Shown here: in pieces, positions 1 through 43,441 of the stretch
How the letters are laid out: each line of letters begins with the position of its first letter
Position numbering within the stretch: position 1 is the stretch's first letter
IMG/VR virus record: IMGVR_UViG_3300031576_000115
Coordinates: 1-43,441 of that record
DNA from: a virus
Reading direction: 5' to 3' (one strand)
DNA length: 43,441 nt
Position numbers and translations under genes: made by a program
Notes under the pieces: model-generated
What the model saw: only the letters and a program-made list of their open reading frames with translations
Databases searched by the model: none
Told to the model about the DNA's origin: nothing

Positions 1-137
1 TGGCGCAGGGCCGGACGTGCAACAGTTCGTCGAGCGTGTGGGCGACGTTGTCGCCGGGCGGCGGATAGCCTTCGTAGAAAATATGCTCCAAGGCCTCGTC
101 GTGGGTCGGGGCGTTCACCCAGGCGCGGAAGGTCGGC
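1..137. repeat. Terminal direct repeat, left copy (circular contig overlap)
   Basis: This stretch is identical to 43305-43441 except at one base (C at 11, G at 43315). The difference is silent in an Arg codon of the gene spanning the junction. The simplest reading is a circular or circularly permuted genome of 43,304 bp with a 137-bp overlap left by assembly. A true short terminal repeat of the virion DNA cannot be excluded from the sequence. Confidence 0.9.
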
Positions 138-208
138 GAGTCCGCAAGCGTATTGCGCAACTTGTCCACCACTTCCGAGATGATCCCCACCGGGGCGCTC
201 AGAGCCAT
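1..208 (-). CDS. Tail completion / head-tail connector protein, N-terminal part (continues at 43441)
   Basis: This is the first part of a 179-aa protein whose gene crosses the circular junction. It starts at ATG 208 and continues without a frame break into 42973-43304. The leader just upstream, CTGGAGCGCAGCGAC, carries a GGAG ribosome binding site and recurs before two other genes. The N-terminus reads MALSAPVGIISEVVDKLR. The gene follows the connector gene and membrane pair and precedes a tail completion-like gene, so a neck or tail-completion role is inferred from position. No specific family was recognised. Confidence 0.75.
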   Translation of the reverse strand, partial: MALSAPVGIISEVVDKLRNTLADSPTFRAWVNAPTHDEALEHIFYEGYPPPGDNVAHTLDELLHVRPCA

Positions 209-223
209 GTCGCTGCGCTCCAG
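209..223 (-). repeat. Leader cassette L1, copy 1 (ribosome binding site)
   Basis: Read on the minus strand this is CTGGAGCGCAGCGAC, directly before the ATG at 208. It provides GGAG at proper spacing. Near-identical copies precede the S49 protease gene (6412-6426) and the tape measure gene (40075-40089), and each copy is followed upstream by a family A or B repeat. Confidence 0.8.
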
Positions 224-230
224 ACAACTA

Positions 231-285
231 GACTTCAGGCTGTAGGCGCTTGTCCTGAACCTACAACCTACGGACTACGGTCTGC
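231..285. repeat. Family A palindromic repeat, copy A1
   Basis: Intergenic copy between the lipoprotein gene and the junction-spanning gene. It is built from the family words (aggctgtaggc ... cctacaacctacgg), left arm and complementary right arm around a short loop. Degenerate compared with the copies at 8.1 kb and 19.7 kb. Confidence 0.7.
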
Positions 286-718
286 TCTCCCCCGGGTGCG
301 GCGGATGCTCAACCGGCCCTCGGCCGAACGGCGGATGCCCGCCTGCCGGATCGTCATCCGCGTCGTCCGGTTGAACAATGACCGGCGGAAGGACGATCAC
401 GACAGGGGGCGGTAGGACTATCGGACGGCCTGGCGATCCAGCGAGCCCACGTCCACCAGCAGCGCCGTCCAAGCCGTCTGTGCCATCCATGCCGGGATCA
501 CCTCGGCAGTCGAGAGCATCACAGAATCCGTCTGCGTTGGAATCTTCATCGCCATCACACTCTCCGTTCGCGTTGAGGTCGTAGCAGGCGAGGCCGCCGC
601 CCTGCACGCCGTCCTGGTCGAACCACTCCTCGACCACCAACCCCGCCAGAAGATGTTGTAGACCGCTGGAACAGCCCGTGAAAGTCAACGATCCCACCAA
701 GAGCATTCGTCTAATCAT
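275..718 (-). CDS. Lipoprotein with calcium-loop-like and collagen-like segments; possible outer spanin
   Basis: 147 aa. The N-terminus is a bacterial lipoprotein signal (MIRRMLLVGSLTFTGCSS) with lipobox Cys at about residue 16. Residues about 47-70 hold an Asp/Asn-rich stretch with paired Cys (DLNANGECDGDEDSNADG) resembling EF-hand/dockerin calcium loops. Gly-X-Y collagen-like triplets follow, and the C-terminus is Pro-rich. It lies directly after a membrane coiled-coil gene (746-1156). Membrane coiled coil followed by Pro-rich lipoprotein is the order of Rz/Rz1-type spanins, so an outer-spanin role is inferred. A virion or surface-exclusion lipoprotein is the alternative. The stop falls at the edge of repeat A1. 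Confidence 0.75.
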   Translation of the reverse strand: MIRRMLLVGSLTFTGCSSGLQHLLAGLVVEEWFDQDGVQGGGLACYDLNANGECDGDEDSNADGFCDALDCRGDPGMDGTDGLDGAAGGRGLAGSPGRPIVLPPPVVIVLPPVIVQPDDADDDPAGGHPPFGRGPVEHPPHPGESRP

Positions 719-745
719 CGCCTATCTCCTATTTGGTCGTTTGTT

Positions 746-1156
746 TTACGGTCCGGGTGACCGTTCCTCCAATTTACGTAGGATATGAAGCATCTCACGG
801 TTGCGTTCGCGCTGTTCGGCGCGCCATTCCTTATCCGATTCGGTCCGGTCTCGTTTCCATTCCCCGAGGCTTTCGACGTTGACGGCAATCTGGGCTTCGA
901 TGGAGTCGCCCTTTTCGGTGACGCGCTCGTTCACCACGCTGATTTTGGCAAGAACTTCGGGGTACACGCCCTCGGTCCAGCGTTCATGCCCCTCGATCCA
1001 GGCGTCAATCACCGGGACGCGATCCGCCGCCCGACTGATCTTATCGTAGCGCTCGGACGTTAACCGACCCGCGAGGAGAACGATGAGCGCCGAGGCCGAC
1101 AGACCCCCCACCAGTTTTTTATGCCCATTGATTGCCGTACGAATCGTCTTCACCAT
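746..1156 (-). CDS. Membrane-anchored coiled-coil protein; possible inner spanin
   Basis: 136 aa. A single hydrophobic segment at about residues 15-31 (LVGGLSASALIVLLAG) follows a short basic N-terminus, predicting N-in topology. The remainder is charged and helical, with a C-terminal run of Glu, Arg and Lys suggestive of coiled coil. It precedes the lipoprotein gene by 27 nt. This topology and order fit an i-spanin/o-spanin pair, but a location inside the head-tail module is unusual for lysis genes. No specific family was recognised. Confidence 0.7.
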   Translation of the reverse strand: MVKTIRTAINGHKKLVGGLSASALIVLLAGRLTSERYDKISRAADRVPVIDAWIEGHERWTEGVYPEVLAKISVVNERVTEKGDSIEAQIAVNVESLGEWKRDRTESDKEWRAEQRERNREMLHILRKLEERSPGP

Positions 1157-1174
1157 GCGCTCACCCCAATCGCG

Positions 1175-1258
1175 AACACCGAAACATGAAACTCCGAAAC
1201 GTCCAAACGCAATAGAAGTTATTCCCTATTTCGGCGTTTTCGCATTTCCTAGTTTCCT
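1175..1258. repeat. Family D repeat (GAAACGCCGAAACGCC type), copy D1
   Basis: Intergenic stretch rich in the family word gaaacgccgaaac and its variants (ccgaaacatgaaactccgaaac; ctatttcggcgttttcgc), filling the gap between the connector gene and the membrane protein gene. Confidence 0.65.
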
Positions 1259-1738
1259 TCATCGTTGCCGCCCTCGATATTGCGGGCGGCTGACCTCCAT
1301 CGTCTCAAAACGCACAAGCTCCAACGTGGCCATGTCCGGGCTGTCATTGAGCACTCGCCGCACCACGTAACGCACATTGTCCGCCGTCACCACGTCCCCC
1401 GCGGATGGCCTCACCGCCCCCAGCGTTCCCACCGCCACGGTGGGGAACTCCGGCGTTCGTCTGATGGTCAAGGGGCGGACCCGTTCGTATTGTCGATCGC
1501 CGGTGGGGGCGTCGATCTCCCGCGTCTCCTCCGCCCCCAGGATGGCGGTGGTGTGCCCCGCCCCGTCCACTTTCGATTCGTAGTACACCGCTCGCCCCAT
1601 CTCCCTGAAAAACGGATTGACCGCGCTGTTCCCGAACACACGGTCAAACGGGCTGCGAACCGCCGTCCCCGCCGGGACTTTCGCCGTGTAACTCCGCCGC
1701 CGCCCGGGCAATCCGTGAACTTGCAGTGCGCTGGACAA
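1259..1738 (-). CDS. Putative head-tail connector / minor head protein
   Basis: 159 aa, starting at TTG 1738 with the ribosome binding site GGAGTGAGG two bases upstream, inside leader cassette L2. The first 20 residues (MSSALQVHGLPGRRRSYTAK) are nearly identical to the N-terminus of an unrelated tail protein at 37101-37727. The rest is beta-rich with a passage (VVTADNVRYVVRRVL) typical in style of small head-tail joining proteins. Its place after the capsid genes supports a connector role. The family was not identified. Confidence 0.65.
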   Translation of the reverse strand: MSSALQVHGLPGRRRSYTAKVPAGTAVRSPFDRVFGNSAVNPFFREMGRAVYYESKVDGAGHTTAILGAEETREIDAPTGDRQYERVRPLTIRRTPEFPTVAVGTLGAVRPSAGDVVTADNVRYVVRRVLNDSPDMATLELVRFETMEVSRPQYRGRQR

Positions 1739-1740
1739 AT

Positions 1741-1755
1741 CCTCACTCCGTTCGG
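1741..1755 (-). repeat. Leader cassette L2, copy 1 (ribosome binding site hairpin)
   Basis: Minus-strand CCGAACGGAGTGAGG places GGAGTGAGG before the TTG start at 1738. ACTCCG and CGGAGT form a small inverted repeat that could mask the ribosome binding site. With the adjoining family B repeat it makes a 36-nt block repeated at 8498-8533 with one mismatch. Confidence 0.75.
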
Positions 1756-1756
1756 A

Positions 1757-1806
1757 GTTACCAGTTACGAGTTACCGGGTAACTGCTCATTGGTAACTGG
1801 TAACTG
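1757..1806. repeat. Family B repeat (GTTACCAGTTACGAGTTAC type), copy B1
   Basis: The left arm gttaccagttacgagttacc and right arm ggtaactggtaactg are partly complementary around a short loop. The copy fills the gap between two head genes and adjoins leader cassette L2. Confidence 0.85.
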
Positions 1807-1808
1807 CC

Positions 1809-2381
1809 TCATACCAGCCGGAACTTCTGCCCCGCGATCGGGGCTTCGGTGATCGCCGTGTAGGTCAATTTCGTCGCCCCATCGTAGCCGGTCGCCTCCG
1901 TCTGTTGACCGTCCAGCACCCCGCCCACGAACAGGATTTGCTTGCCCTTGTAATGGTCCACCGTCGTTTCGCTCAGGTCCGTGGTCATCTGCGTGGTGGT
2001 GAGCGTCCCGGCGACGGCCGCACCCCTCACCGCGTATTTGGCCGGGGTCCGGTTCTCAATCGCAAAACTCCCCAGCTCCGCGTTCACCGTCTGCCCGTCG
2101 ATGACCGCGGCACTGAGCACCACCCGGAAATCATTCCCCGCGGCGTAGAACGTGGGGTCCGCGGAGGTGTCGATGCGGCAATGGTGATGGCCGACCAGGG
2201 CGTCGAAAGCCCGCGTGTCGGTGACCCCGGTGACAGTTTGGGTGATGGAGTTCCCCTTGTAGACGCTGATCGTCCCGGGCGTGGTTGGATTGGCCGAGGC
2301 CCCGTTGGCCAGGGCCGTGTCCCAGGCAAAGTCCAGGATCTGCGCCACCAGGATATCGCCCAGATATTTGCTCATCAACAT
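1809..2381 (-). CDS. Virion structural protein, head/neck region
   Basis: 190 aa, start ATG 2381 with an upstream GGAGC. It is rich in Ala, Thr, Gly and Val with alternating hydrophobic residues, as in beta-sandwich virion proteins. One passage reads ISVYKGNSITQTVTGVTDT. It sits between the capsid-side genes and the connector gene, so a minor head or neck role is inferred from position. The family was not recognised. Confidence 0.7.
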   Translation of the reverse strand: MLMSKYLGDILVAQILDFAWDTALANGASANPTTPGTISVYKGNSITQTVTGVTDTRAFDALVGHHHCRIDTSADPTFYAAGNDFRVVLSAAVIDGQTVNAELGSFAIENRTPAKYAVRGAAVAGTLTTTQMTTDLSETTVDHYKGKQILFVGGVLDGQQTEATGYDGATKLTYTAITEAPIAGQKFRLV

Positions 2382-2399
2382 GATCTTGCTCCGTTTTCT

Positions 2400-2969
2400 C
2401 TAACCTTTACCTACGCCCGCAAAATCAAATTTCTGTCGGCGCAGTTCGATCCCTTTTCCGGCGATCCACTGGGCGACGCGCCCATAGGCGTGGCGCTCGC
2501 CCTCGAAACGATGCGCGTGATGGGCGATGGGATCCACGCCGCCGTCGTAGTAATCGGCCCCCACTTTCCAGTCGCACCCGAAGATGTCGATTTCATCGGT
2601 CTCATGGATTGCCAGTCTGGCTTTACGGCGGGTGAGCCATTCCGCCAATACCATCGCCGCCGTCAGGGAGTGATTTCGCCAGTTGAACTCCAAGCGCACG
2701 TCGGTGTCGATCTCCTCGAACGCCAGCACCCACCAATAACCCTCGATGCCCGGGTTGCACGTTTTCGCCCAGCTCCGCCGCGGGGTGCAGAGATTGGGAT
2801 GCCCTTGGGGAATCGTTTGATGGAACCCTTCGGGGTCCCCGAACACCCACCAATCGCAAGGATGCGCCGCGGCGGCGCGATTCACCGCAAGGGTGAGGTC
2901 ATAATCCTTCCACGCCGCGGACTCGCCCCGCGCCAACGACGGGCCGGGGCACAAGATGGCGAGTCTCAT
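2400..2969 (-). CDS. Putative DUF115/MptE-like or glycosyltransferase-like moron protein
   Basis: 189 aa. Start is placed at ATG 2969 (MRLAILCPGPSLARGES). Sequence further upstream is repeat-derived. The N-terminal CPGPSL motif followed by LAVNRAAA and CDWWVFGD resembles the nucleotide-binding pattern of DUF115/MptE-like and sialyltransferase-like proteins (xGPSL ... N ... DYWVFxD), where the GPS loop contacts a nucleotide. The gene is wedged between the major capsid protein and minor head genes but does not look structural. It may modify a virion or host surface; the substrate is unknown. Confidence 0.6.
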   Translation of the reverse strand: MRLAILCPGPSLARGESAAWKDYDLTLAVNRAAAAHPCDWWVFGDPEGFHQTIPQGHPNLCTPRRSWAKTCNPGIEGYWWVLAFEEIDTDVRLEFNWRNHSLTAAMVLAEWLTRRKARLAIHETDEIDIFGCDWKVGADYYDGGVDPIAHHAHRFEGERHAYGRVAQWIAGKGIELRRQKFDFAGVGKG

Positions 2970-2986
2970 TGTCGCTTCGGTCCAAC

Positions 2987-3035
2987 AATAGGCTGAAGGC
3001 CGTAGGCTTTTTTGCACCTACAACCGACGGTCTGT
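2987..3035. repeat. Family A palindromic repeat, copy A2
   Basis: Arms aggctgaaggccgtaggc and cctacaaccgacgg around a T-rich loop, just upstream of the GPS-loop protein gene. It leaves an apparent N-terminal extension on that frame. Confidence 0.75.
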
Positions 3036-3106
3036 CTTCCCCCACAGTGGAGCACGGGGGCTGCGCCCGATCGGCCCCCGTGCTCGGTGGTGAGGAGTGG
3101 AATGTC

Positions 3107-4078
3107 CTACAATACCGCGGTGAGCAAATGCCCCGCCGCGGGATAGATGATCTTTTCCGCGACCTCCATGCGGCAACGGACGATGTCGCCGCGCCGGGCG
3201 TCGTCGCGATAGACCTCCACGAACCCGCCGATCTCCGAAGCGTCGTCGGCCCAATGGATGGTGCGGCCGATGCCGATTTCCTCGATGGACGAATTGGGCG
3301 GAGGGGTCCGGCAGACCATACACATGGTCTTGTCCCAGGTTGCGGCCAGCACCGCCGCCTGCCCTTCCAGGGCGGTGTTTTTCATCATGTTGGCGACCAG
3401 CACGCGGTCCACGTTGAACACCTGGGCCAACCCCTGGGCGCTCATGGCGCTGGGGCGCACGTCGAAGATGCCGTTGTATTTCAGGCGATCGACGATCTCC
3501 GCGTTGAGCAGCAACTTACGGAACAGCTCCCAATCCAGGATGACGGTGTTGGCCAGTTGCCCGCAATTGTTGCGCACGCGGATGGCGGCGTTGCTGACGT
3601 CCGTCATGGGCGTGCCGCCGGCGTCCCAGTTGGTGCCGATGGCCGTGGTCAGGCTGGCACCCGTCCAGGTGGTGGTGTTGAACACCGCCGCCGCCACCCG
3701 CTTCTCGTAGTTGAGAATGACTGTGTGCCGGGCGCGCTGGGTCGCGGCCTGTTCCAGATCGAAATATTCCGCGAAGCGCCGAGAGTCGCGGTCATCCACC
3801 CGCTGCTCGAACCCGCGGTCCGTCGTGGAAAACGAATCGTCGGTGAACTTCCACGTCCCGCGGTTGTAGGACCCGTCGCTTTGCCGGAGATCGTCCTCGA
3901 TCTTGAGCAGCTCGGCGAGCAGGAACTTCCCGAATTTGTCCGCCGGCTTGCCCGCTTCGAGGGGCGGCAACACGCCCAACCCGATGGACCCCATGATGTT
4001 GGCCTGTAAATCGAACTCCGCGAAACTCCCCAGGTCCGGGCGGAGGGTCGCCAGAGCCGAACTCGGTGATACTGACAT
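3107..4078 (-). CDS. Major capsid protein (HK97 fold, lambda gpE-like position)
   Basis: 323 aa. Start ATG 4078 has a very strong ribosome binding site (AAGGAAGGAG), expected for the most abundant virion protein. The central part (VSNAAIRVRNNCGQLANT, then VILDWELFRKLL and VDRLKYNG) is typical of phage E-type major capsid proteins, where a helix selects conserved coat contacts. The C-terminal region (GGFVEVYRDDARRGDIVRCR) also resembles capsid P and A domains. Gene order portal, protease-scaffold, decoration, capsid supports the call. Processing by the S49 protease is possible. Confidence 0.88.
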   Translation of the reverse strand: MSVSPSSALATLRPDLGSFAEFDLQANIMGSIGLGVLPPLEAGKPADKFGKFLLAELLKIEDDLRQSDGSYNRGTWKFTDDSFSTTDRGFEQRVDDRDSRRFAEYFDLEQAATQRARHTVILNYEKRVAAAVFNTTTWTGASLTTAIGTNWDAGGTPMTDVSNAAIRVRNNCGQLANTVILDWELFRKLLLNAEIVDRLKYNGIFDVRPSAMSAQGLAQVFNVDRVLVANMMKNTALEGQAAVLAATWDKTMCMVCRTPPPNSSIEEIGIGRTIHWADDASEIGGFVEVYRDDARRGDIVRCRMEVAEKIIYPAAGHLLTAVL

Positions 4079-4109
4079 TTGGTTCTCCTTCCTTGGAAAC
4101 CCGCCGTCA

Positions 4110-4211
4110 GGCTTCGCGGTTCGCTCCGCTGGCTTGAGCGGCCTTCGGTCTTGTCATCCTTGACGTTTTGGCTTTTCTACGTTTCGGCGTTTCAGCGTTT
4201 CGACGTTTCCG
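4110..4211. repeat. Family D repeat D2 with neighbouring GC-rich inverted segments
   Basis: The gap between capsid and decoration genes holds gacgttttggc...cgtttcggcgtttcagcgtttcg (family D, about 4163-4212) and a GC-rich segment (ggcttcgcggttcgctccgctgg) with internal complementarity. No gene was seen here. Confidence 0.6.
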
Positions 4212-4574
4212 TCACGGGCTTCCCGTGAGCACTTCGACGATGTCGTTGGCCGCGGTCGCCGCCTCCAACGCAATCCCGGCGCGAATGGCGCCGGTGGTGG
4301 AGATGTCGTCGATGAGCCCGCTCGCTCGACCGTAGACCACCGCCCCCTGCGAAAACGCACCCGACGCCTTCATCTTGCAGGTCCCCGCCGCGCTGCGCAG
4401 GCGCACGAGCACCACGTCCCCGTTCGCAAACGCTTCATTCATCAACACCCCCACAAACTCCTCCCCCAGCGCCGCCGTGGAGAGCACCCCAGCGGTGAGT
4501 TTCACCAACGTGAAAATCCCCAGCGCCCCCCCGGCGACGAACGCCTTGTAGTTTCCATCCAGCATCTGACTCAT
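4212..4574 (-). CDS. Head decoration protein (DUF2190 / gpD-like)
   Basis: 120 aa, start ATG 4574 with AAGGAG upstream. The small beta-rich sequence (LGIFTLVKLTAGVLS; FVGVLMNEAFANGDVVLVRL; GAFSQGAVVYGRASGLI; GIALEAATANDIVEVLL-like end) has the alternating aG, eG, vG turns of DUF2190-type capsid stabilisation proteins. It is encoded between the protease/scaffold and the major capsid gene, the lambda gpD position. Likely role: trimer or spike on the expanded capsid surface. Confidence 0.7.
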   Translation of the reverse strand: MSQMLDGNYKAFVAGGALGIFTLVKLTAGVLSTAALGEEFVGVLMNEAFANGDVVLVRLRSAAGTCKMKASGAFSQGAVVYGRASGLIDDISTTGAIRAGIALEAATAANDIVEVLTGSP

Positions 4575-4610
4575 GGGCCAATCTCCTTGTTCGTTTCCGT
4601 GTTCCGTGTT

Positions 4611-4631
4611 CCACTGCTGTGTCAGCAGCGG
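4611..4631. repeat. Family C palindrome (CACTGCTGTGTCAGCAG type), copy C1
   Basis: A near-perfect inverted repeat around GTGTC, upstream of the decoration gene start. Flanked by gttccgtgttcc words, which are themselves repeated. Confidence 0.85.
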
Positions 4632-4649
4632 GTCTTCTGTTCCTTCTCT

Positions 4650-4898
4650 CTATTCGCCCGACGCACCGTGGTGGAGCGTCAACGCCGCGGTGCATTCCAC
4701 GGCGACCGCCAACGCCATCTCCGCGATCTGTTTTGGATGGCGTTGAAAAGTCGTGTTTGAACACAACCCAGCCACCGCGGCCTGCATGAAACCGCAAAGA
4801 GAACCGCTGGACTCCAAAGTTTGAAACTGAACCTCTTCCGCAACTCCCGCACTTTCCAACTCTTCCGCCGCCGCTGCGACCGTTTTGTTTCTTTGCAT
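4650..4898 (-). CDS. Small protein of unknown function between scaffold and decoration genes
   Basis: 82 aa when started at ATG 4898 (MQRNKTVAAAAEELESAG), chosen because GGAG lies six bases upstream. In-frame starts exist at 4910, 4916 and TTG 4925. The sequence is Ala/Glu-rich at the N-terminus, with a hydrophobic helix near the C-terminus (IAEMALAVAVECTAALTL). Its place inside the head cluster suggests a minor head or assembly factor. No family recognised. Confidence 0.55.
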   Translation of the reverse strand: MQRNKTVAAAAEELESAGVAEEVQFQTLESSGSLCGFMQAAVAGLCSNTTFQRHPKQIAEMALAVAVECTAALTLHHGASGE

Positions 4899-4986
4899 CG
4901 CATTCTCCATGACCATTTTCTTCAACTACGCGCTGTTTCCGCCACTGGCACACACAGGCGAACACGGGCTTTGAGTTCTACGTACC

Positions 4987-5427
4987 CTATTCCACCAACG
5001 CCGCGGCCTTGGTGCGCCCGTGGGCGGTGTTGTGCTCGCGGAGCATGTCCTGGCGGAGCCCAGGTCGGCGTTGGTTCACCGCCCGCACCGCCGCGTCTCG
5101 AGAGACACCCTTGCCTTTGCTAATTTCTTCGTCCACGGCATCCTTCCATTCAGCCGTCGCGTTGGCCGACGTCCCCGCGGTAGTCGTGCCTCCGCTGGGT
5201 ACGGGGGCGTTGCCCGGCGGTTTGATCGCCGCCGTTTTGGCGGTCGCTTCCTTCAGCGCCGCGTCTTGCGCCTTCACCTTGTTGCGGAGAGCGTCTATCC
5301 ACAAATCCTTCGCATCCGCCAAGGTGGCCTCCATCTCCAAACAAGATTCCCGGAATTCAGCGAGGGCGTCGGGAAACGCCTCTTTCAGTTCCGCAAGGGT
5401 CGCCGGCCCGGTCGATTCTTTCGACAT
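4987..5427 (-). CDS. Nested scaffold protein (Nu3-like), internal in-frame start
   Basis: 146 aa, identical to the C-terminus of the protease. The internal ATG at 5427 (MSKESTGPATLAELKEAF) has a strong ribosome binding site, AAGGAG, about six bases upstream. A strong site inside a coding region is not needed for the full-length protein, so independent translation is likely. In lambda, Nu3 scaffold is made in just this way from within gene C. Charged helices are expected to form the internal scaffold core and recruit the fused protease. Confidence 0.75.
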   Translation of the reverse strand: MSKESTGPATLAELKEAFPDALAEFRESCLEMEATLADAKDLWIDALRNKVKAQDAALKEATAKTAAIKPPGNAPVPSGGTTTAGTSANATAEWKDAVDEEISKGKGVSRDAAVRAVNQRRPGLRQDMLREHNTAHGRTKAAALVE

Positions 5428-6411
5428 CGTTTTCTCCTTCTTTAGAAAAGGTTGCGCCCCGGCGTCCGCGCTGGGGACTGTTCCCATCGTTTTCCGTTTG
5501 ATCGGTCCGCTATTTTCCGCGGCTAAACCCCGGGCCACGGCCAGTGCTTCCTCCAGGGTTCCAACCTGGTCGATCAGACCTAACGTTTTCGCCTGCGAAG
5601 CGATGTGAACTCGGCCGTCAGCCCATTCCATCGCCGTCGCGGCGCTGATCGCCCGGCCAGCGGCGACGGCGGTCACGAATACGCCGTTGATCTCGTCAAC
5701 CATGCGCTGAAAATCGGCAAGTTGTTCGGGGGTGATCTCCGTCCCCATCAGCCCAGCGCCTTTCATGATTCCCGCGCGGATCACGTGGCGTTTGACCTGT
5801 TCGCGGGCAAAAAAGACCGACCAATCGTCGATCACCATGTAAACGCCGATGGACCCCACCAACGTGTCCTTGGTGGCGATAATCGTCCGCGCCTGGCTAG
5901 CCACGTAATACGCGCCGCTGGCCGCTAAATCTTCGAGAAAGGCCACGATCGGTTTTTGTCGGTTGATTTTCCCAACCTGGGCGGCCAAATCGCCGGTGCC
6001 GCTGACGTTTCCACCAGGCGAATCGACCCGCAACACAATGCTCCGAACATCTGGATCCACCGCCGCCTGTCGCAAGGTCCGCTGCAAACCGACCAAGCCC
6101 CCGGGCATCGCGGAAAAAGAACCGCCGTATTTGGTCATCACTCCGACCAGATCGACCACCGCGACCCCATCGTTCTTCCAGTAGCCTGCGGCGTCCCCTG
6201 CCGCATCCTCTCGCCAAGTCTGTGCCGCTTGTATTTCTTTTCGCCGCCGGTCCGCCCGGGCCTGCGTCTCCAACACGTGCTGCGTGGGATCCGCCGATCG
6301 TAAAATGGCCGCCATCTCGTCGAAACGGTCGAGGGGCATGGCCCACCAACCCGTGTATTGCTCCCAGTGGGGTACGTCCACACCCGCGTATCGTCGAGGT
6401 AATTCGTCCAT
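4987..6411 (-). CDS. Head maturation protease (S49/SppA family, lambda gpC-like) fused to scaffold
   Basis: 474 aa. The N-terminal about 300 residues are a ClpP-fold S49 peptidase: core strand VVDLVGVMTKYGGSFS (85-100), oxyanion-loop region DSPGGNVSG (130-138), catalytic Ser165 in LAASGAYY, and Lys217 52 residues later, the spacing of single-domain SppA Ser-Lys dyads. The C-terminal third is Lys/Glu/Ala-rich and helical, as expected for scaffold. An internal in-frame start lies at 5427. The gene starts at ATG 6411 behind leader cassette L1 and follows the portal, as in lambda B-C-Nu3. It likely cleaves scaffold and head proteins in the procapsid. Confidence 0.88.
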   Translation of the reverse strand: MDELPRRYAGVDVPHWEQYTGWWAMPLDRFDEMAAILRSADPTQHVLETQARADRRRKEIQAAQTWREDAAGDAAGYWKNDGVAVVDLVGVMTKYGGSFSAMPGGLVGLQRTLRQAAVDPDVRSIVLRVDSPGGNVSGTGDLAAQVGKINRQKPIVAFLEDLAASGAYYVASQARTIIATKDTLVGSIGVYMVIDDWSVFFAREQVKRHVIRAGIMKGAGLMGTEITPEQLADFQRMVDEINGVFVTAVAAGRAISAATAMEWADGRVHIASQAKTLGLIDQVGTLEEALAVARGLAAENSGPIKRKTMGTVPSADAGAQPFLKKEKTMSKESTGPATLAELKEAFPDALAEFRESCLEMEATLADAKDLWIDALRNKVKAQDAALKEATAKTAAIKPPGNAPVPSGGTTTAGTSANATAEWKDAVDEEISKGKGVSRDAAVRAVNQRRPGLRQDMLREHNTAHGRTKAAALVE

Positions 6412-6426
6412 GTCGCTTCGCTCCAG
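6412..6426 (-). repeat. Leader cassette L1, copy 2
   Basis: Minus-strand CTGGAGCGAAGCGAC directly before the protease ATG at 6411, supplying GGAG. Followed upstream by family A copy A3. Confidence 0.8.
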
Positions 6427-6429
6427 GGG

Positions 6430-6498
6430 ACTAGGCTGTAGGCTCTAGGCTGTAGAAATTCAGCGCCTACGGTCTACAGCCTTCAGCCCACGGCCTAT
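6430..6498. repeat. Family A palindromic repeat, copy A3
   Basis: Arms ctaggctgtaggctctagg and cctacggtctacagcc form a long interrupted inverted repeat between portal and protease genes. It fills the whole intergenic gap. Confidence 0.9.
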
Positions 6499-6501
6499 TT
6501 T

Positions 6502-8106
6502 CTACGCCGCCCGGGCGGCTGTTTTCTGCGGCCGGTCTTCGTCCTCATCCAGTTCGTCGTCGTCACCCATGCTCTTCGACGGCGGCGCGGCGGCGAGCAG
6601 TTTCTCGCGGAGACGGCAAGGCATCAGGTCCTTCCAGGTGATCCCCGCCTCGGGGTTTTTCTCGTTAATGGCCGCGGCATCGGCGATCGCCGCTTCGATA
6701 AGGCGGCGGTTGTCCGCGGTGATCTCCTTCACCATCTCGTCATAGTCCCGCCCTTTTTCCGCGGCGATCTGCCGGGGGCTGGCTAGGCCGGTATCCAGTC
6801 GCTTGGCCTCCGCCTCCGCATCCTTGAGCGGTTCGATGTAGGGCCAGCGGCATGGGCGCCACACATGTTTTTGCAGGCGCACGGTGGATGATCTGCCCGT
6901 CTTTTGCAATCCGCTGTCCGCGGCGACGATCTGCCGCAATTTCCACTGGTACACCGGTTCGAACCACATCTCCAGGAGCATTTGTTGTAAATCGATCCAG
7001 CTCCCCTTGGCCTGGTCGATGGCCCCTCGCCAGCCGGAAAAGTTGGTCTTGCTGGGGTCCAGGATCAGCATCATTCCAGGCATGTCCAGATTCACCGCGA
7101 TGATGGAGAGCAACATCATGGTGTGGGGGAAGAATTCGGGATTGGGAATGTTGGGGGCGAAGCCCTGCATCTTTTCGCCAGGCCGCCCGCGCACCACCGC
7201 GCCCGGGGTCAGCTTCTCGAAAGTCCGGGTACTCCCGTCGGGTTGCCGTTCATCCGTGCGGGACCCCAACTGCGCGGGCATGCTCGCCGCGACCACGTCC
7301 GGCCCCATTTCAAAGAACAACGCAAAAAAAGCCGCCGCCTGGGCCTTGACCAACATGGCGAACTGCAAATCGTTGTGTATCCCGGTGATGTAGGTCACCG
7401 GCAAAAAGGCGCTAATGCCCCGCGTCTGGCTGACCCGCGTCGGGTTGTACACGTGGAAGAAATTGGGGAATCCATCCTCGTCGCGGGCGCGGATCTTGTG
7501 CATGAGATCCTTCACCCGTTTCACCGGTTTGTAGGGGTCCGGCGTTTCGCGGGCCACCCAATATTCCAGGGGTTTAGCGGTAATCTCATCCAGCAACACC
7601 CCGTGAACCACGTTGCGGCTGCTGTTTTGCGGGGTGCGGATGCGATGGGCTTCCAACGCTTGCAGACTGCCGTCTTGCAGGGGATTGACGCCGATGTCCC
7701 CGTCGCGGATCACGCTGCGCAGGACCTGCTTGCTCATCCGTGAAAACGTACTTAGCCCGCGGGCGTCGACCTGGTAGCGATCGTTTCCCCAATCGTTGAA
7801 CGCTTCGAGAATGGCCTTGTCCGCGCCCTCATCACCGGTGTCGGGATCTACGGTGGTCGGTTCGCGGAGCACGGTGTTGACCAGTCGTCGTACCGCCTGC
7901 CCCACCACGCAATCTTCTCGCTCGAACGCCCGCGCCCGTTCGATGCCATTGAAAAACAGCGTTTCCTTGGCGTAATGATAATCCGCCCCGCTGCCTTGGG
8001 GTGCGACGCCGCGCAGTTTGGGCAAGTAACGGTTCTCTTCCCCCAGCACCCACGCCGAGTACATCTCGTTGAACTGCTCGGGAAGTTGTTTGTCCGTGTC
8101 CCGCAT
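6502..8106 (-). CDS. Portal protein (lambda gpB family)
   Basis: 534 aa, the usual length for gpB-type portals. Features of the family: conserved early region (NRYLPKLRG), the central VIRDGDIGVNPLQDGSLQ strand region, and the DPSKTNFSGWRGAIDQAKGS segment equivalent to the family's Y/F-S-x-x-R motif followed by a long helix. A charged acidic C-terminus (GDDDELDEDEDRP) may interact with terminase. It forms the dodecameric DNA gate and head-tail vertex. Start ATG 8106 lies just inside repeat A4, with only a weak GAG upstream. Confidence 0.92.
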   Translation of the reverse strand: MRDTDKQLPEQFNEMYSAWVLGEENRYLPKLRGVAPQGSGADYHYAKETLFFNGIERARAFEREDCVVGQAVRRLVNTVLREPTTVDPDTGDEGADKAILEAFNDWGNDRYQVDARGLSTFSRMSKQVLRSVIRDGDIGVNPLQDGSLQALEAHRIRTPQNSSRNVVHGVLLDEITAKPLEYWVARETPDPYKPVKRVKDLMHKIRARDEDGFPNFFHVYNPTRVSQTRGISAFLPVTYITGIHNDLQFAMLVKAQAAAFFALFFEMGPDVVAASMPAQLGSRTDERQPDGSTRTFEKLTPGAVVRGRPGEKMQGFAPNIPNPEFFPHTMMLLSIIAVNLDMPGMMLILDPSKTNFSGWRGAIDQAKGSWIDLQQMLLEMWFEPVYQWKLRQIVAADSGLQKTGRSSTVRLQKHVWRPCRWPYIEPLKDAEAEAKRLDTGLASPRQIAAEKGRDYDEMVKEITADNRRLIEAAIADAAAINEKNPEAGITWKDLMPCRLREKLLAAAPPSKSMGDDDELDEDEDRPQKTAARAA

Positions 8107-8108
8107 GG

Positions 8109-8179
8109 TTGTAGGCTCTAGGCTGTAGACTGTAGGCCGTAGGCGCTTCCTACAGCCTTCAGCCTACGGTTTTCAGTCT
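8109..8179. repeat. Family A palindromic repeat, copy A4
   Basis: Fills the gap between gpW-position gene and portal. Left arm gtaggctctaggctgtagac and right arm cctacagccttcagcctacgg. Confidence 0.9.
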
Positions 8180-8188
8180 GGTTTTTCA

Positions 8189-8494
8189 TCACCAATCCCG
8201 CTCTGAAAAGTCCGCGAAGGTCACCGTGCCCCCGCCCCCGGCCGCCGCCGGGGCCGTCGCCAACCATTGCAGCGCATTGCTCAGTTCGCTGCGCAGTTGG
8301 GCCGGGTCGCGTTCGTATTCCTGCCCCCCGCCGCGCCCGCCATGTACGGCGCGCTTCAGTTGCCTGCGCAGCAGCAGGCGGCACGCCATGATGAATTCCT
8401 TGGCTTCGGTGACGGATGAATTAAGGTCATAGCCGGCGTTGTCGTCATACGCCGCCTCCACCTCCGCGTCCGTGCTGTTGGAAGTAAGCGCCAC
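8189..8494 (-). CDS. Small head-tail joining protein in gpW position
   Basis: 101 aa, start GTG 8494 with ribosome binding site GGAGTGAGG from leader cassette L2. The N-terminal half is helical and acidic (DAEVEAAYDDNAGYDLN; KEFIMACRLLLRRQLKRAV), then Gly-rich, ending in TFADFSERDW. It lies directly upstream of the portal gene, where lambda carries gpW. Assignment as a connector is by position and size only. Confidence 0.6.
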   Translation of the reverse strand: MALTSNSTDAEVEAAYDDNAGYDLNSSVTEAKEFIMACRLLLRRQLKRAVHGGRGGGQEYERDPAQLRSELSNALQWLATAPAAAGGGGTVTFADFSERDW

Positions 8495-8497
8495 GCC

Positions 8498-8512
8498 CTC
8501 ACTCCGTTCGGG
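8498..8512 (-). repeat. Leader cassette L2, copy 2
   Basis: Minus-strand CCGAACGGAGTGAGG before the GTG start at 8494. With the start of family B copy B2 it repeats the 1741-1776 block with one mismatch. Confidence 0.75.
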
Positions 8513-8600
8513 GTTACCAGTTACGAGTTACGAGTTACAAAAAATACGCCCCCATCGCTTGCGGCGGGGCCGTAACTGGTAACTGGTCACTCGTAACTAA
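8512..8600. repeat. Family B repeat, copy B2
   Basis: Left arm gttaccagttacgagttac and right arm gtaactggtaactggtcac flank a GC-rich loop. It lies in a 240-nt stretch (8495-8734) without a convincing gene. A 39-codon minus-strand reading frame from about 8675 to 8538 runs through this repeat and was not called. Confidence 0.85.
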
Positions 8601-8734
8601 GTCGCGACGGTTCGCTTCCTTGCTCCCCGTCGCGCAATGAGCCTCCCTGCTCATCACGCCAGGAATGGTGTGTACAGCGGGTGTGAACTACAAGAGCTTG
8701 CGCTTCGGATTTGTCGGATTGTTCGGATTGGGTG

Positions 8735-8764
8735 TTACGAGCCGCCCGGCGCCAAGCCGGCGAG
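8735..8764. repeat. GC-rich repeat flanking a small gene, copy 1
   Basis: Plus-strand ttacgagccgcccggcgcca, then agccggcga. It matches 8997-9026 with one or two differences. On the minus strand CCGGC-TTSGC-GCCGG can form a short hairpin. This copy encodes the last residues and stop of the 83-aa gene. Confidence 0.7.
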
Positions 8765-8986
8765 TCCTGAAGGGGGCGAAATACATTCCATAACGACCGC
8801 AGCGTTTATTTGTTTAATGGTGATGCCATGTTTTTCTTTCATCGCTCGACGTTCTTCTTCCGTAAAATTTTTCACGAAACAGCCCGTATCTTTGAAATAC
8901 CCGCGGTCGATGGGTTCTAAAGCCACCGAATACAGTAGTTGATCATCGACGGTGAGGACTATTTGCATCCGAAGTTGCGCGGGCAT
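8735..8986 (-). CDS. Small protein of unknown function
   Basis: 83 aa, start ATG 8986 with an excellent ribosome binding site (AAGGAGGAAAAC). The N-terminus reads MPAQLRMQIVLTVDDQLLYS, a beta hairpin-like start, followed by a Lys/Glu-rich helix (NFTEEERRAMKEKHG). The C-terminal Gly/Pro tail comes from the flanking GC repeat. It sits at the end of the accessory island. No family recognised. Confidence 0.65.
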   Translation of the reverse strand: MPAQLRMQIVLTVDDQLLYSVALEPIDRGYFKDTGCFVKNFTEEERRAMKEKHGITIKQINAAVVMECISPPSGLAGLAPGGS

Positions 8987-8996
8987 GTTTTCCTCC

Positions 8997-9026
8997 TTAC
9001 GAGCCGCCCGGCGCGAAGCCGGCGGA
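8997..9026. repeat. GC-rich repeat flanking a small gene, copy 2
   Basis: Second copy of the repeat at 8735-8764, on the other side of the 83-aa gene, ending next to its ribosome binding site. Confidence 0.7.
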
Positions 9027-9033
9027 ATTTGGG

Positions 9034-9471
9034 TTACGATCCGGGCGGCAGTCGGAACAACATCGTTTTTCCCCGGCAGACGATCGGCTCGATGGGCCGC
9101 GCCTCCAACAGCACCCACCCCACCGGCCCTTCAAACCACGGATCGTCTATCACCCAATCATAGGTCCGGTCGATCTCGTCCGTCCTATCTTTTCTCCCCA
9201 CGCATTCCACGAGTCGCGCCATCCCGATCACCGCCCCATAAATCAAGTCTGAAGGCTGTAGACCGTAGGCTGTAGGGCCCGCGTCTTCCCTACCACCTTC
9301 AGCCTTCAGTCTATAGCCTCGTGTCTTCGAGGCGTGAATCCCGATCCACCCGCGGTAGGGCGTGGCCCAGGTCCGGTTCTCCACCCGTTTGGGCCCGTGT
9401 ACGATGAGGTGCGCGTAGGGTTGGCGAACGGACAGGATGGGGATGCTGTGAATATCGAATGGGCTCGTCAC
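9034..9471 (-). CDS. ASCH-domain protein with in-frame repeat insertion
   Basis: 145 aa, start GTG 9471 overlapping the upstream stop (GTGA). The N-terminal ILSVRQPYAHLIVHG, then KRVENRTW and YRGWIGIHA, is the ASCH/PUA-like signature associated with RNA or modified-nucleotide binding. The domain is interrupted after IHASKT by family A copy A5, read in frame as YRLKAEGG...GPTAYGLQP. The natural sequence resumes at LIYGAVIGMARLVEC, a typical ASCH strand. The phage evidently tolerates the insert, probably in a surface loop. Confidence 0.85.
   Translation of the reverse strand: MTSPFDIHSIPILSVRQPYAHLIVHGPKRVENRTWATPYRGWIGIHASKTRGYRLKAEGGREDAGPTAYGLQPSDLIYGAVIGMARLVECVGRKDRTDEIDRTYDWVIDDPWFEGPVGWVLLEARPIEPIVCRGKTMLFRLPPGS
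9246..9320. repeat. Family A palindromic repeat, copy A5, in frame inside the ASCH gene
   Basis: Arms ctgaaggctgtagaccgtagg and ccttcagccttcagtctatag. Translated on the minus strand in the one stop-free frame as RLKAEGG...AGPTAYGLQPS, splitting the ASCH fold. Confidence 0.9.
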
Positions 9472-9998
9472 GCTATTTTATTCCCTGGATTGTGTCCCAA
9501 CGTCCACGACTTTCGATAGCATGATTTACACTTCCCGCCCGGTTCCGCCAGCGCCGACGCGATCGCCGCGTCGACTTCGCCTTTGTCAAACCCCGTCCAA
9601 CCGAGGTCGATATCTCCGTCCGCTTGCAGCTCGCCAAGCAAATCGGCCAGTCCTCCCGCGTCCCATTCTCCGCTGATCTTGTTCAATCCGAGATTGAGGG
9701 CCTTTTCCTGGGCGAGGGGCAGGTCCACCACACAGACTTCCACTTCCTTCACCCCGAACTCGGCGACCAGCACCTTGAGTCGCTGATGCCCGCCGACCAA
9801 GTTCCCGCTGCGCTTATTCCACACCATCCCGCCCACGTATCCGAACTGGGCGATGGAGGCTTTGATCTTCTCGTATTCCGGTTCCCCGCGTTTGAGTTCC
9901 TTGCGCGGATTGTACGCCGCCGGTTTTAGTTTCCTCACCGCCACGGTCTGCGCCCGCATGGGCGGAAGGGCCGGTTTCTTGTTTCGGCGTTTCGGCAT
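9468..9998 (-). CDS. ParB-like nuclease-domain protein (second paralogue)
   Basis: 176 aa from ATG 9998. The ParB/sulfiredoxin-type N-terminal domain is clear: AYNPRKELKRG, a central WNKRSGNLVGGHQRLKVL (the GGHxR loop), and ALNLGLNKISGEWD. No ParB helix-turn-helix is seen. The C-terminus carries CKSC. It is paralogous to the protein at 16851-17552, sharing WNKRSGNLVGGH and NKI.GEWD. The first codons (MPKRRNKK) derive from family D repeat D3. Such proteins accompany phage DNA methylases and nucleases; the role here is unknown. Confidence 0.85.
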   Translation of the reverse strand: MPKRRNKKPALPPMRAQTVAVRKLKPAAYNPRKELKRGEPEYEKIKASIAQFGYVGGMVWNKRSGNLVGGHQRLKVLVAEFGVKEVEVCVVDLPLAQEKALNLGLNKISGEWDAGGLADLLGELQADGDIDLGWTGFDKGEVDAAIASALAEPGGKCKSCYRKSWTLGHNPGNKIA

Positions 9999-10008
9999 TT
10001 CGGCGTTT
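9975..10008. repeat. Family D repeat, copy D3, providing a start codon
   Basis: Plus-strand gtttcggcgtttcggcattt and ggcgttt. On the minus strand this reads GAAATGCCGAAACGCCGAAAC, so the ATG start of the ParB-like gene lies within the repeat. Confidence 0.85.
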
Positions 10009-10192
10009 ATCCGCACACCGTCATCCAAATCCGTTGCAGTCTCCGCCCCGCCGCTTCCGTGAGCGGTCGTTTGCGGTGGTTTTTTTCCACGTGCTCCACG
10101 AACGCCCAATCCCATCCGTCGAGGCCCAACCCGGCGGGCTTCCCCTTATGTTTAAGGATTTCTTCCAGGATTTTGTCCTCGTCCGGGGTCAT
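10007..10192 (-). CDS. Small helical protein of unknown function
   Basis: 61 aa (MTPDEDKILEEILKHKGK). Acidic helical N-terminus, then WDWAFVEHVEKNH and a basic stretch. Its stop overlaps repeat D3, which leads into the ParB-like gene. No ribosome binding site is obvious, because the upstream bases belong to repeat A6. No family recognised. Confidence 0.6.
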   Translation of the reverse strand: MTPDEDKILEEILKHKGKPAGLGLDGWDWAFVEHVEKNHRKRPLTEAAGRRLQRIWMTVCG

Positions 10193-10196
10193 TGTA

Positions 10197-10260
10197 GTAA
10201 CTAGGCTGAAGGCTGTAGGTTTTTTGCGCCTATAGCCTACGGTCTACAGCCTATAGCCTC
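10197..10260. repeat. Family A palindromic repeat, copy A6
   Basis: Intergenic copy with arms ctaggctgaaggctgtagg and cctacggtctacagcctatag around a T-rich loop, between two small genes. Confidence 0.9.
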
Positions 10261-10265
10261 GTCCC

Positions 10266-10586
10266 TCAGTACCCCATCGCATCCGCGAAGATGTCCAGCA
10301 AGAGATCAAGGGCCCGCTTTTCAGAGTAGCGGTTGGCGATGGACGCCGCCTTGACGGTGAGCAACACCTTGGCCCGCCGCCCGGTAAACGTCCCGTCGAT
10401 GCGCACCATCCATTGCTCCCGCGGGACCAGCTCTCCCACCGGCACCAGGCATTGAAGGAAGCATTTGGCGAACGGGAAATTCTGTCGATGTTCCATCGAC
10501 GGCTCCGCCGCTTGCGTGAAAGCGGTTGCTTTGCCATTCCCGGTGCCTTCTTTGTGTGTTCGCGATTTAACCTTGTCATTCGCCAT
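10266..10586 (-). CDS. Small protein of unknown function
   Basis: 106 aa from ATG 10586, with AGGATCAGGG upstream. Basic N-terminus (MANDKVKSRTHKEG), then a compact domain with WMVRIDGTFTGRRAKVLL and a C-terminal helix (KRALDLLLDIFADAMGY). It follows the RuvC-like gene by 15 nt, so it probably belongs to the same transcript. No family recognised. Confidence 0.6.
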   Translation of the reverse strand: MANDKVKSRTHKEGTGNGKATAFTQAAEPSMEHRQNFPFAKCFLQCLVPVGELVPREQWMVRIDGTFTGRRAKVLLTVKAASIANRYSEKRALDLLLDIFADAMGY

Positions 10587-10601
10587 CCCTGATCCTGCCT
10601 T

Positions 10602-11117
10602 TCAAGTTTCGTCGCCTTCGTTTCGTAATCGCCCATACGCCCACAAGGCCAACCCGATGGCGTCGCCCACGTCTCCGCCGCGGTCCTTGTTCAACTGCTC
10701 GCGATAAGCCGGAAACTGCGCCGCGATCAGGCGGTTCCGCCTATTCTTCGGCACGCGCCCGGTCCATTCCCGTTCGTTCACCGGAAACGTGTGATCGCCG
10801 CAGTGTTCCAAGCACGTTGCGAGCATCATCCCCGCCGCCATCCCATAGACGGCCATCGCCGACGCCGACGCTCCGCGCCGCTGCCCGCCGCCGACCTTTC
10901 CCGACGGGACCTCGATGCACACTCTGTTGGGCAAGTGTTCGTGAATCAGCTCGACCAAGGAAGAGCGAATGTGGCAAATACGAGAGAGTGCGGCGTCTCT
11001 AGAACGAAGCGGACGCAAACACCCGGCCTCGATGATCTCCGTCGGCGACTTCAGCAGGGCATAGCCCGTCCGCGTGCTGGATGGATCGAGCCCGAGCATG
11101 ATGCCGGTGTTTTTCAA
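10602..11117 (-). CDS. RuvC-like Holliday junction resolvase / RNase H-fold nuclease
   Basis: 171 aa from TTG 11117, chosen for the GAGG site upstream; GTG 11165, overlapping the preceding stop, is an alternative giving 187 aa. The N-terminal IMLGLDPSSTRTGYALL is the RuvC strand with catalytic Asp. VCIEVPSGK supplies a Glu, and GGDVGDAIGLALWAYG holds the C-terminal acidic DxxDA site. The fold and acidic triad indicate a two-metal nuclease, probably resolving branched DNA before packaging. Confidence 0.82.
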   Translation of the reverse strand: MKNTGIMLGLDPSSTRTGYALLKSPTEIIEAGCLRPLRSRDAALSRICHIRSSLVELIHEHLPNRVCIEVPSGKVGGGQRRGASASAMAVYGMAAGMMLATCLEHCGDHTFPVNEREWTGRVPKNRRNRLIAAQFPAYREQLNKDRGGDVGDAIGLALWAYGRLRNEGDET

Positions 11118-11164
11118 TCGAACAGTTCCTCGCTCTCCCGCACGGCTTGCGCCGCGCTCACACA

Positions 11165-11479
11165 CTATCCGAACAGAAAATCCTTCGCTCGATAGTTGCC
11201 GCCCCTGCCGCCTTCGACGAGGCCACGGTCAACGAGCCTATGTAAATCGTCTCCTAGTGAACCACCACGCGGATGGATGTTGAATTGCGAAGCGATGTCT
11301 ACCCGGCTGATTGCGCCTGGATGCGCGACGCATATCGCATCGAAGAATTTCGCCTGTCGTTTAGACAGTCCAGACTTGGCGCGGTCGATCGCCCCCTCCG
11401 CATCCATCGGTTTGGCCGCCGACATGCCCGCCGCCGTAACGGCAATGTGCTGGGCAAAGATGGTCGGGGGCAGTTTCAA
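11165..11479 (-). CDS. Putative winged-helix DNA-binding protein
   Basis: 104 aa, start TTG 11479 overlapping the preceding stop (TTGA), with AAGGG upstream. ATG at 11425 is a possible later start. The C-terminal half (KRQAKFFDAICVAHPGAISRVDIASQFN, written here in parts: FFDAICVAHPG, ISRVDIASQF, LGDDLHRLVDRGLVEG, YRAKDFLFG) matches the helix-helix-wing pattern of winged-helix proteins. It may regulate the island or assist DNA modification. No named family. Confidence 0.6.
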   Translation of the reverse strand: MKLPPTIFAQHIAVTAAGMSAAKPMDAEGAIDRAKSGLSKRQAKFFDAICVAHPGAISRVDIASQFNIHPRGGSLGDDLHRLVDRGLVEGGRGGNYRAKDFLFG

Positions 11480-12555
11480 GGCGTGGAACCCTTTTCGGCG
11501 TCTCGGCGTTTCGACGTTTCAGTGTTTCCGTCCGGGTATTCCCGCCATTCCCGCCCGTCGAGCACGGCCCCGGCGGCTTTCTTTCCGTAGAGGCTCATGC
11601 ACACGATGTTCCCGTTAGGCGTCAGATGTTGGCCTGGGCGACTGGAATCGCACTCGTCGGGCCGAGCTTTCAGATCGACAACTTGCGGGCCGTGGCGTCC
11701 ATTCAATATGCCCAAAGCACCGTCATCGCGGAGATGTCGCCAGGGTGCGTTCGGCATGTTGTCGTCATCCGTTGGCGCCCACGCGCCCCATTGCTTGAAG
11801 AAAAACGGGACGCTCGCCGCTTGGCATTGATCCCGAATAGAGCGCACCCAATCGGGGTGCATCGGTCTCGCCCCCGGCCCGCTCTCCCCGCCGACGATGA
11901 CCCAGTCGATCCCCATTCCGATGTGTCCCTCTGGGTCGCATGGGCGTTGTAAATGGAGGGTGAGATCGACCGCTTCTAGCAGCGGCTCGACGCTCAGGAA
12001 ACGCGCTGCCGCCGGACAGCGAAGCAAGTGCGGAATGCGCTCATCCGCCGTAGCCTGATCCTCCACCGACGTGCCGAGCCAGACGTTGGGAAGGGGTAGA
12101 TGTTTACCTCGAACCAAGTTCCCCATCCAAGTGAACCGACCGCTACGCGCAGGATCGTTCGGAATAGCACACCAGTCCGCCATTCGTTCAGGTCGCTTGG
12201 TAAGAATCTGGAACGTGTGCTGCGGACACAACGCCATCACCGCAAACACCTTGTCGATGAACTCGAACGGCACTTTCTCGTGGAACAGGTCGCTCATGGA
12301 ATTCACGAACACTCGGCACGGCTTGCGCCAATGCAGAGGATCGGACAGCCGTTCAGGCAGACAACGCACCGTGCCGTTGAAATGGCGATCGCCTCGATCG
12401 TTGAGCACGGTGAGGCCGGCGTACTCTTTGGTGCGCCGCAAACGATGACTCATGCGTACAGCGTAGCAGTGGTCGCACCCGGCAGAGACCCGCGTGCACC
12501 CCACCACCGGGTTCCACGTCCTTTCCGTCCATTCGATGTGCGTCGTCGTGCTCAC
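11476..12555 (-). CDS. DUF5131 / phage Gp37-Gp68 family protein
   Basis: 359 aa, start overlapping the methyltransferase stop. The N-terminal IEWTERTWNPVVGCTRVSAGCDHCYA carries the family's Cys cluster (C-x6-C-x2-C), which suggests a metal or iron-sulfur site. Further motifs are FVNSMSDLFHE, FQILTKRPERM, WLGTSVEDQ, FLSVEPLL, WVIVGGESGPGARPM and FFFKQWGAW, all typical. The family recalls radical-SAM or spore-photoproduct-lyase-like folds; the reaction is unknown. The C-terminus (GNTETSKRRDAEKGSTP) is repeat D4 translated in frame. Confidence 0.85.
   Translation of the reverse strand: MSTTTHIEWTERTWNPVVGCTRVSAGCDHCYAVRMSHRLRRTKEYAGLTVLNDRGDRHFNGTVRCLPERLSDPLHWRKPCRVFVNSMSDLFHEKVPFEFIDKVFAVMALCPQHTFQILTKRPERMADWCAIPNDPARSGRFTWMGNLVRGKHLPLPNVWLGTSVEDQATADERIPHLLRCPAAARFLSVEPLLEAVDLTLHLQRPCDPEGHIGMGIDWVIVGGESGPGARPMHPDWVRSIRDQCQAASVPFFFKQWGAWAPTDDDNMPNAPWRHLRDDGALGILNGRHGPQVVDLKARPDECDSSRPGQHLTPNGNIVCMSLYGKKAAGAVLDGREWREYPDGNTETSKRRDAEKGSTP
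11490..11535. repeat. Family D repeat, copy D4, in frame at the end of the DUF5131 gene
   Basis: Plus-strand ttttcggcgtctcggcgttt, then cgacgtttcagtgtttcc. Minus-strand translation is NTETSKRRDAEK, the same frame used by family D in TerL. Confidence 0.85.
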
Positions 12556-13985
12556 GTAATTAGCTCCATTTGCCCGGCGCTTTGCGCGACTTCCGGCTGC
12601 GGTTCGTCCATTGCCCGGCTGATCCGCCGTCGGGCCATGCCGCAGTAGCCGGCGTTCAGCTCGACGCCGACGAAATCCAAGCCCATGCGGCGGCAGACCA
12701 CGCCGACGGTGCCACTTCCCGCGAACGGGTCGAGGACGGCACAGGAGTTTGGCTCGGACTGCGGACCTTCTGGAAAATAGTCAGTGACGGACTTGTAAGA
12801 TCGCCGGTCACCGAAATGTACCCAGGTTTTTCGTTTAACGAGCCGACCTTCACATTCGCATCGCGGGCGCCAGCCGACGGTCTTGAACTCTGTGACGTGC
12901 CGTTTGGGATCTCGATTGCCAACCTCGGCTGCTGCCCACGGCTTCATAGGCCGATCAACGCTTTCGTTGGTTTCTCGGTTGATAGCGTGCCCAAGCGTCG
13001 TGTGGTCAGACCCGCTTGCCCAATCCGTTGGAACGCCGACCTTGCTCCCCGTTCCCGGCCGCGTTGCTCGACGTTGCGATTCCGTGATCCGCTTCCACGG
13101 CGCGCCGCATGTTGGGCAGCACCCCTTCGCCGACGTGCCCGCTTTCAGGCACCGGGCAACCAGTTCGGTTGGAAACGTCGCAAAGTGCGCCCCCGCGAAC
13201 GGTTCGTGGCTTAGCGTCCAGACGGAACGCATGTTGCGGTCGAACCCAGTTGGATTCCCGGTCGCCTTGCGCGATGAATTGTCTGCCAGAGGATCAGTCC
13301 TGCGGCAATCTTCGCGTAGATGTCGTCTGTCGCCCGGCGTCAGAGATTTCTCCCGCACCGCCTCTTGATCGTAGAAATACCTCGGAGACTTGCTGAACAT
13401 GAAAATGTATTCGTGGGCCTTGGTAGGTCGATCGCGCACGCTCTCCGGCATCGGGGAACGCTTGTGCCAGATGATGTCGCTCCGCAGAATCCAACCGTCG
13501 GCCTGCAACGCGAAGGCCACGCGCCAGGCCATGCCAATGAGGTTTTTGGGGCTGAGGCGCATACTGCTCATTGGTTGGCAAACCGTTGTGTCGGAGTATG
13601 CCGGTCTCGCCCACCGCTTTCCCTCCTCTGTCTGGAGACGCTGTTGATTCTTGATGCCGCCCGGAGCGTAATTCCCCCAGCTACCGGAGTATGCATCCCC
13701 GTAATTCAGCCAAAGCGTGGCATCGTCCCGCAGTACGCGGCGTACCTCGCGGAACACGCGCACGATGTTCCAAAGGTGACGATCAAACGTCGGCTCAAGG
13801 CCGATCATTTTGAGCCGGGCGGGATCGTCTTTCTTGAACCCATAGGAACGCAACCCCCAGTACGGCGGGCTGGTGACGCAGCATTGCACCGACTTGGCCG
13901 AAAGTGCCGGCAGGACGGTCATGCAATCGCCTTGGATGATTTCCTGCGGCGGAGTTACGGTTGCACCTTCCTTAGATTTCCGCAC
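12552..13985 (-). CDS. DNA methyltransferase (N4-cytosine/N6-adenine, beta class)
   Basis: 477 aa from GTG 13985; the start is uncertain because an upstream ATG (14105) lies in the previous gene. The catalytic motif IV TSPPYW (about 38-43) precedes the SAM-binding motif I DPFAGSGT (about 420), the beta-class order. IIQGDC and FVGVELN are further methylase motifs. The variable middle carries CCPTCGAPW and CECEG, a likely zinc site in the target-recognition domain. It probably protects phage DNA from host restriction. No cognate restriction enzyme is nearby, so it appears to be an orphan. Confidence 0.9.
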   Translation of the reverse strand: MRKSKEGATVTPPQEIIQGDCMTVLPALSAKSVQCCVTSPPYWGLRSYGFKKDDPARLKMIGLEPTFDRHLWNIVRVFREVRRVLRDDATLWLNYGDAYSGSWGNYAPGGIKNQQRLQTEEGKRWARPAYSDTTVCQPMSSMRLSPKNLIGMAWRVAFALQADGWILRSDIIWHKRSPMPESVRDRPTKAHEYIFMFSKSPRYFYDQEAVREKSLTPGDRRHLREDCRRTDPLADNSSRKATGNPTGFDRNMRSVWTLSHEPFAGAHFATFPTELVARCLKAGTSAKGCCPTCGAPWKRITESQRRATRPGTGSKVGVPTDWASGSDHTTLGHAINRETNESVDRPMKPWAAAEVGNRDPKRHVTEFKTVGWRPRCECEGRLVKRKTWVHFGDRRSYKSVTDYFPEGPQSEPNSCAVLDPFAGSGTVGVVCRRMGLDFVGVELNAGYCGMARRRISRAMDEPQPEVAQSAGQMELIT

Positions 13986-14140
13986 GGCACGCTGTACACT
14001 TGCCCTTCGATCTCGACGCCGTGGTTGCGCGGCTTGCCATGACTCACGATCTTTATTCTTCCAATCTTGCCATGCAGGGGCATCGCGTGGTGCTTGTACC
14101 AACACTGCACCCTCTGCCCGAGCCGTGGGTTGAGCATCAT
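13955..14140 (-). CDS. Small KOW/SH3-like protein
   Basis: 61 aa from ATG 14140 (MMLNPRLGQRVQCWYK), with AGGAAG upstream. The pattern GQRVQCWY...LHGKIGRIKIVS...VEIEGQVYSVPCGNLRKV is that of a small SH3/KOW-like beta barrel. It overlaps the start of the methyltransferase. Possible nucleic-acid-binding accessory; function unknown. Confidence 0.6.
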   Translation of the reverse strand: MMLNPRLGQRVQCWYKHHAMPLHGKIGRIKIVSHGKPRNHGVEIEGQVYSVPCGNLRKVQP

Positions 14141-14236
14141 TTCTTCGTCTTTCTTCCTAATCTATCCGCCGTCTCAACGTCATCTACGTAAGGGTTCCGG
14201 AATACTCCATCGTTGTCATTTCTTGCTCGCTTTCTT

Positions 14237-14317
14237 TTAAGTTACCGACCTCGACCTCGACCCCGACACCGACCACGACCCCGACCACGACCACTTTTGT
14301 CTTTGTGCGCGAAGCAT
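14237..14317 (-). CDS. Tiny Ser/Trp/Arg repeat peptide (low confidence)
   Basis: 26 codons from ATG 14317, which overlaps a TAA stop (TAATG) and has GGGAGG eight bases upstream. The product reads as WS, GS and RS dipeptides because it is encoded by a (CGACC)n minisatellite. Good initiation signals and coupling argue for translation. The simple sequence argues against a folded protein. Confidence 0.3.
   Translation of the reverse strand: MLRAQRQKWSWSGSWSVSGSRSRSVT
14243..14293. repeat. CGACC-type minisatellite
   Basis: Plus-strand run of cgacctcgaccccgacaccg and further cgacc units, period five to six. Lies in the 97 nt between the tiny ORF start and the KOW-like gene; no other gene was seen in 14141-14236. 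Confidence 0.8.
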
Positions 14318-14574
14318 TATTTCAACCTCCCAAACGACTCAATCGCCGCAATTTGAACGTACCATTCATGCGGCAGTTTTTGTGCGTCTTTTCACTCTTT
14401 CGTGGCTAGTTCGCCGGTTTCGTACACGATTGCGGCATCATGCAGCAGCACCAATGTCGCATTGACGCCAACCAGAGTACCAGTGTAGATGTAGTTCAAG
14501 CAGAAGAGCGTAACTCTTTCACCGAGCAGTTTCTCCAAACCTTCGCCCATGACCTCATCAACTATTTTTCTCAT
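14317..14574 (-). CDS. Sm-like small protein interrupted by an in-frame TGA
   Basis: From ATG 14574 (ATGA overlap) the first 60 codons read GERVTLFCLNYIYTGTLVGV, NATLVLLHDAAIVYETGE, an Sm/Hfq-like beta-strand pattern. TGA at 14392-14394 stops it after TKE. In the same frame, 24 further sense codons read KDAQKLPHEWYVQIAAIESF, then GRLK, before TAA 14317-14319, which overlaps the next start. From memory, related phage proteins carry such a C-terminal segment, so the TGA probably replaces a sense codon such as TGG. Either a nonsense mutation or UGA readthrough. Confidence 0.65.
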
Positions 14575-14993
14575 CGTTTTCCCTTCTTTTTATTTGACCT
14601 AGGCCTCGGAAAGATTGTCGTTCCATCCCACGGGCAATTCGGACATTCGATCTTGTGTTTAGCTTCGAGCGGCAGAAACGCGGCTTTCAAGACCTTGTCG
14701 TACTCGGCCCACGCGCCTTGCTCAACCCTGAAGTACTTAGCCATCGCGACGTTCTTCACCTTCTCGGCGGCTTGCTCAACCTTGTCGTACCTGGCAAACG
14801 CGGCGTTCTTGGCCTTCTCGTACTCGGCTAGCAATTGCGTGGCTTTTGTGCTCATGGGCTGATACAGACGCAATCGCAACTCTTGTTCGGCCTTGGGTTT
14901 GTCGGCTTTGATGAAAGCAATGCAATTTTTTCCCAGCCAGTTGTCCCACTCGCATAAAATGTCGTCATGGCAATGCCATGATCCGGTTGTCAT
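14571..14993 (-). CDS. Coiled-coil protein with C-terminal Cys pair
   Basis: 140 aa from ATG 14993 (MTTGSWHCHDDILCEWDNW), overlapping the stop of the Lar-like gene (ATGA). The middle consists of repeated Ala-Lys-Tyr helical units (LLAEYEKAKNAAFARYDK, VEQAAEKVKNVAMAKY, VEQGAWAEYDKVLKAAF), predicted coiled coil with about 17-residue periodicity. The C-terminus has ECPNC and a basic tail. No family recognised; possibly a nucleic-acid-associated or structural factor. Confidence 0.65.
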   Translation of the reverse strand: MTTGSWHCHDDILCEWDNWLGKNCIAFIKADKPKAEQELRLRLYQPMSTKATQLLAEYEKAKNAAFARYDKVEQAAEKVKNVAMAKYFRVEQGAWAEYDKVLKAAFLPLEAKHKIECPNCPWDGTTIFPRPRSNKKKGKR

Positions 14994-15184
14994 TTTTTGC
15001 TCTTTTTCTTCTTCACGTCCCAGGAATCCCAAATGGACCAAGCCTCTTCGATCGTAGGACAATTCAGGCCAAACACGACCATCCGACACATGGGATTAGC
15101 GCAGGCAATTCTCCAGCCCGCGCGCACTTCCGGCTTTACTCCGCACCACGTTCACGGCTTGTGATTTTTTGGCTTTGGCTTCAT
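14990..15184 (-). CDS. Lar-like zinc ribbon gene with in-frame TGA at codon 11
   Basis: From ATG 15184 (overlapping the upstream stop, ATGA) to TGA 14990-14992 (overlapping the next ATG) there are 65 codons in one frame. The only interruption is TGA at 15152-15154. The frame reads MKPKPKNHKP-TGA-TWCGVKPEVRAGWRIACAN, then PMCRM and TIEEAWSIWDSWD. That is the Lar-type pattern (C-x2-C, W-x-x-x-C-x-x-x-x-C, EEA-x-x-x-W). The TGA sits where the first zinc Cys is expected. Single-base loss (TGC/TGT to TGA) or recoding (Sec, Cys or Trp) are the options. Confidence 0.6.
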
Positions 15185-15390
15185 TGCTCGTCATCCAAGC
15201 TGAGAGATTCGATGCACGTTGCAGCGTGCTGGGTAATGTCTCTCAGCGCCGACGCCGTGTCTTCCTTGGGCACGGAACTATCACTCATAATCTTGCAGTC
15301 GATCAAGCGTTTGATTTCTTCGCACGCCTGTTCCAGCCTCGTGCTCTTGGCTTTGGATTTCATATCGCCGGTTTCTTTACTGTGCTTCAT
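15181..15390 (-). CDS. Small charged protein of unknown function
   Basis: 69 aa from ATG 15390, overlapping the upstream stop (ATGA), with its own stop overlapping the Lar-like start. Lys/Glu-rich helical sequence (TRLEQACEEIKRLIDCKI; ALRDITQHAATCIESLSL). No family recognised; tightly coupled to both neighbours. Confidence 0.65.
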   Translation of the reverse strand: MKHSKETGDMKSKAKSTRLEQACEEIKRLIDCKIMSDSSVPKEDTASALRDITQHAATCIESLSLDDEQ

Positions 15391-16331
15391 TCTGTCGCGC
15401 CTTTCAAAAACGCCAATCTGTTCGTCCAGTTCGGATCAACAATCCGCAGATCGAGCAGCGAGGGGTACATGATGACCGCCGACGGCCCGGCCATGAATCG
15501 CCGCGGCCGCTCCCGATACCATTTCCCGTACAATTCACGCCCCATTTCTCTCGAATACTCAAAGTCCGCCGTCCACTGCCACGCCTTGAAGTCGGACCAC
15601 GTGTAGCGTTGCCCGCACCCGACGCTCACCCATGCACATGTATGGATGCCCATGGCGTCGGCCGACGCCTTGCCCAGGCGGGACATTTGCCGCGTCTCCG
15701 CGATCTCACCGACGTTGTACGCCTCCCATCCGATGCTTTGCAGGCCAGGGAAGGGCGCGGACCAGGGCGGCAAAACATACCCGTCCGGTTCGACTGGGGC
15801 CGCCATTGGCCCGAACGCATACCAGTGAACTTCGCTGCAACCCGCGATCGTGCGGATGAAGGAATCATAGGAGGCGTAGAGTTCGGCACACTTCGATCTG
15901 GCGGGTTCGGCGCGACAGTCGAGCGTCTCGGCGTCCACGAGGCAGACGATCGTCGGTTTGTAGGCCGATGCAGCCAGCGCCTTGGCGCAACCAGCTTGCC
16001 ATTGCCGCCACGTAAGACCGAACGCCTGCATCGCCGCCGGGCTGTTCGGATCATTGACCGTCGGGTCGAACCACGGACTAAACGTGACCGCCAACTTGGC
16101 CGCATGGGCTTGCGCGATCTTCAGGGCAACTGCGACTTGGTCCTTGGACGCCTTTTCGGAAACCCCGATGCTGCCGGTGATCCGCGTGACCTCGGCTAGC
16201 TCTGCGTTGTCAATCTTCAACACTTCGGAGGGAATCGGCCACGAGTAGGTCGCTACGGGCAAGGGCTTGACCAACTTCAACTCATCGATCGGCGCCCCGA
16301 ACAACAGAACAATCCACACCATCCAGTTCAT
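15387..16331 (-). CDS. Secreted protein, possibly glycoside-hydrolase-like
   Basis: 314 aa from ATG 16331, coupled to the upstream stop (TGATG) with GGAAGG about ten bases upstream. The N-terminus (MNWMVWIVLLFGAPIDE) is a signal peptide or anchor. The body has segments in the style of TIM-barrel proteins (AKLAVTFSPWFDP; PTIVCLVDAETLDC; SEVHWYAFGPMAAP; IGWEAYNVGE; GIHTCAWVSVGCG), with acidic residues at strand ends. It may be an export-dependent cell-envelope enzyme and is the best candidate seen for a lytic enzyme, but no named lysin family was recognised. Confidence 0.55.
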   Translation of the reverse strand: MNWMVWIVLLFGAPIDELKLVKPLPVATYSWPIPSEVLKIDNAELAEVTRITGSIGVSEKASKDQVAVALKIAQAHAAKLAVTFSPWFDPTVNDPNSPAAMQAFGLTWRQWQAGCAKALAASAYKPTIVCLVDAETLDCRAEPARSKCAELYASYDSFIRTIAGCSEVHWYAFGPMAAPVEPDGYVLPPWSAPFPGLQSIGWEAYNVGEIAETRQMSRLGKASADAMGIHTCAWVSVGCGQRYTWSDFKAWQWTADFEYSREMGRELYGKWYRERPRRFMAGPSAVIMYPSLLDLRIVDPNWTNRLAFLKGATE

Positions 16332-16750
16332 CAGCGGATCCTTCCGGTTTTGTTCCAACGATCAACGACGTCTCCGGGGCGCATTTCCATCCCCGTCACG
16401 GCGTCCACCACGCGCATGGTCCCATCCGCTTTTCGCCGTTCCCACACCAGCAGCGGAAGGCCCTCCCGCACCGCGAAGTTCCGCTCGCCCGAAGCACCTT
16501 CGCTGGAGTTCCAATTCGGCAACAGCAACACCGCGTCGCAACGAGCCAGAATTTCGATGTCCCCCTGGAGGAAGTCCGAGTCGGTCACCGCACCGCCCAT
16601 CAGCAGCGAGTTGAGGTGCGGGCAGATGGGGGCGAACCCCAAGCGCCACAGGCCGATCGACGCCTCCCGCGCCGCGAGAATGTTGGCGAACACAGCCGCC
16701 TCCGTTGGTCCCCGGTAGGGCCCGGCGACGTAGACCACCGGTTTTCTCAT
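16331..16750 (-). CDS. DUF4406 / nucleoside deoxyribosyltransferase-like protein
   Basis: 139 aa from ATG 16750 (MRKPVVYVAGPYRG) with AAGGAACG upstream. The motif VYVAGPYRGPTEAAVFANI is the substrate loop of nucleoside 2-deoxyribosyltransferase-fold proteins. SDFLQGDIEILARCDAVLLLP and EGASGERNFAVREGLPLLVW complete the family pattern. Phage members may act in nucleotide salvage or modified-base metabolism, fitting the nearby methyltransferase and ASCH protein. Confidence 0.82.
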   Translation of the reverse strand: MRKPVVYVAGPYRGPTEAAVFANILAAREASIGLWRLGFAPICPHLNSLLMGGAVTDSDFLQGDIEILARCDAVLLLPNWNSSEGASGERNFAVREGLPLLVWERRKADGTMRVVDAVTGMEMRPGDVVDRWNKTGRIR

Positions 16751-16814
16751 GGTTCGTTCCTTGGTTCGATAACGAATGCCTTTAGCCATAGGCGGGCGAT
16801 CGGGAACGGTGTTG

Positions 16815-16845
16815 TGTAACTCGTAACTGGTAACTCGTAACTCTT
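16815..16845. repeat. Family B repeat, copy B3
   Basis: Plus-strand gtaactcgtaactggtaact and cgtaactc, in the short gap between the ParB-like and DUF4406 genes. Confidence 0.85.
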
Positions 16846-16850
16846 CGCCT

Positions 16851-17552
16851 TTATATCTTGATCGCCCTAGCGTCGTACCCGTCGCCGAGCAGTTCCTTCA
16901 GCGCGTCCCGCTGGGCGGTCTTGCTCGTACACACCACCAGCACCCCCCACTGCTCGATCCGCGGCAGCTCCGCCCGCGTCCGTCCCTTCGCTTCCTCCCC
17001 GACTTCCGCCGCGACCGTCAGGGCCAACGCCGTCTTGATCTCATCCTTGTCGAAACCGGAAAGGGTGACATCCGCCGCCCGGTCCTCCATCAATCCGCCC
17101 AAGACGTCGACCAGGGCCAGCTCGTCCCATTCCCCAACGATCTTGTTGAGGGCCAGGTTGAGCGTCCTTTCCGCCGCCGGGCCCAAGTCCACCACGCTCA
17201 CGTCCACGGCCTTGGCCGCGAACTCGCGGGTCAGGATTTTTAGGCGCATGTGCCCGCCGACCAGGTTGCCGCTGCGCTTGTTCCAGATCAGCGGGTCCAC
17301 CAGCCCGAACTCTCCGATGGAGCGCTTCAGCTTCTGATAGTCCGGGTCGGAGGGCTGCAAGTCCTTGCGCGGGTTGTATTTGGCGACCTTGATCCGCTTG
17401 ACCGGGAGGCGCTTGAGCAGCACCCGGCCCACAGATGAGGCTGTAGGCTGTAGACCATAGGCTGTAGGACCCACAGCCTTCAGCCTGCGGCCTAGTTCAT
17501 TCGTGCGGCGTGCCGCCGCTGTGTCAGCAGTGGGTTTCTTGGTTTTCATCAT
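16851..17552 (-). CDS. ParB-like nuclease-domain protein (first paralogue)
   Basis: 233 aa, start ATG 17552 overlapping the upstream stop. The domain reads KYNPRKDLQPSD, WNKRSGNLVGGHMRLKIL, ERTLNLALNKIVGEWDE, the ParB/Srx fold with the GGHxR loop. No ParB helix-turn-helix was recognised. The C-terminus (WGVLVVCTSKTAQRDALKEL) is extra relative to the paralogue at 9468. The N-terminal about 45 residues consist of repeats read in frame: family C (PTADTAAA) then family A (RRLKAVGPTAYGLQPTA). Function unknown. Confidence 0.85.
   Translation of the reverse strand: MMKTKKPTADTAAARRTNELGRRLKAVGPTAYGLQPTASSVGRVLLKRLPVKRIKVAKYNPRKDLQPSDPDYQKLKRSIGEFGLVDPLIWNKRSGNLVGGHMRLKILTREFAAKAVDVSVVDLGPAAERTLNLALNKIVGEWDELALVDVLGGLMEDRAADVTLSGFDKDEIKTALALTVAAEVGEEAKGRTRAELPRIEQWGVLVVCTSKTAQRDALKELLGDGYDARAIKI
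17437..17497. repeat. Family A palindromic repeat, copy A7, in frame inside a ParB-like gene
   Basis: Arms gaggctgtaggctgtagacc and cacagccttcagcctgcgg. Minus-strand translation RRLKAVGPTAYGLQPTA uses the same frame as the copies in ASCH and TerL. Confidence 0.9.
17511..17533. repeat. Family C palindrome, copy C2, in frame inside a ParB-like gene
   Basis: Plus-strand gccgctgtgtcagcagtgg, translated on the minus strand as PTADTAAA at the very N-terminus of the ParB-like protein. Confidence 0.8.
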
Positions 17553-18178
17553 ACCGTTGCCAGTTCTGGTGCGGGTTCGTTTCCCTTCTTGCCCAATGAC
17601 CTCTGGATTCGTCGCTCCAAGGACGCCAACACCCCGTTGACCCGCTCGACTTCCTGGCGGAGCGTGCGAATTAACTTCCCTTGTTCACCGACCGTCCGCC
17701 GCGCTTCCTCCAGTTGTTGCTGCACGTAGTGCAATCGTTCGTGTTCCGACATCGTCGGCGGCGGCGGGCGCATCCCCGCGACCGTCCGCTCGGCGTCCAG
17801 CAGTTTGGTCTCCTCGTTCTTGGCCCTCCACAACCTGCCTTCGACAACGTACTGCTTTTCCGTCACCCCTTCGTTGATCGCCCGTTCGATGTCCCGTTGC
17901 GTCTCCCCGATGGCCACCAGGGCGGCGTAGTGATCATCCAACCAATCGTCCACCGTCATGTGCCGCCCGGCGGCGTCCTTCAGACTGCTCACGTGATCGA
18001 GGAATTCATTGGTGAAGTCGCGACGCATGGTCATCACGTAGACCGTGAACCGAAACGCCTCCTTTCTAGCCTGTCGCAGATAGTTCGTAGCGCTCTGGCA
18101 CTTCATGCTCAGCCGCGCGTGGCACTCCAAGGCTTCCTTCCACAGATGATCGAACCGTTTTGTCACTTGCGCTTCCAT
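17549..18178 (-). CDS. Coiled-coil protein of unknown function
   Basis: 209 aa from ATG 18178 (MEAQVTKRFDHLWKEALE), with AGGAAAGGAAAA upstream. The C-terminal half (HERLHYVQQQLEEARRTVGE; KLIRTLRQEVERVNGVL; LERRIQRSLGKKG) is strongly heptad-like. The start lies 113 nt inside the end of the zinc-ribbon gene, a long overlap for this genome; a later start is possible. The stop overlaps the ParB-like start. No family recognised. Confidence 0.65.
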   Translation of the reverse strand: MEAQVTKRFDHLWKEALECHARLSMKCQSATNYLRQARKEAFRFTVYVMTMRRDFTNEFLDHVSSLKDAAGRHMTVDDWLDDHYAALVAIGETQRDIERAINEGVTEKQYVVEGRLWRAKNEETKLLDAERTVAGMRPPPPTMSEHERLHYVQQQLEEARRTVGEQGKLIRTLRQEVERVNGVLASLERRIQRSLGKKGNEPAPELATV

Positions 18179-18977
18179 TTCGTTTTCCTTTCCTGTTTTT
18201 CCTACATTCTTTGCAACTAAAACCGTTTTTATTGACCGCCATTTGCATTGGTTCTCTCCAACCCGCCGGCCCGCCGCACCACCGGCACGCCACTGATTTA
18301 CCGCCGCGATAATTAGGATTTTTCTGTCCGGTCCTTGTTTTCCAGCAACCATTGCACAAAGTCACTTTGCTGGGAATTCGATTCCCGTGTCGCGAAAGCG
18401 TGCACCCGCAATGATGACAAAGGGAAATGTGTGGCCCGGAGGAGGTCCCGCGGTTAACCGATAGACCCCGATTGTTGGCGGAGCATTTGTTGCAATAGAA
18501 CCCTAACTTGGCTGCACGCACACGTGAGGGGCACCGCCATCCCGCAGAGCCCCCGCAACTTCGGCACATTTCTATGCCGCCGCCGGTCCAACCGGCAGTG
18601 TTTGCTTCGAAATAATCGGACCTCTTCCGAATACCACGGAGCGCCCGGTGCAAGCGCCCGTAGCAATTTACACACCGACGGCGACCTGCATGAGGACGAA
18701 TCTTGTCGCAATCAATACATCGTATGAGTGGCCCAAGATATTGCGGAATACAAGCCGCCAGGCGTTGAATCTTGGAGCACTTTCGGCAACGGGGAAGCGG
18801 ACGTGACGCGTTCCGTTTAACACCACACCCGGGGCACGTAAAAAATCTGTCCTGGCACCGAACGTAGCCCGGTTGTTCGCGCTCCTTTCTTGAGCGACAC
18901 CTACTGCAACGGTCATGGCAACTGTGCGCACGTTCCAACCCACAATCCACGCAAATTACCAAACGACGGATTCTCAT
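18066..18977 (-). CDS. Six-module zinc-ribbon protein
   Basis: 303 aa from ATG 18977, overlapping the TerL stop (ATGA). Six C-x2-C pairs of pairs follow one another: Cys 9/12-24/27, 48/51-64/67, 87/90-102/105, 138/141-162/165, 187/190-208/211, 231/234-255/258. Modules 4 and 6 are similar (CRSCGGSAGW...CNKC and CRWCGGPAGW...CKEC). NPNYRGGKS before module 6 resembles linkers in HNH/homing-endonuclease-associated zinc ribbons, but no HNH catalytic core is visible. Likely nucleic-acid binding. Coupling to TerL suggests a link to packaging, though an HNH remnant is possible. Confidence 0.75.
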   Translation of the reverse strand: MRIRRLVICVDCGLERAHSCHDRCSRCRSRKEREQPGYVRCQDRFFTCPGCGVKRNASRPLPRCRKCSKIQRLAACIPQYLGPLIRCIDCDKIRPHAGRRRCVNCYGRLHRALRGIRKRSDYFEANTAGWTGGGIEMCRSCGGSAGWRCPSRVRAAKLGFYCNKCSANNRGLSVNRGTSSGPHISLCHHCGCTLSRHGNRIPSKVTLCNGCWKTRTGQKNPNYRGGKSVACRWCGGPAGWREPMQMAVNKNGFSCKECRKNRKGKRNGSASDKTVRSSVEGSLGVPRAAEHEVPERYELSATG

Positions 18978-21151
18978 TCCCGCGCCCCCACGTAAAACTC
19001 TCGCCCGTCCGGGGTCTGGATCCCTTCCTCCGTTTCGACGTTTTGACTTTTTGACGTTTTGACGTTTCTCGCGCAAGCGAGTTGCGCCAGGTGCCCCGCC
19101 GCCGCGGCGTAACACGCCGCGTCCAGGTAGTGATTGCTCTTCCCCACCCGCTCCCAGCGAGTCACCTGCCCGCGATCGGCCACGAACATCTGCACCGGCC
19201 GCTCCGCGGTGAGGTGCTTGGCGAAGGTGAGGTGCTCGGCCTTCACCGCCGCGTACAACCCCATCGCCCCCGGTTCGCCCGGCGGCATGGCCAGCCGCTC
19301 GTGGACCCACGTCTTCCAGAAGTCCACGTTGACCTCCACCATGTGCACGTGCTCCGCCTGATGCCAGGCGACGTGGTAGCCCTCCCCAACGTACTGCACC
19401 ACGTTCCCCGTGCGCGTGGGCCGCGTGTAGCGCCGTCCCGTGTCCGCCGTCTCCCCCCTTCCGTACAACGGGCGGAACACGTCCGCCTTCCATTCCTGTT
19501 TCGTCTCGCGGATGAATTGCAGGGCCGCGTCGCGGCTCTCCGCGTAGCCGGTGTCGATCCAACACTGCGTGGGGCGGTGCAATGCGCCGCTGCCGTCCGC
19601 CCAACCCTGGGCGCAGCGATCGCGGAACTCGCGCAGCGCCACCAACGTGGCCTTCTCCACTCCGAGGTCGATCGTCGGCACGTCGATCACCCCGTACTCA
19701 AAGATGTGACCAAACAACAAGGCTGTAGGCTGTAGGCTGTAGGCTGTAGGTCCCGCGCCTTCAGCCTTCAGCCTATGGTCTACAGTCTGGTCTCCCAGAT
19801 ACCATGCGATGTTGACGTAGAAGGCACGCCATTTGCCAAGGTCGACCCCCGATGACACGCACACCGTACCCTCCGGCACCGTCCCCCGCCCCCATGTCCC
19901 GATGCGGCGTTGCACCCCGTCGCAGGTGATGGGCGCCAAGACGGTGATGTCCGGCTTGTGCGGCAACCCCCACAACTTCTGAAGCCGCGTGCGGCTGGCG
20001 CTCTCCTCGTCGGCGGCGTGGGCGTAGCGCCATTCCTCCGCCGCCAGACTTCCCGCGGTGCGCATGAAGTTGTTGATCGCCGAGAACCGGAACCCCAAGA
20101 TCCGCGTCCGCGGCTGCGGCCCGACGATCACGTCCTCGCTGCCGGGAATGGCCCGCGTTTCTTCCATCGCCATTTCCGCGTTTCGGCGTTTCGGCGTTTC
20201 GGCGTTTCCGATGGTCTGCCCCTTGTGCAGCAACACCGCCGCGAGGTTCATTTCCTTCCGCTCGCCCTCCGACCACGGTTTCAGGCAATGCGGGCAGGCG
20301 AACGCTCCATTTTCTTGGGCCTCAATCTCGTCGGCGGCCGTTTTCCAACCGGTGAGCATCTCCGTGTCCGTCTCCGTGTCGCTGGGCACGATCCATTGCT
20401 CGCAGTGCCAGCAACACAAGGCGATGCGGCTCTGCGAGCCGAGCATGTAATCCTGCCAGATGCGCCCCTGGGCGGTCGACGGCGTGCATTCCTTGTAGAC
20501 CAGGGCCTTATCGTCCCAGGCCTTGGTGCGGTCGATGAACTGGTCGATCTTGGACCCTTCCTCGGACACCGAGGAAATGTGGTCCATCTTGTCCACTTCC
20601 GTGATAATCATCACCCGCGTGGTCTCGCTGGAGCGCTGCGTATCGCCGCCCTGCCCGGACATGAAGCGCAGCGTGGCCCGATTGCGGAAGCGCACGGTCT
20701 GCACCCGGTCGCCGTCTCTACTCCCGTCGCCGCGTTCGGGCATGAATTCCCGATAGCGCGTTCCTTCGATGGCCGGTTTGAGGATGCTGACCCACTTCTC
20801 CCCCGCCAATTTCAGGTCGGGGATACCGCAGATGGTTTTTTCGCGCAATTCAAAGAGGTGATAGAGAGTGGGGATCACGTAGCAGATGGTGGTCTTCCCG
20901 GACTGTACGCACCCCACGACGTTGATGTCTGACCAATTCCCGCTGTCGATTTCGGTGAAGAGCAAGCGACTGAAAGGTTGCCGTTCCCCGCGGAAGCGCC
21001 CCGGATAGGGGCCTTCCCCGAGCACGATCTCTTCCTCCGCGAACTGCATCATTCCCCGCCGCTTGGGTTCGCCGGCGGCGACGATGAAACTTTGAAGGGT
21101 CTCCCGATGGTTTGCTCGAACTCCGCGGCGATCGACGGCTACTGGCGTCAC
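18974..21151 (-). CDS. Terminase large subunit (GpA family)
   Basis: 725 aa from GTG 21151, which overlaps the upstream TGA (GTGA); the frame is open further upstream but low-complexity. Walker A GCVQSGKT (80-87), Walker B IITEVD (about 182-187), zinc-like CWHC (247-250) and CPHC (286-289), and nuclease Asp in GVDLGKW (436-) give the lambda gpA order of ATPase then endonuclease. Two repeats are inserted in frame: family D (about 315-330) between the domains and family A (about 455-478) inside the nuclease region. The C-terminus carries another family D copy. It cuts and pumps DNA at the portal. Confidence 0.93.
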   Translation of the reverse strand: MTPVAVDRRGVRANHRETLQSFIVAAGEPKRRGMMQFAEEEIVLGEGPYPGRFRGERQPFSRLLFTEIDSGNWSDINVVGCVQSGKTTICYVIPTLYHLFELREKTICGIPDLKLAGEKWVSILKPAIEGTRYREFMPERGDGSRDGDRVQTVRFRNRATLRFMSGQGGDTQRSSETTRVMIITEVDKMDHISSVSEEGSKIDQFIDRTKAWDDKALVYKECTPSTAQGRIWQDYMLGSQSRIALCCWHCEQWIVPSDTETDTEMLTGWKTAADEIEAQENGAFACPHCLKPWSEGERKEMNLAAVLLHKGQTIGNAETPKRRNAEMAMEETRAIPGSEDVIVGPQPRTRILGFRFSAINNFMRTAGSLAAEEWRYAHAADEESASRTRLQKLWGLPHKPDITVLAPITCDGVQRRIGTWGRGTVPEGTVCVSSGVDLGKWRAFYVNIAWYLGDQTVDHRLKAEGAGPTAYSLQPTALLFGHIFEYGVIDVPTIDLGVEKATLVALREFRDRCAQGWADGSGALHRPTQCWIDTGYAESRDAALQFIRETKQEWKADVFRPLYGRGETADTGRRYTRPTRTGNVVQYVGEGYHVAWHQAEHVHMVEVNVDFWKTWVHERLAMPPGEPGAMGLYAAVKAEHLTFAKHLTAERPVQMFVADRGQVTRWERVGKSNHYLDAACYAAAAGHLAQLACARNVKTSKSQNVETEEGIQTPDGREFYVGARE
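19026..19072. repeat. Family D repeat, copy D5, in frame at the TerL C-terminus
   Basis: Plus-strand gtttcgacgttttgactttt and tgacgttttgacg, read on the minus strand as NVKTSKSQNVETEE near the end of TerL. Confidence 0.8.
19719..19791. repeat. Family A palindromic repeat, copy A8, in frame inside TerL
   Basis: Four tandem ggctgtag units in the left arm, and ccttcagccttcagcctatgg in the right. Minus-strand translation HRLKAEGAGPTAYSLQPTA interrupts the TerL nuclease domain between YLGDQTVD and LLFGHIFEYG. Confidence 0.92.
20168..20212. repeat. Family D repeat, copy D6, in frame inside TerL
   Basis: Plus-strand cgtttcggcgtttcggcgtt and further units; minus-strand translation NAETPKRRNAEM between the ATPase and nuclease domains of TerL. 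Confidence 0.9.
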
Positions 21152-21423
21152 GGGGTCCCCCCGGCTGCGTCGATCGCCGCGCGTACCGCCTCCGCCACCG
21201 CTTTGACGCGCTGCAGTTCCACCTGCCGCGTATTCACCGGGCTGGGTTGACGGCGGTAATTCTGCACCGCCCGAAAAAGGAGCTCCCTCCCGCGCACGGA
21301 CACGCTGTGCCAATGCCGCCGGCACAACGGATACCAGTCGCAACACCGCTCCGCGCAACCCGCCACGGGGCACGGCGCCGCAACATTCGGACCAACGGTC
21401 GTCGTTTCGTTCATCGTACCCAT
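21148..21423 (-). CDS. Small Cys/His-rich protein
   Basis: 91 aa; starts at ATG 21423 or at 21414 (MNETTTVGPNV). The segment CPVAGCAERCCDWYPLCRRHW holds six Cys and a His in a treble-clef-like arrangement. A basic helix follows (ELLFRAVQNYRRQPS), then KAVAEAVRAAIDAAGG. The stop overlaps the TerL GTG, so the two are probably translationally coupled. It might be a terminase accessory. No named family. Confidence 0.65.
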   Translation of the reverse strand: MGTMNETTTVGPNVAAPCPVAGCAERCCDWYPLCRRHWHSVSVRGRELLFRAVQNYRRQPSPVNTRQVELQRVKAVAEAVRAAIDAAGGTP

Positions 21424-21731
21424 TCCGGCTTCCAGGGTTCATGCACCGTCGACGCGGGCATCAAAAGTTGTTTTTGCGTTTCGGCGTTTTCAACGAAGTG
21501 CGCTGCCGCTAGTTTCTGCGTTTCCGACCCCGTCGGCATCCCCACCTTGTTCACCCGACAAAACGCCGCCGCGCACGGATCGCAAAAAGCCCCCTCGCTC
21601 ACCGCCCCCTTGATGCCCACCAATCGGGCCATGCACGTCGCCGTCCGCCGGCAGGACCCCAACCCGCAGTGCAGGGTGAATCCGTTTCGGAACCGTTCCT
21701 TATCGCTCAACCGTCTTATCGTCGCCTGCAT
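21411..21731 (-). CDS. Small Cys-rich protein between TerS and TerL
   Basis: 106 aa from ATG 21731 (MQATIRRLSDKERF). Cysteines in LHCGLGSCRRTATCMARL and AFCDPCAAAFCRV suggest one or two zinc sites. It overlaps the TerS end by about 32 nt and the next gene by 13 nt. A degenerate family D word is read in frame as NAETQK. No family recognised. Confidence 0.6.
   Translation of the reverse strand: MQATIRRLSDKERFRNGFTLHCGLGSCRRTATCMARLVGIKGAVSEGAFCDPCAAAFCRVNKVGMPTGSETQKLAAAHFVENAETQKQLLMPASTVHEPWKPEWVR
21475..21525. repeat. Family D repeat, copy D7 (degenerate)
   Basis: Plus-strand tgcgtttcggcgttttcaac and, further on, ctgcgtttccg. Inside the Cys-rich small gene and read as ENAETQK. Confidence 0.6.
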
Positions 21732-22440
21732 CCTGTTCCACCTCGGCCGCCGGCGGCACGCCCTCATTCAATGGTCGTTCGTCGCACAACGTCTCAATCA
21801 CGTCGTTGGCCCCCTTCAGGGCCTCGTTGTAGATTTCCCAGGCCCGCGGTCCGAATTCCCTCTGCAACTGCAACGCCGCGGTCCGTAGTTGCGTTCCCGC
21901 AAGTTGCAGGGCCTCCACCACCACGTCCGCGGGGATGAGCGCTCCTTCCCGCGTGCGCCGTTCCAGACGCACGAGTTGGATGCGTTCCTTGTACAGTTCC
22001 TCCCGCGCCGCCCCGAAGCCGTCGCCGTCCGCGGCGTCCTCTCGGTGGATTCGCGCCCCATGCTTGGCCAGGAAGTCAAAGACCCACTTAACAACGTCCC
22101 GCACGCTCCAGGTCGCCCCGCGGACGGGAATCCCGTACCGATCCGCGGCTTTGTAGAGCAACGTCGCCTGCCGTCCCGTCCATTGACCAAGGAATTTGAA
22201 GGGAACGTTGGCGGCGAATTGTAGCCCGATCTCCAGTTGCAGGGCCTTCTCGAAGCGCTTGGCCCCTTCCAGGTCCCGTTGCAACGATCGTTGTTGGAGT
22301 TTGCGGTCCTGCTGGACGCGCACATACGCGGCGCGGTCCTGGCTCGAGGCGATCGCGGCGATGTTCGGCCACGAGGTCTGTTCGCTGGTCGTTTCACTTT
22401 TACCACGGCGGGGCCGCCCCTTGGTCTTTTTTAGCACCAT
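21700..22440 (-). CDS. Terminase small subunit (Nu1-like)
   Basis: 246 aa from ATG 22440; GTG 22455 is an alternative and neither has a clear ribosome binding site. After a basic N-terminus (KKTKGRPRRGK) come helical DNA-binding and oligomerisation regions. GQWTGRQATLLYKAADRYGI, then GATWSVRDVVKWVFDFLAKH, is in the style of phage DNA-packaging proteins with an excisionase-like winged helix. The C-terminal helices (EALQLAGTQLRTAALQLQRE) probably bind TerL. It should recognise the packaging site. Position just upstream of TerL supports the call. Confidence 0.78.
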   Translation of the reverse strand: MVLKKTKGRPRRGKSETTSEQTSWPNIAAIASSQDRAAYVRVQQDRKLQQRSLQRDLEGAKRFEKALQLEIGLQFAANVPFKFLGQWTGRQATLLYKAADRYGIPVRGATWSVRDVVKWVFDFLAKHGARIHREDAADGDGFGAAREELYKERIQLVRLERRTREGALIPADVVVEALQLAGTQLRTAALQLQREFGPRAWEIYNEALKGANDVIETLCDERPLNEGVPPAAEVEQDAGDDKTVER

Positions 22441-22578
22441 CGCATCCGCGATCACCTTGCCGCATTCGCGTTTGCTTACCCTCGTGAACGGAACTTACTT
22501 ACCACCGTTTCCACCCCGTCCCCGCGCCGCGTCGATCCGATCCCCCACGAAGTCGTTGCGGGCAGAGTCAGAAAGAAC

Positions 22579-23412
22579 CTAACTATCATCAACCAACAAA
22601 CTCGCCCATAATCGTGCGCCTGCATTGTCGTCATCTATCGAACAATATAACCATTGTTGGTCACGGTCGCTCAACAGCGCAACGAATAGGGCCCCCGGTT
22701 GTTTGCCGATCCGAAAAGCATGAACAGCCGCCGTGCAAAACCATAGGGCGTCATTCTCCGATTCAGTGATTATACGACTGGCGATCAGTCGCTCGCGGAA
22801 TCGTCTTAAAAAGATGTTGTCCTTGAAATCACCAACTTCAATTCGTCTCCCGGCGGCCCGCAGAATCGCCCGCCTCTTGGTTTTTATATCAGGGATTCTT
22901 TTCTGGGATTGGGTCTGAGATAGTGGGTGGACATTTTGACCACCGGTGGTGGACATTTTGACCACCGGTGGTGGACATTTTGACCACCTCAAGGGGCACC
23001 CAACGGCCGAATCTTCGACGGTCGGAGCCGTCCCAGCGATTCGGTAGGCTGTGGCGAGGGTCAGCGTGCCCGTCCGCTGGTGCAGACGGGTCTTTCCCCC
23101 TCGCATCTTGATAATCAGAAAACCCGGAGGATGCTTAACCAACTTCTGCAACTGACGCCGCACAGTCTTGGCCGACGCCCCGATCCGGTCGGCATATTCG
23201 CGGTCGCTCCCAAACCCGCCGTCTACACCGCCGTCGCTCTGCACCGTCCCGTCGTCGGCGATGACCTGCAACAATTGCCTTGCGGCCGAATTAAGTTCCG
23301 AATACGTCGGGTGTTCCAAAATCCACGACGGGATATGGTTATGCCATCGTCCGGGCGGGCGTAGTCCGCTGGGGCAGAGATTTTTATTCGCCGACAGGTC
23401 CCCACTGCGCAT
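22579..23412 (-). CDS. Replication initiator-like winged-helix protein with internal iterons
   Basis: 277 aa from ATG 23412 with GAGG upstream. The N-terminal half (HIPSWILEHPTYSELNSAAR, LLQVIADDG, YADRIGASAKTVRRQLQKLV, GFLIIKMRGGKTRL) is the winged helix-turn-helix arrangement of phage and plasmid initiators. The middle is encoded by three 22-bp iterons (22926-22988), read as KCPPPVVKMSTTGGQNVHP. The C-terminal domain (FLRRFRERLIASRIITESEN) is unassigned. An origin inside the initiator gene is the lambda O arrangement, so this is the likely replication origin and its binding protein. Confidence 0.75.
   Translation of the reverse strand: MRSGDLSANKNLCPSGLRPPGRWHNHIPSWILEHPTYSELNSAARQLLQVIADDGTVQSDGGVDGGFGSDREYADRIGASAKTVRRQLQKLVKHPPGFLIIKMRGGKTRLHQRTGTLTLATAYRIAGTAPTVEDSAVGCPLRWSKCPPPVVKMSTTGGQNVHPLSQTQSQKRIPDIKTKRRAILRAAGRRIEVGDFKDNIFLRRFRERLIASRIITESENDALWFCTAAVHAFRIGKQPGALFVALLSDRDQQWLYCSIDDDNAGARLWASLLVDDS
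22926..22988. repeat. Three 22-bp iterons, likely replication origin
   Basis: GGTGGACATTTTGACCACC occurs at 22926-22944, 22948-22966 and 22970-22988, exact copies separated by ggt (period 22). Each unit is itself an imperfect palindrome (GGTGG ... CCACC). Exact nucleotide conservation including third codon positions inside a coding gene points to a DNA-level function. Confidence 0.85.
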
Positions 23413-23423
23413 ACGTCCTCAAC

Positions 23424-23555
23424 TCACCGATCAAACCAGGACCGCAAATTCGGCCAAGCGACGATGGCAATTTCCACCCATACCAATGCGGCCGCCGCAC
23501 CGATCATCCAACAAAACAATGCATTTTCTCGGCGATTCACGGGGGTTTGTCTCAC
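23424..23555 (-). CDS. Small single-span membrane protein
   Basis: 43 aa from GTG 23555, overlapping the upstream stop (GTGA). Basic N-terminus MRQTPVNRRE, then a transmembrane stretch (ALFCWMIGAAAALVWVEIAI), ending WFDR. The stop lies 11 nt before the initiator gene start. It could be a small regulatory or holin-like peptide; nothing specific is recognised. Confidence 0.6.
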   Translation of the reverse strand: MRQTPVNRRENALFCWMIGAAAALVWVEIAIVAWPNLRSWFDR

Positions 23556-24346
23556 GGTTCGCCGCACACCACCAGGGCCTCGGGCAACCCCGCGGCGATC
23601 GTGTCGGCTAGATTTTCCTGGGTCATGATCCGCGCCTTGTTCAGTTGCCCCGCGAGCGGCATGAGCGTGAACTTGCCCTTATCGAAGTCAATCACGACCG
23701 CGCACGTCACCGGCCAGGCGAGCGAAAGGTGCTGGACATCGCCCCACAATTCCTCGTAGACCAGCACCTTGAGCACGATCTCGTCCGGAATTTCCGTGCC
23801 GTTGGCGATCATCTCTTTCAACACGCTGCGGGTCATCTGCTGCCGGCCAACTTCGATGTTCGTCTCGCCGCTGCTGTTGTTGTTGAACTTCAATTGCCGG
23901 AACAGCGAGACCACGTCCGGCTCGACACAACCGGCCAGGTCGATGCGCAGGAAATCAATGAAGGAATCCTGCGAGCGGCTTTCTCGGTGAATATTCGACA
24001 GCGCCGCAAACGGCCCGGTGTAGGTCAAGGGCATGGTGACGCGATCGCGGCGGTCACGCTCTTCATCCATTATCCCGACAACACCGCACTTTCCCACACA
24101 GACCAAGCGCTTGCCGCCGACCAACCTCCCCACGGCGGCCACGAAATCCTTGACCCGATACATCGTGTAGTCACGCGGGCCCGTTTCGGCCGTCTTTCGT
24201 TCCAGCAGCCCATCAGCAGTGCGCTGGAAATACACGTAGTCCGGTTCCGTGTCCTCCGGCGGCATGACGAAGTCCGGCGCCAGTGCTTTGCTCTCCGTAG
24301 CCCCCATCTTGCGAATCAACTCGATCGCTTCGGCTAACATCAACAT
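23552..24346 (-). CDS. DUF2303 (YfdQ-like) protein
   Basis: 264 aa from ATG 24346, with AAGGAG upstream. Segments KALAPDFVMPPEDTEPD, YRVKDFVAAVGRLVGGKRLV, RRDRVTMPLTYTGPFAAL, SQDSFIDFLRIDLAGC and RQQMTRSVLKEMIANG fit DUF2303 in length and pattern: an N-terminal peptide-like portion, then a beta-rich domain. Family members are encoded in the early region of temperate phages; the biochemical role is unknown. Confidence 0.65.
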   Translation of the reverse strand: MLMLAEAIELIRKMGATESKALAPDFVMPPEDTEPDYVYFQRTADGLLERKTAETGPRDYTMYRVKDFVAAVGRLVGGKRLVCVGKCGVVGIMDEERDRRDRVTMPLTYTGPFAALSNIHRESRSQDSFIDFLRIDLAGCVEPDVVSLFRQLKFNNNSSGETNIEVGRQQMTRSVLKEMIANGTEIPDEIVLKVLVYEELWGDVQHLSLAWPVTCAVVIDFDKGKFTLMPLAGQLNKARIMTQENLADTIAAGLPEALVVCGEP

Positions 24347-24385
24347 GATTTTCTCCTTGTTCCCCTTGGTTCGCTGTGTACACGC

Positions 24386-24724
24386 CTACTTGTTCAGTTC
24401 GTCGAGGGTGCCTTGTTTCACGTCCTCGGGACTCTGCTCGTTGAACGTCAGCTTCCCATCCTCTACGCCCATCGAGTAGTCCCGCGTCTTCATCTTCGGC
24501 GTGCGGCTATTGGCTTCAATGGACAGCTTCACTTCTTCTAAGATTCCTTTGGGATCGGCCAGCGGTGTGAATGTGAACGTCATGGTTAGCGTCCGTGCGT
24601 TCTTGAGCGTCGGTCGCTCCTCAAGGTCGCGCATCACGCGGTCCAGCTCTTGCCGACCCATGATCGCGCCGACGCCGCGGTTGATCTTGAGCAACGCCAC
24701 GATGGAATCGAGTGTCTTTTTCAT
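24386..24724 (-). CDS. Early-region protein, replication-terminator-like
   Basis: 112 aa from ATG 24724 (MKKTLDSIVALLKINRG), with GAGG upstream. The central RTLTMTFTFTPLADPKGI and VKLSIEANSRTPKM alternating strands, then DDGKL-like VEDGKLTFN, resemble small phage proteins annotated as replication terminator that neighbour DUF2303 genes. That adjacency is also present here. Function inferred only. Confidence 0.6.
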   Translation of the reverse strand: MKKTLDSIVALLKINRGVGAIMGRQELDRVMRDLEERPTLKNARTLTMTFTFTPLADPKGILEEVKLSIEANSRTPKMKTRDYSMGVEDGKLTFNEQSPEDVKQGTLDELNK

Positions 24725-24765
24725 CACTGCGCCTCACGAAAAAATGAACGGATGATTGCGGAGGA

Positions 24766-24822
24766 CTCGCCGAACATGCAACGGCGAGCCTCTTGGCGCC
24801 GGGAACACCCCGGCGTCTGATT
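24766..24822. other. Two GC-rich hairpins in an early intergenic gap
   Basis: ctcgccg and cggcgag (24766-24788) and cgccggg and cccggcg just downstream form two stems. No T-run follows on either strand, so they are not typical terminators; they may be RNA processing or attenuation structures. Confidence 0.4.
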
Positions 24823-24831
24823 GACCAAGCT

Positions 24832-25032
24832 TCATTGAGCCGCGGCTAGCGCTTTTTCGCACAACGTGGTGTTACACGTAAATTGAGGGTGGTAATTTGG
24901 GTTTCCCTCGGGGGCTGCGATCTCGAATTCGGCATCCCAACCAAAGTTCCCCGAACTCACACTTTTTACCTTAGCGTCGAAGCGCACTGCATCGCCAACT
25001 TCAAGCAAATTTCCATTTCGGTCATGGGGCAT
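24832..25032 (-). CDS. Small beta-rich protein of unknown function
   Basis: 66 aa from ATG 25032 with AAGGAATC upstream. MPHDRNGNLLEVGDAVRFDA resembles the first strands of KOW/SH3-like barrels; a CNTTLC pair lies near the C-terminus. Early operon member. No family recognised. Confidence 0.65.
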   Translation of the reverse strand: MPHDRNGNLLEVGDAVRFDAKVKSVSSGNFGWDAEFEIAAPEGNPNYHPQFTCNTTLCEKALAAAQ

Positions 25033-25086
25033 GGTTTAGATTCCTTTCTGGCTAAGTTTCCGTATCCAACGCCGTTTTTCGACACG

Positions 25087-25287
25087 TTAAGTTTGTTTTG
25101 TTTGCGCTCCCCTCAGCATCCCTTCGATGGACGCCGTCGTGTCCTCAATGATCTTCCGTTCGCTGGCGTTCAACTCGGGGCGCCGGTCAAACAACAAACG
25201 CACGGCGAAAGCGATCGCGCACCGCGTTTCCCTGATGATGGCCCGGATGATTTTCTCCCGCCGACAGTCGCACATTCCTACCGCCAT
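25087..25287 (-). CDS. Small helical early protein
   Basis: 66 aa from ATG 25287 (MAVGMCDCRREKIIRAI), with AAGGTGAAAG upstream. Two basic and amphipathic helices, ending in IEDTTASIEGMLRGAQ. It follows the Cys-rich early gene by three bases. No family recognised. Confidence 0.6.
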   Translation of the reverse strand: MAVGMCDCRREKIIRAIIRETRCAIAFAVRLLFDRRPELNASERKIIEDTTASIEGMLRGAQTKQT

Positions 25288-25290
25288 CTT

Positions 25291-25581
25291 TCACCTTCGT
25301 CGTTCCACGCGGGCGGCCCCTCCCTGGGCCTCGCGCCTCCGTGCCGATTCCACCGCGCGGGCGCGGACCGCATCGCCCACGATCAATCGCCCTGGTTGGC
25401 GTATTCCAAAGAACGCACAAAAGTCGATCGCGTGGCGTGAACAATAGATGTCGCATACGTCGCCGGAATAGCAGAACCAACCCGGGGCGCCGCCGCAACA
25501 GTTCCGCAGACAACGCATCCCGTCGTTTAGGAAGGCCAGCTGTTCCGCGCGCACCACTTCGACGATTTCCGCTATCATCAT
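25291..25581 (-). CDS. Cys-rich early protein, first gene of early operon
   Basis: 96 aa from ATG 25581 (MMIAEIVEVVRAEQLAFL); upstream frame is open but contains no good start signal. Nine Cys lie in the middle (CLRNCCGG, WFCYSGDVCDIYC, DFCAFFG), suggesting zinc or iron-sulfur binding. The C-terminus is very basic. It begins about 50 nt after the proposed early promoters. No family recognised. Confidence 0.6.
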   Translation of the reverse strand: MMIAEIVEVVRAEQLAFLNDGMRCLRNCCGGAPGWFCYSGDVCDIYCSRHAIDFCAFFGIRQPGRLIVGDAVRARAVESARRREAQGGAARVERRR

Positions 25582-25630
25582 CGCTCGCCAAGAGAAAAGA
25601 ACGGGCGGAGGTGCACGAATGCCGCGACAC

Positions 25631-25666
25631 GGCACTTATTATAAGTGCCAACATTGTGGCACTCGT
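25631..25666 (-). promoter_or_regulatory. Early promoter pE1 with operator palindrome
   Basis: The minus strand has ACGAGT, 17 bp, then TATAAT (25643-25638). The -10 box lies inside a perfect inverted repeat GGCACTTAT-T-ATAAGTGCC (25631-25649), and a further ggcac half-site at 25657-25661 completes three alternating half-sites. The palindrome would let a repressor occlude the -10 box. The -35 is non-consensus, so an activator or alternative sigma factor may be needed. Confidence 0.6.
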
Positions 25667-25673
25667 AACATGC

Positions 25674-25701
25674 ATTATAGGACGTTTTATTTCGCACTCG
25701 T
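25674..25701 (-). promoter_or_regulatory. Early promoter pE2 (tandem copy)
   Basis: ACGAGTGC (25701-25694) with TATAAT (25679-25674), spacer 16 bp after ACGAGT. It is a second copy of the pE1 architecture 36 bp upstream, sharing the unusual ACGAGTGC in the -35 position. Confidence 0.5.
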
Positions 25702-25725
25702 TTTTGGTCCCGATAACCTGTTCCG

Positions 25726-25920
25726 TCAACAAAACACTTCGTCCACCGTCTTGCCCAATTCGTCGGCGATCGCTTTGGCGACGCGCAACGACGCCTCGCG
25801 TTTACCGTTCATAATGAGGCATATTTCGCTCACACTGCGCCCGGTGCGGCGGGCCAACTCGGTCTGGGTGAGCCCGGCTTCCTTCATTTGCTTTTTCAAC
25901 GCCTCTCTCGGCTTCACCAT
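25726..25920 (-). CDS. XRE-family repressor
   Basis: 64 aa from ATG 25920. Almost the whole protein is one lambda-Cro/cI-type helix-turn-helix: MKEAGLTQTELARRTGRSVS, then EICLIMNGKREASL and VAKAIADELGKTVDEVF. There is no C-terminal cleavage or dimer domain. The start lies only about ten bases from the proposed -10, so the mRNA may have almost no leader. It probably binds the TTGAC-N5-GTCAA palindrome at 25943-25957, repressing both divergent promoters, as a lysogeny switch. Confidence 0.85.
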   Translation of the reverse strand: MVKPREALKKQMKEAGLTQTELARRTGRSVSEICLIMNGKREASLRVAKAIADELGKTVDEVFC

Positions 25921-25929
25921 CTCCGGGTG

Positions 25930-25957
25930 ATTATCGGTCAGCTTGACGTGTTGTCAA
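25930..25957 (-). promoter_or_regulatory. Repressor promoter (minus strand)
   Basis: TTGACA (25957-25952), 16-bp spacer, GATAAT (25935-25930), reading toward the repressor ATG at 25920. The -35 overlaps the operator palindrome, consistent with autoregulation. Confidence 0.65.
25943..25957. promoter_or_regulatory. Operator palindrome between divergent promoters
   Basis: TTGACGTGTTGTCAA is a perfect inverted repeat (TTGAC-N5-GTCAA). It contains the -35 boxes of both divergent promoters, so one bound dimer could control both. It differs from the palindrome at 25631-25649. Confidence 0.65.
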
Positions 25958-25971
25958 GAGCAATCTATAAT
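25943..25971 (+). promoter_or_regulatory. Plus-strand promoter pR
   Basis: TTGACG (25943-25948), 17-bp spacer, TATAAT (25966-25971): a near-consensus sigma-70 promoter reading to the two plus-strand genes at 25997-26564. Confidence 0.8.
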
Positions 25972-25996
25972 ATTTTTTGGGGCGGGGAAAGGGCCT

Positions 25997-26233
25997 GTGA
26001 TAAGGTGGTTTCAGACGCGAGGCGGGCGGCGCTTTTACGGCGTGGCGGAACCAGGCGCTGGGCATGTTTTTGCGGACCGACCGGACGCGGTGACCATGAT
26101 CCGCCGCGGTCGGATCGAGCGGATTCATTTGGGCAGCGGCGTGATGCAAGACTTAGTCGAGATTCCCTACGCGCAGCTCCCCGTGCAGTTTCGTGACGCG
26201 ATGTTCGCTTTCTTTTGGAAGAAACCTCCGTAA
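25997..26233 (+). CDS. Small protein divergent from the repressor
   Basis: 78 aa from GTG 25997, the first start after the promoter; an upstream in-frame ATG lies within the promoter and is unlikely to be transcribed. GGGGAAAGGG precedes the start. The sequence VIRWFQTRGGRRFYGVAEPG, then TMIRRGRIERIHLGSG and FRDAMFAFFWKKPP, is basic and beta-rich. The position divergent from an XRE repressor is that of Cro or anti-repressor genes, but no helix-turn-helix is seen. Function unknown. Confidence 0.6.
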   Translation: MIRWFQTRGGRRFYGVAEPGAGHVFADRPDAVTMIRRGRIERIHLGSGVMQDLVEIPYAQLPVQFRDAMFAFFWKKPP

Positions 26234-26258
26234 CCTTATATTTTATAGGAGATTACCA

Positions 26259-26564
26259 ATGTCTGTTCCACGTGGAACAGCTTCGGCGCCAGGCATCGTG
26301 AGTGCAGGGAACGTTGCTGCCCCAAAAGAACCACCGCCTGGTCCGCCCCCCGAGTTCGTTGATTGGTGGTCGAAGACGCGTGAACCGATTCGTATTGGCG
26401 CTGGTCTCTACACGGCCTTCCGCGTCTTGGCGGGGATCGTCGCCGGGTTCTGTTTGCTGCTGTTCCTCACCGAAAGTGTCAACAGCGTCCCTACCAGCGT
26501 CACCGGCACGCTCCGCATCGGGTTTGTGGGTATCATGGCCCTGCTGATCGCCGGGCGGAGGTGA
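26259..26564 (+). CDS. Small membrane protein carrying a parS-like site
   Basis: 101 aa from ATG 26259, with TAGGAG upstream. A Pro/Ala-rich cytoplasmic N-terminus leads to two hydrophobic segments (about 47-68, LYTAFRVLAGIVAGFCLLLF; and about 82-98, RIGFVGIMALLIAG). Codons 2-7 (SVPRGT) are encoded by the parS-like palindrome at 26264-26279. Expressed from pR, so possibly in lysogeny; a superinfection-exclusion role is a guess. No family recognised. Confidence 0.65.
   Translation: MSVPRGTASAPGIVSAGNVAAPKEPPPGPPPEFVDWWSKTREPIRIGAGLYTAFRVLAGIVAGFCLLLFLTESVNSVPTSVTGTLRIGFVGIMALLIAGRR
26264..26279. promoter_or_regulatory. parS-like centromere site
   Basis: TGTTCCACGTGGAACA is a perfect 16-bp palindrome (18 bp counting flanking C and G). 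It matches the chromosomal ParB-binding parS consensus (TGTTTCACGTGAAACA), and a version with CC/GG at the fourth and fifth positions is known from several bacteria. It is the only copy I found. It lies in the coding start of the small membrane protein gene. Confidence 0.8.
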
Positions 26565-26583
26565 CCCGACCCAGCCGCGCTGA

Positions 26584-27282
26584 TTAAATCGGCACGGCAT
26601 ACAAATTTAAGAGGAAGCGGCTATTTAACCCCGCCAGATCACCAGTACTCGGTTGGGACGCGAACGGGTTGCTGTCTCCAGATACCACCCAATCGATGGC
26701 GGCCAATCTATTGGCGGCGAGAAAACCGGGGCCACTTATGGTTCTGGCGAGCAGGCGACCGCCTGAGGCGATGGTTGATGTCGCCGCATAGAAGATGGTC
26801 TGTATGCCGTTGGTAAGGGGGTGTAAAAGAATTGGTCCAGCGGCCGGGACCGACTCATTGTAGACATCGTGGTTCAGCGTAATCCCCGTCACGACGCCCA
26901 AAGCGTTGACATAATCAATTGAGCCGTCGAACTGGCGGTCGCCAGCACGGCTGTATTCCGCTGTGATTACAATCCGACCCGCCCAACCCGGAATTTGCGC
27001 AAACCAAATCGGGTTCCGAGTCGCAATCGGCCAGATGACTAATCTATAATCGCTGAGATTCCCTGTCCATTCCTGGGCCCGACCAGGCGCTTCAACGTGG
27101 GCGACGATCCCCTCGCGATCGTAGATTCCAACAAGACCAAAATAAATATCAGCATAGAAACCGCTATCGATAAGCCAAAGCAACACTTTGTCGCCACGAG
27201 GCCGGTTTCGCGCGTCCCCGAACTGCGAGGCGACGAACGCCCCCATAGGGCTGGCGTCGAAACTATTGAACTCCGTGGTCAT
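26584..27282 (-). CDS. Tail-region protein of unknown function
   Basis: 232 aa, start 27282 (MTTEFNSFDASPMGAFVA). Segments VLLWLIDSGFYADIYFGLVG and LSDYRLVIWPIATRNPIW alternate strands and helices, unlike the beta-only fibre proteins upstream, and hint at a Rossmann or amidotransferase-like core. It is the last gene of the late operon, convergent with the plus-strand pair. Could be a receptor-binding accessory. No family recognised. Confidence 0.6.
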   Translation of the reverse strand: MTTEFNSFDASPMGAFVASQFGDARNRPRGDKVLLWLIDSGFYADIYFGLVGIYDREGIVAHVEAPGRAQEWTGNLSDYRLVIWPIATRNPIWFAQIPGWAGRIVITAEYSRAGDRQFDGSIDYVNALGVVTGITLNHDVYNESVPAAGPILLHPLTNGIQTIFYAATSTIASGGRLLARTISGPGFLAANRLAAIDWVVSGDSNPFASQPSTGDLAGLNSRFLLNLYAVPI

Positions 27283-27336
27283 GGCGTCGCACCGTCATCC
27301 CCAGCGCAGCGAAAGATATCATCGCAGCGGCCGCGT

Positions 27337-27504
27337 TCACGGCGGCGGTTCAATTGGCCGCGGCGGCACCTCTCCCGCTTCGACGATCATCACCGAAAGT
27401 TTGGCTTGCAATGCGGCCACGACCCCTGCCTGGCTGCCGTTGATGGTCGCTCGCCCGATCAACGCCAAAATGTTTTCGAGTTCTGTTTTCGTGAATTGCA
27501 GCAT
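27337..27504 (-). CDS. Small protein, fibre region
   Basis: 55 aa from ATG 27504, with GAGGTGCG upstream. MLQFTKTELENILALIGRAT, then AALQAKLSVMIVEAGEVPPR: an amphipathic helix pair and a Pro-rich tail. A further 25-codon hydrophobic frame starts at a GTG overlapping its stop (GTGA, 27338) but was not called. No family recognised. Confidence 0.55.
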   Translation of the reverse strand: MLQFTKTELENILALIGRATINGSQAGVVAALQAKLSVMIVEAGEVPPRPIEPPP

Positions 27505-27530
27505 CGCACCTCAGCCTTGTGTTTAACGGT

Positions 27531-27653
27531 CTACGATAAGCGCAGCGCCACGATACCCGCGGCCACGGCGTCGATCGACCCGGCGCCCGGGAGGGAATCA
27601 ATCGAACCGTAGAGTTCAATGCGATCGTCGCGGTTCATCGTCTGGTAAATCAC
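27531..27653 (-). CDS. Very small protein, fibre region
   Basis: 40 aa from GTG 27653, or 35 aa from ATG 27638. IYQTMNRDDRIELYGSIDSL, then GAGSIDAVAAGIVALRLS. Protein-like composition, and follows the previous gene closely. The stop codon lies in a degenerate family A word (acggtctacg). No family recognised. Confidence 0.45.
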   Translation of the reverse strand: MIYQTMNRDDRIELYGSIDSLPGAGSIDAVAAGIVALRLS

Positions 27654-27671
27654 TGCCCAGGTCTGGTCAAT

Positions 27672-27956
27672 TTAAACATCGGTCAAGGCGGTCACGATTC
27701 GAGTCTTGCTCGTTACCTCACCGTTCGTCAAATCCGCGGGCGTGTTGTTGGTCCGCCGCAGTTTGATCGTCGCCGTTCGATTGGCCACAAACGTAGCATT
27801 GTTGTAATTCAGTTCGCACCGCGCCGCGATCAAATAAGTCCCCGCCTCGTCGATGGAGAGCACCGGAGCGGTTGTACCCAGGCTCAACAGGGCCGGGGTC
27901 GTGGTCAGGGTGTACGGCGTTCCGCCGGCGTGAACCGTGAACGTGCTCAATCTCAC
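27672..27956 (-). CDS. Small beta-sandwich virion protein
   Basis: 94 aa from GTG 27956, overlapping the upstream stop (GTGA). LSIDEAGTYLIAARCELNYN, then RTATIKLRRTNNTP: jelly-roll or TNF-like pattern seen in phage fibre tips. Coupled to the preceding fibre-like gene, so it may be a fibre accessory or tip. Confidence 0.65.
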   Translation of the reverse strand: MRLSTFTVHAGGTPYTLTTTPALLSLGTTAPVLSIDEAGTYLIAARCELNYNNATFVANRTATIKLRRTNNTPADLTNGEVTSKTRIVTALTDV

Positions 27957-29194
27957 AAAGTTATCCCCTTGCCCAGGAAAATGCCCTTGCCCAACGTCCG
28001 CACCGTCGGCGGAATTGATTCGCCGATGACCAACCCAGGCCACTTACGAGATGTCGCGTCAGTGGCACTATACGTCACCGTCCAGCCCAAATCCTCCATC
28101 GAAACGTAGGCGAGCGTGAAAGTGATCGCCTTGCTTCCCTTTCTACTCACCCCCGGCCTGGCTTGCGTATAGCTCTCCGTGTCCATCGGCGTGATGCCAG
28201 CCCGATGGGTCACAACAGCCGTGAACGCTTCCGAGGCCGTGAACAAGCCTATCCCAAACGAGCCGGCCCCTAGTGCATCGCCCAAGCGAAACACATTGAC
28301 CGCATCAATCGGAGAAACCAGTTGCATGACGAATTGCGGTCTAATGCCCGGTTCGGTGTGCGTCTGATCGCCCGCGCTCGTTTTGGTATGTATGATCCCA
28401 ACCCAGTGATTGACCGCTCCAGCGAATCCCATTGCGAGATAGAAATACTTAAAGCCGGAAAAATCTGCGTTCCCCTTGACGGTGAATCCCTGAGCGGAAT
28501 ACGCGGGGATCTCTCCTTCGCCCCCCGTTCCGTCCCTCACAAAATTTGCGGGCGTCGAGACGGGAGCGTTATCCACGTCGTCCATCGCAAGGCTGCAATT
28601 CACCGTCCCGATCCGATCAGCGAAGCCCATCATCCACCGCGCCAAGGGATTGCCCCCGCCGTCATCCGTGGAATCGTAAACCTGGTTTCTTGCTCCGATC
28701 CAGAACAGTTGATCGACCGGAAAATTCGGGGCTGTGATAACTATATCCGAAGCCGAGCCGGTCCAGTCCCCGGCATAAAGCGAAAAGTGCGTACCATTGA
28801 AAAGGACCACCCTTACCAGGACGGGTGTCGCGGGAAGATTGACCCATTCGATTTCGATCCCATTCGCCGTCCAGCGGCGGAAAACGGCCTCGGCCTCCAC
28901 CGTGCGATCGTCCGCCTTCAACAAGCAGATACAGCTCGTGTTACTCGTCCTGTGGCTGGCGACGCTACTCCCCGTGTTGTCGTCGATCGAACTTGCCGCG
29001 CAGAATTGACGAACGCCGTCGGTCAAGCCCATGCTCAATACCGCGTCCGCCACGGGAGTGATGTTTACTTCGACCAAGTTGACGAACAAAAAGGCGGCCT
29101 TGGGAATCCCGAAGCCGGGAACTTCAAACGTCTGCACCGTCCCCGACGTGATCGCCGATGCACTGACGCCCCTCACTGCGACTCTTGCGGCCAT
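27953..29194 (-). CDS. Fibre-like virion protein
   Basis: 413 aa from ATG 29194 (MAARVAVRGVSASAITSG), just after the previous stop. Beta-rich throughout (KAAFLFVNLVEVNITPVADA; FSLYAGDWTGSASDIVITAP; FKYFYLAMGFAGAVNHWVG). Large, non-enzymatic in look, and in the distal tail cluster. Probable fibre or appendage protein; exact attachment unknown. Confidence 0.65.
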   Translation of the reverse strand: MAARVAVRGVSASAITSGTVQTFEVPGFGIPKAAFLFVNLVEVNITPVADAVLSMGLTDGVRQFCAASSIDDNTGSSVASHRTSNTSCICLLKADDRTVEAEAVFRRWTANGIEIEWVNLPATPVLVRVVLFNGTHFSLYAGDWTGSASDIVITAPNFPVDQLFWIGARNQVYDSTDDGGGNPLARWMMGFADRIGTVNCSLAMDDVDNAPVSTPANFVRDGTGGEGEIPAYSAQGFTVKGNADFSGFKYFYLAMGFAGAVNHWVGIIHTKTSAGDQTHTEPGIRPQFVMQLVSPIDAVNVFRLGDALGAGSFGIGLFTASEAFTAVVTHRAGITPMDTESYTQARPGVSRKGSKAITFTLAYVSMEDLGWTVTYSATDATSRKWPGLVIGESIPPTVRTLGKGIFLGKGITL

Positions 29195-29196
29195 TG

Positions 29197-29835
29197 TTAC
29201 AGGTTCCAGCTTTCGGCGGTCACTTGTTGAATGGTGATGGCGTCCGCGGCACCGCTGGTAATGCACACCCCGACAAACAGATTGGCCACGGTCACGTCGA
29301 ACCCGGCGGAGATCGTGGTCACATCAACGCAAGGAATCGTCGCGTGACCCGTGATCTGCAAATTGTGCGTCAAGTTGAAGTGCCCGACCATGATTCCTGA
29401 AGCGGAGAGCGGGCCGCGCACGATGGCCTCGATCACGATCCTCCCGTTGTCAACCACCGCCGTCCCGGCGGGCTTGGTGAAGGACACTCTGGCGGCATCA
29501 GCAGTCGTTCCCGCTGTTCCCACGGCGATGTCAAAGGTCGAGAGCGCCGTTCCCGCCGCCGTTTTGGTGATGTCGAACACCCACCGGAACATCGTCCCGA
29601 TCTGTAGCTTCCCCACTGGTACGGCGATCTGCGAACCGACGATGTAGGTGCGACTCGCGGCGGCGGGGGCTTGGGACGCGACGCTGAAGTTGTTACGCGG
29701 GGTCAGCGGCCTATTGTTCCCCGCGTCGTCGAGGAAGCGCATCATCGGTACGCCGTCGGCGCTGACATAGACGGTAGCCTTGCCCGCCGACGGCGTTGAA
29801 GGCGGTACGCTTTCGGAGAGCGTTTGATAGCTCAT
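29197..29835 (-). CDS. Fibre-associated virion protein
   Basis: 212 aa from ATG 29835 (MSYQTLSESVPPSTPSAGKA), overlapping the upstream stop (ATGA). A short N-terminal linker precedes a beta-sandwich-like domain (FRWVFDITKTAAGTALSTFD; GRIVIEAIVRGPLSASGIMV). YVSADGVPMMRFLDDAGNN recalls fibre docking segments. Coupled to the large fibre gene. Confidence 0.65.
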   Translation of the reverse strand: MSYQTLSESVPPSTPSAGKATVYVSADGVPMMRFLDDAGNNRPLTPRNNFSVASQAPAAASRTYIVGSQIAVPVGKLQIGTMFRWVFDITKTAAGTALSTFDIAVGTAGTTADAARVSFTKPAGTAVVDNGRIVIEAIVRGPLSASGIMVGHFNLTHNLQITGHATIPCVDVTTISAGFDVTVANLFVGVCITSGAADAITIQQVTAESWNL

Positions 29836-31370
29836 AGAATCTCCAAGTCTCCATCGACCTCGATGGTCAAAGTGATCCCTGCTGCGATCTCCACGTAGCG
29901 AGATAGGACCACGGACGTTGCGGCGGGAATGGTAGTCTCTTTGGCGATCAGGTGTTCGGTGCACAAAGCCCTGCTGACCACCCGCGCCGCATATAGATCA
30001 TTCCACTCTTTCGCCGCCGTGCCGAGGTCGCCCTTTCTGTCCTGGGCCGGACGGAACTGGCGAAGCGTGGCCCCGAAACATTCCCAATCCCCGTCCACGC
30101 CGAGGCTCAAGAGAACATCGGCGGAAATGTCCAACTGACCATCGACGGATGAACCGATAAAGAGCGCCGTGTCGCGGAAGTAGAGCTTTTCGGTCGTGTT
30201 GAACAGGGCGTCGTCAGAGAACGCAAAATAATCCTCGTCCTCCATCCAAGTCATCACACCATCATTGGTCTCGCCGTCGAAGGTCAAGACATAATCGATC
30301 CCTGCCGTGCCATCACCCAGAAGTAATCCCGCAGCGCCCTTTGGCGCGAGTCTAATGGAAATGTTGGCGTCCGTGCCGATAGCAGAAATCAGCAGCGGAC
30401 TGCCCGCGATCGACGGCCTGAACTCAAGGTAGTTGACGATCGCGCCAGTCGGATCGACGAAAGCCGCCATCGTGTTCCCAACTTGGTCATGCAATTTGAT
30501 CGTGTCGCCATAAAGGTTGAGTTGAAGGACGCCGACGACAGAGAGCACATCCGGCGCGGTCGAAGCGATCCCCATGCCCAACTGCCGGAATATCAACGCC
30601 TGGCCGCCGGCAAACATGGCGTCGATCCCATTCCAAGTGAAACCCGACGTGCCGCCGAAAGCCCCGGCATTGTTGTATTGGAGTTGGGTATTCGAGCCGC
30701 CGGGTGCGCCGCCGCCTCCGCCGCCGGCCTGCGCCCACTGCGCCGCGTTGGTGGAAGGGTTGACGCAGAAAAACATCTTGGCGGTGAGTAGGTTGATCCA
30801 CAGGCTTCCCGCGGCGTACCCGTGGTCGCGATCGTCGCCCAGGCCCGGATCGCGCTCCGCGGCGAAGTTGTTTTGCAAGCCCCCGGCGAGCACCAGGCCG
30901 TTTTCGGGGCTGGCCGCCACCTGGCTCTCCGCGGCCTCGGCCCCGAAGTGCCGACCCGGCAGTTCTTCCCACACCACGCTTTTGTCGTCGACCTTCACCC
31001 CCGTGCCGCCGAGCATGTCCCGGCAGGCGAGAATCACCAACCCGATGTAATAGGGCGGGGTGACGATCTGCACTTCGCTGAGGCCGCCTTTGCGGGCGGT
31101 GCGCTTGACGTTCCCAGAGTAGGTGTAACTGACCCCATTCACCGTCTTGCCGTGGTGCGGCGTGCGGCGCAGCTCATAGGGCTTGGCCACCTGGATCAGG
31201 GTGGTCCCTTCGATCTCCCCATCGACGGTGCCGGTGGGGCCGAAGGCATAGCTCACGCACTCGACGGAGTCGGGGAAGTCGCCCGTGTTCTTAACCCGAA
31301 ACCACCCGATCCGCGAGGAACCCTCCCCCGTACGCGCCAGCCGCACAATCTCTTCCGCCCGTTGATTCAT
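29832..31370 (-). CDS. Tail fibre protein
   Basis: 512 aa. N-terminal about 130 residues are a compact domain. A Gly-rich hinge (GGGGGAPGGSNTQLQYNN) then leads to a long repetitive beta region (GTSGFTWNGIDAMFAGG; LRQFRPAQDRKGDLGTAAKE; WNDLYAA). The GSNTQLQYN and LGTAAKEWNDLY motifs occur in tail fibres with triple beta-helix stems. Likely receptor-binding fibre. Confidence 0.75.
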   Translation of the reverse strand: MNQRAEEIVRLARTGEGSSRIGWFRVKNTGDFPDSVECVSYAFGPTGTVDGEIEGTTLIQVAKPYELRRTPHHGKTVNGVSYTYSGNVKRTARKGGLSEVQIVTPPYYIGLVILACRDMLGGTGVKVDDKSVVWEELPGRHFGAEAAESQVAASPENGLVLAGGLQNNFAAERDPGLGDDRDHGYAAGSLWINLLTAKMFFCVNPSTNAAQWAQAGGGGGGAPGGSNTQLQYNNAGAFGGTSGFTWNGIDAMFAGGQALIFRQLGMGIASTAPDVLSVVGVLQLNLYGDTIKLHDQVGNTMAAFVDPTGAIVNYLEFRPSIAGSPLLISAIGTDANISIRLAPKGAAGLLLGDGTAGIDYVLTFDGETNDGVMTWMEDEDYFAFSDDALFNTTEKLYFRDTALFIGSSVDGQLDISADVLLSLGVDGDWECFGATLRQFRPAQDRKGDLGTAAKEWNDLYAARVVSRALCTEHLIAKETTIPAATSVVLSRYVEIAAGITLTIEVDGDLEIL

Positions 31371-31738
31371 GGGTGTGCCACTGCTGTATCAGCAATGTTC
31401 CTTGTTCGCCGTTCGCGCCAGAAACATTCCAGCGTCGCGTTCCCGCGAAAATAGGAGTTCGCCGGAATATCCAGTTGGAGAGGACCTACGTAGGGCCCCA
31501 CGGCAATGATGAATGCGGTCAGCAATGCGTCATGTTCTTTGGAGAACGCCATGCAAACCGTGTTCGGCGGGCGGCCGGCTTTACCAACCGCCGAACGCAT
31601 CTTCTCGATCAGGTCAGCCAACACGCGCAGTGATTCCGCCACCCGTTCCGCCTCGCTGGGCGGCGGGAGGGACGCGAAAACCGCTCGCGGCGCCGGCCGG
31701 AAATTACGTTTCCGTTTCCTCACCTTTTCCGTTTTCAT
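31367..31738 (-). CDS. Small tail-region protein
   Basis: 123 aa, overlapping both neighbours (ATGA). Very basic N-terminus (MKTEKVRKRKRNFRPAPR), then a helix (RVAESLRVLADLIEKMRSAV) and CMAFSKEHDALLTAFIIAVG. The C-terminal NIADTAVAHP is family C copy C3 in frame. No family recognised. Confidence 0.6.
   Translation of the reverse strand: MKTEKVRKRKRNFRPAPRAVFASLPPPSEAERVAESLRVLADLIEKMRSAVGKAGRPPNTVCMAFSKEHDALLTAFIIAVGPYVGPLQLDIPANSYFRGNATLECFWRERRTRNIADTAVAHP
31375..31397. repeat. Family C palindrome, copy C3, in frame
   Basis: Plus-strand gtgccactgctgtatcagca, translated on the minus strand as NIADTAVAH at the end of the basic small protein. Confidence 0.75.
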
Positions 31739-33849
31739 CGCGCGTACCCCGCCTTGATTTCCGTGCGCGGGGCCTTGCCCCCGTGATAGCTCACGCTGGT
31801 GATCGGGGCGTGGATGCTGCGCGAGTCCCCGCCCTCCTCGATCGACGTGAGGATTTGCCCCAGGAGCATCGAATAGGGGAACAGCCCCGCGATCTGCACG
31901 TCGGCCCGCGATCGCGGATAAAAATACCGCGCCACCAACCCCGCCATCTGCATGAACAAACGCGGCGAGTCATCGCGCAGCACCATGTATGCCCCCTGCG
32001 GCGTCCGCTGGAGAATGCCGTTGCGGTCCACCCCAAACACCGTGCCGGGCACCGCAAACCAAAACTCCGCGTCGTCTTCGATCATGGTCACCGTGCCGTC
32101 CTGGGGTCTTGCCCCCCCGACCCGCTCGAACACCAGCTTCACCCGCTGATCGGTGCGGAAGGCGATGGTCATTTTCATTTCCGACCAGTCGTACAAAGGG
32201 TCGGTGCCGCTTTCGTTGGATACGCCCGGTGGCGGCGGGTCCTCGAAGTGGTTCTTCCCCAAGAGGTGCGGGGGGTTGGCCCCCACGCTCAAACCCCACT
32301 CGTCCAGGAGGGCGGAGACGTTCATCCCGGCCTGATCCACGGCAATGAACACCTCCGCCGGGGGGGATTCCTGATCCGCGATCCGCTCCTCGTCCGGCAA
32401 CCAGGCCTGGGGCGATAGATACGGGTCGCGGGGGTCGCCCCCCGTGGGATCCAGCGGCGGGTCCGCCGAATAATCCAGCCCCGTCTTGAAGGGTAGGAAG
32501 GTCAGCGTTTCGCGCACGTCGTTTTGAAACGGCGCGCCTTCTCCTGATGCCTGGACCAACTGCAATTTGCCGTCTTGGAGGATCAAGGCGGGGGCGGATA
32601 GCGCCTTCCATCGGTCCCACAGGGGCGGCGCCCCGAAATTGCGATACACCGGGCGCAGACGCTCCGCTTTCCGGGCCGCATCGTGTTCCTCGGCGCTGTC
32701 GTCGTCCACGCCCGTCCCGCTCGCGTAGTCCGCTTCCAGGGCGGCGGACCATTTGGCGCTCAAGTTTTGTTGACCGGCGGCGCCCGGTATGTTTTCCAAG
32801 GTTGTACAACCCACCAGCCGGGCCCCTAAAATCTCCACCCGTCCCACGGCGTGTTCCGCGGAGCGGCTGATGCGCACGATGGGGGCGTCTTTACTGGTCG
32901 CCCGGCGGATCTCCACCGTCCGCGGGTTGGTCGGGAACGTAAATCCCCCGTAGCTTTGCTCGCGGGCCGACAGGGCGAATACGTACAGCTCGAAGCCGGA
33001 ATCGCCCACGGCCACGATCACCGCGTCCAGCCCATATTCCGCGGAGATGATCCGTTTCACGATCGCCAACAAGCTTTCGCTGGCCTGAAACCGTAAACTT
33101 CGCGCCACGTCATTGAGCAGCGCCGCCTGACCGCCCAGCCGCCACTCCGGCCCCTCGTCATCGCCGTTGGCGAAATGATCGAGCAAATACTGCGCCGCCC
33201 CAAAACCGCTCCATACTTCCGTCCCCCCGTAACGCACCTGATCGCCATTCACCACGTCCACTTGGCGGCGGGCGTTGCCGCTCACGAAGTTGCGTGGGTC
33301 CCTGGCGTTCATCCCCGGCACCCATTCCAAGGTTTGTTCCACATACCCCGTGAGCACCGCCGGGTCCTGGGCCTCGTTGCCCAGCTTGGGGCGCAACCAG
33401 ACGCTTCGGGCCACGTCGATCTTGTCCAGGAGATGCGCCGCCTCATAGGCGATGAAGTTCTGCTGGCCGGCGGCGTAGAGCGTTCCGCCTACGTTCACCG
33501 GCCCCTGTGGTTCGCGGACTTCGCTCTCGATCCGCCCCATCCACAGCAATTTCACTCCCGTCGGGGTGTAGCCCCGCACCCGCACCCAATGCCCCAGGAA
33601 ATCCACCGCCGAAGTCAGCGCCGCCGGGGGCACGTTGTAGTCGGTCTGATACGGTTGCTTGACCGTTCCGTACCGGCGCAGCAGCTCACATTCTCCGACG
33701 CCCGCACCGATGGTCATCGCCGTGCAGCGAAGGAACTCCAGAGACGGGTCCAGCTCCCAGGGTCCCGTCCACAATCGCTTGCGTTCCACCAGGGCCGTGC
33801 CGCTGATGCGAATGCTCGCCGCCGTCGGTCCCACAATCGTGATCGCCAT
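31735..33849 (-). CDS. Tail hub / baseplate-like protein
   Basis: 704 aa, the largest structural protein after TerL. The N-terminal GPTAASIRISGTALVER and VRVRGYTPTGVKLLWMGRIE suggest the beta-barrel start of tail-hub proteins. Internal RVEILGARLVGCTTLENIPG and LMQMAGLVARYFYPRSRADV, together with the position before fibres, support a hub role (a shared feature of lambda J or gp27-like tips). No contractile sheath is encoded. Assignment by position and style. Confidence 0.6.
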   Translation of the reverse strand: MAITIVGPTAASIRISGTALVERKRLWTGPWELDPSLEFLRCTAMTIGAGVGECELLRRYGTVKQPYQTDYNVPPAALTSAVDFLGHWVRVRGYTPTGVKLLWMGRIESEVREPQGPVNVGGTLYAAGQQNFIAYEAAHLLDKIDVARSVWLRPKLGNEAQDPAVLTGYVEQTLEWVPGMNARDPRNFVSGNARRQVDVVNGDQVRYGGTEVWSGFGAAQYLLDHFANGDDEGPEWRLGGQAALLNDVARSLRFQASESLLAIVKRIISAEYGLDAVIVAVGDSGFELYVFALSAREQSYGGFTFPTNPRTVEIRRATSKDAPIVRISRSAEHAVGRVEILGARLVGCTTLENIPGAAGQQNLSAKWSAALEADYASGTGVDDDSAEEHDAARKAERLRPVYRNFGAPPLWDRWKALSAPALILQDGKLQLVQASGEGAPFQNDVRETLTFLPFKTGLDYSADPPLDPTGGDPRDPYLSPQAWLPDEERIADQESPPAEVFIAVDQAGMNVSALLDEWGLSVGANPPHLLGKNHFEDPPPPGVSNESGTDPLYDWSEMKMTIAFRTDQRVKLVFERVGGARPQDGTVTMIEDDAEFWFAVPGTVFGVDRNGILQRTPQGAYMVLRDDSPRLFMQMAGLVARYFYPRSRADVQIAGLFPYSMLLGQILTSIEEGGDSRSIHAPITSVSYHGGKAPRTEIKAGYAR

Positions 33850-33855
33850 GACTCT

Positions 33856-34074
33856 TTAGCTCTTCAACTCTTCAACCCTTGAACTCTGGAACTCTTTCCG
33901 ACAACGCCCGGCGACGATGGCGGAGCGGCTGTGGCGAGCCCTAAAACCAGTCGCCGTCGACCGCCTACCATCGGTCTTTCCTTGACTGGCCCTTTGCTCC
34001 GCCTCGTCGCGCCCAGGCGCTTTCCCAGGCGGCGCTCGCGGTCTATGGTTCACATCTGCGTTTCTGCGTTTCAT
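33856..34074 (-). CDS. Small basic protein or repeat-derived frame (doubtful)
   Basis: 72 codons from ATG 34074 with a good GGAGG upstream. Composition is Arg-rich without a clear fold. Both ends are repeat-derived: MKRRNADVN is family D and KEFQSSRVEELKS is another repeat type (cttcaactcttcaacccttg). It occupies the 298-nt gap 33850-34147, which otherwise holds only repeats. Confidence 0.3.
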   Translation of the reverse strand: MKRRNADVNHRPRAPPGKAPGRDEAEQRASQGKTDGRRSTATGFRARHSRSAIVAGRCRKEFQSSRVEELKS

Positions 34075-34117
34075 CACGACCTCCGCTGGTTGAAGGCGGC
34101 GCTTGTTTTTTCCTAAA

Positions 34118-34154
34118 ACCTACAGCCCATAACCTACGGTCTATGGCCTATAGT
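34118..34154. repeat. Family A palindromic repeat, copy A9
   Basis: Plus-strand cctacagcccataacctacg then gtctatggcctatag, degenerate, at the end of the 303-aa tail gene. Confidence 0.7.
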
Positions 34155-35059
34155 TCCTGCGGCGCCGCCCCACGCCACACGCCCGCGCCCTCCGCCGCCG
34201 CCGGGCCGATCGCATCCGCGATCGCCGTCAGCACGGTTGATCCTTCTGAATACAGCCATGTGCCCCCGTCGTTGCGGCGAACCTGCACCCGCACCTTCAC
34301 ATTCGTCCCGTGCGTCTGGGCGGCAAGGTCATGTTCCAGCACGCTCAGGTTGTTGCCCAGAATCGTCTGCGTGACCGTGGGAGCCACGGCGGGGGGCGTA
34401 CCGGGGTCCGTGCCGGTGAACGTGTAGGTTAGCGCCCATTCGGTCGCTCGTCCCGCGCCAAGCTCAAAATAAGCCGCCTGCACTCGCACCACGCCGCCCG
34501 CTCGCGGAATTAAACGGGCGTCGATCGGGGTGCTAGGCGGCGCCACGAGTTGCGCTCCTCCGCCGACTTCCAGCCGGCGATAGGGTTCGCCGTTGGGGCC
34601 GACGGGCAGGAAGCCGCTGTCCAACACGCCGTTGAAATAACTCATCGCCAGGTAGTAAATCCCGTCTCCGAAAGTCGTTACGGGCGAATGAGGCAGGGTG
34701 GCGTTGACCGCGAAGGGTACGTCCGTCTCCAGGGGCGGACCGTTCGCCGCGAGGCGGAAATAGAAACGATATTCCGCGGCGTTGAAAATGGCGTACGTGT
34801 CGCGCAGATCCACGTAGTAGTGGTTCAGCTTGAGCCGCACCATCTGGCGGATGAGGGCGCGATCGCGGGCCGGTTTCCGCCGCCGGATCCGCGGGCGGAT
34901 GATGCGCTGACGTTTGGGGATCGGGGCGTTGGGTGTGGTCAGGAACCGCGGGTCGACGCCGCGCACGACGCGGGCGAAGACCTTCCGCGCCCGCCGCCGC
35001 CGTTCAATGAGCGGCGGGCGGATGATCCCCAGACTTCCGGCTTCCGTGGGCCAAGCCAT
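34148..35059 (-). CDS. Tail protein of unknown function
   Basis: 303 aa from ATG 35059. A strongly basic N-terminal third (PKRQRIIRPRIRRRKPARDR) is followed by beta-rich sequence (YYVDLRDTYAIFNAAEYRFY; VKVRVQVRRNDGGTWLYSE) suggestive of an Ig-like domain. It is located among distal tail genes. The basic region could bind DNA or RNA or be disordered. Confidence 0.6.
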   Translation of the reverse strand: MAWPTEAGSLGIIRPPLIERRRRARKVFARVVRGVDPRFLTTPNAPIPKRQRIIRPRIRRRKPARDRALIRQMVRLKLNHYYVDLRDTYAIFNAAEYRFYFRLAANGPPLETDVPFAVNATLPHSPVTTFGDGIYYLAMSYFNGVLDSGFLPVGPNGEPYRRLEVGGGAQLVAPPSTPIDARLIPRAGGVVRVQAAYFELGAGRATEWALTYTFTGTDPGTPPAVAPTVTQTILGNNLSVLEHDLAAQTHGTNVKVRVQVRRNDGGTWLYSEGSTVLTAIADAIGPAAAEGAGVWRGAAPQEL

Positions 35060-35069
35060 GAATTAGTCC

Positions 35070-35149
35070 CCAGGCTGTAGGCTGAAGGCTGTAGGTAAAG
35101 ACCGTAGGGAAAGCGCCTACGCCCTATGGTCTACAGCCTACGGGCTAGT
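35070..35149. repeat. Family A palindromic repeat, copy A10
   Basis: Arms aggctgtaggctgaaggctg and ctatggtctacagcctacgg around accgtagggaaag, filling the gap between two tail genes. Confidence 0.9.
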
Positions 35150-35639
35150 ATTCGCGGAATTTCAAACATCCGCTGACCACGCTGACCGTGGCCGTGCTGG
35201 CCATCGCCGTGATTTGCAGGCAGATCACGATGCCCGCCGCCCCGATGGCTTTGACCTCCTCGTCTTCCTCGGTGAAGGGATGGTCGATGCCGCTACGGTC
35301 GTTCATCCCCGACAGCCAGCTCGGGTAGGTGTCTAGGCCGGTTGGCTCGGCGGAATAATTGATCCCCCCGGTGCACACCGGGTCTCGTCCAGCCGGGTCG
35401 CTCTTGGCGATCTGCGCCGCGGTGATCGCCGTACCCGGGGTCCCCAGCCCGGTGCTGCGGATCAACCGCGCCACCAAGTCCCGATCAAAAGGCAGGGCGT
35501 CCGCCGGCCCGACCACCACGCGGCCCACCGCAGCGCGGGCGATGGGCGCTCCCGCCGGGACGATGATCCCCGCCACGGTCTTGAACGTGCCGGCGGTGGC
35601 ACTGAGCCCAACGGCGTGAAACGGAATGGTGTAAATCAT
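35145..35639 (-). CDS. Tail-region structural protein
   Basis: 164 aa from ATG 35639 with GGAGG upstream. Ala/Gly/Val-rich beta pattern (TFKTVAGIIVPAGAPIARAA; AAGIVICLQITAMASTATVS). The stop falls at repeat A10. No family recognised; probable minor tail protein. Confidence 0.6.
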   Translation of the reverse strand: MIYTIPFHAVGLSATAGTFKTVAGIIVPAGAPIARAAVGRVVVGPADALPFDRDLVARLIRSTGLGTPGTAITAAQIAKSDPAGRDPVCTGGINYSAEPTGLDTYPSWLSGMNDRSGIDHPFTEEDEEVKAIGAAGIVICLQITAMASTATVSVVSGCLKFREY

Positions 35640-35716
35640 GTTCGAGCCTCCTTGCTCTAAAAGTTCCTATGGCTGGCCATCTTGAGCACAGCGAGTGGCG
35701 TCGCCCTCGTGCCTGC

Positions 35717-36280
35717 TCAATACTGAAACTCCTCGAAACGTACGAATCCCCCGATCGTGGCGACCAGCGGCGTCGCCGCTGGAGAAAACCGTGGGTACAA
35801 CCAGATGGTCAAAACGGCCTGGTGAAAACCAGAGTAGGGCATCACCGGGGCCAGGCGGCGAGAAAATTGAACAGTCAACGGCCGCCGATTCCTGGCGATC
35901 CCAAAGAAAATCTTCAATTGGCCTGTTGGTGGCACGGTAATAAAACTGGCGTTTCCCGTGATCTCTGAATTTGTGCTCGCCACGAGTTGCAACCGCCCTG
36001 CTGGATCAAGCGGCAATCTTCCAGACGACTCAAGATCCAGGCCTACACTCGTCACCCCGTCTAGGTTTCCCTGCCCGATCCGAACGCCAACCGCCAAATC
36101 AGCATGAGAAGTCAATTTAAGAACGTGGACATGCGCGAACAGCAAGCGAATCCTAGTTCTAAGATCGTTGGTGTCTATGGGCCCCGAGCGGTTCAACAAA
36201 CACAAGCCCATAGTCTGCAACCCGCCATCCGGCGCGGTGATGTTCTGCTCGGGAATATAAAGAACGCCCGCAGTTCCCAT
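35717..36280 (-). CDS. Tail-region structural protein
   Basis: 187 aa from 36280 (MGTAGVLYIPEQNITAPDGG). Beta-rich, with RIRLLFAHVHVLKLTSHADL and a C-terminal PLVATIGGFVRFEEFQY. Likely minor tail or appendage component. No family recognised. Confidence 0.6.
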   Translation of the reverse strand: MGTAGVLYIPEQNITAPDGGLQTMGLCLLNRSGPIDTNDLRTRIRLLFAHVHVLKLTSHADLAVGVRIGQGNLDGVTSVGLDLESSGRLPLDPAGRLQLVASTNSEITGNASFITVPPTGQLKIFFGIARNRRPLTVQFSRRLAPVMPYSGFHQAVLTIWLYPRFSPAATPLVATIGGFVRFEEFQY

Positions 36281-36359
36281 ATCGCCATCCTCAACGAAGC
36301 GAAGGACCTCGTTTTTCTGTTATGGCCTCACCGCGGTTCCGCATTTCTGCGTTTCCTTC

Positions 36360-37091
36360 CTACACCCCGTCAAACGAAAAGTGCAACAGCCCCAAGACCC
36401 GTGGATCAGCCTTCGTCCCCGCGGGGATGGTGCGGCGCAGTTTGAAGGCCGCGAAATTCGCCGCCGCGGGGCGCAAGAAACCTGGCGGCGAACCATCCGA
36501 TACCGGGAGAAGCATCGCTTCCGCCTCACTGTGCGGAGTGAGATAGCTTCCCCCGCCGTCCACGCTCAGCGACAAATAGGGCGCCTGTTGCCCGATCCAC
36601 ATTTTTGTCCCGCGGATGACGCCGCCGCTGCGGTTCTCCGCGGTGTAATCCAGCGTAAAGACCCCACCCGCCGCGGCCTGCGCGGCCGTGATGTCCACCA
36701 ATTCCACGTTCGTCCGCGGCTTTTGCAGATCAACCCTTATTTCGTTGGGCGCGGGGCGGAGATAGACCGTCTTGATGCGGACTTGGATGAACTTGCCGGG
36801 GTCTTCGCCGTCTTCCAGCATCACGTCCGAATCCGCGATCACCCGTACCCCGCTGCCGAAGGCCGAGGACCCCGGGGCCCGCCAGCTCAAGCTCTTCCCG
36901 TCATCTTCCGCCCGCAAGGCCCCTTTCCCAGGTCTATTGCGATCGGACGCCCCGAAGACGCCGGAAAATGGCACGCTGAAGATCACCCCGGGCAGCGATC
37001 CCAACGCCCGGAACAAGGTCCGCACGCCCTGCCCGACGATCGGCGTGCGGAACACATGCAAAGCCCCGGCTTTCGTGTCAATGCCCGGCAT
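36360..37091 (-). CDS. Tail-region structural protein
   Basis: 243 aa from 37091 (MPGIDTKAGALHVFRTPIVG), with GGAA upstream. VRIKTVYLRPAPNEIRVDLQ and GGVFTLDYTAENRSGGVIRG alternate in Ig-like fashion; LHFSFDGV ends the protein. Probably a tail or appendage protein. No family recognised. Confidence 0.6.
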   Translation of the reverse strand: MPGIDTKAGALHVFRTPIVGQGVRTLFRALGSLPGVIFSVPFSGVFGASDRNRPGKGALRAEDDGKSLSWRAPGSSAFGSGVRVIADSDVMLEDGEDPGKFIQVRIKTVYLRPAPNEIRVDLQKPRTNVELVDITAAQAAAGGVFTLDYTAENRSGGVIRGTKMWIGQQAPYLSLSVDGGGSYLTPHSEAEAMLLPVSDGSPPGFLRPAAANFAAFKLRRTIPAGTKADPRVLGLLHFSFDGV

Positions 37092-37100
37092 CCGTTCCTT

Positions 37101-37727
37101 TCAAACCGCAGCGAAGGCGACTCGATCCGTTGCCGGGTCGTAGGTAAAGTTCCAGTTCGGGGCGTCCGGCGAACGAATCACGTCCTGTTCTTCGACCGAC
37201 AGCGTCGTTCCCGCGTTGCCGGCGGCGTCCAGGGGCGTCACCTGGAATTTGTAGACGGCGCGGTCCGCCAGCCGATCACTAAGTACACGATAGTCCCATG
37301 CCTCCGAGTCGTGCGGGATGGTCGCGAGCGTCGTCAAGGTTACGCCGTTCTTGAGGTGTTGCACGAGGTAGCCGCGCACATCTGAATCGAGAATGTTTCG
37401 CACCCAGTGCACCGTGTACCGCGCCGGGAACTGCGCGATCGTGGGCGACAACGGATCGAAGTTGGGGTCCAGAGTGTCCACCACTTCCACCCGTCCCTGC
37501 CCCGCCTGTTCCACGGAGAAGGAAAAGCTCGGCGACGTCCCCGATCCCACGTGTACCCCGTCCAGATACCAGTGATAGTACACCGGCGACCCGACCAAAA
37601 AAGTCAGCGCCGTCACCGTCACCACGTTCCCGATGCGGATCATGGTCAGCTGCGGCGCGGAGGAACTCTTCGCCGCGTACGCCCGCCGCTTCCCCGGCAA
37701 CCCATGAACTTGCAGTGCGCTACTCAT
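37101..37727 (-). CDS. Tail protein with PKD/fibronectin-like domains
   Basis: 208 aa from ATG 37727. Residues 1-20 (MSSALQVHGLPGKRRAYAAK) nearly repeat the N-terminus of the connector-like protein at 1259-1738. The middle (YYHWYLDGVHVGSGTSPSFS) is PKD/Ig-like, and ARYTVHWVRNILDSDVRGYL with VYKFQVTPLDAAGN is fibronectin type III-like. Family C repeat C4 lies just upstream of the start. Possible carbohydrate-contact or decoration role. Confidence 0.65.
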   Translation of the reverse strand: MSSALQVHGLPGKRRAYAAKSSSAPQLTMIRIGNVVTVTALTFLVGSPVYYHWYLDGVHVGSGTSPSFSFSVEQAGQGRVEVVDTLDPNFDPLSPTIAQFPARYTVHWVRNILDSDVRGYLVQHLKNGVTLTTLATIPHDSEAWDYRVLSDRLADRAVYKFQVTPLDAAGNAGTTLSVEEQDVIRSPDAPNWNFTYDPATDRVAFAAV

Positions 37728-37731
37728 CGTA

Positions 37732-37753
37732 TGCCACTGCTCTGTGAGCAGTA
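37732..37753. repeat. Family C palindrome, copy C4
   Basis: Plus-strand gccactgctctgtgagcag, with compensating changes that keep the stem, directly upstream of the ATG at 37727. Confidence 0.8.
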
Positions 37754-37766
37754 CCCCCGCCTTTCT

Positions 37767-37874
37767 TCATCGCATCGCCCCCAAACACCCCTCGAGCAAG
37801 AACACCGCCGCGATGATAAAGGTCACCGCGGCAAGTGCATTTTGGTAACTCGTAACTGGTAACTTTTTAGGCAT
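37767..37874 (-). CDS. Small membrane peptide with repeat-derived N-terminus
   Basis: 35 aa from ATG 37874. MPKKLPVTSYQNALAAVTFI, then IAAVFLLEGCLGAMR: one transmembrane helix. Codons 5-9 (LPVTSYQ) are family B copy B4. It starts just after the tail gene stop, with a GAG upstream. Possible small holin-like peptide; function unknown. Confidence 0.5.
   Translation of the reverse strand: MPKKLPVTSYQNALAAVTFIIAAVFLLEGCLGAMR
37843..37870. repeat. Family B repeat, copy B4, in frame
   Basis: Plus-strand ttggtaactcgtaactggta; minus-strand translation LPVTSYQ within the 35-aa membrane peptide. Confidence 0.85.
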
Positions 37875-37876
37875 CT

Positions 37877-38260
37877 CTAGTTCATCTTCTCCGCCTCGAT
37901 CTGCACCACGCCGCGCAGTTGCAACGGCGCCGCCGCGGTGATCGCCGGAGTGCGCGACAGTTGCCCGATCCGCTTGATGAGGATGTTGGCCGTCGCCGTG
38001 CCCGTGTCGTCGGTCACGGTGCAGATTTTCCCCTGCTGGCTCTGCATCTGGCTGTACCAGGTGTTGATCGTGGCCAGCACCGCGAACTTGATCGCGGTGA
38101 AGGTGAACTCCGCCTCCCCCTTCCCCATCTTCTGCGCTCCCACCCCGTCCAATCCCGGCACGATCCAGGTCTCCACCCGTTCGCGCAGCTCCGCCGCCGG
38201 CCCGGAGAGCAGATCGCACACCACGTCCAACCCCGCATTGTCGTTCACCCCGGTGGCCAT
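37877..38260 (-). CDS. Tail-region protein following the tape measure
   Basis: 127 aa from ATG 38260 (MATGVNDNAGLDVVCDLLSG). A helical N-terminus and strand-rich C-terminal part (TFTAIKFAVLATINTWYSQM; GKICTVTDDTGTATANILIK). Encoded downstream of the tape measure, so a distal tail or tip protein is likely. No family recognised. Confidence 0.6.
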   Translation of the reverse strand: MATGVNDNAGLDVVCDLLSGPAAELRERVETWIVPGLDGVGAQKMGKGEAEFTFTAIKFAVLATINTWYSQMQSQQGKICTVTDDTGTATANILIKRIGQLSRTPAITAAAPLQLRGVVQIEAEKMN

Positions 38261-38322
38261 GAAACATCGGTCCTATGGGTCCTATTGGTCCTATTCCAAT
38301 TTCGCCTGTCGTGGACAGGAGG

Positions 38323-38351
38323 TTGACTCGCTGTCAATAATTCGCTAGAAT
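38323..38351 (+). promoter_or_regulatory. Sigma-70 promoter of the plus-strand moron
   Basis: TTGACT (38323-38328), 17-bp spacer, TAGAAT (38346-38351). The expected transcription start falls at or within two bases of the ATG at 38360, predicting a leaderless mRNA. Confidence 0.75.
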
Positions 38352-38359
38352 CAGTTCCC

Positions 38360-38617
38360 ATGAGCGACCCGTCTGAAAACCGCCCCTTCAAATGCCCGTG
38401 GCCGATCGTTGCGCTGCGTTGGATCGCCGTCGCGGCTGGCGCGTTCGGCGCACTGGTCGCCGTCGGTTCGGCGATCGCCGGCTGCACCGGTGAACCGACG
38501 GCCGGGGAATCTTTTCTTGGGTCTTTGGCCATCACCTTCGGGGCACTGTTGCTGTATCTGTTCGCCGGGGCCTGCGCCACCCTCGAGCGCATCGCCGCCC
38601 GGTTTCGTAACTCGTAA
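38360..38617 (+). CDS. Plus-strand membrane protein (moron)
   Basis: 85 aa from ATG 38360. Two hydrophobic segments (about 14-38, WPIVALRWIAVAAGAFGALV; about 51-70, FLGSLAITFGALLLYLFAG) separated by a short loop with Cys. It opposes the surrounding tail operon and has its own promoter, so it could be expressed in a lysogen. Holin-like or exclusion roles are possible. The last codons and stop run into family B copy B5. Confidence 0.7.
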   Translation: MSDPSENRPFKCPWPIVALRWIAVAAGAFGALVAVGSAIAGCTGEPTAGESFLGSLAITFGALLLYLFAGACATLERIAARFRNS

Positions 38618-38634
38618 CTGGTAACTCATAACTC
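38605..38634. repeat. Family B repeat, copy B5
   Basis: Plus-strand cgtaactcgtaactggtaac then tcataactc, between the convergent moron and tape measure genes. Confidence 0.85.
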
Positions 38635-38636
38635 TT

Positions 38637-40073
38637 TCACTTGTCTTCCCCCCTCGGGACCAACGCCGGTCCGCCTTGCATGTTGCGGGTGGCGTTTTCA
38701 AGATGCGCAGCCGCGGCGTCCAAGCGGGTGCTCGTTTCCTTCATCTCCTTCAAGAATTCAACGCGCGGACCGACTCCTTCACCCGTTCCCAATTGCTTCG
38801 TGGGGTCCGTCGTACCGACCCCCACCAATTCCCTCGCGATGCGCGCCAACAATGTTTCCACCGCCCGGCCCTCGGCGTCGATCAGGTCCACACCAAAGGC
38901 TTGTTCAAACCCCATTTTCCGGAGCGCACCCCCGGCCGCCTGACGGCGGGCGTCTTCCGCCGCCTGGGCGCGGGCCATCGGTCCCAGGATCCTTTCCTGT
39001 TCGTCCATCGCTTCCCGCGTCTCGCGTTCTCGCTCCTCCCGCACCACCGGCGATTCCGCCTCCATGCGTGCGATCTGTCCGAGGACGGCGCCTTCTGTCG
39101 CCGCCGGCCCGGCCAGCTCCGCCCGCACCGCGAGCATCTTGTCCAACCCCTGCACCGCGAAGGCCAGGTTCTGCGCCGTCGCTCCCTTAGCGCCTAGCTT
39201 CTCGAACTCCGCCATCGTGTCCTGACCGGCCTTGGCAAAACGGTCCAATTGCTCAAAGAGGGGCATCCCCGGCGTTACACCCGCGATTCGCTTGAATTGC
39301 TTTCGCATTTTTTCATCGGCGTCCGGGCCCAGGGCTTCGAGAACTCCCTCCATCCCGCCGATCGCCTTGCGCCCCGGCAGTTTGCTCTGCATCATCGCCG
39401 CGAAGGAAAGGGCCTCTTCCGGCCCGCCGATGCGCTCCTCCATCGCCAGCGTTTTGGTCATCGTCTCCGGGCTGACCTTGAATCGCTGACTCACCAAGTG
39501 CAATTGGCGGACTATTTGCCCCACGTCCTTACCCTCGAACCCCGCCGCTTGGGTGGCGAATTCCTTAATGCCCTCCATCGGAATGTCGCCCAGGCGGAAC
39601 ACGTCGAGAACTTCCTTCAGCTCTCGTTGGGCGGCCTTGGTGTCGCCGCCCATGGCGTCTTCGAGGGCGTCGGCCAGACCGAAAGCGCCCGGGCGATCGC
39701 CGATTCCGGCCTCGGCGGCGATCTTCATGGTCGCTTCCGTGGCCTGTCTTCCGCTCCCGGACAATAGCGGTTTCAACGCCGGCACGAGTTTGTCAGCCAC
39801 CCCGATGGCTTCCTTGGCGTTGGCGATCCACTGGGCGTGGGCCGCGGATGCCGCCCCGATGACCTTGTTGACCAACCCGATGGCGGCGCCCACCGACAGA
39901 TACCCCGCCGCCATGCCCAACAGACTCGTGGTCGTGTCGTCACTCGATTTGCGGCTGCCGGCCCCCACCGCCTTGATCTTCGATTCCACGGAGAGCAGCT
40001 TGGCTTCCAGGCGGGCCAGCGCCGCCTGGGCGCTCTTATCGTCCCCCGTAATTTTCATGGCGATTTCAGACAA
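38637..40073 (-). CDS. Tape measure protein
   Basis: 478 aa from TTG 40073 behind leader cassette L1. Long, mostly helical: N-terminal coiled-coil style (AALARLEAKLLSVESKIKAV), a hydrophobic stretch (SLLGMAAGYLSVGAAIGLV), and extended Ala/Glu/Arg helices (RMEAESPVVREERERETREA). It follows the frameshifted tail chaperone, the universal order in siphoviruses. The short length implies a short tail, roughly 70 nm at 1.5 angstrom per residue. Confidence 0.8.
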   Translation of the reverse strand: MSEIAMKITGDDKSAQAALARLEAKLLSVESKIKAVGAGSRKSSDDTTTSLLGMAAGYLSVGAAIGLVNKVIGAASAAHAQWIANAKEAIGVADKLVPALKPLLSGSGRQATEATMKIAAEAGIGDRPGAFGLADALEDAMGGDTKAAQRELKEVLDVFRLGDIPMEGIKEFATQAAGFEGKDVGQIVRQLHLVSQRFKVSPETMTKTLAMEERIGGPEEALSFAAMMQSKLPGRKAIGGMEGVLEALGPDADEKMRKQFKRIAGVTPGMPLFEQLDRFAKAGQDTMAEFEKLGAKGATAQNLAFAVQGLDKMLAVRAELAGPAATEGAVLGQIARMEAESPVVREERERETREAMDEQERILGPMARAQAAEDARRQAAGGALRKMGFEQAFGVDLIDAEGRAVETLLARIARELVGVGTTDPTKQLGTGEGVGPRVEFLKEMKETSTRLDAAAAHLENATRNMQGGPALVPRGEDK

Positions 40074-40074
40074 G

Positions 40075-40089
40075 GTCGCTTCGCTCCAG
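40075..40089 (-). repeat. Leader cassette L1, copy 3
   Basis: Minus-strand CTGGAGCGAAGCGAC, one base before the TTG start at 40073. Followed upstream by family B copy B6. Confidence 0.8.
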
Positions 40090-40138
40090 TTACGAGTTAC
40101 CAGTTACGAGGCGCGCTGGTAACTGGTCACTGGTAACT
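40088..40138. repeat. Family B repeat, copy B6
   Basis: Arms agttacgagttaccagttac and gtaactggtcactggtaact form an interrupted inverted repeat, in the gap between tail chaperone and tape measure genes. Confidence 0.9.
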
Positions 40139-40146
40139 GCCTTTCC

Positions 40147-40178
40147 TACAGGCTTCAGCCTACGGTCTACGACCTTCA
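40147..40178. repeat. Family A palindromic repeat, copy A11, supplying a stop codon
   Basis: Plus-strand acaggcttcagcctacggtc. The TAG that ends the frameshifted tail chaperone (40160-40162) lies inside it. Confidence 0.75.
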
Positions 40179-40303
40179 GTCGTCACCGCCAACCTCCATA
40201 AGTCCGCCATCGTGGGCATATAGGTTCGGTCTCTTCCGGCCCGCCACGTCTCGTATTGCAGCGTTCGCGCGCTCACGTCGATGAAACGAGTTCCGAGTTC
40301 CGT
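40160..40303 (-). CDS. Tail chaperone frameshift extension (T part)
   Basis: 47 residues in the -1 frame after the A9 run: ELGTRFIDVSARTLQYETWR, AGRDRTYMPTMADLWRLAVT, ending TEGRRP before TAG 40160-40162. It has no start of its own and reads as ordinary protein. It would give a 284-aa G-T fusion. It is expected to bind the tape measure during tail assembly. Confidence 0.7.
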   Translation of the reverse strand, partial: TELGTRFIDVSARTLQYETWRAGRDRTYMPTMADLWRLAVTTEGRRP

Positions 40304-41013
40304 TTTTTTTTGTCCCACTCCAAGAGGGTGGGCCAGTCGATGAGCGCCCCCAGCACTTCAAACACCGTCTGATCGTCGATCAAGGAGAGCAGCCCGCACT
40401 CCACCGGCCCCACACGATAGTTCGCTCCCAGGGCCAGGGCCGCGGCGTGCCCCGCTTTCTGCCCGTCGACGGCGGTCCCCCCGTCCGCCCGCTTGAAGTA
40501 GTCCCACACCCATTCCACTTCCTCCCACAGCTCCGCGTAGCGCGGCAGCACCGACCCCATGATCCAACGGCCGGCGTCATCCACGTCCCATCGATGGGGC
40601 AAGGCGTTATGCCATTGCACGGCGCCGTCCAGCGAGTCCACCAACTTCCTCGCCGCGGGGCACAACCATTCCCGCCCATCCGCGAGAGTGACCCGGTGCC
40701 CGTTCAACGTCCGCCGCCGGCACAGCTCCGCCGGGGCAATCTCTCGCCCCGTCGTTTTCCCAACCCAACGAATAGGGCGTGGTTCATTCGACATTCGACA
40801 TTCGACATTCGACATTCGTCGCCATGTCTGTTTGATGGGATAATACCCGAGCTCGTCATCCACGCTCACCACGAACCCCGGCTTTTCGCCCGGGCCCATC
40901 GTCGATGCTCGCACCAACGGCGGGGCCTCGAAGGCGTAGGTAAGCCCCGCCCGCGCAACGTCCTCGAGCGTGCCCTGAAACTGATCCGTCTCCACGAAAT
41001 ACAGAAAACTCAT
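40273..41013 (-). CDS. Tail assembly chaperone (G part) with slippery A9 run
   Basis: 246 aa; the zero-frame ends at TGA 40273, ten codons after GAC-A9-CGG (A run 40311-40303). Helical, acidic core (RYAELWEEVEWVWDYFKRAD; GPVECGLLSLIDDQTVFEVL). Repeat E sits in frame as RRMSNVECRMSNE. It lies between the tail tube and the tape measure, the position of lambda G/GT, where -1 slippage yields a longer product. Family C repeat C5 precedes the start. Confidence 0.78.
   Translation of the reverse strand: MSFLYFVETDQFQGTLEDVARAGLTYAFEAPPLVRASTMGPGEKPGFVVSVDDELGYYPIKQTWRRMSNVECRMSNEPRPIRWVGKTTGREIAPAELCRRRTLNGHRVTLADGREWLCPAARKLVDSLDGAVQWHNALPHRWDVDDAGRWIMGSVLPRYAELWEEVEWVWDYFKRADGGTAVDGQKAGHAAALALGANYRVGPVECGLLSLIDDQTVFEVLGALIDWPTLLEWDKKKRNSELVSST
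40303..40311 (-). other. Probable -1 ribosomal frameshift site
   Basis: Nine consecutive A on the minus strand (GAC AAA AAA AAA CGG) allow tandem slippage of A-AAA-AAA by -1 into an open 47-codon frame. Located ten codons before the zero-frame stop of the gene between tail tube and tape measure. Confidence 0.75.
40783..40818. repeat. Family E repeat (ATTCGAC tandem), in frame
   Basis: Plus-strand ttcattcgacattcgacatt and two more units of cattcga. Minus-strand translation MSNVECRMSN inside the tail chaperone. The peptide SNVECRMSNVE type is, from memory, frequent in environmental planctomycete sequences. Confidence 0.85.
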
Positions 41014-41016
41014 CGT

Positions 41017-41039
41017 GTGCCGCTGCTGTGTCAGCAGCG
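41017..41039. repeat. Family C palindrome, copy C5
   Basis: Plus-strand gtgccgctgctgtgtcagca then gcg, four bases from the tail chaperone ATG at 41013. Confidence 0.85.
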
Positions 41040-41057
41040 CCCTTCATCGCCGCTTCC

Positions 41058-41972
41058 CTATGCGATCGCTTGGTTCACCGCCGTCACGATCGGAGCATTG
41101 GTCCCGTCGTAGCCGCAGGTGATGGTGATCTCGATCTCGCTGGGGCCGGTCCCCGAACCGTCCTGTAATCGGTTCACCGCCACTCGTCCGTAGGCCGTCA
41201 CCTTCACGTGGGCGAGGGCGCCGTCCACTTCAAAGGTCAGGTGTTGCTTGCGCTTCCGCAGATAGAGAATGGTGTTGGCGTGCGTGCCGGACAGCCCGAG
41301 CAACGGGATCACCGCCGGGTCGTGCTGCGCCAAGTTGATGCCCCGAATGGTGATGGTGGGTTTGATCTCCCGGATGGTCACGATCCTGGGGAAGACCTCA
41401 TGTTCCTTGCGCGTTCGTTCGACGACGATGCCGTAGTCGATGGTGACGTTGGTGAAGTAGGTCAGGAGGATCCCCGCCACGGTGATCTTCCCCAACCCCC
41501 ATCGCCCGCTGTCCGTCATGGGAGTGGGCGCCGCGGCGTTAATCACCCGGGCGATGGGATCGGCGGCACCGTCCCACTGCGCCACCGCCTCCGCGGAGAG
41601 CATGGCGTCCCCGTCCTGCGCGGCGCTCAGTTGTCGCAGGGCGAAAATTCCCTGGATGATGGAGTCGCGGACGTGGACGCTCGCCGGGTCCCGCGTCCCG
41701 CCGCCCAGCCAGCGTTGCCCGAACATCTTGATCCCTCCGGTGAGGGCGGAAATGTCCAGGTAGCCCAGCGGCGCCGCGGCCAGCAGCGTGGCCACGTCCT
41801 CGGTGGTGAACGTCGCCGCGTGCTCCTGGCTGCGCAGGGTGGTGAAACGCGGGTAGACCTCCCCGCTCCTCGATTCGTTACCCACGCTCTCATCGTTGGA
41901 CACGTTCTGCTGGGTGATCCCGCCCAGCAGGGTGGGTCCCACGTTCACCGCATAAATTCCAAAGCGCGACAT
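41058..41972 (-). CDS. Major tail tube protein (putative)
   Basis: 304 aa from ATG 41972 with AAGGAGG upstream, the strongest site in the tail module, as expected for an abundant protein. Beta-rich with repeated strand pairs (ITVAGILLTYFTNVTIDYGI; ITIRGINLAQHDPAVIPLLG; LTFEVDGALAHVKVTAYGRV). Its position upstream of the tail chaperone is that of tail tube genes. No sheath gene accompanies it, which supports a non-contractile tail. Confidence 0.7.
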   Translation of the reverse strand: MSRFGIYAVNVGPTLLGGITQQNVSNDESVGNESRSGEVYPRFTTLRSQEHAATFTTEDVATLLAAAPLGYLDISALTGGIKMFGQRWLGGGTRDPASVHVRDSIIQGIFALRQLSAAQDGDAMLSAEAVAQWDGAADPIARVINAAAPTPMTDSGRWGLGKITVAGILLTYFTNVTIDYGIVVERTRKEHEVFPRIVTIREIKPTITIRGINLAQHDPAVIPLLGLSGTHANTILYLRKRKQHLTFEVDGALAHVKVTAYGRVAVNRLQDGSGTGPSEIEITITCGYDGTNAPIVTAVNQAIA

Positions 41973-41991
41973 AATTCAGCCTCCTTGCCGT

Positions 41992-42014
41992 GTGCCACTG
42001 CTGTGTCAGCAGCG
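41992..42014. repeat. Family C palindrome, copy C6
   Basis: Plus-strand gtgccactgctgtgtcagca then gcg, about 20 bp upstream of the tail tube start. Confidence 0.88.
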
Positions 42015-42030
42015 GTCTTCGCCGTTTTTT

Positions 42031-42063
42031 CCTACCGCCTTCAGCCTATGGCCTCCCCCTACG
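42031..42063. repeat. Family A palindromic repeat, copy A12 (degenerate)
   Basis: Plus-strand cctaccgccttcagcctatg then gcctcc, adjoining repeat C6; two families lie side by side in this gap. Confidence 0.7.
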
Positions 42064-42451
42064 GCGTCGGGTCGACCAGCGCCGCGATCTGCACGTTGGC
42101 GGACGCAGGGATGGCCCCGGTGGTGAAGAACAGGGCGGTCACATCCACCCCCAAGGGGTTGGCGAAATACGACCCCGTGTACCAAATCAGCGGCTTGTTG
42201 GCCTTGATGGCCAGGGTCCCGCCCGACCCGGCGCTGCTGTTGATTTCGATGGTGACGTCTTGGTCGCTGAGGATCACCAGACTCTTCAGTCGGGCCACGA
42301 TGATGTCGAACGTATCCACCTGTTGGTCGGTCACCGACGGGGCCACGACGTGGTCCAGCAATTGTTCCTGGGCGTCGGTGATGGGAAAACTTCCGCTGAT
42401 CTTCTTGCCCGTCGTGCTCACGCTCTGTTCGATGGTGTGCGTAAAACTCAT
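42059..42451 (-). CDS. Virion structural protein near tail tube
   Basis: 130 aa from ATG 42451 with GGAG upstream. MSFTHTIEQSVSTTGKKISG then beta-rich (VARLKSLVILSDQDVTIEIN; KANKPLIWYTGSYFANPLGV). Resembles small phage structural beta-sandwich proteins. Position between tail completion and tail tube genes suggests a neck or tail terminator-associated role. Confidence 0.6.
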   Translation of the reverse strand: MSFTHTIEQSVSTTGKKISGSFPITDAQEQLLDHVVAPSVTDQQVDTFDIIVARLKSLVILSDQDVTIEINSSAGSGGTLAIKANKPLIWYTGSYFANPLGVDVTALFFTTGAIPASANVQIAALVDPTP

Positions 42452-42470
42452 CGTCGTTTCTCCGTGCCGT

Positions 42471-42494
42471 GTGCCACTGCTGTGCCAACAGTGG
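42471..42494. repeat. Family C palindrome, copy C7
   Basis: Plus-strand gtgccactgctgtgccaaca then gtgg, 20 bp upstream of the 130-aa gene start. Confidence 0.85.
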
Positions 42495-42514
42495 CGGTTC
42501 CCGGTCTTTCGCTT

Positions 42515-42973
42515 CTACTCTTTGGTTTTCTTGGTGCCCGCTTCTTTCAGCAAGACCTCCAACCTTTTGCGCATCATCGCCACAATGGACCGCGTCTCGT
42601 TTTCAGTGAGCCGGGTCATCTCCTCGCGCATTCGGAACTTCCCGTATCGATGCGGCCTATTCAAACCATGCGCCGCGATGACCGCCTTGCCACCGGTCCG
42701 CGTGCTCCTGATATTTTTGATCGTCGCCAGGACGCGACTCGCCCCGCTCCACACCAGCGGGTTGCTGTGATGTTTCTCTCGCCTCTTGCGGGCCGTGTAT
42801 TTTTTGGAACGCGGAGCATACCCGTACAACCGTGCCCCCTGGACGGTGAAGTGGCGGGCGCTGAAGCGATCAAACCAGTGTTCAGCGCCCGTGGCATAGA
42901 CCGCCTTCATGGTCTCGTTCCACGTTCGCCTACTCACCTGCCCGCTCTTCGCCACCGTAAACTTCAGCAGCAT
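42515..42973 (-). CDS. Tail completion-like protein (HK97 gp10-type)
   Basis: 152 aa from ATG 42973, coupled to the upstream stop (TGATG). Basic, helical; PLVWSGASRVLATIKNI, then PHRYGKFRMREEMTRLTENE and MMRKRLEVLLKEAG, typical of HK97 gp10/tail-completion proteins (motif LxxSG... followed by a C-terminal helix). Located between the connector and the tail tube, as in siphoviruses. Confidence 0.68.
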   Translation of the reverse strand: MLLKFTVAKSGQVSRRTWNETMKAVYATGAEHWFDRFSARHFTVQGARLYGYAPRSKKYTARKRREKHHSNPLVWSGASRVLATIKNIRSTRTGGKAVIAAHGLNRPHRYGKFRMREEMTRLTENETRSIVAMMRKRLEVLLKEAGTKKTKE

Positions 42974-43441
42974 CAGGAACTCCCCCACTCAAAGCGCAGG
43001 TCGATCTCGATGGTGTTGCCCTCCACCGGGATCCGCTCCGCCTCGGCGAGGAACGGCCCGAAGCAACTCCAGCTCCGCGTGGCCAGGTAGAGCCCCGTTT
43101 CGTTGAGGGCCAGCACGTCGGCGATGATTCCCCCCGCCGCGTTGCAGAACCGCCGGCTGATCTCCCCCGGATCGGCGGCGATGGCGGGTTCGATGTCCGC
43201 GATCAACTTCGCGTACATGGCCCCGGAATGCTGGAAGTTGCTCATCCCCCCCCCGGCCGAGTCTTTCTCTCCGCGCACTCCCTCCAACGGTTCCATCCAC
43301 ACGATGGCGCAGGGGCGGACGTGCAACAGTTCGTCGAGCGTGTGGGCGACGTTGTCGCCGGGCGGCGGATAGCCTTCGTAGAAAATATGCTCCAAGGCCT
43401 CGTCGTGGGTCGGGGCGTTCACCCAGGCGCGGAAGGTCGGC
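42973..43441 (-). CDS. Tail completion / connector protein, C-terminal part (begins at 208)
   Basis: Continuation across the circular junction of the gene starting at ATG 208; the end of the window (43305-43441) duplicates bases 1-137. The visible part (DNVAHTLDELLHVRPCAIVW; GDISRRFCNAAGG-like GEISRRFCNAAGGIIADVLA; ERIPVEGNTIEIDLRFEWG) has a C-terminal beta sheet typical of tail completion/terminator proteins. The full protein is 179 aa and its stop overlaps the next ATG. Confidence 0.75.
   Translation of the reverse strand, partial: PTFRAWVNAPTHDEALEHIFYEGYPPPGDNVAHTLDELLHVRPCAIVWMEPLEGVRGEKDSAGGGMSNFQHSGAMYAKLIADIEPAIAADPGEISRRFCNAAGGIIADVLALNETGLYLATRSWSCFGPFLAEAERIPVEGNTIEIDLRFEWGSS
43305..43441. 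repeat. Terminal direct repeat, right copy
   Basis: Right copy of the 137-bp overlap with bases 1-137, with one mismatch at 43315. See the left copy for interpretation. Confidence 0.9.

Follow-up and report, generated by a model that had tools for sequence, protein, structure and literature searches.

In-frame palindromic heptad repeats in the terminase and other genes of a phage, probably a dispersed and non-autonomous repeat family

The viral record IMGVR_UViG_3300031576_000115 of an uncultivated bacteriophage (43,441 nt; the whole stretch was analysed and is called the window below) carries an inverted heptad repeat, family A, which lies between genes and also in frame within them. We consider it probable that family A is a dispersed, non-autonomous palindromic repeat, which behaves like a Rickettsia palindromic element (RPE) and is built like bacterial heptad repeats. 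This reading is favoured by a derived insert in the terminase large subunit (TerL), by turnover of sites, by the same family in different phages, by the anatomy that the copies share and by a stop-codon filter. Counting against it are the lack of a recognised mobilising gene, no target-site duplication by eye, variable unit number and order, a unit order that is not significant in the related phages G046 and L168, weak arm asymmetry, and replacement in the ASCH-domain gene. Family A is one of several 7- and 8-nt families common to the phage group and some Phycisphaerae genomes; its copies would spread by copying in trans, through an activity supplied by the host cell or by another phage, and the insert peptide would be an inert disordered loop.

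The repeats of the window are real and exceed chance expectation. Tandem arrays number 11 at period 7 and five at period 8, whereas each remaining period between 3 and 12 has 0-2 and five second-order Markov controls have none at periods 7 and 8; G046 and L168 have 21 and 7 period-7 arrays, respectively. The 7-nt units recur at many dispersed sites, as in TAACTGA-type heptad repeats. Family A copies consist of two inverted arms, of about 2-4 degenerate tandem heptads (CTGTAGG-type) each, with a short loop between, and further 7- and 8-nt families coexist with it (Table 1). A strict search, with a threshold of at least three exact units, gave 10 clusters, and with the additional degenerate matches (e.g. 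229-252 and 2989-3012) the twelve copies of the original prediction are a fair count.

Table 1. Repeat arrays of the window and the genes that carry them
Feature	Position	Strand	Basis or remark
Family B inverted heptad arrays	1756..1806	.	folding
Intergenic family A element, S49 protease/portal gap	6427..6497	.	strict search, folding
Intergenic family A element beside portal gene	8111..8187	.	strict search, folding; G046 gap also has one
Family B inverted heptad arrays (GTTACCA/GTAACTG)	8512..8594	.	period scan, folding
ASCH-domain gene	9034..9471	-	Pfam ASCH E 4.2e-5
Family A element in ASCH, 24 residues for native 18-residue loop	9246..9322	-	alignment with G046, L168
Intergenic family A element	10199..10263	.	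strict search, folding
Family B array 3' of ParB-like gene	16816..16845	.	period scan
Family A element, N-terminus of ParB-like gene, upstream of conserved domain	17437..17500	-	sequence
Terminase large subunit (gpA-type), carries three repeat arrays	18974..21442	-	Pfam GpA_ATPase E 3.6e-23, GpA_nuclease E 4.5e-16
Family C-like octads GAAACGTC, in frame near TerL C-terminus (RNVKTSKSQNVETEE)	19031..19068	-	period scan
Family A element TVDHRLKAEGAGPTAYSLQPTA, in frame, beta-turn of TerL nuclease domain	19719..19791	-	alignment, model
Family C octads GAAACGCC, in frame, TerL linker (NAETPKRRNAE)	20171..20211	-	period-8 array
One-armed family A array	34112..34156	.	strict search
Intergenic family A element	35065..35149	.	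gap 117 nt; G046 gap 54 nt, without element
Family B inverted heptad arrays	40088..40139	.	period scan, folding
Degenerate family A array beside family B hairpin	40141..40187	.	sequence search
Family E heptads (CATTCGA), in frame in gene 40273-41013 (RMSNVECRMSNE)	40783..40821	-	period scan
Degenerate family A array	42020..42060	.	sequence search

Family A copies differ in unit number and unit order. The 20 two-armed copies of the three phages are inverted and span 48-76 nt, and 28 copies with edges set by eye measure 39-96 nt. After a unit with a final A, the next one starts with CC above expectation in the window and in G009 (odds ratios 33 and 15, p 0.00013 and 0.0007, respectively), weakly in other genomes (odds ratio 2.4, p 0.00013), and without significance in G046 (p 0.57) or L168 (p 0.44). 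CGC comes directly after 10 of 54 arrays in the window and G046 together, versus 6 of 174 arrays at loci of other genomes, 5 of 75 at further viral loci and 2 of 19 in G009. Asymmetry between arms is weak, with AGACC confined to one arm in 12 of the 20 two-armed copies (P 0.09).

All seven two-armed copies of the window form a long palindromic stem-loop; folded together with three family B hairpins (n = 10), they gave z values of -2.9 to -5.6, and at most 1 of 200 shuffles was equally stable. Such strong and mostly intergenic hairpins would suit functional elements kept for regulation, i.e. terminators, mRNA ends or protein binding, with the genic copies as side effects. The ASCH stop codon of G046 falls within an element, and for TAACTGA heptads a regulatory role has been proposed (PMC4679880). 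However, most sites differ between the window and G046, and at gathering score the window has no match in Rfam; we regard this explanation as very unlikely.

The copies originally predicted within the ASCH, ParB-like and TerL genes are indeed there, and each reads, in its gene's frame, as a RLKA(E/V)G...PTAY(G/S)LQP peptide and has stops in both remaining sense frames. Of the predicted common frame and orientation, the frame stands; for near-palindromes orientation has little meaning, and relative to the gene the AGACC arm faces one way in TerL and the opposite way in ASCH and ParB. The gene frame is open in 5/5 genic copies, and 15 of 23 non-genic copies (the ParB and ASCH 3'-end copies counted here) have no open sense frame. 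The common reading frame is a matter of stop-codon filtering, with only stop-free copies persisting in genes. The genic peptides look alike because the stop-free phase of the 5' arm reads R(L/P)KAEG.

In TerL the insertion is clear, and alignment marks the beta-turn insert as derived. Homologues show the predicted gap: among 84 sequences covering the site, 82 have a turn of at most 12 residues, compared with 31 in the window and 30 in G046, the only two with a family A element there. Relative to a phage whose TerL is 82.6% identical, the net insertion is 57 nt. L168, a closer relative, is without this copy while the more distant G046 has one, and therefore loss or repeated gain has to be assumed. 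The loop position and predicted disorder fit the original idea of a tolerated peptide, with pLDDT <50 at model residues 449-471, between strands 436-446 and 473-484. The disorder is weak evidence for a floppy TerL insert, because the model is modest (mean pLDDT 68.8, 8 sequences) and only three of its 12 segments with pLDDT <50 are at arrays; a PDB search with TerL returned no match. The genic copies are probably carried as floppy, tolerated loops. The TerL linker that holds family C octads in the window is occupied by family A in G046 and by another octad family in L223, and the C-terminal array region has a different sequence in L168 and G046.

The other two genic copies are of different kinds. 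In ASCH the repeat is present where an insertion was predicted, but it replaces a native loop, retained in G046 and L168 as M(A/D)DVE(H/Q)YRELIGDP..LKFG, and is no clean insertion; the Pfam match covers the protein up to residue 50 and the profile up to position 41 of 103, and the repeat starts at residue 54. Translation of the ParB-like copy is plausible, because the TGA that ends the upstream gene shares bases with the ATG at 17552. In L168, a family A copy lies 3' of the ParB-like gene.

In related phages the copies occupy different places, mostly intergenic gaps and sometimes genic loops or linkers. For 26 gaps shared by the window and G046, arrays were found in both for 4, in the window only for 5, in G046 only for 8 and in neither for 9. 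This is no excess of joint occupancy (Fisher p 0.70), and shared gap hotspots were rejected. The p value excludes weaker arrays at 4163-4209 (family C) and 37845-37865 (family B), which the strict detector missed in gaps with G046 family A, and which would shift two gaps from 'G046 only' to 'both'. In the S49 protease/portal gap of G046, no family A element was detected.

Family A also occurs well outside this group, and of 38 other viral loci, which are fragments of 36 contigs, 33 lack any match to the proteins of the window. L162, a phage unrelated to the window, has an 18-residue in-frame copy in its lambda-type portal, which is absent from three aligned portals and is spanned by the Pfam domain (42-373), and the cellular locus L097 has an in-frame copy in MnmA. 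With TerL of the window and G046, in-frame inserts are found in unrelated conserved genes. No target-site duplication was seen by eye at TerL or at the L162 portal, where flanks are too unlike empty relatives to exclude one. Over all loci, redundant ones included, there are 258 family A clusters, 29 of them in ORFs of at least 150 aa with 50 aa on each side. Ten ORFs from these rows were run against Pfam: a domain spans the array in the portal and MnmA, only a match below cut-off spans it in a glycosyltransferase, domains lie beside it in PurL, N_methyl and Fer4 proteins, and four have no family. Several of the remaining rows are probably spurious ORFs.

Two Phycisphaerae MAGs have several repeat families in common with the window phage, by which the Phycisphaerae become a candidate host group; family A density in the three phages is 12-67 times that in these MAGs. 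A 34-residue composite insert peptide had no match in 50,697 phage records, where a low-complexity filter may hide matches. The window capsid-like protein matches six of these records, at <60% identity. In the open-access literature searched, six peptide or DNA strings of the repeats did not occur, and among the matches listed (titles, abstract openings) there was no report of in-frame palindromes in phages or of heptads in Planctomycetes.

Instead of dispersal, arrays could be born locally during replication, where slipped-strand mispairing and template switching act on permissive sites and no mobile element takes part. Consistent with this are the specificity for periods 7 and 8 in the phage group and at G009 and G026 loci (the latter picked for such arrays), the different families that fill one TerL linker in the window, G046 and L223, and the over-representation of heptameric repeats in bacteria, which is reported together with a polymerase-slippage hypothesis (PMC4692102). 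However, the same family with similar loop edges is found at non-orthologous sites of different phages. Moreover, the two arms of one copy resemble each other less than do arms exchanged between copies (0.832 versus 0.866, sd 0.013, P(>=obs) 0.997), and therefore neither arm arose by recent copying of its partner; hairpin self-correction, in which one arm templates the other, was rejected on the same result. Finally, 77 TerL loci of other phages (428,617 bases) have 3 and 5 arrays at periods 7 and 8, and 8, 9 and 11 primitive arrays at periods 3, 9 and 12; with no 7/8 excess there, slippage alone does not make arrays everywhere. We keep local birth as a tentative possibility. Rather unlikely, in our estimate, is a single undescribed process that works in steps of 7-8 nt and, by writing or copying, places inverted heptad and octad arrays of many sequence families in phage and bacterial DNA. 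The host cell might supply it, for instance as a templated polymerase or as a recombination activity; if true, it would explain the period specificity, the coexisting families and the three families in one TerL linker.

Dispersal in trans raises the matter of the mover. The original prediction held that no mobilising gene is present, and none was recognised: the 50 window ORFs gave no transposase, integrase or reverse transcriptase domain against Pfam, in which most of them match no family. Reverse transcriptases occur in 12 of 17 genomes or records, with no relatives as controls, and are hence uninformative. Mobilisation of REP-like palindromes by host Y1 (RAYT) transposases would agree with GTAG in family A units, with the GTAG-tagged REPs reported from the PVC superphylum, also within genes (PMC3733652), and with Y1_Tnp in 14 of 15 cellular genomes searched, all picked for having family A. 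However, Y1_Tnp is near-universal in the order (109 of 114 genomes), where family A and family B patterns are found in 3 of 114 each, and G027, with 27 family A matches, lacks Y1_Tnp. Period-7/8 arrays flank none of 20 Y1_Tnp loci in five genomes other than the true host (among the matches listed, 5 of 7 were examined in G009, 3 of 3 in G026, 6 of 13 in G012, 4 of 10 in G037 and 2 of 4 in G001), one apparent hit being a masked N run. The association with RAYT genes was rejected on its near-universality and these loci, and we regard the REP/RAYT explanation as very unlikely.

A dispersed palindromic repeat in phages would carry the phenomenon of in-frame palindromic inserts beyond Rickettsia, into phages and virion-assembly enzymes, and link it to the poorly understood dispersed heptad repeats of bacteria. 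The inserts mark TerL and portal sites that seem to tolerate ~20 extra residues. Because small phage genomes allow filled and empty sites to be compared within one population, the spread of repeats becomes directly testable. Other examples of degenerate heptads are the cyanobacterial STRR heptads, the heptads of tRNA-Leu intron P6b and the small dispersed repeats, and those of P6b are the complementary arms of one stem.

The closest published systems are compared here as excerpts of the cited papers describe them. RPEs are hairpin-forming repeats of 105-146 bp in Rickettsia, with terminal inverted repeats, and are found in intergenic regions and in frame within unrelated conserved genes as a tolerated extra peptide (PMC2229807). 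Family A is alike in its hairpins and in both kinds of site. The originally proposed parallel thus holds for in-frame tolerated inserts, with a virus as carrier, and is not supported as membership: two-armed copies are 48-76 nt of tandem heptads, and family A occurs in phages and several phyla with several families coexisting. GTAG/CGTC REPs, 20-40 bp palindromes with one unpaired tag, are intergenic and sometimes intragenic, occur in Planctomycetes and often flank RAYT genes (PMC3733652); family A shares the short palindromes and their placement, but is longer, repeats GTAG within its heptads in place of a single unpaired tag, and is not found in flanking arrays at the 20 Y1_Tnp loci. The GGGAATC and GGGGA(C/T)T heptads of Xanthomonas and Nostoc are likewise dispersed and vary in length between relatives; they form G-quadruplexes, and inverted arms are not among the features described in the excerpt (PMC4692102). 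TAACTGA direct repeats of Beggiatoaceae, Cyanobacteria and Bacteroidetes are mostly intergenic, with some inside ORFs where stop codons limit orientation, and have no known mover (PMC4679880). Family A shares with them dispersed heptad arrays in distant bacteria and stop-limited genic placement, and family B (TAACTGG/TAACTCG) is one or two letters off TAACTGA. Whereas the genome studied there has 169 direct sets and one indirect, many arrays here are inverted pairs (20 two-armed family A copies in three phages), and they lie in phages, one of them inside a terminase nuclease domain.

Family A, a dispersed CTGTAGG-type heptad repeat, lies within three genes of the window (ASCH, ParB-like and TerL, the gpA-type terminase large subunit), as the original prediction stated, and seven further clusters contain at least three exact units. 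In a full copy, degenerate heptads (CTGTAGG, CTGAAGG, CTGTAGA, CCGTAGG, CCATAGG and others) form two arrays in inverted orientation on either side of a loop of 5-27 nt, and folding of 10 hairpins gave z of -2.9 to -5.6. The window also carries heptads of family B (GTAACTG/C) and family E (CATTCGA), octads of family C (GAAACGCC and GAAACGTC) and an additional GTTGAAGA-like octad array. Arrays of periods 7 and 8 numbered 11 and 5 in the window, 21 and 1 in the related phage G046, and 7 and 6 in the related phage L168, other periods within 3-12 giving 0-2 arrays per genome. Five Markov controls per genome yielded no array at periods 7 or 8 and one at period 11.

G046 (IMGVR 3300018079_000018, 42,982 nt, similar in length to the window with its 43,441 nt) shares 31 reciprocal-best ORF pairs with the window and carries 18 family A clusters; its TerL is 52.0% identical to that of the window, and that of L168 (IMGVR 3300025326_002320, 15 kb) is 82.6% identical over aligned residues. 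At one beta-turn the window TerL reads DQTVDHRLKAEGAGPTAYSLQPTALLFGH, G046 VDQRLKAEGKSVLQPTAYSLQPVSYH and L168 NDGETPLFGH. Among 85 aligned TerL sequences (78 distinct), 84 cover this site; its length is 31 residues in the window and 30 in G046, and at most 12 in the remaining 82, which upholds the predicted insertion and makes the insert derived, judged from this alignment. As the window's closer relative is L168 and not G046, the element was either lost in L168 or gained twice. In the AlphaFold model (mean pLDDT 68.8), pLDDT is <50 for the family A insert (449-471), which lies between two strands, for the family C segment (314-323), for the C-terminal octads (689-719) and for nine further segments.

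A TerL linker longer than 30 residues was found in 4 of the 85 sequences (next longest 14), with family C in the window, family A EKAVDRRPKAEETPDLQPTAS in G046, an inverted octad family in L223 and no array in L168. A long linker is thus a trait of this phage group in any case, and the family C array may have arisen as an alteration within the linker, whose length would then have another cause. The octads of L223 (from G066, a genome in the same order as the Phycisphaerae MAG G009) are inverted GAGGCAAC units. Inside the 85 TerL genes, arrays numbered three at period 7 and eight at period 8, with three at period 6, one at period 12 and none at 4, 5 or 9-11. Near the C-terminus of another phage TerL (L283, 2964-3122) lie arrays of heptads and octads, accompanied by an inverted partner; these belong to different families from the window arrays.

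For ASCH, the family A copy is where it was predicted, but comparison of homologues shows replacement of a native loop instead of insertion: G046 and L168 (the latter with a 1-nt frameshift there) retain RGYM(A/D)DVE(H/Q)YRELIGDP..LKFG, and the window has RGYRLKAEGGREDAGPTAYGLQPSDLIYG, 24 residues replacing 18. The Pfam ASCH match ends at residue 50 and the repeat starts at 54. In G046, the ASCH gene has its stop codon (SGLFRL*) within a family A element (L230 2390-2446; G046 14390-14446). The ParB-like copy precedes the conserved domain on the N-terminal side. Its translation is plausible, since the frame stays open across the repeat and the start codon, an ATG at 17552, overlaps the TGA that ends the upstream gene. 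At the corresponding place, G046 carries an N-terminal extension of its own, which is unrelated.

Each heptad unit moves the phase on by one base; hence, no frame is closed in an arm read as CCTACAG, whereas an arm read as CTGTAGG runs into TAG or TGA wherever a phase lacks the appropriate variant unit. With copy edges set by eye, four of the five copies within genes (one each in window TerL, window ASCH and the L162 portal, two in G046 TerL) have exactly one open sense frame and the fifth has two. The 23 window and G046 copies counted as non-genic, among them that of the ParB-like gene and another at the 3' end of G046 ASCH, comprise 15 without an open sense frame and 8 with one. The common peptide R(L/P)KAEG results from this stop-codon filter and is no evidence of a coding purpose.

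Pfam matches in the window comprise a gpA-type terminase, lambda-type portal, S49 protease, phage cement protein, ASCH, RuvC-like protein, DNA methylase and DUF5131, with a weak ParB_N match under the cut-off. A scan of 50 window ORFs returned no transposase, integrase or reverse transcriptase domain, in line with the predicted lack of a mobilising gene. The terminal repeat suggests a complete or circularly assembled genome. Cruciforms are possible substrates of Holliday-junction resolvases, so one may speculate that the RuvC-like protein acts on cruciforms formed by family A-type palindromes. The GGTGGACATTTTGACCACCGGT units show internal dyad symmetry and resemble replication iterons within a phage initiator gene; the gene that holds them has no Pfam match.

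Further features of the window
Feature	Position	Remark
Direct terminal repeat, 137 nt	1-137 and 43305-43441	one mismatch, position 11
RuvC-like gene	10602-11165	Pfam RuvC E 3.1e-5
22-nt direct repeats GGTGGACATTTTGACCACCGGT	22926-22988	two perfect, one nearly complete; inside gene 22579-23412
Separate dispersed palindrome, CCACTGCTGTGTCAGCAGCGG-like	4614, 37737, 41023, 41998, 42477	
Variant of the CCACTGCTGTGTCAGCAGCGG-like palindrome	17499-17549	in frame in ParB-like N-terminus

Among 48 genomes or records, only two Phycisphaerae MAGs, G009 (DeMMO2_2) and G026 (record titled Phycisphaera mikurensis Bin_18_1), matched a strict family B pattern; in their order, the family A and family B patterns each match 3 of 114 genomes. 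Loci of these MAGs, fetched because of such arrays, held 24 arrays of period 7, nine of period 8 and three of period 4 outside the seed match, with none at other periods of 5-12. Four unit types are common to these loci and the window: one is family A, two belong to family B and the fourth is the GAAACGTC octad. With one pattern, family A density per Mb was 115 in the window, 372 in G046, 69 in L168, 5.5 in G009 and 0.4 in G026. In the order to which a Phycisphaerae MAG belongs, 8 of 114 genomes have TerL homologues at E 0.001 or better, the strongest being five matches in four genomes (E below 1e-70). A Phycisphaerae-like organism is a likely candidate host.

Array turnover between the window and G046 is high: of 26 common gaps, four have arrays in both, five in the window only, eight in G046 only and nine in neither, by a detector that missed weaker arrays. 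CGC follows the array in 10 of 54 cases in the window and G046, compared with 6 of 174 in loci of other genomes, 5 of 75 in further viral loci and 2 of 19 in G009. A unit ending in A precedes a CC unit in the window and G009, weakly elsewhere and not significantly in G046 and L168. Such shared anatomy (CGC edge, unit order) favours copying. Templating of one arm by the other was rejected, as arms of one copy are less alike than arms swapped between copies. An association with RAYT-type movers, the Y1 transposases of REP systems, was also rejected: nearly all genomes in the order of G009 and G026 have Y1 transposases, and arrays flanked none of 20 fetched Y1 loci. Due to the high turnover, common anatomy, arm dissimilarity and lack of flanking arrays at these Y1 loci, we favour a model in which family A would be dispersed by copying in trans through some function, and local slippage would afterwards alter the unit number.

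With a degenerate family A pattern, GTDB genomes yielded at least 118 matching stretches and IMG/VR 41. Many of 45 wholly searched genomes, all picked for family A loci and so matching by selection, match at numerous sites. Of the 38 other viral loci with family A, which are fragments of 36 contigs, 33 had no detectable counterpart of a window protein. The L162 portal protein contains an 18-residue family A copy absent from three aligned portals, and MnmA of a Nomurabacteria MAG (L097) contains inverted GTCTATA-type heptads, with a 12-residue excess over PDB 9hlv. In a Kiritimatiellaeota PurL (L074 5643-5734), families E and A adjoin in frame on the N-terminal side of the PurL linker domain, forming a composite array similar to those of the phages.

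The proposed parallel with Rickettsia palindromic elements holds in that family A is in-frame, palindromic and apparently tolerated, but it differs from them in length and architecture. Structurally, family A groups with dispersed heptad repeats, namely those that MacGregor described (PMC4679880) and those of Xanthomonas and Nostoc (PMC4692102). Its inverted arms, the co-occurrence of several families and its phage carriers set it apart from the repeats as described there.

Follow-up and report, generated by a model that had tools for sequence, protein, structure and literature searches.

The Sm-like gene and its surroundings

The window, by which we mean the whole analyzed stretch of DNA, is the 43.4-kb contig IMGVR_UViG_3300031576_000115 of an uncultivated virus. 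Its minus strand carries the terminase, portal, protease, and major head protein genes together with a row of small genes linked by ATGA overlaps (15390-15181, 15184-14990, 14993-14571, and 14574-14317). One member of the row, delineated from the sequence and its open reading frames (15181..15390), overlaps a possible zinc-ribbon-like small gene that was recognized by eye and is cut by a TGA at 15152-15154, at a Cys-like position (14990..15184). The small gene immediately 5' of the Sm-like gene (14571..14993) encodes 140 amino acids with IECPNCPWDG near the end and has ATGA overlaps on both sides; profile and library searches assigned it to no clear family.

The last gene of the row (14317..14574) encodes a protein of the Sm-like (LSm) fold, as judged from its translation, 124 distinct relatives, an AlphaFold model, and fold matches in the PDB. 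It has 85 codons if an in-frame TGA is read as Trp and 60 if it is read as a stop. This TGA, codon 61 (14392..14394), replaces a near-invariant Trp codon and is followed by a conserved tail of 24 codons (14320..14391), in which the model places the final three Sm-fold strands (residues 63-66, 71-74, and 78-82). The last base of the terminal TAA starts the ATG of the next gene (TAATG), a small (X-Ser)n repeat gene, MLRAQRQKWSWSGSWSVSGSRSRSVT (14237..14317), which is a short member of a gene class that commonly follows the relatives of the Sm-like gene. An imperfect array of NGGTCG hexanucleotides inside the repeat gene (14243..14292) is the only such array found across the window.

The G+C content of the region between 14.2 and 15.4 kb is 51%, compared to 61% for the whole window; for the small-gene segment taken as 14200-15600 it is 51-54%. 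Nothing in the nearest relative contig (L160/L163) matches this segment. The terminase and portal of that contig are 76% and 84% identical to those of the window, and it also has the protease, methyltransferase, and other genes in common with it. The absence of the segment from that contig is consistent with its being dispensable. Elsewhere in the window, short interspersed repeats of approximately 40-80 bases (19761-19780, 17438-17498, 10202-10259, 9240-9276, 8119-8188, and 6414-6488) are found repeatedly, as they are in the nearest relative contig. One of them sits in frame within the terminase gene (RLKAEGAGPTAYSLQPTA) and is absent from the terminase of the nearest relative.

The AlphaFold model of the Sm-like protein, built from an alignment of 71 family members (mean pLDDT 96, pTM 0.84), contains a helix (residues 12-16) followed by strands 20-25, 29-37, 41-52, 63-66, 71-74, and 78-82. 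The best 50 PDB matches listed by Foldseek are all Sm/LSm proteins or assemblies containing them, with a TM-score to the query of up to 0.69. These data support an Sm/LSm fold, with an N-terminal helix and a bent small beta barrel, for the predicted gene product. SmAP and the subunits of Lsm1-7/2-8 share this arrangement of a short N-terminal helix and a small beta barrel; sequence identity to Sm/LSm proteins is only about 11-20%, the likeness being one of predicted fold. A PDB sequence profile search gave no significant Sm/LSm match, and searches of PHROGs, Pfam, and PDB sequences with the protein yielded nothing useful: the first family member falls into no Pfam or PHROG family, and the only Pfam family touched is DUF6897, weakly and by 3 of 21 members. 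Several DUF6948 phage proteins are found among the viral fold matches of the model, whereas the first member of the Sm-like family has no Pfam match. As modeled, the product has an Sm-like fold but no demonstrated place in a known Sm sequence family.

The in-frame TGA and its column in relatives

Read on the minus strand, 14574..14317 encodes MRKIVDEV...GELATKE, a stop (TGA, 14394-14392), KDAQKLPHEWYVQIAAIESFGRLK, and a second stop (TAA, 14319-14317). An earlier sequence-only reading of this DNA had pointed to the in-frame TGA and a 24-codon continuation to TAATG, 20 codons of which it printed, and both are present in the sequence. It had also judged two such cases within 800 bp hard to ascribe to chance; for the tail of the Sm-like gene, comparison with relatives does speak against chance. 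Body and tail align at full length with 124 distinct relatives, at identities of up to about 79%; this set consists of 21 close relatives from viral_contigs, all with intact frames of about 85-90 codons, and further homologues that were fetched. In the column of the TGA, the 124 distinct homologous segments have W in 113 cases, Y in 5, F in 4, and R and P in one each, and none has a stop. The residue usual at this position, about which the earlier reading had asked, is Trp, rarely replaced by Tyr or Phe. Neither of the findings that the earlier reading had named as speaking against it, relatives ending at this stop or a tail lacking conservation, was observed. Because the column is filled with Trp and the relatives have no stop, Trp is the expected residue, the 24 codons after the TGA are, by sequence conservation, genuine protein, and the stop at codon 61 is private to this record. 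The idea that the tail is a chance extension, not truly part of the gene, can practically be dismissed: nothing counted for it, the tail aligns with the relatives along its full length, and the TAATG junction resembles their compact junctions.

Pattern scans of viral_contigs with the conserved site agree with this picture. The TGG form of the site gave at least 120 matches, and 88 of the 119 that were checked are plainly Sm-like, with further partial ones. The TGA form gave four matches, none of them homologous.

The other in-frame TGA lies in the gene at 15184-14990, which on the minus strand reads MKPKPKNHKP, a stop (TGA, 15154-15152), and TWCGVKPEVRAGWRIACANPMCR..., with ATGA overlaps at both ends. 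By eye the sequence suggests a small zinc-ribbon in which the TGA takes the place of a Cys, K-P-stop-T-W-C-G, similar to U-x-x-C. Searches of viral_contigs, phages, Pfam, NCBIfam, and PHROGs turned up no homologue, and assignment to a Lar-like or other named family was rejected after no library gave a match. The only matches obtained by tblastn, in Streptomyces phages (E 0.3) and mostly on the strand opposite to an annotated gene, were taken as chance. Selenocysteine insertion was rejected as well, as no SECIS-like hairpin lies just downstream of the TGA (z 0.2 against shuffles). Since the gene has no homologues, this TGA counts as evidence neither way. The earlier claim of two comparable cases within 800 bp is supported in part, through the Sm-like gene.

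Global reassignment of UGA was rejected because of stop usage and intact conserved frames, in line with the earlier judgment that most genes end in TGA and that global recoding is unlikely. In a hand-picked set of 33 larger minus-strand genes, TGA terminates 19 and is the commonest stop; in their true frames, the conserved genes common to the window and the nearest relative contig have no in-frame stops in the window. We found no tRNA gene in the window, although the record may be incomplete, and so no suppressor tRNA encoded there. Restart of translation inside the tail was rejected, as its 24 codons include no Met codon. The 75 bases from the Sm-like TGA onward fold only slightly better than shuffled sequences (z -1.6; 13 of 200 shuffles as good). 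As for programmed readthrough, the extension is conserved in the relatives, but the stop is not. In code 15 crAss-like phages, a known case of stop reassignment, TAG is reassigned across the phage genome, as described in PMC9523058; an in-frame stop in a conserved phage gene is common to both, whereas here a single TGA lies in one testable gene and TGA is the main terminator elsewhere.

Origin of the interruption

The reading that we favor, with moderate confidence, is that the TGA is a genuine, private, and probably recent nonsense substitution of TGG by TGA in codon 61. A single G-to-A change would have turned the Trp codon of this phage Sm/LSm-fold gene into TGA. Translation would then normally end there, giving a 60-residue product that lacks the last three strands of the predicted fold and probably cannot form a normal Sm-like protein or ring. 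The tail would owe its conserved look to the youth of the change, and not to being read. The repeat gene could still start, with GGGAGG some 9 bases ahead of its ATG, although it would presumably no longer be coupled to a ribosome that terminates at the normal TAA. The frame, the homology, Trp at the site, the predicted fold, and the lack of the stop in relatives come from the analysis itself, whereas the reality of the base, the youth of the change, and the loss of function are what we infer. Supporting this reading are the retention of Trp, or rarely Tyr or Phe, with no stop in the 124 relatives, the TGA-form scan devoid of homologues, the intact frames of the conserved genes, the use of TGA as the commonest stop, and the lack of a tRNA in the window; we favor it because it explains the data with no new mechanism. 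Counting against it, both the body and the complete 24-residue tail agree with the family, and we see no other damage, hence no actual decay. The second interruption in the row, if real, would make an isolated accident a little less natural; regional decay would explain it also.

The same private base could be an error of the metagenome consensus, the assembly showing TGA where the real phage has TGG. We give this a modest chance: a single base differs from the family, none of the 124 relatives has a stop, and the record is an uncultivated viral contig, but the flanking conserved genes show no run of further errors. In general experience, real nonsense variants are commoner than errors of a consensus, and an error is less likely here than a recent nonsense change. 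Rather improbable, too, is functional leaky readthrough, in which UGA-A would be misread by a near-cognate tRNA-Trp and mostly the 60-residue product, with some full-length protein carrying the right residue, would be made. The intact body and tail fit this explanation, and the expected Trp is exactly what near-cognate misreading of UGA gives. A UGA followed by A is reported to be prone to such misreading by tRNA-Trp in E. coli, in PMC5289835, which cites Engelberg-Kulka 1981. The window resembles this natural readthrough in its UGA-A and expected Trp and differs from it in that the stop is not conserved in the family. The arrangement occurs in none of the 124 relatives and so bears no sign of selection, and the sequence after the TGA folds only slightly better than chance. 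Low-level readthrough that inserts the correct residue is nevertheless plausible by analogy, and the codons elsewhere say little about a context-specific readthrough of the Sm-like TGA.

Very unlikely, finally, is a selective suppression or reassignment of UGA in a block of genes, through a suppressor tRNA of the host or another element, or selenocysteine at the Cys-like TGA. In favor of it are two in-frame TGA codons in a stretch of 800 bp, the one at a Trp position and the other possibly at a Cys position. However, Trp and Cys would need different decoding, conserved frames elsewhere have no stop, genes of the window end mainly in TGA, no tRNA gene is present there, and the Cys-like gene has neither known homologues nor a SECIS-like hairpin after its TGA. 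The sequence-only reading had proposed readthrough or selective suppression of a gene block as worth testing. This is not supported: no significant RNA structure follows either TGA, and the missing stops in the 124 relatives and the missing homologues in the TGA-form scan speak against it as well. The favored nonsense substitution carries a wider caution: where a single metagenomic record has a stop followed by a tail that looks intact, recoding should be read from it only if relatives have the stop too.

The Sm-like gene and the (X-Ser)n repeat gene as a pair

Genes of the (X-Ser)n class follow the Sm-like gene in 83 of 96 non-redundant relatives, starting with an ATGA overlap in 38 of them; several of the remaining 13 are truncated by the end of a contig. 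Their products begin with a short leader, mostly basic, and continue as (Gly/Arg/Trp-Ser)n (L002-L156). Among 1796 X codons in the relatives, 1626 are NGG (GGG 650, TGG 511, AGG 247, and CGG 218). All six Ser codons are used across phages, and usually one predominates in each phage. The mean entropies of the six unit positions in 70 arrays are 1.55, 0.27, 0.16, 0.11, 0.03, and 0.22 bits, the units having been chosen by their X-Ser reading, which limits the freedom of the second codon but not that of its silent third base. Within a phage, the X codon is free to vary in its first base, and the other five bases of the unit are nearly fixed (0.03-0.27 bits). That different phages draw on both Ser codon boxes points to selection on the protein, and the uniformity of silent positions inside any one phage points to rapid turnover of the array. 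Two relatives whose Sm-like genes are 99.6% identical have repeat proteins of 61 and 35 residues. This pair consists of a viral contig and a contig from a Candidatus Amesbacteria MAG (L105 and L156), hinting at a Patescibacteria host and fast array change. A diversity-generating retroelement was considered as the source of array variation; it is argued against by arrays with AGC or TCA Ser codons, in which the A is uniform, since mutagenesis directed at adenines would have varied it.

The association was also approached blindly, by a scan of viral contigs for (GGTCGN)n arrays made with no reference to the Sm-like gene. Among the matches listed, 58 arrays had a callable upstream frame, and 48 of these follow an Sm-like gene, 12 of them strongly of the present family and the others of a second one; since the profile of the second family was built from the same array set, this count leans towards a match. 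With the profile of the present family alone, which comes from independent sequences, 40 of the 58 listed arrays pass E < 1e-3. Where no Sm-like gene lies upstream, some arrays seem to be chance repeats in other reading frames.

The second phage Sm-like family has a consensus of the type IGxxYxIRTVTxHxTGxVxx...LVLExAAWIADxGRF (L164-L279, e.g., L255, L180, L225, and L260). Profile comparison shows it to be homologous to the present family (hhalign probability 96.6, E 7e-10), and it is likewise followed by (X-Ser)n repeat genes. It differs in which residues are conserved and in being longer at the N terminus. The repeat genes behind it mostly start in the manner of MNxAxxRxGYD, often as MNxAxxRxGYDxS followed by (X-Ser)n, while those of the present family start with a basic K-Q-K-(Y/W)-R stretch. 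Outside the Sm-like gene, the clusters obtained in a six-frame comparison were mostly low-complexity or in a wrong frame and were left out.

Only two of 50,697 deposited phage records, both derived from metagenomes, match queries from either Sm-like family. Where relatives lie on genome contigs, these always belong to MAGs (Patescibacteria, Elusimicrobia, Nitrospinaceae, and others), possibly as phage contigs binned with their hosts. We found no description of the Sm-like/(X-Ser)n pair in the open-licence papers searched. The pair is thus nearly invisible in described phages, whereas both pattern scans gave many matches, as minimum counts, in uncultivated viruses.

In this context, the gene pair matters more than the TGA itself. 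As a tentative interpretation, which we regard as possible and still short of probable, the pair may form a widespread and apparently undescribed two-gene phage module. It would comprise an Sm-like protein and a translationally linked (Gly/Arg/Trp-Ser)n gene with a fast-changing array, diversified at one position per six-base unit. The two products may act together, for instance in a ribonucleoprotein assembly whose Sm-like ring would bind either the RNA of the repeat or its disordered peptide. In that case, the window would represent a member with its Sm-like half either just broken or kept going by UGA readthrough. Array variation sits at the base that changes the amino acid, and silent positions are uniform within a phage, which raises the question of how phages make and keep repeat diversity.

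Follow-up and report, generated by a model that had tools for sequence, protein, structure and literature searches.

The Lar family (PF14354) includes RalR of the E. coli Rac prophage, which has been described as a DNase toxin with an RNA antitoxin, RalA; this reported activity is no evidence on the function of the Lar-like gene analysed here (PMC4147584). Amongst 16 other Lar frames examined in this study, two were found to carry an in-frame TAA, namely those of Klebsiella phage vB_KpnP_XY3 and Vibrio phage 1.223.O. The broken frame of the Klebsiella phage is unannotated, and a second Lar match without stops is present in that phage. The Vibrio phage annotation covers only what follows the stop; it begins at an in-frame internal start and names the product a coil containing protein. 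The TAA-carrying Lar frames of the two sequenced phages were recorded as L010 (148-297) and L012 (148-330).

The other described systems that invite comparison are the bacterial selenoproteins, for which UxxC is listed among the usual motifs (PMC1794560). A published bacterial SECIS model describes an apical loop of 3-9 nt, an upper stem of 4-16 bp, a G in the first two loop positions, a distance of 16-37 nt from UGA to loop and a stability of at most -7.5 kcal/mol (PMC13188914). For viruses, a tRNA-Sec gene has been reported in Basilisk-like phages (PMC6145125), and a marine survey states that selenoprotein families beyond three named ones lack viral sequences or have very few (PMC9402790).

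The locus described here lies in a virus record of 43,441 bases, the whole of which was analysed and is referred to as the window. On its minus strand, the 65-codon frame 15184-14990 (64 codons and a terminal TGA) translates as MKPKPKNHKP, an in-frame TGA at codon 11 (15152-15154) and then TWCGVKPEVRAGWRIACANPMCRMVVFGLNCPTIEEAWSIWDSWDVKKKKSKK before the terminal stop; T-W-C-G follows the internal TGA directly. Minus-strand translation reproduced exactly the coordinates and the reading of the original prediction, and the coupled ATGA junctions that it placed at both ends were seen as overlaps with the two neighbours at 15181-15184 and 14990-14993. Four-base overlaps occur six times among 35 listed ORFs (one of them GTGA) and this frame supplies two of the six; these 35 ORFs, which also underlie the stop counts given below, come from our own gene list and not from an annotation. 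The openness of so short a frame is, alone, weak evidence.

The frame is part of a cassette of minus-strand ORFs. At the head of the cassette is an ORF of 323 residues (15387-16358), followed by an ATGA-coupled ORF of 69 residues (15181-15390) immediately upstream of the interrupted frame, and neither gave a convincing family match. Downstream, and again coupled by ATGA, is an ORF of 140 residues (14571-14993) with CPNC near its C-terminus and relatives in eight viral loci; to it in turn is ATGA-coupled an ORF of 60 residues (14392-14574) without a convincing family match. Some of the eight viral-contig loci carry several copies of the 140-residue ORF side by side, and the ORF itself contains a 54-nt internal repeat at 14713-14820 and weakly matches a PHROG of unknown function.

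The nearest relative found was L002, on the same contig as L047, with a terminase 79% identical to that of the window. Its DNA aligns at 70-82% identity on both flanks of the cassette, between which L002 holds about 1.2 kb as against about 3.0 kb in the window, and no convincing Lar-like frame was detected in L002. Since the cassette is missing from this nearest relative, the Lar-like gene is regarded as accessory. Scans for promoters and terminators gave nothing above shuffles, and terminase and portal matches in phage records (22-27% identity) were too distant for naming a host.

Elsewhere in the window, seventeen short tandem arrays with units of 7 or 8 nt were observed, starting at 4164, 6432, 8110, 8513, 8572, 9981, 11493, 16816, 17438, 19031, 19720, 20173, 33851, 35072, 38605, 40116 and 40785. 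Their units include AGGCTGT, GTAACTG, GTTACGA, CATTCGA, TTTCGGCG and CGTTTTGA, and several arrays fall within ORFs, the terminase among them. At other places in L002, peptides resembling repeats and short DNA matches of a like kind were seen. The ORFs 9468-10115 and 16851-17552, which we take to be ParB-like, are similar to each other, and L002 also has two matches.

Assignment of the interrupted frame to the Lar family could not be made with standard models: neither Pfam nor NCBIfam gave a PF14354 or Lar match when the TGA was read as Cys or as Trp, and when the record was searched with PF14354 under read-through of stops, nothing was returned at E<=10. An ordinary Lar profile was built from 15 proteins, comprising RalR, 12 phage Lar frames and two frames from genome-search loci, with three further phage Lar frames left out. 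Among 2,886 six-frame chunks of the window, those holding the frame ranked 80 and 98 with null2 and 63 and 70 without it; with the stop masked, 211 of 3,000 shuffles scored as high with null2 and 123 of 3,000 without. As the frame was not singled out (ranks 63-98), this profile was rejected as an identifier. Separately, the C-terminal part of the ORF 18066-19604 contains twelve consecutive Cys-x2-Cys pairs, and chunks of this ORF outscore the frame with the ordinary profile without null2.

A viral collection was also scanned with the pattern K-P-[TGA or Cys]-x-W-C-G-x-x-P, which returned 35 viral loci; sorted by eye, 22 of them were Lar-like and 13 were not. Ten of the 22 were compared with PF14354 and all ten matched, eight above the cut-off. 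A second profile, of the KPC-x-WCG type, was made from 20 of the 22 Lar-like sequences, two near-duplicates being left out. With the stop masked, the chunks holding the window frame took ranks 1 and 2 of 2,886, and none of 5,000 shuffles scored as high; the largest score gain from one added Cys falls at position 11. Without null2, the 23 bits of the window frame were reached by Lar genes only (42,826 background chunks from 63 other loci), whereas with null2 the frame scored 14 and two other Cys-rich frames, L029 and L031, scored 14.6-16.8.

Because the members of this profile had been picked via the first motif, the part following the motif was scored separately. For this part alone, 42 of 5,000 shuffles without null2 and 76 of 5,000 with null2 scored as high as the window, which took ranks 7-8 and 24-25, respectively. 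When nine outliers were dropped, the shuffle counts were 242 and 602 of 5,000 and the ranks 12-15 and 53-58. The frame keeps three of four zinc-ligand Cys (C14, C28 and C33), the first being replaced by TGA. Within these limits the KPC-x-WCG-type profile supports the earlier Lar-like reading, and on sequence grounds the frame appears to be a divergent Lar-type frame, well supported for its first motif and modestly for the remainder.

It had further been claimed that the TGA stands at the first Cys of C-x2-CG, and the alignment, the codons of relatives and the profile all bear this out. All 22 pattern-found Lar-like viral sequences have TGC or TGT at codon 11, in a search whose pattern permitted only TGA or Cys there, and a second Lar-like sequence with TGA was seen in 0 of these 22; TGA did occur at two of the 35 pattern loci (L093 and L110), both non-Lar. 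Lar frames found without the pattern, namely RalR and 15 picked for spread from the 40 phage matches listed, agree, with Cys at the corresponding position in 15 of the 16, while the remaining one has lost that end. A PF14354 search of 274 genomes of one class gave a match in six, none of which had internal stops.

In an alignment of 16 sequences (the window and 15 of the 20 KPC-x-WCG-type relatives), the invariant positions are K9, P10, C11, W13, C14, G15, P18, C33 and W52, of which only C33 and W52 lie outside the search pattern, and the C11 of the window results from translating its TGA as Cys. At three near-invariant positions the window differs, with Thr for P12, beside the TGA, Asp for N53 and Trp for R55. 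A structure predicted with TGA read as Cys (pLDDT 75.1, pTM 0.57) has strands at 18-21 and 25-28, between the Cys pairs, and a helix at 45-54. The best match of the predicted fold to PDB structures was NudC at E 0.44, with none at or below 0.001, and a PDB sequence search likewise gave weak matches only (best E 0.3).

Searches for closer relatives of the small protein confirmed no homologue in viral contigs, and the exact neighbourhood pattern, with any third base allowed at codon 11, gave no other copy; since all of the collection searches used here may omit records very near the window, close relatives could have been missed. Phage records gave nothing convincing, with seven Streptomyces phages at E 0.3; in the one match inspected, the genes are on the other strand. 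A few candidates were discarded, including a genome-contig match of the small protein, which was a chance match inside a long peptidase-like ORF, and a neighbour match, L006, which was an unrelated AT-rich gene. A whole-window scan for stops inside alignments to relatives returned mostly antisense frames and was also discarded.

The gene thus resembles the Lar family in size, in the order KP-[11]-x2-CG, in Pro at position 18, in a second Cys pair, in an Ala shortly before the Trp near the end and in a predicted beta hairpin and helix, and differs from it in having TGA for the first Cys, in Thr12, Asp53 and Trp55 at near-invariant positions and in being missed by the Pfam model. Closest by profile are the KPC-x-WCG-type Lar proteins of uncultured viruses (for example L081, L088, L089, L100, L101, L105, L107, L109 and L114), with 21-30% identity when TGA is read as Cys and, in most, the same C-x4-C second pair as in the window; unlike the window, all have Cys at codon 11. 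The Lar frames of Klebsiella phage vB_KpnP_XY3 and Vibrio phage 1.223.O share an in-frame nonsense codon with the present gene, although in both the stop is TAA and precedes the second Cys pair.

Very probably, a Lar-family gene for a zinc ribbon, situated in an accessory phage cassette, has here been inactivated by a nonsense change at its first zinc-ligand Cys, or else its consensus sequence is in error there. Of the options that the original prediction had offered for the TGA, namely a nonsense change, selenocysteine and suppression, the first fits best, the second is unlikely, and suppression has no support, the record being without a tRNA gene. A nonsense change is favoured by the Cys codons of all 22 Lar-like relatives, by the in-frame TAA in two of the 16 other Lar frames and by the lack of the cassette in L002. 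TGA is the stop of 21 of the 35 listed ORFs, this frame included, so it is not reassigned in the record. Thirty-one one-base routes lead to a stop in the Lar-like gene, of which four (13%) fall at the four zinc Cys, and the position of the TGA is therefore not a remarkable coincidence. The departures at Thr12, Asp53 and Trp55 from near-invariant Lar positions may also favour a nonsense change. Translation coupled from the upstream ORF would stop at the TGA after ten residues, and the intact zinc ribbon would not be made; a weak restart at GTG 15127 may keep the downstream 140-residue gene coupled, and loss of the zinc-ribbon gene is presumably tolerated because the gene is dispensable.

Against a nonsense change stand the lack of signs of further decay and a hairpin after the TGA that fits the SECIS model. 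The frame is open except at the TGA and keeps both junctions, and third-position GC after the TGA is 0.64 as compared with 0.67 and 0.66 in the flanking ORFs, so that no additional decay is evident.

The same best explanation includes the case in which the virus population has a sense codon at codon 11 and the TGA arose through a sequencing or assembly error, which by itself we consider rather unlikely. The frame is known from a single metagenomic record, with no other copy found in searches that may omit very near records, and the finding was picked for looking odd, both of which are compatible with an error. On the other hand, codon 12 also departs from a near-invariant Pro, which goes beyond a lone base-call error.

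Selenocysteine at codon 11 is unlikely, and the more specific proposal that host machinery reads the TGA as Sec, guided by the hairpin at 15123-15099 (minus strand), is given very little probability; as little is given to its consequence, a U-x2-C in place of the first C-x2-C knuckle, with selenium as the first zinc ligand. It is still considered because a rightly placed hairpin fits the published SECIS model. The search for a SECIS-like stem-loop suggested earlier yielded a hairpin with a stem of 8 bp, a loop of 9 nt, a G at loop position 2, a spacing of 36 nt from TGA to loop and a stability of -15.1 kcal/mol in our own scanner, which formally satisfies the bacterial model; its spacing and loop size, however, are at or beside the limits of that model, and the rates at which controls satisfy it range from 3% to 49%. 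Among 35 other Lar genes scanned past their first Cys codon, one satisfied the model and none reached equal stability, in favour of selenocysteine. In contrast, 132 of the 1,147 TGAs of the window (11.5%) satisfy it, 11 of them (1.0%) with a hairpin as stable, the present one included. The corresponding figures were 11.5% and 0.6% for 3,000 random positions, 11.9% and 0.7% for 2,000 shuffles, and as much as 49% and 7.3% for 3,000 synonymous recodings of the same residues. As a whole, the stretch after the TGA also folds no better than shuffles (z -0.62 to +1.79), and Rfam gave no family at threshold, with one chance microRNA match at E<=10.

A TGA opposite the Cys of relatives is what selenocysteine would lead one to expect, and the resulting U-x2-C would be a usual bacterial selenoprotein motif (PMC1794560). 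The gene is similar to bacterial UxxC selenoproteins in this placement opposite the Cys of a C-x2-C and in a hairpin within model limits, but differs from them in that no second TGA sequence accompanies it and in its predicted zinc ribbon, which is not a redox fold. By alignment the residue at codon 11 is a zinc ligand and not a redox Cys, the TGA is kept in 0 of the 22 Lar-like relatives, and the record is without a tRNA gene. A marine selenoprotein survey required that the TGA be conserved in two or more sequences and treated single ones as candidates, since sequencing errors are possible (PMC1088965); by this rule, the present gene is at most a selenoprotein candidate.

A further possibility is that the short upstream frame serves for coupling only and that a functional protein of 45 residues is made from the first internal start after the TGA, the GTG at 15125-15127 (minus strand), which we regard as highly improbable. 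This GTG lies 24 nt past the TGA with a GGAG 11 nt upstream of it (15142-15139), the downstream ATGA junction is kept, and Vibrio phage 1.223.O offers a parallel in that its annotated gene begins at an internal start past the nonsense codon of a Lar frame. However, the GGAG-to-GTG spacing is long and the hairpin begins right after the GTG. As had been anticipated, such a restart would lose the zinc site, since it lies past codons 11 and 14; the product would be without the first zinc knuckle, which the aligned relatives keep, though they were chosen by it. Least credible of all is that TGA is read as Trp, through an altered code or through leakiness: in E. coli, UGA is a leaky stop when A comes next, and the base after the codon-11 TGA is A, but 21 of the 35 listed ORFs end in TGA, the record has no suppressor tRNA and Trp would not bind zinc.

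If the TGA did encode selenocysteine, the locus would represent both a natural selenoprotein encoded by a phage and a zinc ribbon with a selenium ligand; our literature search found no report of either, while a laboratory study of T7 under an extended code reportedly brings phage and selenium together. As read here, with a nonsense change as the preferred explanation, it is an ordinary broken accessory gene, and one more decaying Lar gene that annotation would miss.
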